Part shown: in pieces, positions 1-64,000 of the stretch
Numbering within the stretch: position 1 is the stretch's first letter
Layout of the letters: each line of letters begins with the position of its first letter
Assembly: GCF_000170755.1 (NCBI RefSeq)
Contig: NZ_ABCK01000002.1
Coordinates: 62,001-126,000 of the forward strand
Reading direction: 5' to 3'
Length of the DNA stretch: 64,000 nucleotides
Source: Lentisphaera araneosa HTCC2155
GTDB taxonomy: Bacteria > Verrucomicrobiota > Lentisphaeria > Lentisphaerales > Lentisphaeraceae
Program-made: the position numbers and the translations under genes
Notes under the pieces: generated by a model
The model's database searches: none
What the model saw: only the letters and a program-made list of their open reading frames with translations
Told to the model about the DNA's origin: nothing

Positions 1-288
1 TTTATTGCTTTTGTTATAGCCATGATTTTTTCGTCTATTTATTTTTTCAAACGACAAGTAATAATTCACCTATTAAGATTGTATCTTTTTGCTAGCTTGA
101 GTAATATTTTGGCCTTTGTAATTTCACAGTACCTGGCTCATTATTTGTACTCTAGTTTATATTTTATTACTTGTATTGCACTTTCAATTTATCTGCCCAT
201 GTGGCTCTCCTTGGTCAACCTTTGTCACATCTTTAATGACTACGATAACTTGGATGATGATTCAAGTGTGCAGGAAATTCAAGCATGA
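1..288 (+). CDS. C-terminal part of polytopic EPS-operon membrane protein (copy 1, cut by window edge)
   Basis: The reading frame is open from base 1, so this is the last 95 residues of a gene that starts outside the window. The protein matches the C-terminus of the 243-residue protein at 41033-41764 exactly. It contains hydrophobic segments separated by short loops and ends in an acidic tail. Its stop overlaps the next start as ATGA, as in the other two copies, so the pair is translationally coupled. The function is unknown. The setting (next to a processive glycosyltransferase in the complete copies) suggests an inner-membrane accessory of polysaccharide synthesis or export. No known family was recognised. 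Confidence 0.85.
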   Translation, partial: FIAFVIAMIFSSIYFFKRQVIIHLLRLYLFASLSNILAFVISQYLAHYLYSSLYFITCIALSIYLPMWLSLVNLCHIFNDYDNLDDDSSVQEIQA

Positions 289-809
289 CCAAGTCTATTG
301 GTATCGCCTTATGTGTAATTGCTGCATTAGCTGCTTTTTTTATTTCAAATCACAATAATCAACACGAAGAAATTGAGCCTCAAATAAAAGAAATTAAAAC
401 GAACAAAAAAGACTTGAAAGAAAAAGAAAAACCAGCTTTAAGAATGAGCAAAGCACTTAAAGAAACACCTTCAATCATAGAAGCTGAAGCTCGTCTTGAA
501 GAAAAAAAGCCAAGAGTAAAAATAAGAGGTGAAATCAGCACTCCAAGAATAGAGGCTGTTGACATTAGTGAACAAACTAAAGTTCACAATGAAAATATTG
601 ACGAGTTGAGAAAAGTCAGTCAATCTATTGAAAAAAATGTTTTGAAGAAATACACACCATTTCTCATGGGCCTTGATGATGAAAAATCATTAGAAGTCTA
701 TGAGGTTTTATTTGATCACCACATGAATATATTCGATAAAGTTGCAGCTCAGGAGAACATCGACATGAACGCAGAAAAAACTGCCCGAGATAATAAAATC
801 AAAGAGCTT
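1..809. repeat. Inverted partial third copy of the EPS-operon repeat
   Basis: Bases 1-809 are the reverse complement of about 40512-41320 (position p corresponds to 41321 minus p). The encoded proteins are identical, and the nucleotide stretches compared by eye matched. Identity drops at base 810 to a related but diverged version of the same gene end. The copy is inverted relative to the two others, so recombination between this copy and the one at 40.5 kb could flip the 40 kb between them. The left limit lies outside the window. Confidence 0.85.
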
Positions 810-857
810 CTAAATGATAGCGAATTTAAAAAGTATCAGCTCTTCCTCCCCAAGTAA
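285..857 (+). CDS. Small membrane-anchored EPS-operon protein (copy 1), unknown function
   Basis: This 190-residue protein has an N-terminal membrane anchor (residues about 4-21), a long charged Lys/Glu-rich stretch (about 25-100) that may be extended or coiled, and a more ordered C-terminal part with the conserved stretch KKYTPFLMGLDDEKSLEVYE. It is the third copy of the genes at 40458-41036 and 55200-55784. It is identical to the 40458 copy through residue 175 (base 809) and then becomes only similar, ending in QLFLPK instead of QLFISPDL. It overlaps the upstream gene by four bases. A periplasmic role beside the EPS synthase is inferred from context; no family was recognised. Confidence 0.85.
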   Translation: MTKSIGIALCVIAALAAFFISNHNNQHEEIEPQIKEIKTNKKDLKEKEKPALRMSKALKETPSIIEAEARLEEKKPRVKIRGEISTPRIEAVDISEQTKVHNENIDELRKVSQSIEKNVLKKYTPFLMGLDDEKSLEVYEVLFDHHMNIFDKVAAQENIDMNAEKTARDNKIKELLNDSEFKKYQLFLPK

Positions 858-1526
858 ATCCAGCAGACTTCTACAGGGACACACTACATATGGGTCAGAA
901 TGTACGGTGCAAATGGCAAGGATGACTCATTACATGCCGGACTGGAGTCTCCAACGACATACGGAGGGGCCGGATTTACAAACAAATCGGCAACATGGAC
1001 CTGGGTCGGTGAAGCCGCCGCTGCCAGAGTCACTGTTGAAGTTCCAAGTTCAGGAATTCACACCATTCGTATTTGGCAGCGAGAAGATGGCACCAGACTT
1101 GATAAAATCATTGTTTCTAACATTAGTTCATATACACCAGATGGCATCGGCCCGCCTGAAAGCCCTATGAATATAATAAGTACAGAATCATCTGTTGACG
1201 AAAACTCTATCGTTTCAAATGAAAACAGCAGTGATGATTCAAGCTCTCAAAGCTATGGCTCATCAAGTATTCTTACTGGTACTAATTCTATTTACGAGGA
1301 TCTTAATTCAACACTTCTTGTATTGAATGGTTCTAATTTCATCCTTGAAATAGTGACTGCTGAAGGTTCTTACCTATTCGGCTGTACTTACGGGGATAGT
1401 TTTGAATCCACAATTATAGATGATTTCACATTTGATATTATTTATAGCGATTCAAGTGAAATTGAAGAATTCATACATAGCCTTTTTGATGAAAATGAAA
1501 TTATAGATATTCTTCTTGTAGAGTAA
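858..1526 (+). pseudogene. 5'-truncated remnant of a secreted carbohydrate-binding-type protein
   Basis: A frame opens immediately after the stop of the preceding gene, in the same frame, and runs to 1526. It begins in mid-domain (IQQTSTGTHYIWVRMYGANG), reading like the C-terminal part of a malectin- or discoidin-like beta-sandwich in which WVRMYG, HAGLES and WTWVG are core strands. A Ser/Asn/Asp-rich linker and an acidic tail follow. No signal peptide or ribosome site fits the only early ATG at 900. The head was probably lost when the EPS repeat end was joined here. A short independent gene starting at ATG 900 is possible but less likely. Confidence 0.6.
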
Positions 1527-1566
1527 CAAACAATTGAAATCATGATCTTAACCTGATCATAAATAT

Positions 1567-1599
1567 GAGGCGATTCGAGTGAATCGCCTCTAACTTTTT
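1567..1599 (+). terminator. Rho-independent terminator
   Basis: A perfect 10-bp stem (GAGGCGATTC / GAATCGCCTC) with a GAGT loop is followed by TAACTTTTT. It lies about 40 bases after the stop of the headless fragment and separates the EPS remnant from the sulfatase block. The rest of 1527-1805 shows no gene; it must hold the promoter of the first sulfatase, but no clear -35/-10 pair stands out. Confidence 0.85.
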
Positions 1600-1805
1600 C
1601 ATCATCAACTCAAGTGGGCCTTAATAGTTGCTACAACTAAACTCAAAAAAACCTAAGCTGAAATATAACCATTCAATACAGTTATTGAAAAATTAGTACT
1701 TTCATGTAGCAGCATAGTTTTCAAGTTGTCTAGCATTTACAGAGTTTAAAAAACCAATGCTAACCATCAACAACCAAATCAAACGAAAACACAGCTTCGA
1801 TAACG

Positions 1806-3353
1806 ATGAAAACACTAATCCCATTTTTATATTTATGCTTTTACTTGTCTTACTCAGGTACTGCTGAATCTCAACCATCTGGTAATTCTAAGCCAAATAT
1901 TCTTTTTATCATGGCGGATGATCACACCAAACAGGCAATTGGCTGTTACGGGAGTCGCCTCAGTAAACTTAACCCTACCCCCACAATTGATAGGCTAGCC
2001 TCCCAAGGCATTCAATTTGATAATGTCTTTTGTAGCAACGCCATTTGCACCCCCAGTCGAGCGAGCATAATTACCGGACAATACTCACAGACTAATGGCG
2101 TTTTAGATCTAAATGGAAGTATTGGCCCTGACAAACAATTCTTACCTAAAGAAATGAAAAAAGCCGGATATGAAACAGCCATGATCGGCAAATGGCACCT
2201 CAAAAAAGAGCCCGCCACCTTTGATTATTACTGCGTCTTACCTGGACAAGGCCTGTATCACAACCCCATTTTTAATATCCGTGGTTCAAAACCATGGCCT
2301 AAAAATACCATCACAAAAAAAGATCAACATTCTAGTGATGCCATAACCGACATCAGCCTTCATTGGCTTAAAAATGAGCGTGATAAATCAAAGCCCTTTT
2401 TTCTCATGCATCATTTCAAAGCTCCCCATGATATGTTTGAATACGCCAAAAGATATGAATCTTATCTCGAGGATGTACATATCCCCGAACCGGAAAGTTT
2501 ATTTTCGGTGCCTGCGGGCTCAGCTGGCAGTAAGGACCTTGGTTCAGGTCTAAGTAAAAATCATAATCCTTGGCAGCTACCACAAAAATTAGGTGTAAGT
2601 GATGACATCCCTGAGCCTGAATACACAAGGTTATCTTACCAAAAGTATTTAAAGGCTTATTTGCGCTGCGTAAAAGGCATAGATGACAATATCGCCCGCT
2701 TACTTTCGTATTTAAAAGATTCTAATCAGCTTGATAATACCATCATTATTTACACCAGTGATCAGGGATTTTTCCTTGGCGAACACAATCTCATCGATAA
2801 ACGCTGGATGTACGAAGAAGCCATGGGCATGCCCTTTATCGTTTATGCGCCCGGCATGATTAAAAACAATTTTAAAAATAATTGCTTAATTAATAATACT
2901 GATTTCGCTCCGACTTTGTTGGAAATCGCTGGCTTGAAAAAAACTCCAAATTACATGCAGGGCAAAAGTTTTTATAAAGCTTTATCAAATCAACAAAAGC
3001 CCGATGAATGGAGGACCGTGACTTATTACCGTTACTGGATGCACATGGCTCATAAACTGGCCGTACCAGCACACTTTGGAATTCGATCTGAGTCTCATAA
3101 GCTGATTTTTTTCTACGGCAGGAAATATGGACGTCGTGGAGGCAAGCCCACGCCAATTTCATGGGAGTTTTATGATCTAGACAAAGACCCCAAAGAAATG
3201 AAAAACGAATATAAGAACCCAGAATATAAAGAGATAATCAAAAGACTTAAAACACAGTTATTGGAAATTCGTAAAGATCTTAATGAGGAGGATAAAAAAT
3301 ATCCAGAAATACAAAAAATCATTGAAAATAACTGGGACCAAATCCTAGACTAA
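1806..3353 (+). CDS. Secreted sulfatase (CTPSR type)
   Basis: This type I sulfatase hydrolyses sulfate esters, probably on polysaccharides, in the periplasm or outside the cell. A signal peptide covers residues 1 to about 22. The N-terminal alkaline-phosphatase-like fold starts with NILFIMADD (metal-binding Asp pair), and the formylglycine signature CTPSR has its modifiable Cys at 81. GKWHLK is the second conserved motif, and TSDQGFFLGEH supplies the second metal site. The segment DKRWMYEEAMGMPFIVYAPG and the tail resemble sulfatases with a DUF4976-like C-terminus. At 515 residues it has normal length. The next sulfatase follows 20 bases downstream, so the two are probably cotranscribed. The exact substrate cannot be read from the sequence. 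Confidence 0.95.
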   Translation: MKTLIPFLYLCFYLSYSGTAESQPSGNSKPNILFIMADDHTKQAIGCYGSRLSKLNPTPTIDRLASQGIQFDNVFCSNAICTPSRASIITGQYSQTNGVLDLNGSIGPDKQFLPKEMKKAGYETAMIGKWHLKKEPATFDYYCVLPGQGLYHNPIFNIRGSKPWPKNTITKKDQHSSDAITDISLHWLKNERDKSKPFFLMHHFKAPHDMFEYAKRYESYLEDVHIPEPESLFSVPAGSAGSKDLGSGLSKNHNPWQLPQKLGVSDDIPEPEYTRLSYQKYLKAYLRCVKGIDDNIARLLSYLKDSNQLDNTIIIYTSDQGFFLGEHNLIDKRWMYEEAMGMPFIVYAPGMIKNNFKNNCLINNTDFAPTLLEIAGLKKTPNYMQGKSFYKALSNQQKPDEWRTVTYYRYWMHMAHKLAVPAHFGIRSESHKLIFFYGRKYGRRGGKPTPISWEFYDLDKDPKEMKNEYKNPEYKEIIKRLKTQLLEIRKDLNEEDKKYPEIQKIIENNWDQILD

Positions 3354-3373
3354 TCATAAAAAATTAAATCAAA

Positions 3374-4780
3374 ATGAATTTCACAGTCAAATTACTTATA
3401 ATTATTTCTTTTGCCTTCGCCATTGAGAGTAGCTATGCCGCACAACCGAATAAAATCAAAAATGTTTTATTCATTATTGCAGATGACTTAAAAGCCAGTG
3501 TATTAGCTTGCTATGGGGACAAAATCTGCCAAACTCCAAATTTAGATAAACTGGCTAGCCAAAGCATTGTCTTTGATCGCGCTTATTGCCAAGGTCTATC
3601 TTGCGGTCCATCTCGTACATCTTTAATGCATAGCCGCTATCTTGGTTCAGAAGGCATCAACCTCCCCGAGCACCTCAAGAATAATGGTTGGTATACTGTT
3701 AGAGTTGGGAAAATTTATCACATGCGTGTTCCCTATGATATTATTCATGGTATTGATGGTCAAGATATCCCGTCTTCATGGACTGAAAAGTTTAACTCCA
3801 AGGGAGCCGAATCTCACACTCCCGGTGACTATGCTTGTCTAAATAAAAATATTTTTACCAAAAGTCTTAAAAACCGCGAAAGTTCTGGAATGAAAAATCG
3901 CATGTTTGTAAGTGTTATTTCAGAAGGTGATGGATCTGATCAACCAGACGTTAAAAGCGCCGAGAAAACTATTGAGCTGCTAAATCAGCGTAAAAATGAG
4001 CCTTTCTTCATTGCTACCGGTTTAGTTCGTCCCCATTACCCAAATGTCGCCCCTAAAGAATTCTTCCAAAACTACCCTTGGGAAAAGATAGACTTACCAG
4101 AACTAAGGAATCCAACTTCTTTAGGTATACCGGCAGCAGGTCACCCGCGAATAACTAACTCAAATAACTCAATTGGTAAATATCCAGACAATCAAAAACG
4201 CATGTGGTCAGCTTATTACGCAACCGTCGAATTTATGGACCGCCAAATTGGACGTATTTTAGACGAAGTTGATAGACTTGGACTAAAAAGTAATACCGCC
4301 ATCATTTTTTTGAGTGACCATGGTTACCATTTAGGGGAACATGGCTTTTGGCAAAAAAATAATTTACATGAAGAAGTCACTCGAGTTCCTCTTATTGCCT
4401 ACATACCAGGTCTAGCTCCTCGACGTATAAATGAAGTCACTGAATTAGTTGATATCTACCCAAGTCTTACTGAACTTTTAGGGGTTTACAAACCAAAAAC
4501 CGTACAAGGAAAAAGCTTTTTGCCCTTCTTGAAAAATAAAACTGAAGACTTTCGGAATTCTGCTTTATCGCTTATGCCAGGCAAAAAAGGCTACTCTATC
4601 AGAACTGAAGACTTTAGTTATATTCGCTACCAAAATGGTGCTGCAGAACTTTACAACATGAATAAAGATCCCAAACAGTTAGTCAATCTCATCCAAAATC
4701 CCGAACATAAACAAACCATCAGTAAACTTGATCGGGAGCTTAATACTCGTCTAAAAGAAGCTGACCTCGTAAATAATTAA
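3374..4780 (+). CDS. Secreted iduronate-2-sulfatase-like sulfatase
   Basis: A 468-residue type I sulfatase with signal peptide (1 to about 22), metal motif IIADD, formylglycine motif CGPSR (Cys 77) and SDHGYHLGEHGFW for the second metal site. The stretch ENGW/VGKIYH (here NNGWYTVRVGKIYH) in place of the usual GKWHLG is typical of the iduronate-2-sulfatase branch, as is GLVRPHYP. This branch acts on 2-O-sulfated uronic acids in animals; in marine bacteria it is also seen in ulvan- and other polysaccharide-degrading loci, so a uronate sulfate ester is a reasonable guess. It sits 20 bases after the previous sulfatase and 9 bases before the next, consistent with one operon. Confidence 0.93.
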   Translation: MNFTVKLLIIISFAFAIESSYAAQPNKIKNVLFIIADDLKASVLACYGDKICQTPNLDKLASQSIVFDRAYCQGLSCGPSRTSLMHSRYLGSEGINLPEHLKNNGWYTVRVGKIYHMRVPYDIIHGIDGQDIPSSWTEKFNSKGAESHTPGDYACLNKNIFTKSLKNRESSGMKNRMFVSVISEGDGSDQPDVKSAEKTIELLNQRKNEPFFIATGLVRPHYPNVAPKEFFQNYPWEKIDLPELRNPTSLGIPAAGHPRITNSNNSIGKYPDNQKRMWSAYYATVEFMDRQIGRILDEVDRLGLKSNTAIIFLSDHGYHLGEHGFWQKNNLHEEVTRVPLIAYIPGLAPRRINEVTELVDIYPSLTELLGVYKPKTVQGKSFLPFLKNKTEDFRNSALSLMPGKKGYSIRTEDFSYIRYQNGAAELYNMNKDPKQLVNLIQNPEHKQTISKLDRELNTRLKEADLVNN

Positions 4781-4789
4781 AGGAAAACA

Positions 4790-6313
4790 ATGATTCATTC
4801 AATTAAAAAAATTCTTTTCGCGATTGGTCTTTTGTTTATTGCAGGAAATAGCCTTGTGGCTAAAGATAGCAAGAAGCCCAATATATTACTGATTTTAACT
4901 GATGACCTCGGGTATGGTGATCTTCAGTGCTACAACAAAAACTCACAGATCCCTACTCCTCATCTAAACAAGTTGGCTGAGTCAGGTATGCGTTTCACAG
5001 ATGCTCACAGTCCCTCGACCGTTTGTACCCCAAGTCGATATAGCTTATTAACTGGGAGAATGCAGTTCCGTACAGGTATGAAAGGCGTATTTACGGGTGC
5101 AGGTGGGCCATGCCTAATCGAAGAATCACGTCTGACCCTACCCCAAATGCTTAAAGAAAAGGGCTATGCCACAGCCTGTGTCGGCAAGTGGCACATAGGC
5201 ATGAGCTTCTTTGACAAAAATGGTACGCGCATTACGGACCAACGCATTAAGGGTATTCAGCAAATTGATTACTCACGCCCCATACCCGATGGCCCCGTCA
5301 ATCGTGGCTTCGATTACTTTTATGGCACGGTAAGTTGTCCCACAACTGACTTTCTATACGCCTATATTGAAAATGATCGTATACCTATACCTCCAACAAA
5401 AATTCTTGATCGCTCTAAGCTCCCAAAACATGCTTACAGTCATGATTGTCGCATTGGCATGATTGCCGATAACTTTGATCACGAAGAAGCCGACATGGTC
5501 TTTCTCAAAAAAAGTCAGGACTATATTCGCCAGCATATTCAAAAGAAAAACAGTCAACCATTTTTTCTCTTTCACTCCATGCAAGCCGTTCACCTACCCT
5601 CGTTCCCCGCGAAACAATTCCATGGGAAGACTAAATTAGGACCACACGGTGATTTTATTTTCCAAATGGATCATATCGTTGGCGAACTCATGAAGACCTT
5701 AGAGGAACTTAATGCTCTAGAGAACACAATAATTATTTTTTGCAGCGATAACGGCGTAGAAGTTCCCACTGCTTTAAATATGATAAAAACCTATAATCAC
5801 GATGGCTCTTATCCTTGGCGTGGGCTTAAAAGAGATCAATGGGAAGGTGGTCACAGAACTCCGCTCATTATTTCATGGCCAAATAAAATAAAACCTTCTG
5901 TCAGCAATGAGCTTGTCTCGCTATGTGATATCATGGCAAGCTCTGCCGCTCTCGTGGATTATAAACTCCTGCAAAACAGTGCCGAAGATAGTTACAATAT
6001 CTTACCAGTCCTGCTCAATGAAAAAACTAATATCCGCCCATACTTACTAACTCAAACCATTTCTTTAAACCTAGCTATTCGCAAAGGACCTTGGAAATAC
6101 CTCGATCACCCGAGTTCAGGAGGGAATAACTACAACGGCAAAAGGCTCAAACACCTTCTTCCAGAAAAATTCGATTCCAAAGCTCCCGTACAGCTCTATA
6201 ACCTAGAGAAAGACCCGCAAGAACTGGAAAACCTCTACCTAAAACACCCCGAAGTCGTCAAAGAATTGAAAGCCAAGCTCGATCAATTTAAAAAATCTGG
6301 AAGAAGTAATTAA
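4790..6313 (+). CDS. Secreted arylsulfatase A-like sulfatase
   Basis: A 507-residue type I sulfatase. Signal peptide about 1-24, then NILLILTDDLGYGDLQCY, the formylglycine signature CTPSR (Cys 79), GKWHIG and CSDNGVE. The overall pattern is that of the arylsulfatase A / N-acetylgalactosamine-6-sulfatase branch (GYGDL, RFTDAHSPS, LTGR). The start is supported by AAAGGAAAACA just upstream of ATG. It ends the first three-sulfatase run; a gap of about 180 bases with no visible gene separates it from the SGNH esterase. The substrate is unknown; sulfated galactose or hexosamine units are plausible from the branch. Confidence 0.95.
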   Translation: MIHSIKKILFAIGLLFIAGNSLVAKDSKKPNILLILTDDLGYGDLQCYNKNSQIPTPHLNKLAESGMRFTDAHSPSTVCTPSRYSLLTGRMQFRTGMKGVFTGAGGPCLIEESRLTLPQMLKEKGYATACVGKWHIGMSFFDKNGTRITDQRIKGIQQIDYSRPIPDGPVNRGFDYFYGTVSCPTTDFLYAYIENDRIPIPPTKILDRSKLPKHAYSHDCRIGMIADNFDHEEADMVFLKKSQDYIRQHIQKKNSQPFFLFHSMQAVHLPSFPAKQFHGKTKLGPHGDFIFQMDHIVGELMKTLEELNALENTIIIFCSDNGVEVPTALNMIKTYNHDGSYPWRGLKRDQWEGGHRTPLIISWPNKIKPSVSNELVSLCDIMASSAALVDYKLLQNSAEDSYNILPVLLNEKTNIRPYLLTQTISLNLAIRKGPWKYLDHPSSGGNNYNGKRLKHLLPEKFDSKAPVQLYNLEKDPQELENLYLKHPEVVKELKAKLDQFKKSGRSN

Positions 6314-6494
6314 CTCATTTAATTTCAGATAGCATCTGTAAAGCCATAACACGAACTGGCGCGCATATCATTTAAATGAATTTCAGCATATAAGCAAATT
6401 TATTGGTTTACTACACTTTTTGCTCGAAGTCCTTGTAACATCAATATCCCAAATCGGTCTAATAATAAAAACATCAATTCTTAGAGAAGTTATA

Positions 6495-7238
6495 ATGACT
6501 CGTTCAATATTCATCATCATAGTTTTCACTTTATTAACCTCAGCGACCAGTAGAGGCGCCGAATTAATTGAGTCTGTAAAAAACACCATTCGCTCAACAA
6601 CTCCCGAAAAAAGAAAAAAACGGGAAGCTCGTTGGTGGATGAAGCGACATAAATTAAAACTCTCTGAAAAAGCCGCGCTAGGTGATGTAAAACTAGTCTT
6701 TCTCGGTGATTCCATCACTCATGCTTGGGATAAATATAAATCTGAATGGGACAAGTATTTTGCGAAGTACAAGGCTCTAAACCTAGGTTACAGTGGTGAT
6801 CGTACCGAGAATGTGTTATGGCGTCTTGACAACGGTGAAGTTGACGGAATTAATCCAAAAGTACTCGTTATGATGATAGGTACTAATAATGCAGGTCATC
6901 GCAAAGAAAAATCGCAGGACACGGCCTTGGGCATAAAGGCGATTTTACAGGAACTGCGTATAAAGCTCCCAGAAACTAAAATCTTGATGCTAGCCATATT
7001 CCCAAGAGGGAAAAATGACAATGACGAGCTTCGAAAGTTAACTATGGGAACAAATGAAATCATAAAAACCTACGCAGATGATAAACATATTTTCTACATG
7101 AATATCAACAAGATATTTTTAGATCAAGATAGAGTTCTTCATAAAAATGTAATGCGAGACTTTCTACACCCAAATGAAAGCATGTACCCAAAGTGGGATG
7201 AAGCAATTCTACCCAAAATTGAGGAATTAATGCAATGA
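6495..7238 (+). CDS. Secreted SGNH/GDSL-family esterase
   Basis: A 247-residue hydrolase of the SGNH superfamily, resembling platelet-activating-factor acetylhydrolase-like GDSL enzymes often found in polysaccharide loci as carbohydrate O-acetylesterases. All four blocks are visible: GDSI (nucleophile Ser 73), GYSGD (Gly), GTNN (Asn), and DFLHPN with Asp 222 and His 225. ATG 6495 was chosen because it starts a clean signal peptide (MTRSIFIIIVFTLL...); the ORF can extend to 6420 but would place 25 residues before the signal. Its TGA overlaps the start of the next sulfatase (ATGA), so the two are coupled, suggesting that deacylation and desulfation act on the same substrate. Confidence 0.9.
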   Translation: MTRSIFIIIVFTLLTSATSRGAELIESVKNTIRSTTPEKRKKREARWWMKRHKLKLSEKAALGDVKLVFLGDSITHAWDKYKSEWDKYFAKYKALNLGYSGDRTENVLWRLDNGEVDGINPKVLVMMIGTNNAGHRKEKSQDTALGIKAILQELRIKLPETKILMLAIFPRGKNDNDELRKLTMGTNEIIKTYADDKHIFYMNINKIFLDQDRVLHKNVMRDFLHPNESMYPKWDEAILPKIEELMQ

Positions 7239-8767
7239 AAAAAATTTTAGCTCATCCATTAAATTTTAATACTTCTATTTTAAGTTTCTGTTTCTTCTTA
7301 TGCTTTGCGATAAACGCAAACAACAAGCCAAACATCCTGCTAATCATGGCCGATGATATGGGCTATTCCGATATCGGTTGTTTTGGCAGCGAAATACAAA
7401 CTCCTAATATTGATCGTCTGGCAAATGAAGGGATGCGTTTCCGCCAATTTTATAACAATTCAAAATGTATGACAACACGCGCCTCTTTGGTGACTGGCCT
7501 CTACCCCCAAAGAGATAATGGAAAAATCGAAATGTTGGACAGTAGCATGTTCACCATTGCTGATGCCATGAACAAAGCAGGATACTATACTTTTTTAAGC
7601 GGCAAATGGCATTTAGGCTCTCGTAAAGGTCATCGCCCTATCGATCGCGGATTTCAGGAATTCTACGGACTCATGGATGGCTGCTCAAACTTCTTTAACC
7701 CCGTTCAGCCAGACCCTAAATTCAAGGGTGGAAAAACTCGAGTTTTTGGTCACAATGATAAACTCATTAGAAGTTTCCCGGATGATTACTACGCAACGGA
7801 TGCCTTCACGGATCATGCCATTGAGCAAATCAAAAAAGCGACTTCTGAAAACAAACCTTTTTTTGGGCACATCACTTACACTGCTCCGCATTACCCACTC
7901 CACGCCAAAGCAGAGGATATTGCAAAATATAAAGGCCGATATAAGGAAGGCTGGCATGTGCTAAGAAATGAACGTTACCAAAGAATGATCGAAATGGGAG
8001 TAATTTCTGCATCGGTTAAACTCACTCCAGAAGACCCAAGAATGCAAAGCTGGGATTCTCGTAAAAATAAAGACTGGGATCAAAGCCTCATGGAAGTCTA
8101 CGCTGCTATGGTCGATTCCATGGATCAAAACATCGGTAGAATCCTAAAAACTCTTGATCAAACTGGTGTCAGCGAAAATACACTCGTCCTCTTTATCTCC
8201 GATAATGGTGGATGCGCAGAGATGCCTGGTGGCGACAATAATATATCCCACATCCCCGGGCCAAAGGAGTTTTATACCGCATGTGGCCCAAGCTGGGCAA
8301 ATGCTCAAAATACTCCTTTCAAAAGATATAAAGTTAACATGCACGAAGGCGGCATTTGCACTCCATGTGTCGTTCGTTGGCCCGCTAAAATAAAAGCAAA
8401 TTCTTGGACTGACTCAATTGCCCATGTCATTGATCTCCAACCCACATGTATGGCGTTAGCAGGACTAGATCCAGTTAAAGACATCCCCTCAGACAAACGC
8501 CAACTGGACGGCGAAAACATTCTGAGTATTTTTGAGGGCCAAAACTATGTGCGAGAAAAACCGCTATTCTTCGCTTACGGAAAAACCCGTGCGATGCGTC
8601 AGGGCGACTGGAAAATTGTCTATGAAAAAAAATGGCAACTCTTCAATATTTCCGAAGATCGAAGTGAGTTAAATGATATAGCTGACCAACACCCCGAAAA
8701 GTTAAAAAAAATGATCTCAAACTGGGACCAATGGGCTCAGCGCACTGGAATAAAAAGAGGAAGGTAA
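7235..8767 (+). CDS. Secreted arylsulfatase with unusual CMTTR active-site motif
   Basis: A 510-residue type I sulfatase with signal peptide (about 8-29), NILLIMADDMGYSDIGCFG, GKWHLGSRKGHRP and ISDNGGCAE. The domain around residues 225-260 (YKGRYKEGWHVLRNERYQRM) is characteristic of the large bacterial arylsulfatase group containing the Pseudomonas enzyme (S1_4). The formylglycine site reads CMTTR (Cys 78): Cys and Arg are kept, but the usual Pro is Thr and Ser is Thr. Everything else is intact, so it is probably active, provided the formylglycine-generating enzyme accepts the site. It overlaps the SGNH esterase gene by four bases. The stretch 8768-8911 downstream is AT-rich without a gene. 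Confidence 0.92.
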   Translation: MKKILAHPLNFNTSILSFCFFLCFAINANNKPNILLIMADDMGYSDIGCFGSEIQTPNIDRLANEGMRFRQFYNNSKCMTTRASLVTGLYPQRDNGKIEMLDSSMFTIADAMNKAGYYTFLSGKWHLGSRKGHRPIDRGFQEFYGLMDGCSNFFNPVQPDPKFKGGKTRVFGHNDKLIRSFPDDYYATDAFTDHAIEQIKKATSENKPFFGHITYTAPHYPLHAKAEDIAKYKGRYKEGWHVLRNERYQRMIEMGVISASVKLTPEDPRMQSWDSRKNKDWDQSLMEVYAAMVDSMDQNIGRILKTLDQTGVSENTLVLFISDNGGCAEMPGGDNNISHIPGPKEFYTACGPSWANAQNTPFKRYKVNMHEGGICTPCVVRWPAKIKANSWTDSIAHVIDLQPTCMALAGLDPVKDIPSDKRQLDGENILSIFEGQNYVREKPLFFAYGKTRAMRQGDWKIVYEKKWQLFNISEDRSELNDIADQHPEKLKKMISNWDQWAQRTGIKRGR

Positions 8768-8911
8768 AATCATTTTAGTACAAATTAGTCAAATTTAAAG
8801 ATTATTTCATAGTTAACTCAAATAAAACCCCACAATGTACATATATCATTATATATAAACAACTTAAGATTTTTAAACTAAGCTATGAACTCCTGATTTG
8901 GAATAATAAAT

Positions 8912-10465
8912 ATGATTGAAGAAGACAATTTTGGAGTCCTCACACAAGAGGACTTAATTAAAATACAAGAAGACTACAAAAAGCAAAAACTCAAGGACAC
9001 CCTAACTGGACCTATTATTTCAACTTGTTTGCATGTAATTTTAATTTTAATCGCAAGTCTCTTTAAAGGAGAAATTAAAACAGCTAATGCTAATGTTGAA
9101 ATTACTCAAAAGGTTGAAGAAATCATCGAAGAACCACCTCCTCCACCTCCTCCACCTCCACCTCCACCCGAACCAGAACTTGAAACCGAATCAGAAACCA
9201 TTAACCCTGAAATTTCTGAGTCAGTCGATGTCACAGAAGATATTGCCACAGAAGTAGAAGAGATAACAGACGAACCACCTGCAGCTGATGTAATGGACGA
9301 CATGGAAATAATTTCAGATATTAAACCTTCTACTTCACCTCTCACTTCAGCTAAAATGTTTTCTTCTAGATCACCAAATGCTAAAGCTGTTGCTATTCGT
9401 AAATATGGTGGTTCAAGTACCGCTCAACAGTCTCTTGGCAAAGCTCTCGATTGGTTGGCTAAAAATCAAAACCCTGACGGTACTTGGGGACACGGACACC
9501 CAGAGGCTATGACGAGCTTAGCTATTCTAACTTATTTAGCTCACGGAGAAACTGGTAAATCAAAACGATATGGTAGTGTAGTAACAAAAGGTATTGCACA
9601 ACTTTCTGAATGGGGTAATTCAGGACGTTTTCCACTTGGAAAAAGCAAAGAAAGAAATGTTTATGAACATGCTTTAGTAGCTTATGCTCTATCAGAAGCG
9701 TATGCAATGACAAATAACTATGCCCTCCAAAATCCAATGAATAAAACGATAAAATTCATTTGTGACAATCAACATGAAAATGGTTCTTACATGTATGGCT
9801 ATGCGAAAAGTGGTGATTCAAATTTTTCTAATGCTTGTTGGAATTGGCAGGCTTTAAAAGCCGCAAAAGTTGCCGGTTGTACCGTTGAAAATCTATCTAG
9901 CACTATAGAGAAATCTATTGCTCATATGAAAAAATATGCCACTGATACAGGCTTCTATTACCGCTTACAAAATAAAGGCAAACGAGATCCTTCAATGAGA
10001 GCTGTTGGAGTACTTTGTATGCAATTACTTGGGGAGCAAGATCACCCTGCATGTAGACGATTGGGCGATCTAATCGTCAAAGAAGACGTGAAATTATTGA
10101 CATGGGAATCTCATGGCAGACACAATGACCCCGCGGGATTTTATCTTTATTGGATGTACTACGCTACTCAAGCTGTTTTTCAAAGAGGCGGTAGCGATTG
10201 GAAGTCTTGGAATCAATCATTTCAAAAAATTCTTGTAGAAAATCAACATCCAGATGGCTATTGGCAGAGCCCTGCTGAAGGTATTGAAACGGAAAGAGAA
10301 GCAATGAAAGACATAGATAATAAAGTATATTCAACCACACTTTGTGCTTTACAACTCACGGTTTATTATCGATACTTACCATCCTCTGTTTTAAAGAAAA
10401 CTAATTCCAAAGAATCACAATCTAAAGAATATATAGAGAGCGATGAGGATGTAGATATTTTCTGA
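8912..10465 (+). CDS. TonB-like N-terminus fused to alpha/alpha-toroid (terpene-cyclase-fold) domain
   Basis: A 517-residue protein with a short cytosolic start (1-32), one membrane segment (33-51), an acidic linker with a run of 12 prolines (75-86) as in TonB or other periplasm-spanning proteins, then from about residue 170 an alpha/alpha-toroid domain of the squalene-cyclase / prenyltransferase type. QW-like repeats are visible: NQNPDGTWG (about 185-193), DNQHENGSY and ENQHPDGYW. The DxDD motif of true squalene-hopene cyclases is not seen, so enzymatic cyclisation is unlikely. It may be an envelope-spanning protein whose toroid binds a peptide or glycan. It lies amid sulfatase genes but has its own upstream and downstream gaps. 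Confidence 0.75.
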   Translation: MIEEDNFGVLTQEDLIKIQEDYKKQKLKDTLTGPIISTCLHVILILIASLFKGEIKTANANVEITQKVEEIIEEPPPPPPPPPPPPEPELETESETINPEISESVDVTEDIATEVEEITDEPPAADVMDDMEIISDIKPSTSPLTSAKMFSSRSPNAKAVAIRKYGGSSTAQQSLGKALDWLAKNQNPDGTWGHGHPEAMTSLAILTYLAHGETGKSKRYGSVVTKGIAQLSEWGNSGRFPLGKSKERNVYEHALVAYALSEAYAMTNNYALQNPMNKTIKFICDNQHENGSYMYGYAKSGDSNFSNACWNWQALKAAKVAGCTVENLSSTIEKSIAHMKKYATDTGFYYRLQNKGKRDPSMRAVGVLCMQLLGEQDHPACRRLGDLIVKEDVKLLTWESHGRHNDPAGFYLYWMYYATQAVFQRGGSDWKSWNQSFQKILVENQHPDGYWQSPAEGIETEREAMKDIDNKVYSTTLCALQLTVYYRYLPSSVLKKTNSKESQSKEYIESDEDVDIF

Positions 10466-10674
10466 TTAGCAGCTGTGATATAAAGTTGGATTTCAATTCA
10501 TCATACACACGCAATAAAAATAACAAATTAGACATTGTAAATAATTGTTAATTAGATGTTTATGATAATTAATCTATAATATTTATAATGAAAAATATCA
10601 TTCTTTATAACATCTTTGAATCAAGTTTGTCTCATATAATAATATTAACTATTAGATTTTAAAAATACTTCAAA

Positions 10675-12156
10675 ATGAATTACATAAAAACACTTTGCCT
10701 GACAATCTTTTGTTTACCAATGATTTCTCTCTGGAGTCAAAACAATGACATAAAAGGCTCACGACCCAATATTATTTTGGTGATGACTGACGATCAGGGT
10801 ATGGGCGATTTGTCTTGCATGGGAAACAAAGTTCTTGAAACACCACACATAGATAAGTTCTATTCGCAATCCACTCGATTTACTGAATTTCATGTGAGCC
10901 CAACTTGTGCCCCAACACGTTCAGCAATAATGACCGGTCGCCATGAATTCCGAAATGGCGTGACCCACACCATAAGCCAGCGGGAACTGATGAATATTAA
11001 TTACACAACGATGCCTCAAGTTCTACAATCGGCAGGCTATCAAACCGGTATTTTTGGAAAGTGGCACTTAGGTGAATTAGAGCCCTACCCACCTCACAAT
11101 CGTGGTTTTTCTGAGGTCTTCATTCACGGTGGAGGCGCTATCGGAAAAGCTCACCAGGGAAGCTGTTCGGATTTCCCTCCCAACTTCGAAAATCTTTACT
11201 TTGACAATGTTTTTCTTCATAATCAGACCATAGTCCAAACCAAAGGCTTCTGTACAGATGTATTTTTCCAAGCCGCTCTTGGCTGGATTAAAGAACAGCA
11301 TCAAGCAAATAAGCCCTTCTTTGCTTACATCACGCCAAACGCACCTCATGCACCCATGATCGCCCCAGAGAGATATACCCAACGTTTCATTAAACTCGGT
11401 TGGGATAAAGAAACTGCCGGCCGCTATGGAATGATCGAAAACCTCGACGACAACTTTGGACTTCTCATAAGTAAGCTCGAAGAGTGGCAAATTTTAGACA
11501 ATACCTTAGTCATTTTCATGACGGATAATGGTCAATCGGCTAAGCCTGCCAAATTTAATGGGAAAAAATTAAAAGTTTATAATGCAGGCTTTAAGAGTGG
11601 CAAAGGTTCAATTTTCGAAGGCGGATCTCACGTACCTGCCTTTTGGCGTTGGCAAGGAGTATTAAATGAGAGCAAAGATATCAATGCTCTTAGCGCCCAT
11701 ATCGATTTGTTTAAAACCTTTGCTGAACTTGCAGGAGCAAAAATCCCTTATACATGCCAAGATATCGACGGCACAAGCCTCGTTCCACTTCTAGAAAACC
11801 CTGAATCAAATTGGCCTGATCGTGAACTCTTCTTTCATCGAGGCAGATGGAAAAAAGGTCAAAACCCTGAAAAATCTAAATCAAAAGGATACGCGGTGCG
11901 TACTCAACGTTGGCGCATGGTCGAAAAAAGACTCTATGACATAAGCAATGACCCATACGAATCTAAAGATGTCTCAAAGCAATATCCCGAAGTCATGCAA
12001 CGCTTAACTCAATCATATGAAAAATGGTGGCATGATACCGTCCCAATGATGATCAACGAAGACCGTCCTTTGTCCAGTGAATTTCCCTATGTGATTCGCT
12101 ATGAAAAACAAAAAGCAGAACGCGGTATCCCAGATTGGGTACCACCAAAAATTTAA
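10675..12156 (+). CDS. Secreted sulfatase (CAPTR type)
   Basis: A 493-residue type I sulfatase. Signal peptide 1 to about 22, then NIILVMTDDQGMGDLSCMG, formylglycine motif CAPTR (Cys 78), GKWHLGE, and MTDNGQSAK for the second metal site. FEGGSHVPAFWRW and the C-terminal YDISNDPYE block are standard for arylsulfatases. It opens a three-sulfatase operon (the next gene begins 29 bases downstream, the third overlaps). The 209-base upstream gap (10466-10674) is very AT-rich and presumably holds the promoter; TATAAT-like words at 10570-10600 are common there and cannot be ranked. Confidence 0.94.
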   Translation: MNYIKTLCLTIFCLPMISLWSQNNDIKGSRPNIILVMTDDQGMGDLSCMGNKVLETPHIDKFYSQSTRFTEFHVSPTCAPTRSAIMTGRHEFRNGVTHTISQRELMNINYTTMPQVLQSAGYQTGIFGKWHLGELEPYPPHNRGFSEVFIHGGGAIGKAHQGSCSDFPPNFENLYFDNVFLHNQTIVQTKGFCTDVFFQAALGWIKEQHQANKPFFAYITPNAPHAPMIAPERYTQRFIKLGWDKETAGRYGMIENLDDNFGLLISKLEEWQILDNTLVIFMTDNGQSAKPAKFNGKKLKVYNAGFKSGKGSIFEGGSHVPAFWRWQGVLNESKDINALSAHIDLFKTFAELAGAKIPYTCQDIDGTSLVPLLENPESNWPDRELFFHRGRWKKGQNPEKSKSKGYAVRTQRWRMVEKRLYDISNDPYESKDVSKQYPEVMQRLTQSYEKWWHDTVPMMINEDRPLSSEFPYVIRYEKQKAERGIPDWVPPKI

Positions 12157-12185
12157 CTTTAATCAACGCTACTAAAGGATTAGTA

Positions 12186-13580
12186 ATGCATACCATTAGA
12201 AATCTTATAACTTCCACAAGTCTATTCTTTCTTTTGTCAGCCTATTCGGCTGATAATAAAAAACTGGACATCAACAAACCTAACCTTGTAATATTTTTTA
12301 CAGATGACCAAGGGACACTCGACGTTAATTGTTACGGCTCTAAAGACCTTTACACTCCCAACATGGATAAACTCGCTGAAGATGGCGTGCGCTTTACTCA
12401 GGCCTACGCTCATCAGGTCTGCTGTCCTGCTCGTGCCATGCTAATGACAGGTCGCCACCCCCAGCGCAGTAATGTTAATCACTGGACACAAGGTGATGCC
12501 AAAGGTCCTAAAACCAGAAATATGAACCTAGAAGAATACACTCTGGCGGAGGCCCTTAAAGATTCGGGTTATAAAACGGCACTCTTTGGCAAATGGCACT
12601 TGGGAGCTCACCTTGATTATGGTCCAACTAAGCAGGGATTTGATGAATTTTATGGGATTCGAGGAGGTTTCATCGATAACTACAATCACTACTTCCTTCA
12701 TGGTGAAGGTTTTCACGATTTATACGAAGGGACAAAAGAAGTCTTTGATGAAGGAAAATACTTCCCTAATTTAGTGACTGATCGTGCGCTTAATTTTATT
12801 GATCGAAATAAAAACAATCCATTCTTTCTCTTTCTTGCCTTCAATATCCCCCATTATCCTGAACAAGCAGACCCAAAATTTGACGAACGATATAAAAACA
12901 TGAAAATGCCTCGTCAATCCTATGCCAAAATGATTTCTACCACCGATGATCACATGGGCCAAATCATGAGTAAATTACAGGAACATGGCATCTATGATAA
13001 CACCATAATCATATTTATGAGTGATAATGGTCATTCTAGAGAACGGAATCATATAAAATTTGATAATCACAAAAGCGGACTCGCCAAAAACACTAAATAT
13101 GGCGCCCTTGGCGGAGGTGGAAATACTGGTAAATGGCGTGGAAATAAAAGTAATTTTTATGAAGGTGGGATTCGAGTTCCCGCTATAATTACCTTCCCCA
13201 ACAAGCTACCCAAAGGCGCGGTTAGAGATCAGGCTATTACAGCAATGGATTGGATGCCTACAGTTTTGGAACTTTGTAATATTGAACCACCAAAAATAAA
13301 ATTTGATGGCAAGAGCCTCACCCAGGTCATTGCATCGGAGGACAATCCTTCTCCCCATAAAGTGTTAAACTGGCAATGGCATTTGGCCTGGGCTATTCGT
13401 CAAGGTAGTTGGAAACTAATGGGTCGCGGCACCGAGCCCACCTTTCTGGGCAATTTGGATGACAAACAGCCTGAGAAAACCAATTATCTAACTGAAAAAC
13501 CGGAATTAGTAAAGACACTTCACCAGCTTCATAAGCAGTGGGCTTTAGACGTGGATGCTCCACAAAGGAGAAAAAAATGA
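12186..13580 (+). CDS. Secreted sulfatase (CCPAR type)
   Basis: A 464-residue type I sulfatase. ATG 12186 is preferred because it follows AAAGGATTAGTA and begins a clear signal peptide (MHTIRNLITSTSLFFLLSAY); the longer frame from a TTG at 12135 would overlap the previous gene and hide the signal. Motifs: NLVIFFTDDQG, formylglycine site CCPAR (Cys 79, with Ala in the usual Ser position), GKWHLGAHLDYGP, MSDNGHSRE. GGGGNTGKWRGNKSNFYEGGIRVP is in the expected place of the C-terminal half. It is the middle gene of the 10675-15037 operon, and its stop overlaps the next start. Confidence 0.93.
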   Translation: MHTIRNLITSTSLFFLLSAYSADNKKLDINKPNLVIFFTDDQGTLDVNCYGSKDLYTPNMDKLAEDGVRFTQAYAHQVCCPARAMLMTGRHPQRSNVNHWTQGDAKGPKTRNMNLEEYTLAEALKDSGYKTALFGKWHLGAHLDYGPTKQGFDEFYGIRGGFIDNYNHYFLHGEGFHDLYEGTKEVFDEGKYFPNLVTDRALNFIDRNKNNPFFLFLAFNIPHYPEQADPKFDERYKNMKMPRQSYAKMISTTDDHMGQIMSKLQEHGIYDNTIIIFMSDNGHSRERNHIKFDNHKSGLAKNTKYGALGGGGNTGKWRGNKSNFYEGGIRVPAIITFPNKLPKGAVRDQAITAMDWMPTVLELCNIEPPKIKFDGKSLTQVIASEDNPSPHKVLNWQWHLAWAIRQGSWKLMGRGTEPTFLGNLDDKQPEKTNYLTEKPELVKTLHQLHKQWALDVDAPQRRKK

Positions 13581-15037
13581 AACTTTTAACCTACTCAAGG
13601 ATCTCTCTTAAATTAATTTGTACGATAGCGCTTTTTACTTGTAACTTAATTTCCAAAGAACAAGAAAGACCAAATTTCATTTTCCTTATGGCCGATGATC
13701 TAGGCTATGGAGATACAGGGTTTAATGGTAACAAAATTATCAAGACCCCACATTTGGATAATATGGCCAAAGAAGGTGCTCGCTTCACACATTTTTATTC
13801 AATAGGCCCCGTTTGCGCCCCTACCCGAGGCTCGGCCTTAACTGGTCGCCACTACATGCGTTATGGCATGATGGATGTAAACGTAGGAAAACTCCCACAT
13901 CAGGAAATAACTATCGCGCGACTCTGTAAACAACAGGGATATACAACTGGTCACTTCGGCAAATGGCATTTGGGAACCCTCAGTAAAATTGAATCGCCAC
14001 GACACAAGAACCCCGCCAAAGATTTCGCCCCGCCATGGGAACGAGATTATGACGATGCATTTGCCACTGAAATCTCTGTCCCCACCTGGGATCCCGCAGC
14101 TGGTAGATACCCTAAGCATGATAGTCCATATTGGCACAATGGTCAGAAAGTTACCGATAATCTATTAGGTGATGATTCACGAGTTATCATGGATCGTGCC
14201 ATACCGTTCATACGTAAGGCCGTAACCGACAAAAAATCTTTCATGACGACAATTTGGTTCCATACCCCACATAGCCCGGTGGTCGCTGGCCCTGAATATC
14301 TAAAAATGTACGAAGGCTACAAGGAAGGCGAGCAACACTACTACGGTTGTATCACTGCCATGGATGAACAAATCGGCCGTCTTCGTGAAGAATTAAGAAA
14401 GCTTAATGTCGATCAAAATACTATCATCTGGTTTTGCTCCGATAATGGCCCCGAAGGCCGTGGAAACCCAAAGAAAAAATATGACGCCTACCACGGCGCC
14501 TTTTATGGTACTGCAGGGAAGTTAAGAGGCCGTAAAAGGTCTCTTTACAACGGTGGTGTTTGCGTACCAGCCTTGGTAAGCTGGCCGGGAAAAATAGATG
14601 CTGGAAAAGTCATTAATACTCCCTGCTCCACTCTCGACTACCTTGAAAGTACTTTAGCTCAAATGAATGTTAAATACCCAGACTCAAGACCACTTGATGG
14701 CGAGAATATTATTCCAATTTTATTGGGAAAAACCAATAAACGCAATAAGCCAATTATATTTGCATCAAAAATCAGTTCACCTAAAACTTCTATTATTCAG
14801 GGTGATTACAAATTCTGTTCTAATCTTGACGGGAAAAACAAAGATGAACTCTATCACCTTCACGATGATTTTTCTGAATCAAAAAATATCATAAAAAATC
14901 ACCAAGAACGCTCAATAACTATGAAAAAAATGATCTATCAATGGCTAGAATCCTGCAATAAGAGTTTTCATGGAAATGATTACAAGGAAAAATACGAAGT
15001 CCAGGGAAGCTTTCTCAAGTACAATCAAGCAAATTAG
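13577..15037 (+). CDS. Secreted arylsulfatase (CAPTR type)
   Basis: A 486-residue type I sulfatase. The start at 13577 is fixed by an excellent ribosome site (AAAGGAG, 6-7 bases upstream) and an ATGA overlap with the preceding stop; the ORF can extend 13 codons further, but only inside the upstream gene. Signal peptide about 1-26, NFIFLMADDLGYGDTGFNG, formylglycine site CAPTR (Cys 80), GKWHLGTLSK, CSDNGPEGRG, then a Lys/Arg-rich GKLRGRKRSLYNGGVCVP segment. It belongs with the two upstream genes in one operon. The 155-base gap that follows contains no gene and separates sulfatases from pseudopilins. Confidence 0.94.
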   Translation: MKLLTYSRISLKLICTIALFTCNLISKEQERPNFIFLMADDLGYGDTGFNGNKIIKTPHLDNMAKEGARFTHFYSIGPVCAPTRGSALTGRHYMRYGMMDVNVGKLPHQEITIARLCKQQGYTTGHFGKWHLGTLSKIESPRHKNPAKDFAPPWERDYDDAFATEISVPTWDPAAGRYPKHDSPYWHNGQKVTDNLLGDDSRVIMDRAIPFIRKAVTDKKSFMTTIWFHTPHSPVVAGPEYLKMYEGYKEGEQHYYGCITAMDEQIGRLREELRKLNVDQNTIIWFCSDNGPEGRGNPKKKYDAYHGAFYGTAGKLRGRKRSLYNGGVCVPALVSWPGKIDAGKVINTPCSTLDYLESTLAQMNVKYPDSRPLDGENIIPILLGKTNKRNKPIIFASKISSPKTSIIQGDYKFCSNLDGKNKDELYHLHDDFSESKNIIKNHQERSITMKKMIYQWLESCNKSFHGNDYKEKYEVQGSFLKYNQAN

Positions 15038-15192
15038 CCAAAAACTCAGCTCATCCATATACACCAATCGTTAAGCCGCCTAAGCAAATTAGGTACATTT
15101 AATTCCCTTATTTACAACGTTTAATTGTAACAGCCTCATACGAGCCTTGTCACCTATTTATAATAGACAAATAATCAGGACAAGACCCGGAG

Positions 15193-15954
15193 ATGAAAAC
15201 AAATAAATTTACATTAATTGAATTGCTCATTGTTGTTGCAATCATTGGTATTTTAGCTTCATTATTGCTACCCGTCTTAAGCAAGGCTCGACAATCTGCT
15301 CGAGACATAACTTGTAGAAATAATCTAAAGCAACAGGGGCAGTTATACTATCTTTATGCTGATGATAATGACAGCTCACTCCCTTTGGAATTTGTAGATG
15401 CCAATTATCGAAATTCAAACCACATCCGTAGGGGTAATGGTAAATACGTCAACCTTGGACTGATTTATTCTGGTGGTTATTCAATCACTACTGAAACATT
15501 GATTGATCCAACATTTGAAAATAACTCAAATAATGAGAAAATGCTTTCCACGGGTAGTGACTCAAGAAAAGACATTGCAAATTTACCAGACGGTGAAGAG
15601 AGCAAATCTCACTACAGTGTAAGACCAGTTTATCAGACTTCTGACCAACCTCGCTTAACACCTTTTACATCGTTTATTTCAAACTATGCTTTAATTACTT
15701 GTGGTCTTTACCCCCTTTATGATGGAGATTTATTCCATCAGATCAAAGGTGTTAATGCTGTAGCGTCAGATGGTAGTGCAAAATTCGTGAAAGATCAAAA
15801 TGGTTGGATGGTGAACCTACTCACAAAAAGAGGAAACAAGAGGTACTACGACAAAAAGAATACCTCCAAATTCTCTCCTAGTAATGATCCTGATCCTTTA
15901 GATCTAGAGTTGGAAGGTGGCGCTTGGTTTTATCTTGATAATGCCTGGCGCTAA
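15193..15954 (+). CDS. Prepilin-type pseudopilin-like protein (H-X9-DG family)
   Basis: A 253-residue protein with a type IV prepilin leader: [20 protein letters not shown], cleaved before Phe 6 with Glu 10 as the conserved +5 residue, followed by an amphipathic helix with KARQSARD and a C-terminal globular domain. The C-terminus holds a variant of the H-X9-DG motif ([13 protein letters not shown], ten residues between His and Asp). These proteins are very abundant in Lentisphaerota and Planctomycetes; they are processed by a prepilin peptidase and are thought to be secretion-related or surface proteins, but individual roles are unknown. It is paralogous to the next gene, not linked to a pilus operon here. 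Confidence 0.9.
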
Positions 15955-16178
15955 ACATATGTCTAATAAAACGAAGCTTAAAGTTCATTCTGTAATTTTA
16001 TTTAATGACATGAACTAATACAAAGATGTATTCAGCCTGATTTTAAAGTTATCTGATCAAATATTTAAGGATTATTCCCTAAACTTAAAGAACATTGAGC
16101 TAGAAGTTAACGAAAAAAAGAACAATCAAAATCAAATATATGAATTTTTAGATTTGTAGGTTTAAAAGGAGTACAAAA

Positions 16179-17009
16179 ATGAAGAAGTATTTTTCACTGG
16201 TAGAAATGATGGCAGTTCTTGCGATAGTTGCAATCTTAACCTCATTGCTTGTTCCCGCTCTGCGCAAGGCAAGACGTGCAGCGCGAGACCTCTCGTGTTT
16301 AAATAATCTGAACCAACAAGGTCAGATTTACCATATTTTTGCAATAGATAATGATAACAAATTCCCCTTAGAATATGCTGAATCAAGAAGAAATAGTAAT
16401 ATTATAAGAAAAGGTGGATACGGCTCTGACTGGGGGAGATATAGAAATCAAGGTTTAATACACCAAGAGGGATATGATTTTCCAATAGAGACTTTGGCAT
16501 GCCCCACCTTTGATGAATCGGGTATACTTGCTGATGATTCGAGTGCCATGAAAGATAAAGATAAAATGGTTATAACTGGCGTAAACAGAGATAACTTAGA
16601 TACTCTCCCCGATCATGAACAAACAAAAATCCATTACAGTGTTAGACCCGTAGATTTAAGTGATAGCATTAAAAGATTCACACCCATGAGACTCTTCAAT
16701 GGGCATGGCTTGATTAGCTGCGGTCTTTACCCACTAAGAAGAGGTTTTATGTTTCATGATCTTAGAGGTACTAATGCAGTTTATGGCGATGGGAGTGCCA
16801 GATTTGTGAAAAATACAAATGGCTGGTTAACGGCTTTAACTGAAAATAGTGATGACGCTCACAAAGATAAACGTTATTATAATCGCATTAACGTAAACGG
16901 GAAATATTACCCTAATAACGTCAAAAAAGATAATACTGCTAATGAAAACACCCAGACGAATTTAGACTTAGATGGTGGTGTTTGGTTTTTCATCGATTCA
17001 GCTCATTAA
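16179..17009 (+). CDS. Prepilin-type pseudopilin-like protein (H-X9-DG family)
   Basis: A 276-residue paralog of the gene at 15193. The leader is short (MKKY), followed by FSLVEMMAVLAIVAILTSLL with the conserved Glu at +5. The body shares blocks with its neighbour: LNNLNQQGQIYHIFAIDNDN, HYSVRPV, LISCGLYPL and HDLRGTNAVYGDG. The start is supported by AAAAGGAG eight bases upstream. The two genes were probably made by tandem duplication and then diverged. The gap before it (15955-16178) holds no gene. As in the paralogs, the prepilin fold is clear but function is not. Confidence 0.88.
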   Translation: MKKYFSLVEMMAVLAIVAILTSLLVPALRKARRAARDLSCLNNLNQQGQIYHIFAIDNDNKFPLEYAESRRNSNIIRKGGYGSDWGRYRNQGLIHQEGYDFPIETLACPTFDESGILADDSSAMKDKDKMVITGVNRDNLDTLPDHEQTKIHYSVRPVDLSDSIKRFTPMRLFNGHGLISCGLYPLRRGFMFHDLRGTNAVYGDGSARFVKNTNGWLTALTENSDDAHKDKRYYNRINVNGKYYPNNVKKDNTANENTQTNLDLDGGVWFFIDSAH

Positions 17010-17118
17010 ACTATACAGAAAATCTCATTTAATAAACATTGAATCGTTATCTGTAACGAAATTAAAAATACTTTGTCAAAATCACTAAGATAATAACATA
17101 AGTAAATAAGCGGAAAAC

Positions 17119-20109
17119 ATGATAAAGTTTCATTGTCAAAGTTGTCAACAAAAACTAAGTGCCCCGGAAGAATTCTCTGGCACTGATGTGCAGTGTCCAT
17201 CTTGTCATTATCTAAATACAATTCCGGAAGTCGTCGAGACCTGTGAAACGATCACTTTTAAATTCCTATGTCACTCTTGTGACCAAAAACTAAGTATTGA
17301 TACTGAACTCATTGGAACTTACATAAATTGCCCAGCTTGTTCAAGTACGATTTCTGTGCCAGATAATAATTCTTTTGAAGAGGATCTAAATAACACTCGA
17401 GTAGATGCTGAACATTCTACAAAAAGCCCAAGACCATCGAGACATAAAACGATCCGAGCTCAAAAGCTTAAAAAACAAACAAAAAGTTCCAGTAGAAAAG
17501 CCAAACACACTCGTATCAAAGCAAAGAAAAAAAGCTCAAAAGCTCCTGTTATCTCAATATTATTTATTTTAATAACTATTGGAGTTATTATTGGCTTTCA
17601 GAACTTATCAAATGAAGAAAAGCAAGTGTCTGTAGCAAATGGCTCACACTCATCATTAGATAAAGAAATTACTGCCTCCCAAAAAACCACACATGGACTA
17701 AGATCCCAAGATATACGAGCCTTAGAAAAAAAGGTACAGGGACTCAAACCCTTTTTGACAAAATATTGCTTTGAATGTCATAATGAGGAAAAAGAGAAAG
17801 GTGGAATTCGCTTAGATAACATAGATTACAAATTTAATGATTCCGCTTCTGTTCATATGTGGCAGGATGTTCTGGATGTTCTAAATATCGAAGAAATGCC
17901 TCCCGAAGACAAAGCTCAACCATCCGCTGATGAACTGACTGATTTTATTGGAGACATCGCTCAGAATATTAAATTAGCACACAAGAGATTAGCGGCGACT
18001 GGCGGAAAAATTTCAATGCGCTATCTGACCAAAAGAGAATACCTTAGCAGTGTGACAGATCTTTTCGGCGTTGACATTCCAGAAGATTTTTTACCAGACG
18101 AAGTAAGTCCTGAATTTGATACCATTGGCTCCGATCAGTATTTCTCTTTAAAGCAGTATGAGCAATTCTATAAAGCTGGCAGAAAAGTGGTCGAAACAAA
18201 TATTATCGATATAACGGCCCCTTTTGACTCCAATACCATACGGTATGATCCTGAAATACTGCCCGCGAAAAAAGCAAAAGAATATTACCTAAGGATGAAA
18301 GCCGTTAAGAAGTTAATCGAAGCTAATGCCCCGCTTTCTGAAATAACTAAGGTTGATCCCCATATCGCTGATCAAGGCCAGCTTGAAATATTTAAAAGGC
18401 GATACAACGGGAAATTGGCAAAAGCAATAAAAAAGTATAACCAAACTAATATACCAGGTGTTGCCGAAAACGTTATATATAAAAAGACCTTAAGGCCAAA
18501 TAGCCTCTATAAAGTAACTGTTACTGCTCTAAGCTTTTCAGAAAAGAAAAAAGGGAAGAAAGAGAAAACAGCAGTAGCCTATATTAATCATGAGCGTACG
18601 ACATTAAATTTCGATTCCAAGTCCGGCACAATGACTTCGTCTGAAGCAAGCTTCAAAACGGGATTATTTGATTCTAACGTACTTATTCGAATCAAAGGCC
18701 ATGAAGACGATATTTACGATTACCTTTCCTTGACGGGGCCATTTAAACTTAAAGAAAAGAAGATGACTTTCTTTAAATCCTTAGTCAGTCCGATCACTAA
18801 AAAAAGCAATGCCAGTGAAAGTGAAATTGCGGAATTGTTGACAAAATTTGCCGAAAGAGCTTTTCGTTACCAAGGAGTAGACAAAGATTATATTACTGCA
18901 TTACTCAAGTTGTATCGACTGGAAAGAGAAAATGGTAAAGACATTGGCAACTCTTTGATTGAGCCTCTTACAGCAATCCTTACGGCACCGGCATTTTTAT
19001 ATATTAAAGAGAAAAATGATGGCAAGAGAAATAAGTTAACTCAGAGCGAATTTGCAATTCGCATGGCCTATTTCTTATGGCGCGCGCCACCGGATAAAGA
19101 ACTCTATGAACTGGCAGAATCAAATAAATTATTTGCCCAAGGTGTCTTAAGAAATCAGTTTGAACGAATGCTATCATCTAATAAAGCTGATCATTTTTTA
19201 GTTGATTTTATAAATCAATGGTCGGATATAGAGCGCTTTGACGAAATTGATATTCCTGGTGACTTGGGTAAGGGCGGATTCCCTTATTCAGCACGTCGTG
19301 AAATTGGCGAATTTTTCAAAGTTTTAGTTAGAGAAAACCTGCCTGTGGATAATATGATTGCATCAGACTTTGTGGTAGCTGATCATCGGCTGTCTGGTCA
19401 CTATGGTTTCAAGAAAAAAAGTTTTAAGGGCTTCAAGAAATTTAAATTGCCAGACCTAAACTCTGAATCCTCCGTTGGTCCTCGTGGTGGAATGTTGACT
19501 CAATTTGCCTTTCTCATAATGGGTACTAATGACAGTCGTACTTCTCCCACCATTCGTGGAACACTCATTAGGGAGAAGTTTCTTTTTGACGAACCTCCAC
19601 CTCCACCTCCTAATGTTCCTGCTATTGAGCCTCCTAAGGGAGCTAAACTGACTGTGAGACAGTTGGTAGACCGTCATATGAGCATTCCTCAGTGTGCCTC
19701 CTGCCACAAAAAAATAGACCCCATTGGTTTGGGTCTAGAAAACTTTGACTACCTTGGACAATGGCGAACAGAAGAACTTATCAAAGCCGAACCGGTAAAC
19801 AACACTAGAAAAGGGAAAGCCAAGACAAAAACAACACCTCCTGAAACAGTACCCGTACTCGCGAACGGTCATTTAGACGGAGAGTCATTCAAAGATTTTA
19901 AAGGATTGCAGAGAGTCCTTTTAAAGCATAAAGACAAACTCGCCATGTCTATTTTTGAGTCAATGATGTCCTATGGTATTGGCCGAAAAATTGAGTTTGT
20001 TGATGATGCGGAGATTCAAGAGATTTTAAGCAAAATGAAAAAGAAAAATTATCCACTTAAAGAGATGGTTTTTGAAATTCTCTCTTCACAAATGTTTGCC
20101 ACTAAATAA
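17119..20109 (+). CDS. Zinc-ribbon / membrane / planctomycete-type cytochrome c fusion (DUF1587-1595-1592-1588-1585)
   Basis: A 996-residue protein. The N-terminus has two zinc ribbons (Cys 6, 9, 26, 29 and Cys 51, 54, 71, 74), a basic linker (about 103-140) and one membrane helix (142-161), so the ribbons face the cytosol. The remainder is periplasmic: a planctomycete cytochrome C domain with heme site CFECH (217-221), then the block order DUF1587, DUF1595, DUF1592, DUF1588 and DUF1585 typical of PVC multi-domain cytochromes, with a second heme site CASCH (859-863) followed by KKIDPIGLGLENFD. The family is usually paired with a DUF1552 protein, as here 16 bases downstream. The pair is believed to act in polysaccharide or sugar oxidation, but no reaction has been fixed. 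The ribbon fusion is the odd part. Confidence 0.9.
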   Translation: MIKFHCQSCQQKLSAPEEFSGTDVQCPSCHYLNTIPEVVETCETITFKFLCHSCDQKLSIDTELIGTYINCPACSSTISVPDNNSFEEDLNNTRVDAEHSTKSPRPSRHKTIRAQKLKKQTKSSSRKAKHTRIKAKKKSSKAPVISILFILITIGVIIGFQNLSNEEKQVSVANGSHSSLDKEITASQKTTHGLRSQDIRALEKKVQGLKPFLTKYCFECHNEEKEKGGIRLDNIDYKFNDSASVHMWQDVLDVLNIEEMPPEDKAQPSADELTDFIGDIAQNIKLAHKRLAATGGKISMRYLTKREYLSSVTDLFGVDIPEDFLPDEVSPEFDTIGSDQYFSLKQYEQFYKAGRKVVETNIIDITAPFDSNTIRYDPEILPAKKAKEYYLRMKAVKKLIEANAPLSEITKVDPHIADQGQLEIFKRRYNGKLAKAIKKYNQTNIPGVAENVIYKKTLRPNSLYKVTVTALSFSEKKKGKKEKTAVAYINHERTTLNFDSKSGTMTSSEASFKTGLFDSNVLIRIKGHEDDIYDYLSLTGPFKLKEKKMTFFKSLVSPITKKSNASESEIAELLTKFAERAFRYQGVDKDYITALLKLYRLERENGKDIGNSLIEPLTAILTAPAFLYIKEKNDGKRNKLTQSEFAIRMAYFLWRAPPDKELYELAESNKLFAQGVLRNQFERMLSSNKADHFLVDFINQWSDIERFDEIDIPGDLGKGGFPYSARREIGEFFKVLVRENLPVDNMIASDFVVADHRLSGHYGFKKKSFKGFKKFKLPDLNSESSVGPRGGMLTQFAFLIMGTNDSRTSPTIRGTLIREKFLFDEPPPPPPNVPAIEPPKGAKLTVRQLVDRHMSIPQCASCHKKIDPIGLGLENFDYLGQWRTEELIKAEPVNNTRKGKAKTKTTPPETVPVLANGHLDGESFKDFKGLQRVLLKHKDKLAMSIFESMMSYGIGRKIEFVDDAEIQEILSKMKKKNYPLKEMVFEILSSQMFATK

Positions 20110-20125
20110 TATATTGAGATAAATA

Positions 20126-21394
20126 ATGAGCCTAATAACAAACACATATTCACGCCGATCTTTTTTAAAGTCAGCTTCTGCCTGCCTGGCTTTACCCTAT
20201 CTCGAAACATTTGCCTCCACTGGTTCTAAAGCAACTAAAGGGCCAATAAAGAGAATGCTTTTCCTATCGCAAGGTTATGGTTTTCTTCCCTCTTTTTACC
20301 CTAAGGAAAGCGGTAAATTTTCTAAAATAGGTTTGACCGAAGGACTGTCGCCTCTCAAGAGGCATAAAGATGACATTACCCTGTTAGGAAATTTACTTAA
20401 TGTGGGAGCCGCAGGACCACATGCCGGTAGTCTGACCTTTCTAACTGGCGCCCCCCAAAGTAATAAGTTCAAAAATACGATTTCCTGTGATCAGGTTGCT
20501 GCTGAACATTTGTGCAAGAACAACAGATACGCCCACTTAACTTTGAGTACAAAAGAAAATAGCGGCCATGGTGGTTGCTTATCATTGGCCTGGAATAAGC
20601 AGGGCAGCCCAATCCCCGGTTTAAATACTTCTTTAGAACTTTATAAAAAGCTTTTTTCAGCAGATGAATCACCGGAACAGGTGAGAAGGAGAATTCAGAC
20701 GCGAAGAAGTGTACTCGATAGTTTAAAAGTAAACGCTAAGTCTATATCTCACCAGATTGCCAGAACAGACCTTGAAAAGCTCGATGAGTATTACCAAACC
20801 ATTCGACAGGTTGAGTTGGGATTGGAAAGGCAAATTAAATGGGCTAATACCCCCAAACCAAAGTCGCCGTTTGGCCATCACCCAAATTATATAGATGGAG
20901 AGGCTGAGGTTAAACTGATGTTTGACATGATTGCCCTCGCCTTCCAGACCGACCAAACACGCGTGGCAACTTACATGATGCCTTCCCAGTCGGTTCTCAG
21001 CAGTATGGGCATCACGACTCTGGTACATGCTTTGTCTCACTACAACGTTTCCGAGGAAAGAAAGCAGCAAGCGGGCCTTCGCGACAAAAAATGCACTGAG
21101 CTTTTTGCCTATCTATTGGATCGGTTGAAAGGAACTAAGGACCCTGATGGCAGGAGTGTTTACGACAGTTGCATTGTCAGTTATGGAACTAACATTAAGT
21201 CTGCTCATGGGATTAAAGGTTTTCCCTTATTTCTATCGGGAGGCGGCATTAAAAATCTTCGTCTTGGGGAAAGTATTAAACTTCCGAAAAATACGCCTTT
21301 GCAAAATGTCTGGCTCACACTTCTTCAAGAGACTGGAATTGATATCGATACTTTCAGTCACAGTACAGGACGATTAGATCAACTAATCAGCTAA
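20126..21394 (+). CDS. DUF1552 family secreted protein (partner of the DUF1592 cytochrome)
   Basis: A 422-residue protein with a twin-arginine-like signal (SRRSFLKSASACLALPYLE) and the conserved layout of DUF1552 proteins: KRMLFLSQGYGFLP, LTEGLSPLKRHKDDITLLGNL, GPHAGSLTFLTG, a central helix with LEKLDEYYQTIRQVE and the C-terminal SCIVSYGTNIKSAHG. These proteins occur next to DUF1587/1592 cytochromes in Planctomycetes, Verrucomicrobia and Lentisphaerota. The alkaline-phosphatase/sulfatase-like fold of its DUF1501 relatives suggests a hydrolase, but its substrate is unknown. The gene follows the cytochrome by 16 bases and is surely cotranscribed. Confidence 0.9.
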   Translation: MSLITNTYSRRSFLKSASACLALPYLETFASTGSKATKGPIKRMLFLSQGYGFLPSFYPKESGKFSKIGLTEGLSPLKRHKDDITLLGNLLNVGAAGPHAGSLTFLTGAPQSNKFKNTISCDQVAAEHLCKNNRYAHLTLSTKENSGHGGCLSLAWNKQGSPIPGLNTSLELYKKLFSADESPEQVRRRIQTRRSVLDSLKVNAKSISHQIARTDLEKLDEYYQTIRQVELGLERQIKWANTPKPKSPFGHHPNYIDGEAEVKLMFDMIALAFQTDQTRVATYMMPSQSVLSSMGITTLVHALSHYNVSEERKQQAGLRDKKCTELFAYLLDRLKGTKDPDGRSVYDSCIVSYGTNIKSAHGIKGFPLFLSGGGIKNLRLGESIKLPKNTPLQNVWLTLLQETGIDIDTFSHSTGRLDQLIS

Positions 21395-21441
21395 CTTTTA
21401 GAGTCACTTTTTTGTAACTTATAAACCTTAGAGCTTACTAA

Positions 21442-22076
21442 ATGAAAATGAGAACTTTTTTTATATTACTAATGTTACTAATCCATTCGGCATGGGCAAG
21501 TGATAAAAGCAGTCATACTAATTTCATCATCATTTTTTTAGATGATGCAGGATGGGAAGATTTTCAACCTTTTGGGAAAGATCATTATCTCACTCCTAAA
21601 GTCAAACAACTTGCAGATGAGGGCGGAGTTTATTCCCAATTCTATGTACCTCAAGCCGTTTGTTCTTCATCCAGAGCTGCATTGCTTAGCGGTTCATATC
21701 CAGGAAGAAACAAAGTCTTTGGTGCTCATGGCCCCAATGGCAAAGGCTTGCCAACTCAATTTGCGACCATCGCAGAACAAAATCGATGGTAAAACTAAAA
21801 AACCACATGATTATGATTTCTCAACAGAGAAATCGCTTGAAGCAATTATGACTAGCCTTGGACGCTGGAAACTCCATATCACCCCATCGCTACCGCCATA
21901 TCGACCCTGTGGGTAAAGATGGTTACGACGTAAAATACATTCGTAAAAAGCAGAAACTCGTCCTCTACGATTTAGTCAATGACCCAAAAGAATCGACTAA
22001 CCTGATTTCTAATCATCCTGAATTAGTAGATAAACTTAAAAAACCCGCTTTAAAGTATCAAAAAGAATTTCATTAG
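21442..22076 (+). pseudogene. Sulfatase pseudogene with large internal deletion
   Basis: The first 116 codons encode a normal sulfatase start: signal peptide, TNFIIIFLDDAGWEDFQPFG, formylglycine-like site CSSSR at about 72-76 (Ser in place of Pro) and LLSGSYPGR. The frame then stops at 21792, just where GKWHLG should follow. Sulfatase C-terminal sequence resumes in another frame from about 21880 to 22076 (SPHRYRHIDP, KLVLYDLVNDPKESTNLI). Some 300 codons including the second metal site are gone, so no active enzyme can be made. It lies 47 bases after the DUF1552 gene and was probably part of that operon. Confidence 0.88.
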
Positions 22077-22119
22077 AAAATTTATTTAAATTCGCTTCCA
22101 TGAGAGATAATATAAATAA

Positions 22120-22749
22120 CTAAATTAAAATTTTCTTATCAGTCTTTTCAATTTTTTTTACATCGTCTTCGACTTCTTTAGTTTTTTTGCTGTCTAAATC
22201 TTTGTTCTTTTCATTATTTTTAGAATCAATTTCAACTTCTGATTCGGCAACTTTTATAGATGATTTTTTAGATGTTTTTTTATCAGAAATATTAGAATCT
22301 ACTGCGACATTGTTTATAATTATTTCTTTAATTGAAACGAGTTGAGTGTCCTCTCTAGGAGAAATAAAAACATGTATTCGTCTCGTTTTTACATTAAATT
22401 CAGTTAAGTCAAAATTATCTGGTGAAGAGTCATTTTTTTCCAGATATCTTGGCCCAGATAATTTTTTACGCCCATTTGTTTTAAATTTAACTTCTAAGTC
22501 CTTAGGTACAGCATTCCCCCATATAATAGTCATGGATTCCAAATCTACAGCATTTGATAACTGGAGTACTAATTCAATTTTATAATCGCATTTCTTTTCC
22601 CAATGCGTCTCCAGGTCTCCATCTATTACTGGTGCTATGTTTTCCTCCCAACTTTTTTTCTTAGCAGGTGAAGCGACTGCAGAAGCTACTTCAACCGAAT
22701 AAATATTAGAAGTTAAAAGGAAAATAATTAAGCAAAACATTTTTTTCAT
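22120..22749 (-). CDS. Secreted discoidin (F5/8 type C)-like protein with charged tail
   Basis: A 209-residue protein with signal peptide (1 to about 18). Residues about 30-150 resemble a coagulation factor 5/8 type C beta-sandwich: APVIDGDLETHWE is the usual opening loop, followed by KIELVLQLSNAVDLESMTIIWG and the C-terminal VSIKEIIINN strand. The last 55 residues are almost entirely Lys, Glu, Asp and Ser. Such domains bind carbohydrate or surfaces. The gene runs opposite to its neighbours and converges on the sulfatase pseudogene with a 43-base gap. The assignment to the discoidin fold rests on pattern only. Confidence 0.6.
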   Translation of the reverse strand: MKKMFCLIIFLLTSNIYSVEVASAVASPAKKKSWEENIAPVIDGDLETHWEKKCDYKIELVLQLSNAVDLESMTIIWGNAVPKDLEVKFKTNGRKKLSGPRYLEKNDSSPDNFDLTEFNVKTRRIHVFISPREDTQLVSIKEIIINNVAVDSNISDKKTSKKSSIKVAESEVEIDSKNNEKNKDLDSKKTKEVEDDVKKIEKTDKKILI

Positions 22750-22966
22750 AAATCCACCACTATTTCAATAAATTAGTTACCATGATATACGACAAAAATT
22801 TAGCCTCCGTGTTACAAAATATAATAACTGAATTGTAGAGCTTAGCGAGAATACAACAGAAATGATCAAATTGAGCATTTTTTTAGTCAAATCGTTTCAA
22901 AACTCATAACATATTAAAAATGAACTTGTCTATAATTACAAATAAACGAACATTGGAGTCACTTTT

Positions 22967-23626
22967 ATGAAATTATTTTTAAGTCTATCACTCATTTTTG
23001 TAAGTATTCTTACTGCATCAGAAAAACCAACAGATGCTATTCAACTAATTGGTCAAGATGGAACTGTAGATCTCGTTAACGAAAAAAATCCAGAAGGCCC
23101 ACTCGGCTGGGTATTTAAAGATGGTATATTAACAGTTGGCAAAGGACATATTATTACAAAATCCCCTGTTACTAACTTCAAAGCACACTTGGAGTTCAAG
23201 GTAATCAACAAACCCAAGAAAAAGAAGAAAAACAAAAGAACTAATGATGGCAATAGTGGTGTCTATATTCAGCAACGTTATGAGATCCAAATCCTAGACT
23301 CCCATGGTCATGATGATGACTACCAAAATTATGACTGTGCCTCCATTTATAAATTTAAAAAACCAGACCAAATTGCCTGCAAGCCCGCCGGTGAATGGCA
23401 AAGCTATGACATCGAATTTCATGCTGCTAAATGGGATGGGGACAAAAAAGTGGCAAATGCTCGCCTCACCCTAATCCACAATGGTGTTAAAGTTCACGAC
23501 AATGTTGAAATTCCCGATAAAACAGGAAACGGGAAAAAAGAAACTCCTCAGGCCTTTCCACTTCGCCTTCAAGATCACGGTAATCCAGTTCAATTTAGAA
23601 ACTTCTGGCTCCAAGAAATCAAATGA
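22967..23626 (+). CDS. DUF1080 / 3-keto-disaccharide hydrolase-family secreted protein
   Basis: A 219-residue secreted protein (signal peptide 1 to about 17) with the concanavalin-like fold of the DUF1080 family: LGWVFKDGILTVGKGHIITK, FKAHLEFKV, GNSGVYIQQRYEIQILDSHG, KPAGEWQSYDIEFHAAKWD and IRLQDHGNPVQFRNFW-type ending (here PLRLQDHGNPVQFRNFWLQ). Members act on 3-keto-glycosides or bind glycans. A Lys-rich loop (KKKKKNKR) interrupts the early strands. The start has a GGAG site upstream, with a TATAAT word near 22931. It opens a three-gene operon and overlaps the cytochrome gene by four bases (ATGA), so the products likely act together in oxidative sugar breakdown. Confidence 0.88.
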   Translation: MKLFLSLSLIFVSILTASEKPTDAIQLIGQDGTVDLVNEKNPEGPLGWVFKDGILTVGKGHIITKSPVTNFKAHLEFKVINKPKKKKKNKRTNDGNSGVYIQQRYEIQILDSHGHDDDYQNYDCASIYKFKKPDQIACKPAGEWQSYDIEFHAAKWDGDKKVANARLTLIHNGVKVHDNVEIPDKTGNGKKETPQAFPLRLQDHGNPVQFRNFWLQEIK

Positions 23627-24504
23627 AACACCTACTCATGATTGCAGTAGTCTTAGCCTTTGTTATGACTTCACAGGCTAAGCCCAAGAAGAAAGGCAAG
23701 GCTGATCCCGTTGCACAAAAACTCTTCGAAACAAATTGCCTAGCCTGTCATGATCCAATAAAAATGATTGCAGGTCCCACCCTTCACGAGATCCATAAAA
23801 TTTACCAGGGGAACCCCACTGGCATCGTAACTTGGGCTAAAAAACCAGGTCGTAAGAGAACCGAAGGCATTGCGATGCCCGCAATGGCGCATATTGCCGA
23901 TGCAGATCTCAAACTCATTGCCGATTATATGCTCTACGCAGGCTCTAAAGTTTCTCGAAAAGCCCTTCGTGCCAACAATATTTTTAAAGAAGAATTAGCT
24001 AGAACTCAAAGAAGTTTTATGCCTGATTCCAGTGTTGTATCTTTTGCTCTACGATACAATGATGACCTTTCAGTTTGCTGGGATGCTGAAAAGGGAATGA
24101 CCCGCTACATCTGGAAAGGAAAAATCGATCCTCTATCTCATTTCACGGGGAACGGTAAAGTTATTCCTGCCATTGTTGGTGAAGTCATTGCTAAATCTTC
24201 CCAACAACCCTTTTCAGGACTAGAGGGAAAAATAAATTTACAAGGTTACAAAATAAATTCAGATGGTCTACCAACATTTTTCTATCAACGAGGCTCTGTA
24301 AAAATTCATGAAACTCACAGTGGTGAAAATGGGAACATAAGCTGGAGCTATAAGGTCTCTGGTCTAAGCTCACTCACTTATCAACTCCCAAAAGTTCAGG
24401 GCTACAAAGTGTCTTGTGACAAAGGTAAAAATGATAATGGTCTGGTTCTTTTGAACAAAAATGAACTTAATAATTTCACCATAAATTTAACTAAGGAGAA
24501 TTAA
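23623..24504 (+). CDS. Secreted cytochrome c with extra C-terminal domain
   Basis: A 293-residue protein. After the signal peptide (1 to about 19) comes a class I cytochrome c domain with heme site CLACH (Cys 39, Cys 42, His 43), GPTLHEI, and IAMPAMAHIADADLKLIADYMLYAG, in which the Met of AMPAM is the likely sixth heme ligand. Residues about 110-293 form a second, beta-rich domain without a recognised family; similar extensions occur in PVC operons encoding ThuA- or DUF1080-linked cytochromes. It lies between the DUF1080 gene and the beta-propeller dehydrogenase gene (1 base gap) and is a plausible electron acceptor for the latter. Confidence 0.87.
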   Translation: MKHLLMIAVVLAFVMTSQAKPKKKGKADPVAQKLFETNCLACHDPIKMIAGPTLHEIHKIYQGNPTGIVTWAKKPGRKRTEGIAMPAMAHIADADLKLIADYMLYAGSKVSRKALRANNIFKEELARTQRSFMPDSSVVSFALRYNDDLSVCWDAEKGMTRYIWKGKIDPLSHFTGNGKVIPAIVGEVIAKSSQQPFSGLEGKINLQGYKINSDGLPTFFYQRGSVKIHETHSGENGNISWSYKVSGLSSLTYQLPKVQGYKVSCDKGKNDNGLVLLNKNELNNFTINLTKEN

Positions 24505-24505
24505 T

Positions 24506-26026
24506 ATGAAATACTTATTCCTATTCATAAGCCTCCTAATTTCTGTACAACTAAGTGCCGGTTATCAAATAGAGCGAATCGACACTCCAAAAGGTGTTGA
24601 TGCCCAAATCGGTGGAATGGCATTTATGCCCGATGGGCGCTTGGCCGTATCATTCAACTACGGAAAAATTTTCACCTACAACCCAATTATTAAAGAGTGG
24701 AAACTCTTTGCAGAGGGGCTTCACCTTCCTTTGGGCATGCTGGCCATTAACAATCACGAACTCATGGTCATGCAACGCCCTGAACTAACGCGTGTGATTG
24801 ATTCAAATAAAGATGGCAAGGCTGATACATACCTGAAGTTTAACGACGATTTTGGCCTCTCCGGCAATTACCATGAATTTAATTTTGGTCCAGTCCAAGA
24901 TAGCGATGGCAACTTTTACATCGGCCTCAATGTCGCCTCAAATAACGGTGGCATTCTCGCAGAACCAAGAGGAAAATTCCTCAGCTACGACATCGAGAAA
25001 AAAAATCTTGAGGGCAAATATAACCAAAAACTCGTTAAAAAAACAGTCACTCGCATGTATAGCTGCGTCCCCTATCGCGGTTGGATTATGAAAATTGATT
25101 CCAAAGGTAATGCTACCCCCTATGCGTCTGGTGTGCGTTCTCCCAATGGCTTGGGTTTTGACCACAAAGGTCGTCTTTTTGTAAGTGATAATCAGGGAGA
25201 CTGGCTCGGAACCAGTAAGCTACATCACATCCGTGAGGGCGCCTTTCACGGTCACCCAGCATCATTAATTTGGAAGAAAAATTGGACCAAGGACCCTAAA
25301 AAAATCCCCGTAAAAGAACTCGACGAAATGCGTCAGCCCGCGGCGGCCCTCTTCCCACAAGGCATTTTAGCTAACAGCCCGACTCAACCGCTTCTCGATG
25401 ATACCAAAGGAAAATTTGGTCCATTTTCTAATCAATTGTTTGTGGGTGAAATGAACCTCAAGCGTCTCTTACGCTTCATTCCCGATGAAGTCAATGGCAC
25501 CGTTCAGGGCACCCTCATTCCATTTCTCGATGGCAATGATCTGGGAAATGGCAATAATCGCCTCGCTTTCGATAAAGACGGCGCTTTATGGGTTGGTAAG
25601 ACTCACCTCTCCTGGGCTGGCGATGAAGGCATAAAGAAAATAACCTGGGATGGCAAAACCGATTTTGATGTCCTTAGCGTTAAACAAATCCCCAATGGCT
25701 TTCGCATAAATTTCACTCAGAAACTAGACGAAAAAACAGCGTCTGAAGCATCGAATTATCTCGTCAAAAAATATCGTTTCGATTATAACTCTAAATATGG
25801 TTCGCCACGGAAAAACGAAACAAAGCTTAAGCCTTCAAAAATTAGTATAAGTCAAGATGGCATGAGTTTAGAAATAACTTTCCCAGAGTTGAGTCAAGGA
25901 CATGTCTATCAATTTGAACTAGACAAGCTCAAAAGCGCCAAGGGGCAAAACCTAGCTAGCGCATTGTTTTGCTATAACTTGATTAAAAAGCACAGTCATC
26001 CCATAAGAAATTATAATTTGGACTAA
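24506..26026 (+). CDS. Secreted beta-propeller (sorbosone/glucose dehydrogenase-like) protein
   Basis: A 506-residue protein with signal peptide (1 to about 18) and a six-bladed propeller similar to PVC membrane-bound dehydrogenases and PQQ-dependent sugar dehydrogenases: GGMAFMPDGRLAVSFNYGKI, RVIDSNKDGKADTYLKF, GVRSPNGLGFDHKGRLFVSDNQGDW and NNRLAFDKDGALWVGKTHLSW. PQQ ligands cannot be confirmed by eye. The last 100 residues form a separate beta domain. A GGAG-containing site lies 6-8 bases before ATG. As the last gene of the DUF1080-cytochrome-propeller operon it probably oxidises a sugar released outside the cell and passes electrons to the cytochrome. Confidence 0.82.
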   Translation: MKYLFLFISLLISVQLSAGYQIERIDTPKGVDAQIGGMAFMPDGRLAVSFNYGKIFTYNPIIKEWKLFAEGLHLPLGMLAINNHELMVMQRPELTRVIDSNKDGKADTYLKFNDDFGLSGNYHEFNFGPVQDSDGNFYIGLNVASNNGGILAEPRGKFLSYDIEKKNLEGKYNQKLVKKTVTRMYSCVPYRGWIMKIDSKGNATPYASGVRSPNGLGFDHKGRLFVSDNQGDWLGTSKLHHIREGAFHGHPASLIWKKNWTKDPKKIPVKELDEMRQPAAALFPQGILANSPTQPLLDDTKGKFGPFSNQLFVGEMNLKRLLRFIPDEVNGTVQGTLIPFLDGNDLGNGNNRLAFDKDGALWVGKTHLSWAGDEGIKKITWDGKTDFDVLSVKQIPNGFRINFTQKLDEKTASEASNYLVKKYRFDYNSKYGSPRKNETKLKPSKISISQDGMSLEITFPELSQGHVYQFELDKLKSAKGQNLASALFCYNLIKKHSHPIRNYNLD

Positions 26027-26084
26027 CTGAAAGTAAGTCTGACTTCATTGAGTACTTTAGATTACCACAAATAAAGGAACTACA

Positions 26085-27322
26085 ATGAAGCCAAACAAGA
26101 GTAATTTATCGACCTTAAAACAGATCTGCCAATTAATTCCACCTCACATAGTCAATAAACTTGCTAAGAAGCATGGAATAAAGACCCGAAAATTTAGTTC
26201 GTGGAGTCACGTCGTAAGTTTATTATATACTCAGCTCTCTCATGCTTTAAGTTTAAATGATGTATGTGATGGTTTACATTATCACTCCAGTGCATTATTT
26301 CAGATTAGAGGTGCGACAGCACCCAAAAGAAACACTTTCTCTAATGCCAACCGAACACGGGATGCAGCAATGGCGGAAGATTTGTTTTGGGAAGTTTTAA
26401 ATTCACTGCAGTCTCAACTTCCTAGCTTTGGTTTAGATAAACAGAATTCAAACTTCCCAAAACGTTTCAAAAGAGCCGTATATGCGGTTGATTCTACGAC
26501 AATTCAGTTAGTAGCGCATTGTTTGAACTGGGCTAAACATCGTCGCCGCAAAGCTGCGGCTAAATGTCATATGCAATTAAACCTTCAGACCTTTTTACCT
26601 TCCTATGCAATTGTTAAAGAAGCTAATACTCACGATTCACAGAAGCCAAGGAGATGTGTGCTACTATTAAAGACAGTGAAATCGTTGTGTTCGATAAAGC
26701 TTATGTCGATTTCAAACACCTTTATCATCTTGATATCCGGGGAGTCAATTGGGTGACCCGTTCTAAAGACAATATGACTTATGATATAATCGAGGAACGA
26801 TCCTCTAAAAGTAATATTATATCAGATCAACTCATTAAACTGAATGGTGTGAATACCGAAAAACATTATCCCAAAATACTCCGTTTGGTTGCCGCTAATG
26901 TTGAGATTGATGGAAAAATGAAGGTCCTGAAATTTCTAAGCAATAATTTACAGTGGGCACCAAGCTCTATCGCTTCTATTTATCAATCGCGATGGGGCAT
27001 TGAAGTTTTCTTTAAGCAATTAAAACAAAACTTGAAGTTAGCTGATTTTTTAGGACATAACAAAAATGCAATTCAATGGCAAGTTTGGACTGCTCTGCTT
27101 ACCTATGTTTTACTAAGGTTTCTAGCTTTCAGATCTCAATGGCCACATTCCTTCTCAAGAATTACGACTTTAATACGGGGAGTGTTATGGAGCTATTTCG
27201 ATTTGTCTTCACTTTTAAAAACTTGTGGGACAGTCAGTGATCCGCCAAAGATCAAAGCCGTTCCAGATCAAGCGTATCTACCAAACTTTGATAAGGCATT
27301 CTATGGGACAGCATGTGTTTGA
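26085..27322 (+). pseudogene. IS4-family transposase, inactivated by a frameshift
   Basis: Two overlapping frames together make one complete transposase. The first (26085-26756) has an N-terminal DUF4372-like domain and the first catalytic Asp in YAVDSTTIQL. The second gives AKEMCATIKDSEIVVFDKAY with the second Asp, and the IS4 signature Y-x2-R-x3-E-x6-K in YQSRWGIEVFFKQLKQ. The frame changes at about 26640-26650, just after THDSQ, consistent with loss of one base. No slippery heptamer is seen there, so programmed frameshifting is unlikely. AAAGGAACTACA precedes the start. No convincing terminal inverted repeats or target duplications were found, so the element limits are unknown. Confidence 0.9.
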
Positions 27323-27682
27323 TTAAGTCCAGTTTTAATTAAAACCGTCAAACCCCTTCAACGAAAATAATAGCTAACACGCACAAACATTAAGCGATAT
27401 GAGCTAATTCAGAAATTTATGGGATGATTGTGATTAAAAAGTTAAAATAGCCACGAATCAAGAAAGTCATTCTTCACAAAAAACAGTTTAAGGATAGTCA
27501 AATCCGCCAAATCGAAAAGGTCATAAACTCACCCTAAAAAAAGACTCAATAACCTAAAAATAAAGAAGTTACATAAATCTCAATGAGTTTTTATAATTTT
27601 ATCAACTTTTTTGCCGAATTTGTAGCAAAAGTTTTTTTCGCTTGCTTTCTAAGATATATTACTTTCAAGCAAATGGGAAAAA
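27323..27682. other. Intergenic stretch between IS4 remnant and pseudopilin gene
   Basis: No gene is visible. It contains a 14-bp palindrome (GTTTTAATTAAAAC, 27332-27345) just after the transposase, possibly the element's end or a weak terminator; a site at 27576-27590 (AATCTCAATGAGTTT) that is the exact reverse complement of the conserved promoter-proximal word found at 34358; and TTTGTAGCAAA at 27619-27629, which resembles the palindromes at 32402 and 34304. The rest is plain AT-rich sequence. Confidence 0.5.
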
Positions 27683-28447
27683 ATGGAAAATAAACAATTC
27701 AGTCTAATTGAGCTCTTGGTCGTGGTTGCGATCATTGGAATTCTCGCATCGCTCTTGATGCCATCGCTGAAATCTGCCCGCGGATCAGCAAAACAAGCTT
27801 CCTGTAAAAATAATATGAAGCAACTAGGCATCGGCATTCTCATGTACCATGGTGATCAAGATGAAAAAATTCCTTATGCCAACATAAATGGCTCAATAGA
27901 TGGTTGGGATAGTCTTATTAGAAGCTACCTGACAACTAAGACGGCTAGTGGATTTTGGGATAGCACTGAAAAAATAGACTCCATGCGTTGCCCAAGTGCT
28001 CGACAGCCTGAAATCATAGGAACAATCTACACAGGAACTTATGCCATGCCTGCTGGAAATGCCAATGATGCGACTATGACTAACCTAGCTGTTCCGCATT
28101 ATGGTTATCGTATAGTAGGAGGCTCTCCCTACCGTAAAATATCCGACCTTCCCGACCCCACAGGAACCATGGCTTTAACAGAAGTCGACACCAGTAGTGG
28201 TGCCTCTCGTCAAGGCATAGGTTTCTTTACACATAGGGCAGACTTTCAAACCAATGATGGAGCCAATGGCTCATCCAACGACGGCTCTTCAAACACCACA
28301 CTCAATCTCCACAATAGATCCAATGTTAATTACCTATTTGCCGATGGCCATGTCGAATCACTCTACCCGCTCTCCACACGAGTTGTTGGTGCGGGTGGCC
28401 CTAGTTCTGCTTGGGATGGCATTTGGAGTGTAGCTGCTGGTGATTAA
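27683..28447 (+). CDS. Prepilin-type pseudopilin-like protein (H-X9-DG family)
   Basis: A 254-residue protein with leader MENKQ, then [20 protein letters not shown] (Glu at +5) and [20 protein letters not shown], the usual continuation in this family. The C-terminal domain ends in [21 protein letters not shown], an H-X10-DG version of the H-X9-DG motif. It is most similar to the pseudopilins at 51146 and 52146, sharing WDSLIRSYL-, [20 protein letters not shown]- and ADGHVES-type blocks. It is a single-gene unit: the next gene converges on it with no spacer at all. It lacks the AAACTC/TTTTAAT promoter seen before its relatives. Confidence 0.9.
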
Positions 28448-31400
28448 TTATAGCTTTGCTTTCACGAAGAACTGAGCTTCGATAAAAGGGCTTGCCCCAG
28501 CCGTTTTGATGCTGAAATTGTGATGTCCCTGGGCTAAGTCAAAGCTCGCAGAGTCAACTTTTACTTCTCTAAGTTTATTCCAATTTTGATCGTAAACCCC
28601 AACTGTACCCCCTCCCTGGTACCAGAGGTATTCCCCTGTTTGGAAAGCCCCTTTTATCTCTAACTTATTATTTCCCGCTGTGACTTGGATCTCATTTACT
28701 TGAACCTGACGTTCCTCCATCAGTTCTAGAGCTTTAATTTTCACTCTCGGCTTACTACCCGCTAAGACTTTACCAAAGCCCAAACGCAGCGAATGAATAT
28801 CCTTATAATCAAAATAGTTAATTCCAGTGCGCCAAGACCAATTCGCATTTGAACTGGCGACTTCCCCACAGGGAATGACGACTTCTTTCTCTCCTTTAAA
28901 ATTTATCGGCAGAATATAATCCTTTTCACCACGGCCACGCAAAGTCACCACAAGTAGAGCACCTGAAGCATCACCCTCTACGACCATTTTCAAGCCTCTA
29001 GCCTTTCTCATAGATGACTGCACCGACCACATGGGACGGTCGTCCACATAATACTTATCTTTGCTAATTGATTCAGACTGCGTAAGAACTAAGACATCAT
29101 TGCTAAGAGCTAAATCTTGATTTTTGTTTGAATGGATAACTTTTTGATTCTTGGGCATGAGATTTAGAGATTGGTACACAGCCTTCACATTGGCTCGTGT
29201 GTACTTCCCCTGACCATAAGTTGAAACTTCAGTACAAGGCTGCCATTCACCTTTCACTTCACCTTTGTGATTCCAATGTTGATCAAAATCAGTCATGCAA
29301 AGCCACTGCTTATTACTCGGATAAACTTGTTTAGAACCTTCTAAATGGAGCTCAATCGCAGATGCATAATTAGCTAAATGTTTATTGCCATTATTGACCT
29401 GAACAATCAATTCATTTTTCCCCTGGCGTAGGAACTTTGAAATATCAAGCATCAAAGTCTTTGAACCATGACCGCCTCGAAAAACTCTCTCACCGTTTAA
29501 TTGAACTAAGGAATGCTCGTCAGTGTGAAAGTAGTAATTCGCTAAATTAATCTTTGTGAGATCATCAATGATAAACTCTCGTTTAATGAGGAAGTTCCCC
29601 AGTTTGCAGCTTTCACCTGCAATTAGCTCAGCTGCCCAAATTTGTTGCGCCTGACTCAAAGGGTGATTCGCATTGGCCAAGCCTGCTCCATTGTGGTAGG
29701 ACTCCACAATCTCTTTCGTTTTTTCTTGCAGTTCTTCATGACTTTTTGCACCATCAAGTGGCCTATCCGATTTATTAAATGAAGGCATAATTCGCAAGAT
29801 AAATTCAGGAACTTGGTCGGCGTAAGGATTTTCTAAACTCATAGATTTTCTGTCATTTGACTGAAAATAAACCTTGGGAACTAGCGGTCCATATTCCTGC
29901 CCCCAGCCCCAATTGATGCTATCCTTATTTCCCATCACACGAAACTTCTCAAAACCAGCACCATGAGCAATAGGACGAATGAGTTCGCTAAAAGCTCGTT
30001 GATTTGTCGCATAGCCCAAAGGAGCTTTGAATTGCTCAGGCAATTCTTTAGCTTTCATTTGGTCTCGACTACTCGCAGAACTTAAGGCTTTTTTCCAGCT
30101 CTTCACCTGCTCAGCAAGATAAGAACTAAGCCCATAATTGTTGAGCTCTTTTTCACTGACGCCAAACATCGGAATCGGACGCATAAAATTCACCGTCTTG
30201 CCCTTTTGCCCCAACCTTTGAGTTGGTTTCAGGTGAATCTCATAGGGGCTTGTCGCTAGACGTTTCGAATTGTGCGAAATGATCGGCACGCCATCTCCAC
30301 CTGCCACGCCACCCGTCGGATGATTCGCCATCACTTTCGAAGAACTCTTGAACCAATAATCCACCTGAAAGGGCAAGGGCTTACCTCCCGAAGTATTACT
30401 CATATATTGATGGTTAATTTTCTGGTTGAGTAACCACGCAAATTTTTGACTCCCCCAAGGACGAGACATATGAATTTCTAAGCCGTCGAGTTCCAAATGA
30501 GTGATTTCATTGGAATTATAAAAGTTTGCGATCTTCGCAACTAAATCTTCGAGCATGCCATTATCGACTCCAGCTGTAAAAGACTGACCATAAGGACGGT
30601 AATAAGCCTTCGTGGGAGAACCCTTAGCATGTTTTTGAGCCTTGGTTTCAATCCCTCCACGCCTGCAGTTTTTCAAAAGCCAAGTGCCATTTTTATTGTC
30701 AATAATTTCTCTTGGAAAGAGAAACTCATCACCTACCTTAAAACACTTTAAATCCAGCCAACTGTAGTTTGAGTTAGGAGCAAACCACTCATGACCCGCT
30801 ACGGTCTTGGGAATGACTGCGCCCTTCTCCACTTTGATAAGAACATCAGTATCTTTCTCATCTATCGGGGAATGCAATACAGCTTCATTCCACACAGCTA
30901 ATTTTGGGCTGACACTTTCTTTCAAGTAATCCGGATCATAACTACCGATAGCACCACTCACCGTGTGCAAAGCTAATAGCAAGCCTTTTGATTTAAGATG
31001 CTGAGAATATTCTTTTAAAGATTTTTCTCCTTCGGGAAATACATCTTTGTTAATATGTAAAAATGAATTTTTATGAGGCCAGTATTCACCGCGCCAAGTA
31101 TCTGTGTGCAAATAAACTTTTTTCATGCCCATCTCGATAGCGTAGTCAGTTAAATTATAGAGTTCCCCGGAACTGGAAGCCTGAAGTACCATGGTGCTCT
31201 GGTCTTCAAACTTGGCTCGCCACTCTTTCAGCCACTTTCGAGCGACAGTTTTGCTCCACTCACCTTCAATAACGGGGCGGGGCAAAGCTTCATCTACCCA
31301 AATATCTAACAAAGTCTCATCAGCATGGAAGTCGCTCTTGGGAAAATAGATGGCAAAGCCGCCAAGAGGGTTCACTTCACTTCGTCCCCACAACCACGGC

Positions 31401-32266
31401 CATGTCAGGCTATGACTTGGTCCATGAGACTTATGCGTCACCATATAATCCAAGGAAATAATACGAGGCTTATCTTGGCAATTAAATTTCAACTCGCAAG
31501 ACATCAATTCCTGCCCTGATTCAGACCAAAAGTCATTCATGCGTAAAGCCAGGTAATCAGCTTTAGCTTCAAGCTTAAAAGACAGGCCTAACTTGCCATT
31601 GCCAATTAATAAATGTTCGCCTTCTTTTCGCACCTTATTCAGTACAAGCTCAGCATAACTGTTGCCAGCATTCTTAACTTTTACAGTAAAGATCCCATCC
31701 CCCATGTGCGGAATGCTAACTTGCTGACCATTGCTAGTATCGATAATTTTATTGATCCGACAATCATCTGTAAAATAGATTTCATTCTTACCAACTTTAA
31801 CCGAAAAGGACTGGGGATTCATCAAAAGATTTTTCTGCTCATCCTTTGCTAGTGCTGGCCCAGCCAAAACAATCAATTGTTTAGTTTTTATTTGCGGATC
31901 CCGCAAATTCTCTTCTGCGGATTCTAAGCCTGCCTGCTCTAATGATGGTTTTACACCTGGAATGAAAAAATACGCCACTCCGCAAGCAAGTATCAAAAAT
32001 GATAAAATGAAGCAAACTTTTAATGCCTCACCACTGCTTTTTTGGGGGATAGGTCGACGTGCCCGTGTTCGTGATGTCGTTGAAATTTTACGCTTCTTAG
32101 AATTCTTCCTTAGCCAAGCTTCCGGTTTCTCCCAACGATCTTGATCTTCACTGACCAAATCATCTTGTGCAGGCACAATGGATCTTAGGTAGGATCGAAA
32201 ATCCAACCTTTTATCAAACTCATACACTTCATCACTCTCTGCCAAGTAATAATAATATTTCTTCAT
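28448..32266 (-). CDS. Membrane-anchored giant glycoside-hydrolase-like protein
   Basis: A protein of 1272 residues from ATG 32266 (preceded by TTTGGAACGTAC); the frame could start 21 codons earlier at 32329 but there is no ribosome site. A cytosolic stretch of about 80 residues with a Lys/Arg-rich end is followed by a membrane helix (about 82-103) and an external part. Two beta-rich segments lead into a TIM-barrel-like region: KVYLHTDTW (about 384-391), FPEGEKSLKEYSQHLKSKGL and THLELDGLEIH with a candidate nucleophile Asp near 594, a pattern reminiscent of clan GH-D (alpha-galactosidase-like). Further beta-sandwich domains, including a sugar-binding-like one (VQLNGERVFRGG), end the chain. 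The family is uncertain. It diverges from the esterase gene at 32475 and abuts the pseudopilin gene at its 3' end. Confidence 0.65.
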   Translation of the reverse strand: MKKYYYYLAESDEVYEFDKRLDFRSYLRSIVPAQDDLVSEDQDRWEKPEAWLRKNSKKRKISTTSRTRARRPIPQKSSGEALKVCFILSFLILACGVAYFFIPGVKPSLEQAGLESAEENLRDPQIKTKQLIVLAGPALAKDEQKNLLMNPQSFSVKVGKNEIYFTDDCRINKIIDTSNGQQVSIPHMGDGIFTVKVKNAGNSYAELVLNKVRKEGEHLLIGNGKLGLSFKLEAKADYLALRMNDFWSESGQELMSCELKFNCQDKPRIISLDYMVTHKSHGPSHSLTWPWLWGRSEVNPLGGFAIYFPKSDFHADETLLDIWVDEALPRPVIEGEWSKTVARKWLKEWRAKFEDQSTMVLQASSSGELYNLTDYAIEMGMKKVYLHTDTWRGEYWPHKNSFLHINKDVFPEGEKSLKEYSQHLKSKGLLLALHTVSGAIGSYDPDYLKESVSPKLAVWNEAVLHSPIDEKDTDVLIKVEKGAVIPKTVAGHEWFAPNSNYSWLDLKCFKVGDEFLFPREIIDNKNGTWLLKNCRRGGIETKAQKHAKGSPTKAYYRPYGQSFTAGVDNGMLEDLVAKIANFYNSNEITHLELDGLEIHMSRPWGSQKFAWLLNQKINHQYMSNTSGGKPLPFQVDYWFKSSSKVMANHPTGGVAGGDGVPIISHNSKRLATSPYEIHLKPTQRLGQKGKTVNFMRPIPMFGVSEKELNNYGLSSYLAEQVKSWKKALSSASSRDQMKAKELPEQFKAPLGYATNQRAFSELIRPIAHGAGFEKFRVMGNKDSINWGWGQEYGPLVPKVYFQSNDRKSMSLENPYADQVPEFILRIMPSFNKSDRPLDGAKSHEELQEKTKEIVESYHNGAGLANANHPLSQAQQIWAAELIAGESCKLGNFLIKREFIIDDLTKINLANYYFHTDEHSLVQLNGERVFRGGHGSKTLMLDISKFLRQGKNELIVQVNNGNKHLANYASAIELHLEGSKQVYPSNKQWLCMTDFDQHWNHKGEVKGEWQPCTEVSTYGQGKYTRANVKAVYQSLNLMPKNQKVIHSNKNQDLALSNDVLVLTQSESISKDKYYVDDRPMWSVQSSMRKARGLKMVVEGDASGALLVVTLRGRGEKDYILPINFKGEKEVVIPCGEVASSNANWSWRTGINYFDYKDIHSLRLGFGKVLAGSKPRVKIKALELMEERQVQVNEIQVTAGNNKLEIKGAFQTGEYLWYQGGGTVGVYDQNWNKLREVKVDSASFDLAQGHHNFSIKTAGASPFIEAQFFVKAKL

Positions 32267-32401
32267 GTACGTTCCAAATAGTAAATTTTGACCCAGAAAA
32301 TGTTTTTCCGGATCAAGTTGAGGCCTCATTAAAACATAGATACGACACTCGCAGGATGTGCTTTAACAAAAGCAGGCTTTTTTCTTTAAAAATTTTGTCA
32401 C

Positions 32402-32412
32402 TTTGTATCAAA
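32402..32412. promoter_or_regulatory. Palindromic TTTGTATCAAA site between divergent genes
   Basis: TTTG-TAT-CAAA has symmetrical arms and lies in the 208-base region between the divergent glycosidase-like gene and the esterase gene. The same word occurs before the alpha-galactosidase gene (34304), with variants at 27619 and 37335. A shared operator for polysaccharide-utilisation genes is inferred; no regulator is identified. Confidence 0.35.
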
Positions 32413-32420
32413 AAGTTTTA

Positions 32421-32454
32421 TTTTTTGCTTAAGAACTTATTCCTTAGCAAAAAA
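32421..32454 (+). promoter_or_regulatory. Hairpin in the 5' leader of the esterase gene
   Basis: TTTTTTGCTTAAG and CCTTAGCAAAAAA can pair around an 8-base loop (one bulge), 20 bases before the esterase start at 32475. Such a structure would lie in the leader of the transcript and might act in attenuation or mRNA stability. AT-rich sequence makes chance pairing possible. Confidence 0.3.
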
Positions 32455-32474
32455 CCAATCAAAAAAAGGTTCAA

Positions 32475-34178
32475 ATGAAGTTCGCGACTCTCCTCTGTTT
32501 TTTATTTTCCTTCACCTTATTATCAAACAACTCACTCATAAACCCCCAGCAGCTCTGGGCTGATTTTGACCCCGACAAAGGTGCCTTTAAAGAAGAAATC
32601 ATCCTCGAAGAAGTTCGCGATGGGATCTACCACAAAGAGTCCTACATCTCCGCCTACGTGCTCGGAGAAGAAGTTCGCATCTACTGCAAATACGCCGTCA
32701 AAGAAGGTGCGAACAAAGCTCCTGCACTCATGGATGTGCATGGTTGGATGGGTCGCCCGCATATCAGCATGTCTTATGTCAACGATGGCTGGGCGGTACT
32801 CGCTCACGATTACTGTGGTAAATCTGGTGATCGTGCTCATTACACCAAGTACCCTGAAAAACTTCGCTACGGCAATATCGATGCCAAAGTGGGCTACCGC
32901 ATCAAGAGTAAACTGCCCGATGGCTCTTACATCACTGATCCCAAACAAACCGATGATTATCTTTGGTATGCATTGCAAAGACGTGCCCTCAGCTACCTAC
33001 TCACACAAAAAGAAGTGGATACCGAGCGCGTTGGCGCCAAAGGTTATTCCTACGGTGGGACTATCATGTGGAACCTCGGCATGGATGAACGCGTCAAAGC
33101 AATCGTCGCTTATTTCGGAATTGGCTACCTTGAGTACTACCGCACAAAAAGTGTCTGGCTCTACAACAATCCTTCCAAATCCCCCGAAAAAACTCCCGGG
33201 GAAAAACTCTACTTAAAATCCATTGCCCCCCAAGCTCACGCACCTTACATAAAAGCAGCCGCCTTATGGCTCAATGGCACCAACGATCACCACGGCGGGC
33301 ACGAACGCAGTGAACACATTTTTAAAGATCTGCCGAAATCTACTCCTTGGGACTTCGCTCTCCAGGCGCGCGGCCATCATAATACCGAAAAGCTCGGCGA
33401 CGATGACAAAATCTGGCTCGAAAAACATGTGCTCGGTAAAAAACATTTTTGGCCTAAGCGCCCTGTTTCAACACTTGCTTTAAACAGTGAGGGTGTGCCC
33501 CACTACACCATCACTCCTGCATCGCCTAAAGAAATTGAATCGGTCAAGATTTATTACGCCCTCAAAAATCCTGTGAGCTACACACGCGCCTGGCGTGATG
33601 CGATCGCAATCAAAAAAGGCAATAGCTGGGAGGCCGATCTTCCGGTCCTCAATATAGATGACTATGTCTTTGCTTTTGCGAATATTCGCTACAAAAATAA
33701 TATCGTGATTTCTGGTGATTTCGAAGCAGCGATCCCCGCAAAACTCGGCAAGGCTATTGCCACAGATAAACCCTCTTCTGAAATGTCTCAAAATGCTTGG
33801 TCAGATACCGCACCACTAGAAGGCGTCGGTGGCATCATGGGTTTCCGTCCCTTCAATAAACACCGCGGCACCAGCAACGAGCAATTTAGCGACCCAAAAT
33901 ATCAGGCTCCTAAAGGCGCCCAACTTACATTCAAATTTTATTGCACTCAGCCCCAAAACCTCATCATGAAGGTCAATGGCCGTTATCAATACGATCTCGA
34001 GATCACCGCTTCAAATGATTGGCAGGAAATCACCCTCGATTGCAAAAAATTCATCCATAGCCATCACAACTTCCCTCTCAAGAATTGGTCTGAAGCTCAA
34101 AAAATCCAAATCCTCCCAAAAGCAGGTGCCGACATCACAAAAGTGATCTTTGCAAAATTCACTTGGACAAAAAACTAA
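32475..34178 (+). CDS. Secreted alpha/beta hydrolase, acetyl-xylan-esterase / dienelactone-hydrolase type
   Basis: A 567-residue secreted protein (signal peptide about 1-18). Residues about 70-310 form an alpha/beta hydrolase domain: MDVHGWMGRP (oxyanion loop), GWAVLAHDYCGKSGDR, nucleophile elbow GYSYGG with Ser 192, GTNDHHGG near the acid and ARGHHN near the catalytic His. The second half (about 330-567) is beta-rich and probably binds carbohydrate. It likely removes acyl groups from polysaccharides or acts on an ester-bound glycan. It faces away from the glycosidase-like gene and lies upstream of the alpha-galactosidase. Codon use here is more GC-rich than in the EPS genes, with AAA/CTC-rich repetitive codons. 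Confidence 0.82.
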   Translation: MKFATLLCFLFSFTLLSNNSLINPQQLWADFDPDKGAFKEEIILEEVRDGIYHKESYISAYVLGEEVRIYCKYAVKEGANKAPALMDVHGWMGRPHISMSYVNDGWAVLAHDYCGKSGDRAHYTKYPEKLRYGNIDAKVGYRIKSKLPDGSYITDPKQTDDYLWYALQRRALSYLLTQKEVDTERVGAKGYSYGGTIMWNLGMDERVKAIVAYFGIGYLEYYRTKSVWLYNNPSKSPEKTPGEKLYLKSIAPQAHAPYIKAAALWLNGTNDHHGGHERSEHIFKDLPKSTPWDFALQARGHHNTEKLGDDDKIWLEKHVLGKKHFWPKRPVSTLALNSEGVPHYTITPASPKEIESVKIYYALKNPVSYTRAWRDAIAIKKGNSWEADLPVLNIDDYVFAFANIRYKNNIVISGDFEAAIPAKLGKAIATDKPSSEMSQNAWSDTAPLEGVGGIMGFRPFNKHRGTSNEQFSDPKYQAPKGAQLTFKFYCTQPQNLIMKVNGRYQYDLEITASNDWQEITLDCKKFIHSHHNFPLKNWSEAQKIQILPKAGADITKVIFAKFTWTKN

Positions 34179-34303
34179 GGGGCAGCGTCCTTTTCGTATG
34201 GGGCGCATCATATCCACTATTTTGACTAAGCCTGCCCCCCCTTAAATCGTAAAAGAGACCAGAAAATCCACCTCTTCAAAAAAAATTAAAAAACTTTCAT
34301 CAA

Positions 34304-34314
34304 TTTGTATCAAA
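34304..34314. promoter_or_regulatory. Palindromic TTTGTATCAAA site upstream of alpha-galactosidase
   Basis: This is the same 11-bp word as at 32402-32412, here 44 bases upstream of the TTGAGA box of the alpha-galactosidase promoter. A candidate operator shared by the glycosidase, esterase and galactosidase genes. Confidence 0.35.
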
Positions 34315-34357
34315 GCGCCAAACACCTTGCTTTTAATCACAAGTAAAAAAATATCAC

Positions 34358-34395
34358 AAACTCATTGAGATTGGCTTAAGCCATCTCGTATTAAT
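34358..34395 (+). promoter_or_regulatory. Promoter module AAACTCATTGAGA-N18-TATTAAT
   Basis: The -35-like TTGAGA (34365-34370) and the -10-like TATTAAT (34389-34395) are separated by exactly 18 bases ending in CG, and the -35 box is preceded by AAACTCA. The same arrangement and spacing occur before three pseudopilin genes (51018, 52046, 53024). The spacer here contains a perfect palindrome (TGGCTTAAGCCA). The gene starts 40 bases downstream. Confidence 0.65.
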
Positions 34396-34434
34396 ATATA
34401 AAGAAATAATTATCACACAAAATCGGAGCCCGAT

Positions 34435-36696
34435 ATGATTAAGAAAAATAGATTCAAGCTTTTCAGCTCTCTATTCATTGCTTCAATGCTTTCTGCAACA
34501 GCCGCAGAAGCCACCTTCACCCCAAAAGCAGATAGCTACACAGTTAAGAGCGACTTCTCGGCTAACTTTACTGCCAGTGCATCGGCCGTCTACAATGTCG
34601 ATGGCAAAAACCACCGCGTTGGAACAAAAAACCTTCCACTTAATGGCAAAGTTTCTGTTTCCACTGTGAGCACACCATTTGGTGATGCCATTCAAACTGA
34701 AGCTCTTTATGGTGCGGATAACGCAGATTATAAATTCACACTCAAGATTAAACAGCTCAAGGACCTCAAAGCTTTTACTGTTCAAGGTATCTTCCACAAT
34801 CATAGCGATAAAAATGCGAACCTCGCCGTTATCGACCTCTTTGATACCATTGGTGGTTCTGGCTCATTCGGAATTGCAGATCCCGCAAAATGGCTCATCA
34901 CGCCGCTCATGCAGCACGACCACGCCAAAACCCTTGCGGAAATGAATGGCTCGGCTAAAGAAGTCGCCCTCTTTGTTAATACTGATAACGACAAGAGTTT
35001 CCTCATGGGTCCCGCTGGACCTGCAGAAGCTCACTGCCGCATCGAAGTCCGCGGCAAAGAAATCAAAGCCTACGCCGAAATGGATCGCGTCCTTGTTGAG
35101 CCAGGTGAGAGCCGTCGTTCAGAAGAAATGCTTTTCATCTTTGAAGATTCAAAAACCAATACCGATGTTTGGACTCAATGGGTCGCACACACACACAAAG
35201 CATTGAGTAACAAAGGTCCCGTCTACGGCTGGTGCAGTTGGTACGACCGCACAACTAAAATTGACGAAGCTCACGTTATGGACGTGCTCGAAACACTCGA
35301 TTCCAACCCCAATACTTTCGGTAAGGGCATCGTTCAAATTGACGATGGTTACCAAATCATGGATGGTAACTGGAATGGCAATGCAAAATTCCCTTCCAAT
35401 ATGTCTCGCGTCGCTAAAAAAGTTCGCGAAGCTGGCATGATCCCAGGCGTTTGGTTTGCTCCACTCATGGTGAATCCTGAGCACCCTTGGAAAAAAGCTA
35501 ATCCTGAAGCCATCCAAACGAATGCCAAAGGTATTTCTAGCTTCATGAATCCCAATCCCTTCCACCCGGATGGCGCTAACTGGATCAATCCCTCGCACCC
35601 CAAGTCAAAGAAATTCCTTCGTCAGGTAATCGAAACAGCTCGTGACAATGGCTACGGCTACATCAAAATTGACTTCAATGGCATTGGTAATCAATATGTC
35701 GATCCAAAAATCACTCGCCTGCAAGCCTTCCGTAATCTCTACACGCTTTACCGCGATGCTGCGGGTGAAGATATGTACATCCTCTCTTGCCTTGGTCAGC
35801 CGACTCGTGGCGTCATCGGCTTTGTTAATGCGGCTCGTGTCGGACCAGATTCTCACCCGGCTCACTTCTCTCACTGCCTCGAATCCGTGCTCCGCTTCCA
35901 AATCTTTAACCGCATTTGGTGGAACAACGATGCCGACGTTTCTTACCTCGATGTCAAACTTCCTTCACGCCGTGTGGGCTACACGCCTCAGGGTGAAGAT
36001 ATGTGGAAAACTTGGCACAACACTGTCGCCCTCACAGGTGGTACAGCAATGATTTCTGAGCCTATCAATAAGGACGACGTAAAAGCTGTATGGCGCAACT
36101 ACGAAATCATGCGTCCAGGTAGTGCGGAAAACTCACGTTTACTCACTCTCGGTAAATCTGCAGAAAACTCAGTCTTTGGTTTTAATGCCCAGCGTACATT
36201 CGGTAATTTCGCCGTCTACAATTTGTATAATTCCGACAAAGAGAAATCTCACGATATCGCTCTCGACTTTGCAGATGCAGGCCTCCCAGCTGATACTCAG
36301 TGCGCGATTTACGACTTCTGGAAGAACGAAGTAACGGGCTACACAAAGGATAGCTACACGGCAAAAGCTCTCGCTAAAAATGCTTCTGAGCTTCTCCGCT
36401 TCACACCAATCAAGGGCGGCGCTCCTCAGCTCGTCGGTTCCAACCTTCACCTCTCTATTGGTGCAACTGAGATCAAAGAGATCTTCACGACTAAGAGCAT
36501 GGTAAAAATAAATCTTACTGATGCCGGTGCTCAAAATGGTGACCTCGTGTTCTACTCAGAGAAAGAACTCACTGCGGGTTCCGCAGAAAACTGCAAAATT
36601 GCGGGCATCGCAAAAGCTGGTAAGAATCTTTGGAAAGTCAGCCTCACTGGCAGAAAGTTTGATACTAAGCAAAGCGTGACGCTTAAAATCAAATAA
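34435..36696 (+). CDS. Secreted alpha-galactosidase-like glycoside hydrolase (GH36-like, clan GH-D)
   Basis: A 753-residue secreted enzyme (signal peptide about 1-23). An N-terminal beta-sandwich (to about 255) precedes a TIM barrel that begins at VYGWCSWYD. IVQIDDGYQ, MIPGVWFAPLMV and GYGYIKIDFNG give the expected order; the nucleophile is Asp 413 in KIDF, and the acid/base is probably Asp 472 in RVGPDSHP. WWNNDADVSYLD follows the barrel, and a C-terminal beta domain starts about 555. It should release terminal alpha-linked galactose or a related sugar. The promoter module at 34358 and terminator at 36713 make it a single-gene unit. The strong CTC/ATC/GCT codon bias, stronger than that of its neighbours, suggests high expression. 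Confidence 0.88.
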   Translation: MIKKNRFKLFSSLFIASMLSATAAEATFTPKADSYTVKSDFSANFTASASAVYNVDGKNHRVGTKNLPLNGKVSVSTVSTPFGDAIQTEALYGADNADYKFTLKIKQLKDLKAFTVQGIFHNHSDKNANLAVIDLFDTIGGSGSFGIADPAKWLITPLMQHDHAKTLAEMNGSAKEVALFVNTDNDKSFLMGPAGPAEAHCRIEVRGKEIKAYAEMDRVLVEPGESRRSEEMLFIFEDSKTNTDVWTQWVAHTHKALSNKGPVYGWCSWYDRTTKIDEAHVMDVLETLDSNPNTFGKGIVQIDDGYQIMDGNWNGNAKFPSNMSRVAKKVREAGMIPGVWFAPLMVNPEHPWKKANPEAIQTNAKGISSFMNPNPFHPDGANWINPSHPKSKKFLRQVIETARDNGYGYIKIDFNGIGNQYVDPKITRLQAFRNLYTLYRDAAGEDMYILSCLGQPTRGVIGFVNAARVGPDSHPAHFSHCLESVLRFQIFNRIWWNNDADVSYLDVKLPSRRVGYTPQGEDMWKTWHNTVALTGGTAMISEPINKDDVKAVWRNYEIMRPGSAENSRLLTLGKSAENSVFGFNAQRTFGNFAVYNLYNSDKEKSHDIALDFADAGLPADTQCAIYDFWKNEVTGYTKDSYTAKALAKNASELLRFTPIKGGAPQLVGSNLHLSIGATEIKEIFTTKSMVKINLTDAGAQNGDLVFYSEKELTAGSAENCKIAGIAKAGKNLWKVSLTGRKFDTKQSVTLKIK

Positions 36697-36712
36697 TTAA
36701 GTTTCATTGATA

Positions 36713-36742
36713 AAAGCGGGGTCATTTCGACTCCGCTTTTTT
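36713..36742 (+). terminator. Rho-independent terminator after alpha-galactosidase
   Basis: AAAGCGGGGTC and GACTCCGCTTT form an 11-bp stem with one G-T wobble and a 5-base loop, followed by a T run. It starts about 17 bases after the stop codon at 36696. Confidence 0.9.
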
Positions 36743-36768
36743 GTGTCTAAAGACTGTTACCACTGATT

Positions 36769-36808
36769 AACACGGATAAACACGGATAAACACGGATAAA
36801 CACGGATA
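36769..36808. repeat. Four tandem copies of AACACGGATA
   Basis: Four perfect head-to-tail copies of a 10-bp unit, preceded by CACTGATT. The reversed form of the same word (TATCCGTGTT) occurs at 37152 and 37221, so the whole region is bracketed by inverted members of one repeat family. No gene is seen. Confidence 0.9.
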
Positions 36809-36857
36809 TTTTTGTGCTGTTCTAAGATGGCTGATATAGACCGCTACGCTACAATAC

Positions 36858-36921
36858 CATTTCATTGTAAGAACATTTCATTGTAAGAACATTTCATTGT
36901 AAGACCATTTCATTGTAAGAC
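36858..36921. repeat. Four tandem copies of a 16-bp repeat (CATTTCATTGTAAGAM)
   Basis: Four head-to-tail 16-bp units, differing only at the last base (A or C). There are no unique spacers, so this is not a CRISPR array. It is followed by CGTTCGCTTTGCTCAC and further low-complexity sequence up to 37150 with no supported gene. Confidence 0.9.
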
Positions 36922-37151
36922 CGTTCGCTTTGCTCACTGTGAGACCGTGAAGATACAGAGTTTTAATTGAGTGTATTTAATCCCCAGATTTACTCAGATG
37001 CTTCTGTGTTATTCCGTGATTTTCCGTGGTTGATTAATATAGTTTTTTCGGTAAATGCCGAGCTAGAGCTCAGCGGTCCCAGGTATAATTTGCCTTTTGT
37101 CATTGAGAATAAGCTTTCAACAGTTAGACGAATCCACAATTTATTCAGTCC

Positions 37152-37289
37152 CTATCCGTGTTAATCGGTGTTCATCCGTGGTTAACTCAATCCAAAAGAC
37201 AAACTCGACTACCCTTAAAGCTATCCGTGTTAATCGGTGTTCATCCGTGGTTAACTCAATCAGAAAGACAAACTCCACCATCCTTAAAG
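37152..37289. repeat. Two tandem 69-bp repeats containing CCGTGTTAATCGGTG
   Basis: Units 37152-37220 and 37221-37289 are nearly identical (differences around 37192 and 37210-37212) and a third decayed start follows at 37290 (CTATCTCTGTCC). The CCGTGTTAATCGGTGTTC core is the inverted form of the 36769 repeats; another related word lies near 37013-37035. The stretch 36743-37407 is thus a 0.66-kb repeat region without genes, ending in the promoter area of the sigma factor gene. Confidence 0.88.
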
Positions 37290-37407
37290 CTATCTCTGTC
37301 CACCAGTACTTAATTAAGTTTAACTTTCAGCAAATTTGTATCGAAAATTATAAACTCATGTTATATAATAATTAGAGTGAAAAAACCAAAACGAAAATAG
37401 GTAAGAC

Positions 37408-37998
37408 ATGAGCGACTGGAATACGAGACATACCTTAATTCAAAGGGCTCAAAACTCCCGTGACAACGAAACCTGGGAAGAGTTTGTCGACTCATACAAA
37501 AAATTCATTTTCTACATGCTCAATCAAATGCAGGTTCCGCAAAACCTCATCGATGATTTAGCTCAAGAAATTCTCCTGAATTTATGGTCCAAACTAGAGC
37601 TCTACGCAAAGGAAAAAGGTAAATTCCGCAGTTGGCTGACTCGCGTTATTCGTAATTCCGCTACCGATTGCCTCATTAAAGAACAACGCTATAACAAGCG
37701 ACAAGAAAAGGGCGCCGAAGTCTTGGAACTGCTAGAATCCATGTCCGAAACTGAATTCGAGAAAATTATTGACCGCGAATGGCGTACGCACATGGTCAAA
37801 ATCACACTAGAGAGCTTAGAGTCACAATTATCTGAAACTGCAATAAAAGTTTTTAAACTCAGCCTCGAGCAAGTTCCTGCAGAAGCCATTGCCGAACAAA
37901 TGGATATCACCATCGGCTCCGTTTACACCCTCAAAAACCGCGTTAAAGAACAATTTGGTCGCCGCCTCAAACACCTCGTCCAAGAACTGGAGTTTTAA
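37408..37998 (+). CDS. ECF-type RNA polymerase sigma factor
   Basis: A 196-residue ECF sigma factor. Region 2 spans about 25-95: VDSYKKFIFYMLNQMQVPQNLIDDLAQEILLNLW, with FRSWLTRVIRNSATDCLI for promoter melting. Region 4 spans about 130-185: LSETAIKVFKLSLEQVPAEAIAEQMDITIGSVYTLKNRVKEQF, a clear helix-turn-helix. No N-terminal anti-sigma-binding extension is seen. The downstream gene, 8 bases away, encodes a membrane Ser/Thr kinase; this arrangement is known from Planctomycetes and relatives, where kinases replace anti-sigma factors. A TATAATAAT word lies at about 37362, and a degenerate TTTGTATCGAA site lies at 37335. Confidence 0.92.
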   Translation: MSDWNTRHTLIQRAQNSRDNETWEEFVDSYKKFIFYMLNQMQVPQNLIDDLAQEILLNLWSKLELYAKEKGKFRSWLTRVIRNSATDCLIKEQRYNKRQEKGAEVLELLESMSETEFEKIIDREWRTHMVKITLESLESQLSETAIKVFKLSLEQVPAEAIAEQMDITIGSVYTLKNRVKEQFGRRLKHLVQELEF

Positions 37999-38006
37999 TA
38001 GCCCCA

Positions 38007-40043
38007 ATGAATAACATCCTTAAAGATGTCCCTGATGACCTCGACTCAAACTTGAGTGAGCTCTATGGGGAAGTTTTAGCTGATGACACCCCAAGCCAGA
38101 GTGATCACGAGTCTTCCTTAGATTACCTCAGTGCTCAGCAAGAACGCTACACCCCTGAAGAAGAAGTGGGGCGTGGTGGAGCCAAAAAAATCCTTCGCGT
38201 TTATGATAACCGAGCCCGTCGCTACCTCGCTATGGCTCTCCCCCGTACGAAAGCAGGTTCTTCTGATCACGACTCCTTTATCCGCGAGAGTTGGATCACA
38301 GCTCAATTGGATCATCCCAATATAATTAACATTCATGAAATTGGCATTAACACAGAAAACATCCCTTTCTTCACCATGGACCTGCAAACGGAAGATAGTT
38401 TAGAACACATTCTTAGGCGTCTAAAAAATAAGGACGAATCCTATCTTCGGCGCTTTCCTCGTAAAGTTCTTATCGATTTTTTTATCAAAATTTGCGACGC
38501 TATTGCCTATGCCCATTCAATCAATATTTTGCACTTGGACATTAAACCCGCAAATGTCCAAATCGGGGAATATGGTGAAGTCATTGTCTGTGACTGGGGG
38601 CTTGCCAAATTTTTTGGTGGTCGCAAATCACAAAACCTTAATCGTGACCTCCTTGAACTAGACCTAATCGAAGAAGATTCTTCACTTGTGAAAGGTACTC
38701 CTGGTTACATGGCTCCAGAACAAATTATAGGTGAGCAAGCCTCCATCATAAGCGATGTTTATAGTCTGTCTGCATTACTTTATCATTTAGTCACATTTGA
38801 ACCTATTATAACATCCAAAGGTGTCACTATCGCCCTAACACAAACTGCCTTGGGAGATATAAAAAAACCAGAAGAATTAACTCATTTATCAGAAGGCTTG
38901 TCTTCAATAATTATGAAGGGACTTTCAACAAAACCAGAAGATCGCTACCAATCTGTGATCGACTTGAAAAATGACCTCGTCAAATACCTCGATGGCTACG
39001 TCACCAATGCCGAAAATCCAGGCTTAGTAAAGGAAGCCTTGTTTTTTTTCCGACGTAACAAAACAATTTGTATTCAGGCTCTACTTTTCATTATTCTTAT
39101 CATAAGCTCTACCGCCGTGTTTATTAGCAATCTCCAGCAAAGCTGGAAATCTGAACAATTGGCTCGTGTTGAGGCTGAAGAAAATGCCTTCAAGCATCAA
39201 CAAGCACTTGCTCTTTACAAGAGAGCCAAAGCACAGGGTGCCAAAGTTAAAAAAGAATTCTCAGGTGTGTTACTTGGACAAGCTCAAATTTTCAATAATG
39301 CGAACTACGCAAACATCCCTGAAAAATTATTACAAAGTGCCTTAAAAGGTGCGCAGTATAAACTGGAGCAAAATCCGGACGACAAATCACTAAAAGACAT
39401 ATCGCTTATCAGTTTATTCCTTCTTCAAAGATATGAAGAAGCTCAGCAGTACCTCGCTGAAAGCCACAAATTTAAATACCTAAAAATGAGCCTGAATACG
39501 GCTCTCAAAGAAGCTCAAGACTATAATGGCAGAAACGTCCCACTCACAACTTTTGTTGCCGCCCTTAAGGGCTTACGAGAATTTGGCCCTGCAACTCAGG
39601 CCACCGCTTATCGCGCCATTGCCTATGATCTCAAAACACGCGCAGATTTCAATAATTATGAACTCGTCCTTGAGGAAGCCTTCATGCTGTGGAACGATCA
39701 TTGGCGTGAACGAACTTTTCAATACGACAAAAAAAATCAACACTTAAAAGTAAGCGGCGATAATTTTGCTAACCTTGGCATCACCGACAAGTTTGGCCGA
39801 ATACTCCTTCTTCCCTATATCCCCATCAAACACCTAGATGTCAGCAATAGCGAAGTCAAAGACTTGACCTACCTCTATGGCAGTAAAATTGAAACTTTAG
39901 ACATTCGAAGAACTTTTGTGAGGGACCTTAAGCCACTACGCCATATTCCAACATTGAAAATAATTATTGTAAATCCTAGACAATTTTCTGAAGACTTATT
40001 ATCAGTTGTCCCAAATCATATAAAAATCATAAAAAAAAATTAA
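38007..40043 (+). CDS. Membrane Ser/Thr protein kinase with atypical ATP site and LRR-like external domain
   Basis: A 678-residue protein. A kinase domain occupies about 45-330: glycine loop VGRGGAKK, catalytic loop HLDIKPAN (Asp 178), metal motif DWG (196-198, in place of DFG) and APE at 236-238. The strand that normally carries the ATP-binding Lys reads YLAMALPRTK, with Ala at the aligned Lys position, so catalysis may rely on another Lys or be weak. A membrane helix (353-374) is followed by a helical segment (about 380-560) and, at the end, a short leucine-rich-repeat-like section (LDVSNSEVKDLTYL, LDIRRTFVRDLKPL). It is cotranscribed with the ECF sigma factor and likely controls it in response to an envelope signal. 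Confidence 0.87.
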   Translation: MNNILKDVPDDLDSNLSELYGEVLADDTPSQSDHESSLDYLSAQQERYTPEEEVGRGGAKKILRVYDNRARRYLAMALPRTKAGSSDHDSFIRESWITAQLDHPNIINIHEIGINTENIPFFTMDLQTEDSLEHILRRLKNKDESYLRRFPRKVLIDFFIKICDAIAYAHSINILHLDIKPANVQIGEYGEVIVCDWGLAKFFGGRKSQNLNRDLLELDLIEEDSSLVKGTPGYMAPEQIIGEQASIISDVYSLSALLYHLVTFEPIITSKGVTIALTQTALGDIKKPEELTHLSEGLSSIIMKGLSTKPEDRYQSVIDLKNDLVKYLDGYVTNAENPGLVKEALFFFRRNKTICIQALLFIILIISSTAVFISNLQQSWKSEQLARVEAEENAFKHQQALALYKRAKAQGAKVKKEFSGVLLGQAQIFNNANYANIPEKLLQSALKGAQYKLEQNPDDKSLKDISLISLFLLQRYEEAQQYLAESHKFKYLKMSLNTALKEAQDYNGRNVPLTTFVAALKGLREFGPATQATAYRAIAYDLKTRADFNNYELVLEEAFMLWNDHWRERTFQYDKKNQHLKVSGDNFANLGITDKFGRILLLPYIPIKHLDVSNSEVKDLTYLYGSKIETLDIRRTFVRDLKPLRHIPTLKIIIVNPRQFSEDLLSVVPNHIKIIKKN

Positions 40044-40117
40044 GGTTATAGATATTTAATAAATCTTATGGCAGCTTCTTTTGACTTTCTTATGCCAATT
40101 TATAGATTCGGTTCTGT

Positions 40118-40360
40118 TCAGCTAAATGAATTATGCTTGACTTCTTCGCCAGTTAACTTAAAGGGTTGTATGATTGTCTGCATCACAGTTAGATAAGTTT
40201 CGTCATTGCCTTCTCTTATTACATAATTTAGCAATAAATTTACATCTAAATTATCATTGTAAATGAAGAGCTTCATAGGTGATCTTGCAAGCTTCAAAAG
40301 AGCCTTCCTCTTTAACCGTATATTTAGATCATCCACAGACTCCATTTCCTCGTCATCCAT
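40118..40360 (-). CDS. Small hypothetical acidic protein or gene remnant
   Basis: An 80-residue frame with no recognised family: acidic start (MDDEEMESVDD), a basic helix (IRLKRKALLKLARSP) and a hydrophobic centre. An in-frame stop sits only seven codons before the ATG, and the ATG lacks a good ribosome site, so it may be the end of a larger lost gene. It lies between the kinase gene and the EPS operon end, on the same strand as the EPS operon but 97 bases beyond its last stop. Confidence 0.35.
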   Translation of the reverse strand: MDDEEMESVDDLNIRLKRKALLKLARSPMKLFIYNDNLDVNLLLNYVIREGNDETYLTVMQTIIQPFKLTGEEVKHNSFS

Positions 40361-40457
40361 TTCATGGAATTTATCTAATGCCTAATTCAGAGGGTAAGAG
40401 GTAACTCAACCAGAAAAGAACTGATTAAGATAACTTTGTGTTGAGAATTAAATATTA

Positions 40458-41036
40458 TTACAGATCTGGACTAATAAAAAGCTGGTATTTTTTAAACTCA
40501 TTTTCATTTATAAGCTCTTTGATTTTATTATCTCGCGCAGTTTTTTCAGCGTTCATGTCGATGTTCTCCTGAGCAGCAACTTTATCGAATATATTCATGT
40601 GGTGATCAAATAAAACCTCATAGACTTCTAATGATTTTTCATCATCAAGGCCCATGAGAAATGGTGTGTATTTCTTCAAAACATTTTTTTCAATAGATTG
40701 ACTGACTTTTCTCAACTCGTCAATATTTTCATTGTGAACTTTAGTTTGTTCACTAATGTCAACAGCCTCTATTCTTGGAGTGCTGATTTCACCTCTTATT
40801 TTTACTCTTGGCTTTTTTTCTTCAAGACGAGCTTCAGCTTCTATGATTGAAGGTGTTTCTTTAAGTGCTTTGCTCATTCTTAAAGCTGGTTTTTCTTTTT
40901 CTTTCAAGTCTTTTTTGTTCGTTTTAATTTCTTTTATTTGAGGCTCAATTTCTTCGTGTTGATTATTGTGATTTGAAATAAAAAAAGCAGCTAATGCAGC
41001 AATTACACATAAGGCGATACCAATAGACTTGGTCAT
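40458..41036 (-). CDS. Small membrane-anchored EPS-operon protein (copy 2), unknown function
   Basis: A 192-residue protein with one N-terminal membrane helix, a Lys/Glu-rich stretch and a conserved C-terminal region. It is the last gene of the EPS operon and overlaps the preceding gene (ATGA). It is the same as copy 1 (285-857) up to residue 175, then differs in the last 16. Against copy 3 (55200) it is strongly diverged in residues about 5-95 but almost identical in about 97-160. Conservation in all three copies and end-of-operon placement indicate a genuine functional part of the EPS system, perhaps an anchoring or assembly factor. Confidence 0.85.
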   Translation of the reverse strand: MTKSIGIALCVIAALAAFFISNHNNQHEEIEPQIKEIKTNKKDLKEKEKPALRMSKALKETPSIIEAEARLEEKKPRVKIRGEISTPRIEAVDISEQTKVHNENIDELRKVSQSIEKNVLKKYTPFLMGLDDEKSLEVYEVLFDHHMNIFDKVAAQENIDMNAEKTARDNKIKELINENEFKKYQLFISPDL

Positions 41037-41764
41037 GCTTGAATTTCCTGCACACTTGAATCATCATCCAAGTTATCGTAGTCATTAAAGATGTGACAAA
41101 GGTTGACCAAGGAGAGCCACATGGGCAGATAAATTGAAAGTGCAATACAAGTAATAAAATATAAACTAGAGTACAAATAATGAGCCAGGTACTGTGAAAT
41201 TACAAAGGCCAAAATATTACTCAAGCTAGCAAAAAGATACAATCTTAATAGGTGAATTATTACTTGTCGTTTGAAAAAATAAATAGACGAAAAAATCATG
41301 GCTATAACAAAAGCAATAAAAATAATAGTTTGACTAAAGAAATAATAATAGCCAAATTGCTTTACAAGTTCGGGTTGAATCATGTCTTTTAGGCCCGCAA
41401 GTAAAATAATAATCATGACAAAGCTCAAAACTGGGTAAAATAATGAGTCTTTTTTATTCAATGTGAGCCACCTTAAAGTTAGCAAAAAAGCCATCATAAC
41501 AAGTCCCGTGACCCAGGTTTTTGTTTGTGGGTCAACAAGAAGATTAGACATATGATTTTTGGGGCTGAATTGTAAGCTAAAATAAAAAATTATTGAGCCA
41601 AACAAAAGGACTAAGCCATGTGTAAAGGTAATTTTTTTTATGCAAATAAGTTTTTGTTTTTCGTCTAAGTTGAGCCGACTGCAATGATTAAATTTTTTCA
41701 AAAGGCTATGCTGAGAAAACTGAATCATGAGATACAGACAAGCAATTAAGATAAAAACAATCAT
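41033..41764 (-). CDS. Polytopic EPS-operon membrane protein (copy 2), unknown function
   Basis: A 243-residue membrane protein with about six to seven hydrophobic segments: an N-terminal helix (about 1-16), a Lys-rich cytosolic loop with HCSRLNLDEKQKLICIKKI, then five or six further helices and an acidic C-terminal tail. The first 52 residues are identical in copies 2 and 3; the rest differs at many places. It is overlapped by the GT2 gene upstream and overlaps the small anchored protein downstream, so the three are coupled. No family was recognised; a role as channel partner or modifying protein of the synthase is an inference from position. Confidence 0.82.
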   Translation of the reverse strand: MIVFILIACLYLMIQFSQHSLLKKFNHCSRLNLDEKQKLICIKKITFTHGLVLLFGSIIFYFSLQFSPKNHMSNLLVDPQTKTWVTGLVMMAFLLTLRWLTLNKKDSLFYPVLSFVMIIILLAGLKDMIQPELVKQFGYYYFFSQTIIFIAFVIAMIFSSIYFFKRQVIIHLLRLYLFASLSNILAFVISQYLAHYLYSSLYFITCIALSIYLPMWLSLVNLCHIFNDYDNLDDDSSVQEIQA

Positions 41765-43008
41765 GAGATAGCCTTTTTCCTATACCTAAGTGTTTTATCC
41801 CAGCTCAAAGATTTTTTAAGTCCCAGCTTTTCAATAGGCAACAAAAGAAGGGCATGAGTGGAAGCTAGCATACTAATTGTAGACGATACAAAAATATAGG
41901 GAATGTAGCGAATACAATGAGGTTGCCGATCTTTGATGCAAGCGGCAAACATTTGAAAGAAAGGACTGAAATTGCCAAATCCACAAAACAATAAAAATAA
42001 AGTAATGAGGGAAGCTGACATATTCACGCTTATATTACCAAATAAAAAAGCTACAATGGATAAAACCAGTAATGCCGCTGGAGCTGCATAAATAGTCAGC
42101 AACAGGAGCGCGTCCAGTTTTCTCAACAGATTTTTATCCGTATGCATGAGTGTTGGAATAAAGTGCTTAATCATACAGTCATTGTGACCATAAGCCCAGC
42201 GACGCACTTGCTTGTACCTAGCCTGCCAGGTTTCCGGCGTTTCTTCGAAGCAGGCTGCCGCATTGAGGTATTTGATTTTGTAGCCATTGAGATAAAGCTT
42301 GTAGGTCAAGTCAGTATCTTCTGTGAGGGTTCGAGTGTCCCATCCCCCTACGTCTTCTAATGCACTCAATCGAATACCTCCAGTAGTACCACCAAATTGC
42401 GGTAGCAGATCAAAATGATTTCTTACATTTTGGTCGATTGCATAACCTGAGCGTCTTTCCAAATCAATGAGTTTCGTCATAATATTGGCATTGGCGTTGT
42501 AGGTAACAACTCGCCCCATCGTGGCGCCAACCTCAGGATCTTTGAAAGGATTTATGAGGCGTTTAATCAAATCTGCTTGAGGAAGGTAATCAGCATCAAA
42601 GATCACAATGATTTCTGACTTCAGGGTCGCAATAATCTCTTTCATGGCTGCAGCTTTACCCGGCTCGGCGCTCATGGGGCGGTGGTGAGCTCGAATATGA
42701 CTTTTGGGGTTTTTGCGTAAGAAATTATCGATTAAATCTTTGGTACCATCACTGGAGCGATCATTGAGAATAATTACCTCCAATTGGTCTTTTTTATAAT
42801 CTAGTTTATTCATACATTCTAGGCAACCTTCGATAACAGCCTCTTCATTATGTGCCGGAACAAGAACGGAAACCTTTGGGTTGTACTCCTCATCAATTTC
42901 CAATCCCTCATCAATGTTTTTTTCATTATTTGAGAGAGTATAAAAAGTCATGAATAAGGACCTAAGTAAAATGAGCCCCACTAGAATATAGATAAAAAAG
43001 AATATCAT
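41761..43008 (-). CDS. Processive family 2 glycosyltransferase (PgaC/cellulose-synthase-like)
   Basis: A 415-residue membrane glycosyltransferase. An N-terminal helix (about 1-20) precedes a GT2 catalytic domain: SVLVPAHNEE, LNDRSSDGT, DAD (138-140) for nucleotide-sugar and metal binding, TED (229-231) with the catalytic Asp, and QVRRW (267-271), the QxxRW motif of processive synthases. Three or four helices follow. It should polymerise a sugar nucleotide (UDP-ManNAc, given the linked epimerase, or UDP-GlcNAc) and move the chain across the inner membrane. A two-base gap separates it from the upstream barrel gene. Copy 3 differs at about 15 residues, all before residue 300; the C-terminal third is identical. 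Confidence 0.92.
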   Translation of the reverse strand: MIFFFIYILVGLILLRSLFMTFYTLSNNEKNIDEGLEIDEEYNPKVSVLVPAHNEEAVIEGCLECMNKLDYKKDQLEVIILNDRSSDGTKDLIDNFLRKNPKSHIRAHHRPMSAEPGKAAAMKEIIATLKSEIIVIFDADYLPQADLIKRLINPFKDPEVGATMGRVVTYNANANIMTKLIDLERRSGYAIDQNVRNHFDLLPQFGGTTGGIRLSALEDVGGWDTRTLTEDTDLTYKLYLNGYKIKYLNAAACFEETPETWQARYKQVRRWAYGHNDCMIKHFIPTLMHTDKNLLRKLDALLLLTIYAAPAALLVLSIVAFLFGNISVNMSASLITLFLLFCGFGNFSPFFQMFAACIKDRQPHCIRYIPYIFVSSTISMLASTHALLLLPIEKLGLKKSLSWDKTLRYRKKAIS

Positions 43009-43009
43009 T

Positions 43010-43852
43010 TCAAAACAACCATGTAGCGCTTATCAAGATTGAATGGGAGTGATAGGACTCCACATCTGTATATGCATACTCAACGCCAAGCTCCAGGTCT
43101 TTTTTAAGGAACTTTCCTGCTTCTAAACTAAAGCCCCAGATATCTTGCTTCACCTCGGTGATTTTATCCACTACAGAGATGTAATTTGATTTGCCAATAA
43201 GAAATTCACCACCTAAACGCCAATCATGTATCTTGCCATAGCTATAATGCGCACTTGCGCTGTAGCCAGTTTTACTGTCTTGATCAAGGTATTCGGGTGT
43301 GATATTAATTTGCCCCACAGAGAAGTATTCGTGCTGAGCAGTGAAATACTGGACAAGATCCATACTCAAAAGCGAGATGGACTGATTATTACGAAAACGT
43401 TTATTGCGGTATGTGGCCCTGTAGACACGACTTACTTTATCGTCATAAACGATTCCAGTCGCCCAGTTATGCTTGGGGATGTCATTACCTTCACTTCCTA
43501 AAAATAAATCACCATAGAGGCTCCAATGACCATCAATTTTGTATTCCGCAAAAGCTCCACCGCCAATGGCCTGATCATAGAAATCTGTGTAAAATACTTC
43601 AGCTCCCAGTTTCCACTGCTCGCCAAGACTCATTCGAGCTAAAACACTGTAATTATTGACATCATCCAAGCCGTCACTTAAGTCAACATAGTTATAGCCT
43701 AACCGAATTGATTCTAGGCTTAGTTCAGGGCCTTTTTCTATTGAGTAATAACGTTCCCCATCATACTTAAATTTTTTACCGTTTTGCTGGGCATTGAGGG
43801 CTGTTGCCATACTCATAAGGGTCAGCCCAATTAATAATTTCTTGCTAAACAT
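43010..43852 (-). CDS. Outer-membrane beta-barrel protein (YaiO-like), EPS export candidate
   Basis: A 280-residue protein with a signal peptide ending at ALNAQ. The rest alternates in strands typical of YaiO-type outer-membrane barrels: [55 protein letters not shown] and a terminal [19 protein letters not shown] with a final Phe (LISATWLF). YaiO-like barrels are seen beside biofilm polysaccharide synthases and could be the export pore. Its first eight bases overlap the end of the epimerase gene. It is virtually identical to copy 3 (one residue, Phe for Leu, in the part compared). Confidence 0.8.
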
Positions 43853-44999
43853 TTGCTACCTCTTTTCTTTTGGCTAAAATTATATCTAAAATTCGTTTGC
43901 TGGCAGTTCCATCGCCATAGGGATTGTGAGCTCGGCTCATTTTTTCATAGAGTTTGGAGTCATCAATCAGCTGCTGAGTTTCCTTAACTAAAGCGTCGAC
44001 TTCAGTACCCACAAGTTTAACCGTTCCGGCCTTTACAGCCTCAGGTCTCTCGGTTGTATCGCGCATCACTAGAACGGGCTTACCTAGACTTGGAGCCTCC
44101 TCCTGAATCCCACCTGAGTCGCTCATGATTAGCAAACAATTATCCATGAGGTAGATAAAGGGTTCGTAATCCTGAGGTGCAATCAGATGTATATTGGATA
44201 CGCCCGTGAGCAGCTGTTCTACTGGTTTTTTTACATTGGGATTGAGATGTACTGGGTAGACAAAATCAATATTGGGATTGCGCTTGGCAAGATCTTTAAG
44301 TGCCAGACATATATTTTCAAAACCCTGACCAAAATTCTCTCTCCTATGACCTGTAACTAAAATGAATTTCCTAGCTGTATCAAGGTCATACCCAGATTTG
44401 TAAATAGCTTGATGACAGCCCTGGTTCAGTTCGAGGTCATTGCGTATTTTCTCTACTTTGAATAGTAGGGCATCGATAACCGTGTTACCCGTGACATAAA
44501 TCTTTTCACGATCCACACCTTCTTTCATCAAGTTCATGGCAGCTTCTTCGGTGGGAGCGAAATGATAGCTGGCAATTCTACCCGTTAATTGGCGGTTAAT
44601 TTCTTCAGGCCAGGGGCTGTAGATATTATGAGTCCGCAAGCCAGCCTCAACATGACCAACGGGGATTTGCTCGTAATACGCAGCTAAAGATGCCGCCATT
44701 GTGGTTGTAGTATCACCATGGACTAAAACTAAATCAGGTTTGAAGTCATGAAGAACTGGCTTGAGTTCCATCACAACATCAGAAGTAATGCTATTTAAAT
44801 TTTGACCCGCACGCATGAGGTCTAAATCATAATCTGCTTTTAAACCGAAGGAAGTCATTACTTGATCGAGCATTTCACGATGCTGAGCCGTGACACAGAT
44901 TTTTACTTTCAGGTGCGCAGATTTTTTTAGTTCCAGTGCCAAGGGAGCCATTTTTATTGCTTCAGGACGAGTCCCGAATACCAGTAATATTTTTCTCAT
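43845..44999 (-). CDS. wecB: UDP-N-acetylglucosamine 2-epimerase (non-hydrolysing)
   Basis: A 384-residue enzyme that interconverts UDP-GlcNAc and UDP-ManNAc. Motifs of the family are all present: [38 protein letters not shown], and [21 protein letters not shown] with TERPE. The start at 44999 is chosen because AACAAGGAG precedes it and the chain then has the usual length; the frame extends 31 codons further to 45092, but that stretch covers a palindromic element and looks non-coding. As first gene of the five-gene EPS unit it makes the likely precursor sugar. The protein is identical to copy 3. Confidence 0.95.
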
Positions 45000-45076
45000 T
45001 TTATCTCCTTGTTTCCATCTTGTGTAAACAGATGCTTGATCCTCAAATTGCAGTAAAAAGCGCAGGGGGATCCTAG

Positions 45077-45102
45077 ACTGTCGAGAATTCATTCTCGACA
45101 GT
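45077..45102 (-). promoter_or_regulatory. Perfect palindrome between giant esterase and wecB genes
   Basis: ACTGTCGAGAAT and ATTCTCGACAGT form a 12-bp inverted repeat with a 2-base centre, in the 128-base gap between the esterase stop and the epimerase start. No T run follows directly on the - strand (TTTTT comes 19 bases later), so it is more likely an operator or processing hairpin than a standard terminator. In copy 3 (59826-59849) a base change shortens the stem to 7 bp. Confidence 0.5.
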
Positions 45103-45127
45103 CCCGTAAGTTTACAGTTTTTAATAC

Positions 45128-48100
45128 TTAGGGGGTGTTTAGGTCACTTTGTGATGAGTTCCACTCACCTAAGTCCGCATTGTAAGTCCAAATTCTAACT
45201 CGAATATCATTAACTAGCGTACCGGTGATATCAAAACACTGATCCACATCCAGTCGAATAGGAGCATCGATAAGGCTCGTCTGAGATCCTTCTAGCTCAA
45301 TGTAGTACAACCCAAGTAGTACTTGATTCCAGTGAGAGTAAACTCGTACCGTCAAGACCATGGAAGCATAAGTCGCGGCTGATTTCACTTGTGGCCAGGT
45401 CCTTAATATCTGATTCCATTGCCCAAGATTCATATCATAGGACCAAATGTGAACTTCATAGTAATCCAGCGGCTGACTCACTGCACCCACGAGTGCTTCT
45501 GCACTTGTTCGAGCAAAATAATCACTCCATTCAACATCCTGAGTAAATTTATTCACTAGCTGAATGTAGTACCAGCCATCGTAAGTACTTCTGTTCCATT
45601 CGATACGTAGCTCAGAGGCATCGCCACTATAGGAAGTGAACGAGGCATTTGCCGGAGTAAAATTAGGATCGGTAATTACCGAGTCCTCGATATGCCATTC
45701 GCCATTGGCATAAGTCCACAGGCGCACATAGACATTTTCATAGCCACTGAGATTAAGATCTACAGTCGTAACATCGGAATCAAGGTACATGCCATAGAGA
45801 TCATCCATGCCTACAGATGTACCAACGGCTAAATAGTAGTAGGCCGTATTGTCCAGAGCAGTCCAGCTCAGGGTATGAGAACTCGGATTCGACATCGTTA
45901 AAGATGAAAGCTGTAATTGCTTTGATTCGTAGAGAGCTGTGACAGTGAGATTGGAACTTACATTTGTGAAGCTCGTACTCCAACCCGTAAATGACTGTCC
46001 TTCAGTAGCTTCTAAATCTGGCTCAATGGCGGAATCACCATGCAAAACGTCCTGACTTAAGTTACCACTTACTAATATTGAATCACCTATTTCAAATGTA
46101 ACTGTATATTTTTTTAATGAAAAGTTGGCTGTGTAAGTCTCATTTGCGGAGACATTTGTGAGCTGTAAAGCCGTACTTGTACTCACAACATTATTTAATG
46201 AATCTGTCCAATTAACAAAATCATAAGTTGAAGAGGGGGTAGCCGTTATTATACTTGAGGATTCCCCGACAAGAATATCTTCGCTTGTAATCTCTCCGAT
46301 ACTACCGCCTGTACTCGATAAATACTCAAGTGTATAGATAGAATTATTGTTTTCATTCAATAAATTCAATTCATCAGCATATGCTTCTCCAACTTCAAAC
46401 ATGTCATTGATTCCGTCGCCATCAACATCACTGCTAATACCTCTTTCGCCGCTTCCTAAATGGCTGTTAAAAACTCCATCAATATGAGCTTGACCAAAAT
46501 CCTCCGAGTTAACAAAACCAACATAATCATCCAGTGCTGCAACTCCATCTTCCAAATCAGAGCCCCATGCATTATCCGTGCCAGTAATTACAAAAGGTAA
46601 TTGAGCGGAGTTTTGCACGCCGTAGTTGACATTTAGATGATTTCTTACTTCGGCTATAAATGAATTTAAGTCTGTTGCACTAGTTCCGCTCTCACCTTGC
46701 CACCAAATAACACCTTTTATATTCGGCACATAGTTTTTAGCTTCCAAACTGGTAATACCATTTGATAAAGCAGATTGAAAACCTCGCCAACAATCACCAT
46801 CCTGTTCACCTGTCTCATTTAAATCCCAATCTGAAACAGCCGGATTATATGTTAATGAAGTCCCACCAACCGCATATTTAATAATGGCAATTGGATTTGC
46901 ATTTATACCAAGTTCATTGATGCGATTTACAAAACCTAACTCAGGACCAAAGTAGTCTGAACCGCCGAGGTTAGATTGCCCAGGATTGCCTTTAGAAAAA
47001 CCCGCCTCTGTGAAGGGTAATACATTTGAAAAATATTGTTGACTTTCTGCATTGCCATCTATCTCATGCCAAGAAGTAAAAAACAAAGCATTTTGTATTT
47101 GCTGATCGATATTTAAATCGCTTATTAAACCTTGACCATAGGCATTGGATTGACCAGCAATTATGTAGACATCTACTTCTGTTGAATCAGTAGGAGTATT
47201 AGACTCAAAAGAGGCATAATAACTGGTATTTGCTGAAGCTTCTAAAACAGTTGGCCATGACACAAAAGTTTTATCTGCCGTATTCGTTCCCAATGGTGGA
47301 ACAGCTACTTCCCCCTCATTGACGGTTTGAACTGTTTGTGAACCATCGACATTAACAAAAGTAATATCATAAGTTGGTCCTGTTGGAGGCGCCACATTTA
47401 CAGCTTTAAGTGAGAATGCCTCTTGAGCAAAAATGTAACTTCCACCACCATTTTTTACCATGTCCAAGTTAAGTGTATCAGGGCCCTCAGTAGTGAAGTC
47501 AACAGTATACTCGTATTTCTCAACACTATTGGCTACATAGTTTCCGTCGAATTGAGCCACTACAGTTCCTGAAGATAAACTTGCAGTTGCATCCAAGTTC
47601 AAATCATAAGTTGTTGTGTAAAACTTAAGTTGGTATGTACCAGCGGCTCCAACATTTACAGTAAGGCGTACTCCATCTCCGTTGGAATTAAGACTTGCAC
47701 TACCCGCCAAACTACTTGACCCAGACAAAGTTGGTGAACCATTTGTCCAACTATACAAGTTCTGACCGTAAAACGACCCTGAATTAAACGTTGTGTTGCC
47801 AATTGCTGAAAAGCTCACAAATCCGAAGCCCTCTACCATTGTTTCAATGGGTGTAGCCGCACCTCCATTCCAGATGGCCCAATCAAGTTCACCATCTGCA
47901 GTAAGATCAATACTTGTTGAGCCGGGGTTTCCATGACTACTCTGACTTAGAGATACCTCAGCAGATGCTACAAACTCGCCAGTCTCATTTAAAGTATGAA
48001 GTGCCGTATAAGTAGCATTTTCATACGCAGGTTCAATTGTCGGCCAACCAGTGAATGTTTTATCTGCTGTACTGATACCCTCAGGCAGTGTCGCCACCAC

Positions 48101-50797
48101 GCCTTCATTAACAGTTTGAACCGTTTGTGAAGCATCCACATTGATAAAAGTAATATCATAAGTTGTTTCAATTGGCGGTGTTGAATTGATAAATGTATCT
48201 ATAAATAACTGGGCATTGGCTCTACCAACCATGACATGATCATAGTCGTGAAGATTTCCATAACTTGCCTCAACAATTACATCCTGATCATGATACGGAG
48301 AATTAACGGCGTCGTAAATTGTACCTTTGTCACTATGAGTGCCCTGATTAGCAATATAATTCAGAATCGTATTAATTTTGTCACCTGACTCAGCAACGGT
48401 ATTTACCACAAATTTATACTCAGTATTACTAACGCCAGCAGCCTGCAGATCGGAATCAAGTTGAGCGAGTAGCCCATTCCAACGGGTTTCATAATCGGCC
48501 TGAGAAGTATCTGCAGTTGCATAGGGACCAAGTCCATCACTTTCGCCTTGGAACCAGAAAAAACCTCTAAAACGAGGAGTATCACCATTGGCAATAATTT
48601 CATTAATTTTGGCTTCCAGTTGGCCTTCGCCACTGTTATCTATATCAAAGAAATTACTATCATAACCAGAGTAAGCTCCAGGCCAAAACTCTGCCCACCA
48701 ATAAGCTATTGGTCGACTAGGTTCTCCGGCGAGAACTACTGTCGGATTAGAAAAAAGACCTGATTCAGTCAGTTTAGTCTGTATGCCGCGACCAAAACCA
48801 AATTTATTTTCTTCACCATCGTAGAGTGGGTATGCCGCATTGGACTGTCCAGTAGCAATAAATACATCCACCAAATTCCCACCTGAACTAACCGGCTCAT
48901 AGAGAGCCTCATAAACTGCATTCTCATAGGCAGGATCAATTGTAGGCCAAGCAGTGAATGTTTTGTCTACCGTGCTAGCTCCAGCTGGTGGATTGGCTAC
49001 TGTACCCTCTTCTACATTTTGAACTGTTTGCGAACCATCAACATTTATGAAAGTGATATCGTAAGTTGGATCAGAAACTGGTGTCGAGCTCACTAACTTA
49101 AGTGAAAATGCCTCTTGTGCATAAATGTAGCTTGCACCGCCGTTCTTTACCATATCTAAAGTGATTGTATCAGCCCCCTCGGTAGTAAAATCAATAGTGT
49201 ACTCATACTTTTGAACACTGTTACTCACGTAAGTTCCATTAGCTTCACCAACTACAGCTCCTGAACTGAGACTTGCAGTAGCATCTAAATTAAGGTCATA
49301 TGTTGTCGTGTAAAATTTCAACTGATATGTACCTGCGGAAGCAATATTTATGCTTAAACGTACACCATCTCCATTTGCTGAAACATTGGAGCTACCGGCT
49401 AACGAAGTTGAACCCGACACACTGGGCGTGCCATTTGTCCATGTATAATTATTTTCTCCATAAAAGGAACCCGTGCTAAAAGTCGTAGATCCAATAGCCG
49501 TAAAAGCACTGAAACCTGATCCACCCTCCATGGTCACATTAGGACTTGAGCCACCACCATTCCAAACCGCCCAGTCAAGATTGCCATGTCCTGAAAGATT
49601 TATATTTGATGTAGCCGTGCCACCATTAGCGCTCTGTATTAAAGAAAGTGATACAGTTGCGTTGTTATTACCCGAATTATTATCAATGTACAAGGCTATG
49701 TAAGTTGCATTAGCGCTCGCAGCTACAATGCTTGGCCAGGAGGTAAAAGTTTTATTTGCCGTACTTACGCCATCAGGAGGTGTAGCTACAACGCCCTCTT
49801 CAACGGTTTGAGTTGATTGGCTTCCATCTACGTTTATAAATGTAATTTCATACTCAACCGTGGGATCAATGCCACCATCATTATTTTCTACAATTGTTGC
49901 CATTTCATCTGCATAGGCCTGACCAATATCAAACATGTCATTAACACCATTGCCATCTACATCTAAGGACTGACCATTCTCTCCACTACCTAAATGCACA
50001 TTTGCCCAACCACCTTGACCAAAATCGTTGGGATCAATATAGCCAATGTCGTCATCCGGATCCGATACTAATGATTTCAAATCAGCTCCCCAAGCAAAAC
50101 TACCTGTTATTACAACAGGAAAATCGCTGGCATTTTGAACGCCGTGATTTGTCGCTAAATGACTGCGAACTTCACCAATAAATGTATTTAATGCTGCGGC
50201 ATTCGTTCCGCTCTCACCTTGCCACCAAACCATACCCTTAAAATTGGGTGTAGTCCCAACTGGCAAATCACCGATAGCTTTATCAAGAGCAATTTGAAAC
50301 CCCCTCCAACAATCACCTGCATATTCTCCAGTCGCTACTGTATCCCAATCTGACGTTGTTCCAGCAAGCTGTGGGTTAACTGAGTTATTAATAGCAGAGC
50401 CATCAACTGCATATTTTATGATAGCGATTGGGTTTGGGGAAAGATTTATTTCATTTGCTCTTGCAGCAAAACCCACTTCAGGTCCAAACCAAGCACTACT
50501 ACCAAAATTTTCACTTATATTCCCATCATTTCTAGTTTCACCGGCAATAGTCTGCGACCTCCAGCCTGAGAAGAGCTGCGGATTTATCGATGCTACAGAG
50601 GCATTATTCGTAAACTTATGCCAAGAACCATAAAACATCGCTTCTTGTGTCTTCTGATCATTACTTAAATTACTTACTAAGCCTCGTCCATTAACATTTG
50701 ACTGACCTGCAATTATAAAAACATCGACTTCAGCTTGAGGGAAGAGCGGAATCGAAAATAATAATGAAAATAAAATTGATATTAGAAGTTTATGCAT
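45128..50797 (-). CDS. Giant modular secreted esterase with three SASA (sialate O-acetylesterase-like) domains
   Basis: An 1889-residue secreted protein (signal peptide 1 to about 21). Three SASA-type SGNH esterase modules: about 23-303 (GQSN 31-34, WWQGES 191-196), 643-870 (GQSN 650-653, WFQGES 748-753) and 1208-1478 (GQSN 1216-1219, WWQGES 1365-1370). Between them lie two copies of a beta-sandwich (about 380-570, 943-1133; motif LDWAxWNGG) and several InlB-type repeats ([15 protein letters not shown], about 314, 577, 878, 1142, 1564). The end (about 1626-1889) has three tandem WTY repeats. It should remove O-acetyl groups from a polysaccharide. The C-terminus is shared with the protein at 59875. 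Residues about 1796-1855 are out of frame with their counterpart (clustered base losses), so this part is altered or mis-sequenced. Confidence 0.85.
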
Positions 50798-51145
50798 TTT
50801 TTGTACTCTGTTATTTGTTGTCTTTTAACAGAGAACGATCGACAAAATATAAATCTCAACAGATTTTTAAATTTTTATAAGGAGTAAAGTCTGATTTCTA
50901 ATCAAATCCTCAATTTGTATATAATCACTCCAAAAATCTGTGCTGATATAAACCTAAATTATCCCTCATTTTTTGAGCATATATACTTACGCTATCAAAT
51001 TATTATAAAAAATTAGTAAAACTCGTTGAGCTCCCATAAATCATTATCGTTTTAATAATAAACGAGGTGAATCGGACTGATTAAACAGCGCCCAAATTGC
51101 TGTATCACCTCATAACAAAACTTTAAAATTGTTAAGAGGCTCAAC
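50798..51145. other. Intergenic region between divergent giant esterase and pseudopilin array
   Basis: No gene. It contains the promoter module for the first pseudopilin gene (51018-51056) and, on the other strand near 50800-50960, the presumed promoter of the giant esterase, for which no clear boxes are evident. A GAGGTGA at 51063 and CACCTCA at 51107 could pair in the long leader of the pseudopilin transcript. Confidence 0.5.
51018..51056 (+). promoter_or_regulatory. Promoter module AAACTCGTTGAGC-N18-TTTTAAT
   Basis: TTGAGC (51026-51031) and TTTTAAT (51050-51056) are separated by 18 bases ending in CG, with AAACTCG ahead of the first box, exactly the arrangement seen at 34358, 52046 and 53024. 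The gene begins 90 bases downstream, a longer leader than in the others. Confidence 0.65.
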
Positions 51146-51964
51146 ATGAAAACTAAACAAAACATCAAGTTCTTTAATATTTTAGAATTACTTATCGTCA
51201 TCGCCATTATCGGCATCCTGCTCTCACTCCTATTCCCCGCTTTAAAATCAGCTCGAAGTACGGCTAGACAGACCGAATGTATGAATAATCAAAGTCAGAT
51301 CGGCAAGGCCATCTTTATCTTCACGGTAGATAACGAAAAGAAAGTCCCATACGCTTATGCTCCTTACCCTTTGGCTCCTGCCGCACCTTTTGGTTGGGAT
51401 GATCAGCTCAGGACTTACCTCGGTGGCAGTGAAATGAGCTATACAGATCAAATATCTAGAGCTTGGACCGCTGAAGAAAGCCTAGAAGTCCTACAATGCC
51501 CAAGTGCTAAAGAAAAAACTGTTAACGGACACCCAGATCGTATGAGGAATAACTACGTCATGCCCGCTTATGAAAATGGCCACATGGCTCGTGGTGCTCG
51601 TCCACAAAGGTTTTCGACCTATGCTGTAGATGATCGGGAGCCCTATCACAGAAAAATTACGGCCCTATCCAATCCCGGTGGAACACTTGCGCTTACTGAA
51701 TTGGATTACACTGGTCCAGACTGGACGGCATGGCAAGGAGGCGGAAACATGGTTTTTACTGCCGAACTTCAGGCAGGTGCAAATGGCAACGGATTCTTCA
51801 ATTTCTTAACTACTACTATCAACACTACTTTAGAGCTTCACAATCGTGAAAAAGTTAACTTCCTCCTTGCGGATGGCCATATAGAAAGCCATCATCCCTT
51901 TTCACCAGATGTCATTGGCGATGGCGACCCCGCCAATCCAGAAGGCATGTGGATTGCTAAATAA
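51146..51964 (+). CDS. Prepilin-type pseudopilin-like protein (H-X9-DG family)
   Basis: A 272-residue protein with a somewhat degenerate prepilin leader (FFNILELLIVIAIIGILLSL: Asn replaces the usual Thr/Ser, Glu at +5 kept). Then KSARSTARQTECMNNQSQIG, an FGWDDQLRTYLGG block, VLQCPSAKE, and the C-terminal LHNREKVNFLLADGHIESHHPF with an H-X10-DG motif. It is the first of three head-to-tail paralogs with the same promoter and similar length, clearly a tandem duplication. GTTAAGAGGCTCAAC lies before the start and includes the AGAGG ribosome site. Role unknown as for the others. Confidence 0.9.
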   Translation: MKTKQNIKFFNILELLIVIAIIGILLSLLFPALKSARSTARQTECMNNQSQIGKAIFIFTVDNEKKVPYAYAPYPLAPAAPFGWDDQLRTYLGGSEMSYTDQISRAWTAEESLEVLQCPSAKEKTVNGHPDRMRNNYVMPAYENGHMARGARPQRFSTYAVDDREPYHRKITALSNPGGTLALTELDYTGPDWTAWQGGGNMVFTAELQAGANGNGFFNFLTTTINTTLELHNREKVNFLLADGHIESHHPFSPDVIGDGDPANPEGMWIAK

Positions 51965-52044
51965 ACAAGATTATATAATTCGCATTTTTTAGGCGAAACT
52001 CTTGCGATAAACAAAGCTTAATCAAAAAATTTAAATTTTTTCCA

Positions 52045-52083
52045 CAAACTCGTTGAGATCGCCTCCAGCCCTGCCGTTTTAAT
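52045..52083 (+). promoter_or_regulatory. Promoter module AAACTCGTTGAGA-N18-TTTTAAT
   Basis: TTGAGA (52053-52058), 18-base spacer ending in CG, TTTTAAT (52077-52083), preceded by AAACTCG. The bases after the second box (GGTTAAAGAGAC) match those at 53062 (GTTTAAAGACAT) and partly those at 34396. The gene starts 62 bases downstream. Confidence 0.7.
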
Positions 52084-52145
52084 GGTTAAAGAGACAAAAG
52101 TTTGTCATCCCATTATAATCGAACTAAAACTTAAGGGGTCTTAAT

Positions 52146-52979
52146 ATGATTAGTTCAAAACAGAAACGTTTCACCCTCATCGAAGTACTTGTCGTCGTTG
52201 CCATTATCGGCATCTTGGCATCACTCCTACTTCCCGCCTTAAAATCAGCCCGTGATTCAGCCCGCCAAGCCGCATGCAAAAGCAACCAAAAGCAAATCGG
52301 CGTTGCCTTTACCATGTATTTTGGTGATAACGACGACAGAGTACCAGCAGCTAATAACCAAACTGGTGGTATCAATTATGGATGGGATGATAAAATCAGA
52401 CCTTACATGACGAGTGACGAAATCCCCACGCCGACCCTCATGATCGATTCTAATTGGACTGCCGATAAAGCTATGGATATATTTGTTTGTGCTAGCGCCA
52501 GCGAACCACAATGGGGCGGAAATGCAGACCGTACAATCAACAGTTATGCTATGTCTGCAGGCTGGCCCACTCCCACTGGAGGTGTCGATCCAAAAAGATT
52601 TTCTTCTTGGGTCAATAACGGGAATTTACCTACGTATAAAGTTACAGATCTCGATGACCCTACTGGTTCATTTGTCCTATCTGAAATAGATCTATCAACT
52701 GGTGGTTCTGCAAATACATCTTTACTTCAAGGCTCAGGAAATATGATTTTTGATCCCGAAATGCAAGTTTCACAAGGACAAAATGGTTTGCCCTCTTATG
52801 TCGTTGGAACCAACCCAAATTTTGAAAATAAAACTCTCGACTTACATAATAAAGCAAAAGTGAACTACATGTTTGTCGATGGTCATGTTGAAAGCCACCA
52901 CCCCTTTTCTTCATCAGTCATTGGCGCTGGAACTCCAGCTGCTCCAGCAGGCATGTGGACTACTATTAAAGGTGATTAA
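52146..52979 (+). CDS. Prepilin-type pseudopilin-like protein (H-X9-DG family)
   Basis: A 277-residue protein with leader [28 protein letters not shown] (Glu at +5) and [20 protein letters not shown]. Central blocks match its neighbours: [33 protein letters not shown], and the C-terminal [24 protein letters not shown] with an H-X10-DG motif. AAGGGGTC eight bases before the ATG is a strong ribosome site, conserved in the next paralog. The fragment at 63872-64000 is closest to this gene in the GWDD...DKALDILVCP block. It has its own promoter module. Confidence 0.92.
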
Positions 52980-53022
52980 TCCCCCCTTTATCGACATGAT
53001 AATAAAATATGAAAAAAACTTA

Positions 53023-53061
53023 AAAACTCGTTGAGATCATCTTAAGCCTCGTCGTTTTAAT
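53023..53061 (+). promoter_or_regulatory. Promoter module AAACTCGTTGAGA-N18-TTTTAAT
   Basis: TTGAGA (53031-53036), spacer of 18 bases ending in CG, TTTTAAT (53055-53061), preceded by AAACTCG. The spacer contains CTTAAGCC, as does the one at 34371. The downstream gene (53143) is frameshifted, but its promoter and ribosome site are intact. Confidence 0.7.
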
Positions 53062-53142
53062 GTTTAAAGACATGAGAAAGTTGATCAAAAATTGCTTTCC
53101 AAAATCTTAAATATAAACGAACTAAAATTAAGGGGGCTTAAT

Positions 53143-54011
53143 ATGCTTAGTTCAAAAAAAGCTGAAGTAAAATTCACTCTCATTGAGTTACTTGTAGTTG
53201 TTGCCATCATCGGCATCCTTGCATCACTATTACTACCATCCTTAAAGTCAGCTCGAGGTTCTGCGAGGCAAGCAAGTTGCATGAATAACCAAAAACAGAT
53301 TGGTATGGCCATGGCGCTATTCGCAGGTGACGATGAAAATAGACTACCCTATGCCCGTGGCCCGCACAGTGGCGGTTGGTTTTACGGCTGGGAAGATCAA
53401 CTTAGAATTTATCTTGGTGGAGATAATATTGAGTACTCTACTCAGATCTATGGAATGAGGAACAAGCTCTTGATGTCCTCAGTTGCCCAAGTGCAAAGGA
53501 AAAGACTTGTGCTGGACGTTCTGATCGCCAAAGAAATAGCTATGCAATGAATGCCCATGATGTCACTGGTCAATCACTCTATGATGGTACTGGATCTGCT
53601 GCATATGAAGGTTACGACCGTTTTGGTGTCTACACGGTAGAATTCCCACAGGTTTTGCTTGATCTCGGCACTGAAGAATCCCGCAAAGAAAGAAAAATTA
53701 GAAGCCTAGAAGACTTAGGTGGAACTTTTGCCATAAGTGAGATTGACTATACTGGAAACAATTGGTACTTCGCTCAGGGAGGAGGAACAATGATTCAACA
53801 GGCCATCTATCAAGCAGGTGCAAATGGCGTAGGTTTTTGGACTGATGCAGGTGTAGAAAATACAACTTTAGATCTTCATACCAATGGCAAAGTAACCTAC
53901 CTATTAGCTGATGGCGGTGTTGAAGCCCACCACCCCTTTTCCAGTGAAGTTATTGGTACTGGCACTATTGAACTCCCCAAAGGAATGTGGTCTAAAACTG
54001 CAGGTGATTAA
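53143..54011 (+). pseudogene. Frameshifted pseudopilin gene (third of the tandem array)
   Basis: The frame from 53143 (after TAAGGGGGCTTAAT) encodes leader, [20 protein letters not shown] and the helix, up to [11 protein letters not shown] at about 53455. There the frame shifts: the alternative reading [18 protein letters not shown] continues without a break through [10 protein letters not shown] to the stop at 54011, ending in LHTNGKVTYLLADGGVEAHHPF. A single base is missing (or two added) around 53447-53456. Frame 1 ends at 53550 and the alternative one has no start of its own except an internal ATG at 53547. It may be a true decay or a sequencing error; the codons on both sides look well preserved, favouring a recent event. 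Confidence 0.85.
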
Positions 54012-54091
54012 GGACTCAAAAGTTAACACACTCTAAATCAGGGAAAAGTGTGCAAATAACTACAAATCCTTTAATTTAGATACGTTTATAT

Positions 54092-54850
54092 TTATCTTTC
54101 CGCATCCCACATAGTATCTCTCACATCTTGCCAATTGTAGGGTAAACCAAGCATAGTTTCATAGAAATCCATGAGTTCCACGTGACCATCAACGAATGAG
54201 TAATTAAATTTACCCGAATGTGGTACAGGTCCTGACCATAGTCCAGCTCCAGCGATCGAGTTATATTGTGTCAATGAAAATACCATCCCCTCTTTATTTC
54301 CCATTGTATTTTGTTCATTGAGGTTTTCACTTTTTAAGATCGTATCGCTTGAGTTACTTATTTCACTTACTTTCCTTGACGCTCCTAAGGATTCATAATC
54401 TCCTGATATACCTCGTACTCCGTTGAGAACGTGCGCTGGATTAGGCTCATCTTTTCTGAGGACCGATATTCCATAGGACTTTTTAACCTCATTTCCTGCT
54501 CGTACTACGTCATCTTCCGGACATACGTAAAGATCGTTTTGATTTTCGGTGATTCCGCTCGATTGTGATGTTACCATCTCTGCATAACTCAAACTACTTC
54601 TACCATCATACCCAGATATCAAATCATCCCAAGTTATGACACCACCAACAACAACACCATGACTTGGAAAGTGGCTGTCATTATCATCAGTATAATTATA
54701 AAGTGCAACACTTAACTGCCTTAATTGACTGACACATGTTGCTCGTCTTGCGCTTTTTCTAGCCTTTCCTAAGGCCGGCAACAATAAGCTGGCTAATATG
54801 CCAATGATGGCTACTACAACTAATAACTCTATTAAAGTAAAACGTTTCAT
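54092..54850 (-). CDS. Prepilin-type pseudopilin-like protein (H-X9-DG family)
   Basis: A 252-residue protein with the shortest leader (MKR), [20 protein letters not shown] (Glu at +5), [19 protein letters not shown], and a C-terminal [20 protein letters not shown], in which His and Asp-Gly are exactly nine residues apart (the canonical H-X9-DG). It is on the opposite strand to the tandem array and less similar to it. Its first codons and upstream region (54800-55050) are repeated at about 63600-63830, where they precede the second giant esterase. Confidence 0.9.
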
Positions 54851-55199
54851 AAGTTAAATATATTCCTTTTGTTTTAAATCTTAAACATATAAAATTAAAA
54901 AGCGATACAAATAAAATGAAAAAAAATACAATTTATTTAAATTTCTTACACAGACTTTAACAATAGGCAAAAAACATTCACCACTTCACAGAAAATGTAT
55001 ATAAAATACTGTTTAAAAAAAAACTTAAAATATAATTATAGAAGAAATTAACATGTAAACTAACATTTTTTAAATATAAACTTCAAAAAAAATGATTTAT
55101 ACCAATCTAAAAAAACATTTAAATACAATTACTAATCAATAAATCACAAAAGTAGTAATCTTAGTAAAATCTTCACAGGACCAATGCCTCAATTATACC
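54851..55199. other. AT-rich spacer upstream of pseudopilin gene, duplicated at 63660
   Basis: No gene. On the - strand it is the 5' region of the pseudopilin gene at 54092. The stretch 54841-54960 (CGTTTCATAAGTT, TTCCTTTTGTTTTAA, AAAGCGATACAAATAAAATG words) recurs with few changes at 63652-63750, so promoter and leader were copied as a unit. Its right part also holds the trailer of the EPS operon, without a recognisable terminator. Confidence 0.7.
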
Positions 55200-55784
55200 T
55201 CACTGAGAAAAATTCAGATCTAGAAATAGCAGATACTTTTTAAATTCGTTCTCATTTAGAAGTTCTTTGATTTTATTATCTCGCGCAGTTTTTTCAGCGT
55301 TCATGTCGATGTTTTTCTGAGTGGCAACTTTATCGAATATATTCATGTGGTGATCAAATAAAACCTCATAGACTTCTAAGGATTTTTCATCATCAAGGCC
55401 CATGAGAAATGGTGTGTACTTCTTCAAAACATTTTTTTCGATAGATTGGCTGACTTTTCTCAACTCGTCAATATTTTCATTATGCACTTTAGTTTGTTCG
55501 CTAATATCAACAGATTCTTTTGTTGGAGAGCTGATTTCACCTTCAACATTTACTCTTGGCTTTTTTTCTTCAAGACGAGCTTCAGCTTCAACTATTGAAG
55601 GGGTTTCTCTAGGTACTTTGCTCATCTTAAAAGCTTTTTTTTCTTTTTCTTTCAAGTGTTTTTTATGCGTTTTAATTTCTTGAATTTGCGGCTCATTTTC
55701 TTCGACTTGATTATTGTGATTTGTGACAAAATATCCAGCTAAACCAGCAAGTATGCAGATAGTGATGCCAATAGGTTTGGTCAT
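55200..55784 (-). CDS. Small membrane-anchored EPS-operon protein (copy 3), unknown function
   Basis: A 194-residue version of the proteins at 285 and 40458: membrane anchor, charged middle, conserved KKYTPFLMGLDDEKSLEVYE. Compared with copy 2 it has many substitutions in the first 95 residues (for example a different anchor, ITICILAGLAGYFVTNHNN) but nearly none in residues 97-160, and its tail (LLFLDLNFSQ) is unique. The patchwork indicates gene conversion between copies. Last gene of the copy-3 operon, with ATGA overlap to the preceding gene. Confidence 0.85.
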   Translation of the reverse strand: MTKPIGITICILAGLAGYFVTNHNNQVEENEPQIQEIKTHKKHLKEKEKKAFKMSKVPRETPSIVEAEARLEEKKPRVNVEGEISSPTKESVDISEQTKVHNENIDELRKVSQSIEKNVLKKYTPFLMGLDDEKSLEVYEVLFDHHMNIFDKVATQKNIDMNAEKTARDNKIKELLNENEFKKYLLFLDLNFSQ

Positions 55785-56512
55785 GTTTGAATCTCCTGCA
55801 CAGTTGAATCACTATCAAAGCTATCGTACTCATTAAAGATCTGACAAAGGTTGACCAAAGAGAGCCACATGGGCAGATAAATTGAAAGTGCAAGACAAGT
55901 AATAAAATATAAACTAGAGTACAAATAATGACCCAGGTACTGTGAAAGTGCAAAGGCCAAAATATTACTCAAGTTAGCAAAAAGATACGATCTTAATAAG
56001 TGAATTATGGCTCGTCTTTTGAAAAAATAAATAGACGAAAAAATTATGGCGATAGCAAAAGCAATAAAAATAATTGTTTGACTAAAGAAATAATAATAGC
56101 TAAACTTCTTTACAAGCTCGGGTTGAATCATGTCTTTTAGTCCCGCCAGTAAAATGACAACCATGACAAGGCTCAAAACTGGATAAAATAATGAGTCTTT
56201 TTTATATGATCCTAGCCACTTTAAACTTATTAGAATAACCATGACAACAAGCCCCGTGACCCAGGTATTTATTTGTGGATCAACAATAAGATTCGACATA
56301 TAATTTTGAGGATTAAACTGTAGGGAAAAATAATAAATTATTGAGCCAATCACAAAAACTAGGCCATGTGTAAAGGTGATTTTTTTTATGCAAATAAGTT
56401 TTTGTTTTTCGTCTAAGTTGAGCCGACTGCAATGATTAAATTTTTTCAAAAGGCTATGCTGAGAAAACTGAATCATGAGATACAGACAAGCAATTAATAT
56501 AAAAACAATCAT
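55781..56512 (-). CDS. Polytopic EPS-operon membrane protein (copy 3), unknown function
   Basis: A 243-residue protein, same length and topology as the copy at 41033. Residues 1-52 are identical to copy 2, the remainder carries some 35 substitutions, mostly conservative hydrophobic changes plus Asp/Glu/Ser changes in the C-terminal tail. Purifying selection on length and hydrophobic profile shows that both copies are functional. It overlaps both neighbours. Confidence 0.82.
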   Translation of the reverse strand: MIVFILIACLYLMIQFSQHSLLKKFNHCSRLNLDEKQKLICIKKITFTHGLVFVIGSIIYYFSLQFNPQNYMSNLIVDPQINTWVTGLVVMVILISLKWLGSYKKDSLFYPVLSLVMVVILLAGLKDMIQPELVKKFSYYYFFSQTIIFIAFAIAIIFSSIYFFKRRAIIHLLRSYLFANLSNILAFALSQYLGHYLYSSLYFITCLALSIYLPMWLSLVNLCQIFNEYDSFDSDSTVQEIQT

Positions 56513-57756
56513 GAGATAGCCTTTTTCCTATACCTAAGTGTTTTATCCCAGCTCAAAGATTTTTTAAGTCCCAGCTTTTCAATAGGCAACAAAAGAAGGG
56601 CATGAGTGGAAGCTAGCATACTAATTGTAGACGATACAAAAATATAGGGAATGTAGCGAATACAATGAGGTTGCCGATCTTTGATGCAAGCGGCAAACAT
56701 TTGAAAGAAAGGACTGAAATTGCCAAATCCACAAAACAATAAAAATAAAGTAATGAGGGAAGCTGACATATTCACGCTTATATTTCCAAACAAAAAAGCT
56801 ACAATGGATAAAACCAGCAAAGCGGCAGGGGCTGCATAAATAGTCAGCAATAAGAGCGCATCCAGCTTTCTCAATAGGTTTTTATCTTTATGCATGAGTG
56901 TGGGAATTAAGTGTTTAATCATACAGTCATTGTGACCATAAGCCCAGCGACGCACTTGCTTGTACCTAGCCTGCCAGGTTTCTGGTGTTTCTTCATAACA
57001 GGCGGCGGCATTGAGATATTTAATTTTGTAGCCATTGAGATAAAGCTTGTAGGTCAAGTCAGTATCTTCTGTGAGGGTTCGAGTGTCCCATCCACCCACG
57101 TCTTCTAATGCACTCAATCGAATACCTCCAGTAGTACCACCAAATTGCGGTAGCAGATCAAAATAATTTCTTACATTTTGGTCAATGGCATAACCTGAGC
57201 GTCTTTCCAAATCAATGAGCTTTGTCATGATATTGGCATTGGCGTTATAGGTGACAACTCGCCCCATGGTGGCACCAACTTGAGGATCTTTGAAAGGGCT
57301 TATGAGGCGTTTAATCAAATCTGCCTGAGGAAGGTAATCAGCATCAAAGATGACAATAATCTCTGACTTCAGGGTCGCAATAATCTCCTTCATGGCGGCA
57401 GCTTTACCTGGCTCGGAACTCATGGGGCGATGGTGAGCTCGAATATGACTTTGTGGATTCTTGCATAAGAAATTATCGATTAATTCTTTGGTGCCATCAC
57501 TGGAGCGATCATTGAGAATAATTACCTCAAGTTGCCCAGTCTTATACTCCAGCTTATTCATACAGTCCAGGCAACCTTCGATAACCGCTTCTTCGTTGTG
57601 GGCCGGAACAAGCACAGAAACCTTTGGGTTGTACTCCAAATCAATTTCCAATCCCTCATCAATGTTTTTTTCATTATTTGAGAGAGTATAAAAAGTCATG
57701 AATAAGGACCTAAGTAAAATGAGCCCCACCAGAATATAGATAAAAAAGAATATCAC
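56509..57756 (-). CDS. Processive family 2 glycosyltransferase (copy 3)
   Basis: A 415-residue GT2 synthase with the same DAD, TED and QVRRW motifs as the 41761 copy. The differences (such as Asp-Leu-Glu-Tyr for Asp-Glu-Glu-Tyr at 39-42, Cys for Arg in NFLCKN, Tyr for His in VRNYFD, HLIPTLMHKDK for HFIPTLMHTDK) all fall before residue 300 and avoid the catalytic motifs, so both should make the same polymer or a close variant. A one-base gap separates it from the barrel gene. Confidence 0.92.
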   Translation of the reverse strand: MIFFFIYILVGLILLRSLFMTFYTLSNNEKNIDEGLEIDLEYNPKVSVLVPAHNEEAVIEGCLDCMNKLEYKTGQLEVIILNDRSSDGTKELIDNFLCKNPQSHIRAHHRPMSSEPGKAAAMKEIIATLKSEIIVIFDADYLPQADLIKRLISPFKDPQVGATMGRVVTYNANANIMTKLIDLERRSGYAIDQNVRNYFDLLPQFGGTTGGIRLSALEDVGGWDTRTLTEDTDLTYKLYLNGYKIKYLNAAACYEETPETWQARYKQVRRWAYGHNDCMIKHLIPTLMHKDKNLLRKLDALLLLTIYAAPAALLVLSIVAFLFGNISVNMSASLITLFLLFCGFGNFSPFFQMFAACIKDRQPHCIRYIPYIFVSSTISMLASTHALLLLPIEKLGLKKSLSWDKTLRYRKKAIS

Positions 57757-57757
57757 T

Positions 57758-58600
57758 TTAAAATAACCATGTAGCGCTTATCAAGATTGAATGGGAGTGA
57801 TAGGACTCCACATCTGTATATGCATACTCAACGCCAAGCTCCAGGTCTTTTTTAAGGAACTTTCCTGCTTCTAAACTAAAGCCCCAGATATCTTGCTTCA
57901 CCTCGGTGATTTTATCCACTACAGAAATATAATTTGATTTGCCAATGAGAAGTTCACCACCTAAACGCCAATCATGTATCTTGCCATAGCTATAATGCGC
58001 ACTTGCGCTGTAGCCAGTTTTACTGTCTTGATCAAGGTATTCGGGTGTGATATTAATTTGCCCCACAGAGAAATATTCGTGCTGAGCAGTGAAATACTGG
58101 ACAAGATCCATACTCAAAAGCGAGATGGACTGATTATTACGAAAACGTTTATTGCGGTATGTGGCCCTGTAGACACGACTTACTTTATCGTCATAAACGA
58201 TTCCAGTCGCCCAGTTATGCTTGGGGATGTCATTACCTTCACTTCCTAAAAATAAATCACCATAGAGGCTCCAATGACCATCAATTTTGTATTCCGCAAA
58301 AGCTCCACCGCCAATGGCCTGATCATAGAAATCTGTGTAAAATACTTCAGCTCCCAGTTTCCACTGCTCGCCAAGACTCATTCGAGCTAAAACACTGTAA
58401 TTATTGACATCATCCAAGCCGTCACTTAAGTCAACATAGTTATAGCCTAACCGAATTGATTCTAGGCTTAGTTCAGGGCCTTTTTCTATTGAGTAATAAC
58501 GTTCCCCATCATACTTAAATTTTTTACCGTTTTGCTGGGCATTGAGGGCTGTTGCCATACTCATAAGGGTCAGCCCAATTAATAATTTCTTGCTAAACAT
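57758..58600 (-). CDS. Outer-membrane beta-barrel protein (copy 3)
   Basis: A 280-residue barrel, identical to the copy at 43010 except for one residue (GGELLIGK instead of GGEFLIGK) in the translation. It has the signal peptide ending ALNAQ and terminal Phe. Its start overlaps the epimerase gene by eight bases. Near-identity with copy 2 in contrast to the diverged distal genes marks a recent conversion tract. Confidence 0.8.
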
Positions 58601-59747
58601 TTGCTACCTCTTTTCTTTTGGCTAAAATTATATCTAAAATTCGTTTGCTGGCAGTTCCATCGCCATAGGGATTGTGAGCTCGGCTCATTTTTTCATAGAG
58701 TTTGGAGTCATCAATCAGCTGCTGAGTTTCCTTAACTAAAGCGTCGACTTCAGTACCCACAAGTTTAACCGTTCCGGCCTTTACAGCCTCAGGTCTCTCG
58801 GTTGTATCGCGCATCACTAGAACGGGCTTACCTAGACTTGGAGCCTCCTCCTGAATCCCACCTGAGTCGCTCATGATTAGCAAACAATTATCCATGAGGT
58901 AGATAAAGGGTTCGTAATCCTGAGGTGCAATCAGATGTATATTGGATACGCCCGTGAGCAGCTGTTCTACTGGTTTTTTTACATTGGGATTGAGATGTAC
59001 TGGGTAGACAAAATCAATATTGGGATTGCGCTTGGCAAGATCTTTAAGTGCCAGACATATATTTTCAAAACCCTGACCAAAATTCTCTCTCCTATGACCT
59101 GTAACTAAAATGAATTTCCTAGCTGTATCAAGGTCATACCCAGATTTGTAAATAGCTTGATGACAGCCCTGGTTCAGTTCGAGGTCATTGCGTATTTTCT
59201 CTACTTTGAATAGTAGGGCATCGATAACCGTGTTACCCGTGACATAAATCTTTTCACGATCCACACCTTCTTTCATCAAGTTCATGGCAGCTTCTTCGGT
59301 GGGAGCGAAATGATAGCTGGCAATTCTACCCGTTAATTGGCGGTTAATTTCTTCAGGCCAGGGGCTGTAGATATTATGAGTCCGCAAGCCAGCCTCAACA
59401 TGACCAACGGGGATTTGCTCGTAATACGCAGCTAAAGATGCCGCCATTGTGGTTGTAGTATCACCATGGACTAAAACTAAATCAGGTTTGAAGTCATGAA
59501 GAACTGGCTTGAGTTCCATCACAACATCAGAAGTAATGCTATTTAAATTTTGACCCGCACGCATGAGGTCTAAATCATAATCTGCTTTTAAACCGAAGGA
59601 AGTCATTACTTGATCGAGCATTTCACGATGCTGAGCCGTGACACAGATTTTTACTTTCAGGTGCGCAGATTTTTTTAGTTCCAGTGCCAAGGGAGCCATT
59701 TTTATTGCTTCAGGACGAGTCCCGAATACCAGTAATATTTTTCTCAT
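58593..59747 (-). CDS. wecB: UDP-N-acetylglucosamine 2-epimerase (copy 3)
   Basis: A 384-residue epimerase, identical in protein sequence to the copy at 43845, with the same AAGGAG-type ribosome site before ATG 59747 and the same misleading 31-codon upstream extension. It should supply UDP-ManNAc for the second EPS synthase. First gene of the copy-3 five-gene unit, 128 bases after the stop of the giant esterase. Confidence 0.95.
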
Positions 59748-59874
59748 TTTATCTCCTTGTTTCCATCTTGTGTAAACAGATGCTTGATCCTCAAATTGCA
59801 GTAAAAAGCGCAGGGGGATCCTAGACTGTCGAGAATTCATTGTCGACAGCCCCGTAAGTTTACAGTTTTAATAC

Positions 59875-62800
59875 TTAGGGGGTGTTTAGGTCACTTTGTG
59901 ATGAGTTCCACTCACCTAAGTCCGCATTGTAAGTCCAAATTCTAACTCGAATATCATTAACTAGCGTACCGGTGATATCAAAAACACCTGAATCCACATT
60001 CCAGTCGAAATAGGAGCCATCGATAAAGGCTCCGTCTGAGATCCTTTCTAGCTCAATGTAGTACCAACCCAAGTAGTTACTTTGATTCCAGTTGAGAGTT
60101 AAACTCGTACCGTCAAGACCATGGGAAGAATAAGTCGCGGCCTGATTTTCACTTGTGGCCAGATCCTTAATGTCCTGATTCCATTGCCCAAGATTCATAT
60201 CATAGGACCAAATGTGAACTTCATAGTAATCCAGCGGCTGACTCACTGCACCCACGAGTGCTTCTGCACTTGTTCGAGCAAAATAATCACTCCATTCAAC
60301 TTCCAGAGTGAATTTATTCACCAACTGAATGTAATACCAGCCATCGTAGGTGCTTCTATTCCACTTAATAGTTAGCTCAGAGGCGTCTCCAGTATAGGAT
60401 GTAAATGAGGCATTTGCCGGAGCAAAATTAGGATCAGTAATTACCGAGTCCTCGATATGCCATTCGCCATTGGCATAAGTCCACAGGCGCACATAGACAT
60501 TTTCATAGCCACTGAGATTAAGATCTACAGTCGTAACATCTGAATCAAGGTACATGCCATAGAGATCATCCATGCCTTCAGATGTACCAACGGCTAAATA
60601 GTAGTAAGCCGTATTGTCTAGTGCAGTCCAAGTCAGGGTATGAGAACTCGGATTTGTCATCGTTAAAGATGAAAGCTGTAATTGTTTTGATTCGTAGAGA
60701 GCTGTGACAGTGAGATCGGCTGTAATGTTGTCAAAAGCCAAATCCCAACCTGTATGAGCATAGCCATTAGGTGGATTTATCGAGGGTTCGACTGCACCGC
60801 TTCCGTAAGCAATACTTTGACTCAACTCACCACCGCCAATTCGAGTTCCTGCTCCCAAATCAAAGCTCACATTATAATTTTTAATGGCAAATTGTGCTAC
60901 TACTGTTAGATCGCCAGTGATGTTTAAAAAATCAGCGGACCAATCGACAAAATTATGGCTAATAGGAACAATAATTTCTGGTGCCTGAGCACTACCTCCA
61001 TGAGTAACCGTTTGAACTAATTCACCCGACTCTAAGCTCGCAATTCCTAGATCAAAAGTAACAGTATATTGATTATAATCGTATAATGCAGTGTATGTCA
61101 CATTTTCAACAGCAGGTAAAATCTCAGGCCAAGCCCTAAATATTTTATCGTCTGTATCGACTCCCGCAGGGGGAACAGCTACCCACCCCTCATCGACAAG
61201 CTGAGTACTTGTTGAACCATCAACGTTTACGAAGATAATTTCATAACTAGAGGTCGCCGGCGTTGGCAAAGTTACTTTTTTAAATGAAAATGCTTCGTGA
61301 GCAAAAATATCAGTGCCAGAGATTTTAGAGATATCCAAAAAAAAAGTATCTGCACCCTCCGTTCGAAAATCAATAGTGTACTCATATCTCTCAAGATTAC
61401 TACTAACATAGTTACAACTCAACTCTTCTGTAACTCCTGCTGAGGCTAAACTTGCAGTTGCCTTTAAATTCAAATCATAAGTTGATGCATAAAATTTCAC
61501 CTGATAATTACCCTCATCACTTACATTTACAGTAAGGCGGACACCATCACCAATAGCATTAAACGACGCTCGCCCCGCAAGAACACTGCAATCTAGTTCA
61601 CTCGGATCTCCATTAGACCATACATAATTATTTTCACTTTCAAATGCCCCACTGCTGAATGTAGCGCTGGCTATTGCTTCAATCCCTCCAAACCCAACAC
61701 CATCCAACATACTCTGATTTGGCACCTGAGCTCCTCCGTCCCAAGCTGCCCAGTCAAGGTTACCATGGTCGGTAAGATTAACATCATTTAGACCCGGACC
61801 TATATACCCTTCCTGATTAAGGTTAATTGATATCTTAGACCCACCATCTTTAAGGATATACAAGGCTGTGTAGGTCGCATCTGAATATGCATTAGAGATA
61901 CTTGGCCAGGAGAGAAAAGATCTGATATCCGTATCAACTCCTTCTGGAGGAACAGGGACTTCCCCCGCATTAACCGTTGTACTTACCTGACTGCCATCCA
62001 CATTGATGAATTTTATAGAGTACGTCGTAATCGGCGGAGGAGATGTAATGAAAGTGTTAATAAATAATTGCACATTTGCCTGACCAACGGCATCATGATC
62101 ATAACCATGAATATCACTGAAATTAGTTCGATAAGGCGCTACTTGAGTGTCGAATAAAACTCCTTTTGAATCCCCATTACTAATATTCATTAAAGCTGTA
62201 TTAATACCTTCCCCTGAATTCCCCACAGTATTCATTACAAATTTGTATTGATCACTCACAAGCCCCATATCCTGCAGATCAGCTTCCACTTGATTTAAAA
62301 GCCCTCTCCACCTATTAGCATAATTGAATTCACAGGTATTATTCTGGTATGGAGGCGTCCCTACGCCATCACTTTCTCCTTGAAACCAAAATAAACCTCT
62401 AAATCTTGGCACTCCTCCTTCTGAAATAATTTGAGCTAATTTAGCTTGTAATTTTGCAGTCGTATTGTCGTAAGTCCCAAAAAATTGTTTCTTGTAAATC
62501 CACTGCGGACTGGAACCATCGTGCCAATTGGATATCTGCTCACCAGGTTCACCATCAATAACAACAACAGGATCCGAAAACAATCCCGAGTTCGCCAAGA
62601 CATCTTCCACTCCTTTCCCATAATAATAAAGCCCCTCACTCCCAGAAGATTCGGGGTCAACGGGCCAAAAGGCATTGGATTGCCCCGTAGCCATAAAAAC
62701 ATCTACATAATTACCAGCTCCCGATTTATCAGTATAGAGAGCCGTGTAAGTTACATCTTGACTTGCGGGCTTAACATTTGGCCACCCCGTAAATGTTTTA

Positions 62801-63567
62801 TCAGCAGTACTCACTCCTGATGGTGGCACCGCAATTCCCCCCTCATGAATCGTCTCAACTGTTTCCGTACCATCTACATTAATAAATATCGTTTCATGTG
62901 TTTTTTGTATCGGAGGTGGAACAGTGGTCAATGTTTTCAAAGAAAAAGCTTCATGCGCAAAAATCGCTTGACCACCCCCATTTTTCACCAAATCAAGAGA
63001 TAGAGTATCTGAACCCTGAGTAGAAAAATCGATCGTGTATTCATATCTTTGAATTGCATTAGCAACATAACTACCATTTACTACATCTTGTATGCCCGCT
63101 GAACTTAAGCTAGCGGTAGCATCTAAGTTAAGGTCGTATGTTGAAGCGTAAAATTTAAGTTGATAATCTCCTGCGTTAGCCACACTAACAACAAGACGAA
63201 CACCATCACCCGTGTTAGCTATACTCGCACTTCCCGACAAAGTACTTGAGCCAATAGAAGTAGGTGCTCCATTAGTCCAAGTGTAATTATTGGCACTATC
63301 AAAATTCCCCACGGCAAAACTAGTAGATCCAATTGCGGAAAAACTTACAAAGCCACCACCAGAACTCATGGTTTGATTAGGCGCAGACGCACCACCATCC
63401 CATGCAGCCCAATCTAAATCTCCATGCGCAGATAAGTCAACATTTGTCACACCTTTGCCAGAAAAAGCTTTTTGTGTAAGACTTATATTTACAGAATTAT
63501 TAGCGCAAACAAAGAGCTGCAAGGAAAATATAATATAAACAAATATGTGGGTTGGTATTTTGGTCAT
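59875..63567 (-). CDS. Giant modular secreted esterase with one SASA domain
   Basis: A 1230-residue secreted protein from ATG 63567; the frame extends 82 codons upstream but the extension lacks a signal and contains other sequence. Signal peptide about 1-22. Order: beta-sandwich (about 24-215, LDWAAWDGG), InlB-type repeat, one SASA module (about 287-510; GQSN 295-298, WFQGES 404-409), InlB repeat, second beta-sandwich (about 580-765), three InlB-type repeats (about 775-960), then the C-terminal region from about 960 with three WTY repeats, shared with the protein at 45128. Here the C-terminus reads through cleanly ([20 protein letters not shown]), which shows what the other copy should look like. 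It starts in an ATGA overlap with a 31-codon prepilin leader fragment. Confidence 0.85.
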   Translation of the reverse strand: MTKIPTHIFVYIIFSLQLFVCANNSVNISLTQKAFSGKGVTNVDLSAHGDLDWAAWDGGASAPNQTMSSGGGFVSFSAIGSTSFAVGNFDSANNYTWTNGAPTSIGSSTLSGSASIANTGDGVRLVVSVANAGDYQLKFYASTYDLNLDATASLSSAGIQDVVNGSYVANAIQRYEYTIDFSTQGSDTLSLDLVKNGGGQAIFAHEAFSLKTLTTVPPPIQKTHETIFINVDGTETVETIHEGGIAVPPSGVSTADKTFTGWPNVKPASQDVTYTALYTDKSGAGNYVDVFMATGQSNAFWPVDPESSGSEGLYYYGKGVEDVLANSGLFSDPVVVIDGEPGEQISNWHDGSSPQWIYKKQFFGTYDNTTAKLQAKLAQIISEGGVPRFRGLFWFQGESDGVGTPPYQNNTCEFNYANRWRGLLNQVEADLQDMGLVSDQYKFVMNTVGNSGEGINTALMNISNGDSKGVLFDTQVAPYRTNFSDIHGYDHDAVGQANVQLFINTFITSPPPITTYSIKFINVDGSQVSTTVNAGEVPVPPEGVDTDIRSFLSWPSISNAYSDATYTALYILKDGGSKISINLNQEGYIGPGLNDVNLTDHGNLDWAAWDGGAQVPNQSMLDGVGFGGIEAIASATFSSGAFESENNYVWSNGDPSELDCSVLAGRASFNAIGDGVRLTVNVSDEGNYQVKFYASTYDLNLKATASLASAGVTEELSCNYVSSNLERYEYTIDFRTEGADTFFLDISKISGTDIFAHEAFSFKKVTLPTPATSSYEIIFVNVDGSTSTQLVDEGWVAVPPAGVDTDDKIFRAWPEILPAVENVTYTALYDYNQYTVTFDLGIASLESGELVQTVTHGGSAQAPEIIVPISHNFVDWSADFLNITGDLTVVAQFAIKNYNVSFDLGAGTRIGGGELSQSIAYGSGAVEPSINPPNGYAHTGWDLAFDNITADLTVTALYESKQLQLSSLTMTNPSSHTLTWTALDNTAYYYLAVGTSEGMDDLYGMYLDSDVTTVDLNLSGYENVYVRLWTYANGEWHIEDSVITDPNFAPANASFTSYTGDASELTIKWNRSTYDGWYYIQLVNKFTLEVEWSDYFARTSAEALVGAVSQPLDYYEVHIWSYDMNLGQWNQDIKDLATSENQAATYSSHGLDGTSLTLNWNQSNYLGWYYIELERISDGAFIDGSYFDWNVDSGVFDITGTLVNDIRVRIWTYNADLGEWNSSQSDLNTP

Positions 63568-63659
63568 CTGTGTAAGCCTAATGTGGTTAATAATAAAATG
63601 GCTAATATGCCAATGATGGCTACTACCACTAATAACTCTATTAAAGTAAAACGTTTCAT
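63564..63659 (-). CDS. 31-residue truncated prepilin leader peptide overlapping the esterase start
   Basis: [20 protein letters not shown] is identical to the start of the pseudopilin at 54092, then the sequence turns to ILLLTTLGLHR and stops; its TGA overlaps the ATG of the giant esterase (ATGA). Upstream DNA (63660-63750) also matches the upstream region of the 54092 gene. It looks like a prepilin gene cut off by insertion or recombination, leaving its promoter and first codons to drive the esterase by translational coupling. The esterase has no clear ribosome site of its own. Confidence 0.7.
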   Translation of the reverse strand: MKRFTLIELLVVVAIIGILAILLLTTLGLHR

Positions 63660-63871
63660 AAGTTATATATTCCTTTTTTGTTTTAAGTCTTAAACATATA
63701 AAATTAAAAAGCGATACAAATAAAATGAAAAAAAAATACAATTTTTTTAAGAAGACTTTAATAATAGAAAAATAAACATTCACCAATTCACATAAAATAT
63801 TTTTTAATAACAATTTAAAATATAGATAAGAGGGCTTTTAACATAAAAAATACCATTTCTAAAAAAAATAA

Positions 63872-64000
63872 ACTCCCAATAGTTTTGGCTGGGATGACCA
63901 ACTAAGGACCTACTTAACTAGTAATGAAATCCCCCGTGCCACCCTTCTCAATGACTGGCAGTGGAATGCTGATAAAGCGCTAGATATTTTAGTTTGTCCC
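63872..64000 (+). pseudogene. Headless pseudopilin fragment at the window edge
   Basis: The frame from 63872 reads TPNSFGWDDQLRTYLTSNEI, then PRATLLND, WQWNADKALDILVCP, which matches the central block of the pseudopilins at 51146 and 52146. An in-frame stop lies just upstream, and no prepilin leader precedes it in any frame, so the 5' part is lost. The 3' part continues beyond the window. The span 63660-63871 before it holds only the copied promoter region and AT-rich sequence. Confidence 0.75.

Follow-up and report, generated by a model that had tools for sequence, protein, structure and literature searches.

A toroid-headed, TonB-like protein of Lentisphaera araneosa and its probable place on an ExbB/ExbD motor

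The window, a stretch of 64,000 nucleotides from the Lentisphaera araneosa HTCC2155 genome, carries a plus-strand open reading frame that begins with ATG, occupies exactly positions 8912-10465 and encodes a protein of 517 amino acids. The divergence between this gene and six relatives was 0.19-0.23, 0.08-0.13 and 0.53-0.57 at codon positions 1, 2 and 3, respectively. This pattern is as expected of a coding sequence under selection, and 8912-10465 is a genuine conserved gene. In a scan for regulatory signals, 14 promoter-like sites were counted compared with 7.2 in shuffled sequences, and one terminator-like site compared with 1.0, from which nothing follows for this gene. The AF2 model of the protein was calculated using an alignment of 69 family members as input. 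The features are as follows.

8912..10465, plus strand: toroid-headed TonB-like protein, 517 aa (open reading frame, codon constraint, family alignments A1 and A2)
8912..9007, plus strand: N-terminal segment, residues 1-32, predicted to be cytosolic, the side being deduced from Lys plus Arg before the motif in 69 members
9008..9064, plus strand: membrane helix with P34, S37 and H41, the Ser-X3-His motor-binding motif (family alignment; motif defined in the accessible part of PMC12215075)
9077..9334, plus strand: disordered acidic and proline-rich linker, residues 56-141 (AF2 pLDDT mostly below 55)
9134-9169, plus strand: run of 12 prolines, residues 75-86 (sequence)
9338..9415, plus strand: conserved pre-toroid motif, residues 143-168 (R153 in 68/69, G166 in 59/69, G167 in 61/69)
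9416..10375, plus strand: predicted alpha/alpha-toroid, residues 169-488, six outer and six inner helices by helix order (AF2, Foldseek/VIA, conservation)
10376..10462, plus strand: C-terminal tail, mostly disordered (AF2 pLDDT below 50 for 490-517)

The model had a mean pLDDT of 79.7 and a pTM of 0.71. It revealed a single helix at residues 12-50 with the membrane segment within it, low confidence over about 56-141 and a helical toroid of about 300 residues mostly above pLDDT 90. The initial annotation had proposed a TonB-like layout with a cytosolic start, one helix and twelve prolines, in which a toroid replaces the usual TonB C-terminal domain, and had named structure prediction as a check. 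The prediction returned the confident toroid and the layout was recovered; neither a TonB_C nor a TolA C-terminal domain appeared among the Pfam matches of the window protein up to E 1.

The conservation of the N-terminal arm was analysed in the family alignment. P34 and H41 were present in 69/69 members and S37 in 68/69, while Ser37 and His41 were invariant in the 27 proteins of alignment A1, the Lentisphaeraceae copies included. According to the accessible part of PMC12215075, the contact with ExbB/TolQ in solved Ton/Tol motors is made by the Ser-X3-His half of the SHLS motif. The rest of SHLS was weakly kept (L48 in 41/69, S52 in 4/69), and the same source, in the part available, describes lower conservation of this Leu and Ser in Ton. 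The D-box, a consensus pairing with ExbD, was matched in its strict pattern (from the accessible part of PMC10907165) by 18/69 members and in a relaxed form of our own definition by 55/69. The 20 residues N-terminal to the motif held a mean of 3.4 Lys plus Arg over the 69 members, and the 30 residues past the helix a mean of 2.4 Lys/Arg and 10.3 Asp/Glu, a charge pattern that fits N-in topology. Taken together, Ser-X3-His, the charge pattern and the linker favour a periplasmic toroid over the cytosol-facing one that the initial annotation had considered would speak against its reading. It is plausible that the 86-residue linker could reach across the periplasm.

The fold of the head was compared with known structures. 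VIA-align gave squalene-hopene cyclase 2sqc as the best match (Z 24.7, 3.3 A, 288 residues), followed at Z of about 21 to 24 by sugar epimerases (cellobiose 2-epimerase, Z 23.7) and GH76 mannanases, and Foldseek ranked the transaldolase AprG first. The Pfam cyclase families stayed under their curated cut-offs (PF13249, 23.7 < 26.2 bits; PF13243, 23.0 < 26.1 bits). The alpha/alpha-toroid fold of the model is therefore secure, whereas the name terpene cyclase describes only one among several near relatives: of the terpene-cyclase-fold toroid first suggested, the toroid stands and the cyclase identity is not secure. The protein has in common with squalene-hopene and other type II terpene cyclases the alpha/alpha-toroid and two QW-like matches, Q186..W192 and Q445..W451, in line with the QW-type repeats noted earlier. 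It differs from these enzymes in its single toroid, its sub-cut-off Pfam scores, its motor-binding arm and the lack of DxDD.

The catalytic motifs of related folds were searched for in the family. DxDD is the catalytic acid motif of type II terpene cyclases; as had been observed before, the window protein lacks it, and its residue 304 is Asn. DxDD occurred inside the toroid in 5/69 members, three aligned to window residues 301-304, one to 467 and one to 397. Column 304 held Asp in 59/69 members and Asn in 10/69, and the inner-helix column of Glu262 held 68 Glu and 1 Asp (n=69). Only columns 213, 262 and 448 of the toroid were acidic in at least 95% of members, none of them adjacent. GH76-type glycoside hydrolases have a conserved adjacent pair of catalytic Asp, and no two adjacent toroid columns were acidic in at least 60% of the 69 members. 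The complement-type thioester domain (PF07678) carries a CGEQ thioester motif; the whole-protein score for this domain was 22.1, barely over the cut-off of 22, and CGEQ was found in 0/69 members. The mean conservation of the inner helices (197-211, 249-267, 305-320, 360-372, 411-425 and 467-482) was 0.67 compared with 0.47 for the outer ones, a difference reached in 0/10000 permutations, the inner/outer assignment being made from helix order and QW matches and not from coordinates. The conserved inner residues are mostly aromatic (Tyr, Trp, Phe) and aliphatic, together with Gln, Ser/Thr, one His, Lys and Glu. In the predicted structure this suggests a conserved cavity and thereby a binding head, a catalytic head being less likely.

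An active periplasmic enzyme of terpene cyclase, hydrolase, lyase, epimerase or transaldolase type, with helix and linker as a mere anchor, would agree with the enzymes, some of them sugar-acting, among the nearest PDB folds, with the many conserved Tyr, Trp and Gln and Glu262 on inner helices, with Asp at 304 in most members, with the three members whose DxDD aligns there, and with the sulfatase and PSCyt genes close by in the window. This reading is considered quite unlikely, as DxDD is missing from the window protein and lies in three different places in the few members that have it, the near-invariant acidic columns are not adjacent, and an anchored enzyme would have no need for Ser-X3-His or for linkage to ExbB and paired ExbD genes. 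DxDD, an acid pair and CGEQ were all sought and none is conserved in the family; Glu262 and column 304 still leave room for an enzyme, and would be the best candidate positions if the head were catalytic. In the window, six sulfatase-like genes and one GDSL-like gene (own reading) flank the toroid gene over 3374-15037, and a gene for a PSCyt/PSD multidomain protein lies downstream at 17119-20109.

A locus scan of genome records gave at least 545 relatives, and the genes upstream of the toroid gene were analysed in the best 80. By record title and similarity, 20 of the 80 loci were set apart as Lentisphaeraceae-type, leaving 60 others; loci with at least 2.5 kb upstream were taken as usable (42 of the 60 others and 16 Lentisphaeraceae-type). 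At 31 of the 42 usable loci outside the Lentisphaeraceae-type, the 4.5 kb upstream contained, in the same orientation, ExbB together with two or three ExbD genes, and 11/42 had no upstream ExbB/ExbD. A TPR gene was present as well at 28 of the 35 such loci with at least 6 kb upstream. The 18 loci set aside for short flanks were divided equally, nine with ExbD upstream and nine without. The genomes held 2 to 19 ExbD matches each, so that by our own estimate one would fall within 4.5 kb by chance in about 1 or 2% of cases. Among the Lentisphaeraceae-type loci, ExbB/ExbD was found upstream in 0/16. The ExbB/ExbD linkage that the initial annotation proposed to look for in related genomes is thus real outside the Lentisphaeraceae-type and was seen at none of the usable loci within it.

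Two genes usually preceded the motor genes, one encoding the TPR protein and the other a protein of 250 aa. The order TPR, 250-aa, ExbB, ExbD, ExbD, toroid was seen in many class-level relatives, a set that is not independent of the 80 loci because some contigs are common to both; in G010, G015, G017, G020 and G023 the motor operon and the toroid gene are on separate contigs. The motor operon was found in genomes titled as Lentisphaerota, Kiritimatiellota and Verrucomicrobiota. Among 39 genomes, 20 had both the 250-aa protein and the toroid, 4 the toroid only, 2 the 250-aa protein only and 13 neither (Fisher p 3e-5). The four toroid genomes without a 250-aa match were G003, G008, G016 and G032; a contig ends inside the operon in G008 and G032, and the match of G016 showed no Ser-X3-His in the stretch examined. 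In G029 and G037, which hold the 250-aa relative only, no motor gene adjoined it. The AF2 model of the 250-aa protein (mean pLDDT 92.1) comprised a signal-like helix, strands at 25-71 and then helical repeats, from which the protein is probably periplasmic. Other ExbB/ExbD operons were inspected at 20 loci in 18 genomes, 13 without a toroid match and five with one (G010, G015, G016, G020 and G023), and none of them showed the full set of TPR, 250-aa, ExbB and two ExbD genes behind which another head might stand. In 115 genomes drawn from the phylum, the family profile matched 48 at E 1e-30 or better, and in 28 a match spanned profile positions from 45 or less to 490 or more; the remaining profile-positive genomes matched over the toroid alone or partially, and may lack the arm.

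The genome of L. araneosa itself gave six ExbB matches. Among the ExbB loci examined, a single one, L078, was a motor operon of this kind, with TPR, 250-aa, ExbB and three ExbD genes; its ExbB and ExbD were confirmed by Pfam, and the 250-aa profile had one match in the genome. No transducer gene stands next to this operon, which from our reading of the sequences adjoins pilT/pilC-like genes, and no motor genes adjoin the toroid copy of the window. The motor operon was seen in 5/6 Lentisphaeraceae genomes, and in five (L078, L070, L218, L221 and L222) it lies, by our own reading, beside genes resembling type IV pilus or secretion genes. Motor use in Lentisphaeraceae is something we infer, since the toroid gene is not beside the motor genes there. 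By our reading the genome has a Tol-like operon (L076) and a Ton-like one (L077) as well, and the toroid motor is therefore an additional motor-driven system.

The toroid genes are numerous in this family. Six intact full-length copies were found in the L. araneosa genome (the window, C25, C21, C4 and two in C8), together with three that are broken or partial (C13, C44 and C4:109634). In locus coordinates the broken or partial copies are at L022 8447-10008, L020 966-2526 and L023 8593-9108; a family evolving by birth and death would be expected to contain such copies, or they may reflect assembly error. G005, a draft with 6% contamination, had 19 full-length copies and G004 nine, counting as full-length any match that started at 20 or less and ran to at least 490. 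A tree built by a quick method from 54 selected proteins placed the 23 Lentisphaeraceae copies on one side of a branch with SH-aLRT 100. Within this side, copies from the window genome were separate from those belonging to the G004/G005 genus, which suggests that the amplification postdates the split of the genera.

The Lentisphaeraceae copies may alternatively have left the motor system and now serve as structural or sensory envelope proteins. The lack of motor linkage at all their usable loci, the broken copies and, in three genomes, the prepilin-like and DUF1552 genes lying nearer than genome densities predict would agree with this, and kinase genes are also near, a feature that has no background count. 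We regard it as unlikely, since Ser37 and His41 are invariant in A1, where these copies are included, and the motor operon was seen in five of the six Lentisphaeraceae genomes.

A further possibility is an extra TonB for TonB-dependent receptors, with the toroid binding plugs or extensions. The layout is TonB-like, the L. araneosa genome has such receptors (4 Plug matches), and the genomes richest in toroid copies are also rich in Plug matches (G005 19, G004 15). Four draft genomes with the toroid (G018, G024, G030 and G038) nevertheless gave no Plug match, G015 combines 23 Plug matches with a single toroid match, and the L. araneosa genome already has a canonical TonB_C gene of its own. A role as helper of TonB receptors was rejected as receptors were not found in those four genomes, and the reading is very improbable.

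The reading that we consider probable is that of a proton-motive-force transducer of TonB/TolA type with a toroid head, several such heads being served by one motor. We infer that the N-terminal helix would dock to the outside of the ExbB ring via Ser37 and His41, by analogy with Ser16 and His20 of TonB, and that the proline-rich linker would span part or all of the periplasm, so that force might be passed to a toroid acting as a binding head. The dedicated motor would be formed by the ExbB-ExbD-ExbD(-ExbD) operon with the TPR and 250-aa proteins. In Lentisphaeraceae, it would be encoded once and shared in trans by the dispersed toroid paralogs. Points that count against this reading are the missing linkage at the Lentisphaeraceae-type loci and at 11/42 of the others, the weak L48 and S52, and the four toroid genomes that gave no 250-aa match.

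To our knowledge, the heads on arms driven by the proton motive force are those of TonB, TolA and the recently proposed von Willebrand A (vWA) type. With the TonB-ExbB-ExbD and TolA-TolQ-TolR systems, as described in the accessible part of PMC12215075, the toroid system has in common Ser-X3-His in one N-terminal helix, a periplasmic linker (proline-rich in TonB) and an ExbB/ExbD-type motor. It differs in having no TonB_C domain, unlike TonB, and in its two or three unlike ExbD genes and its TPR and 250-aa operon partners. Williams-Jones et al. 2025 (PMC12204202) described, in the part accessible, vWA-headed arms behind TPR, tolQ-like and two tolR-like genes in PVC bacteria. This is the same kind of machine, and these upstream genes match the loci of the toroid relatives but not that of the window copy. 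In the accessible part of that paper the head has a von Willebrand A fold, in contrast to the alpha/alpha-toroid here, and a many-copy orphan expansion as in the toroid family is not described there for vWA transducers; its main text has no words beginning toroid, terpen or Lentisphaer. The window protein gave no VWA Pfam match. No toroid-headed transducer was found in titles and abstract openings of the literature covered, preprints and most subscription journals lying outside that scope. The toroid would thus be a further head type on a known kind of arm, the vWA-headed kind being already published. This head has a large conserved domain, its own motor operon and as many as 19 full-length copies in a single draft genome. 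With it, the idea of ExbB/ExbD motors as a general power socket for different heads can be tested directly.

A 1078-aa YfbK-type vWA protein is encoded at L073:8827-12063 on contig C9 of the L. araneosa genome. It has a weak N-terminal zinc-finger match, a segment that resembles the toroid proteins in their linker and pre-toroid motif, and a helix without visible Ser-X3-His, and its gene adjoins that of a probable ECF sigma factor (own reading).

In G000, G004 and G005, gene neighbourhoods at 36 merged toroid loci were counted against genome densities. Ranges give a low and a high expectation, since the genome counts of prepilin-like and sulfatase genes reached or approached the scoring cap. 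Prepilin-like genes numbered 33 in the flanks against 7.6-11.4 expected, an enrichment that is only suggestive because the genes clump and the two counts, one from a local profile and one from Pfam, are not equally stringent. DUF1552 was represented by 11 genes in 9/36 loci against 2.9 genes expected. An association with sulfatases, tried in the same way, was not convincing (16 genes against 6.7-12.6). Seven loci of G001 and G002, two genomes of the same genus, had neither prepilin nor DUF1552 genes in these flanks, and three of the seven had sulfatases. A polymer-handling role of the toroid proteins is put forward as a hypothesis only. In a wider and tentative form, which we hold to be possible though doubtful, Lentisphaeraceae would possess a one-motor, many-heads machine whose repertoire was amplified per genus, with each head tied to a different locus for polymer processing or surface structures (sulfatase, PSCyt/DUF1552, prepilin), as a force-driven alternative to SusCD/TonB for sulfated polysaccharides.

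Elsewhere, the window holds two copies of a minus-strand block of five genes (415/280/415/243/192 aa), at 40458-45092 and 55200-59840. The copies are near-identical at the 5' genes (415/415, 279/280 and 399/415 residues) and diverge at the last two (202/243 and 154/192, same index), and each follows a different very large open reading frame, of 1889 and 1312 aa.
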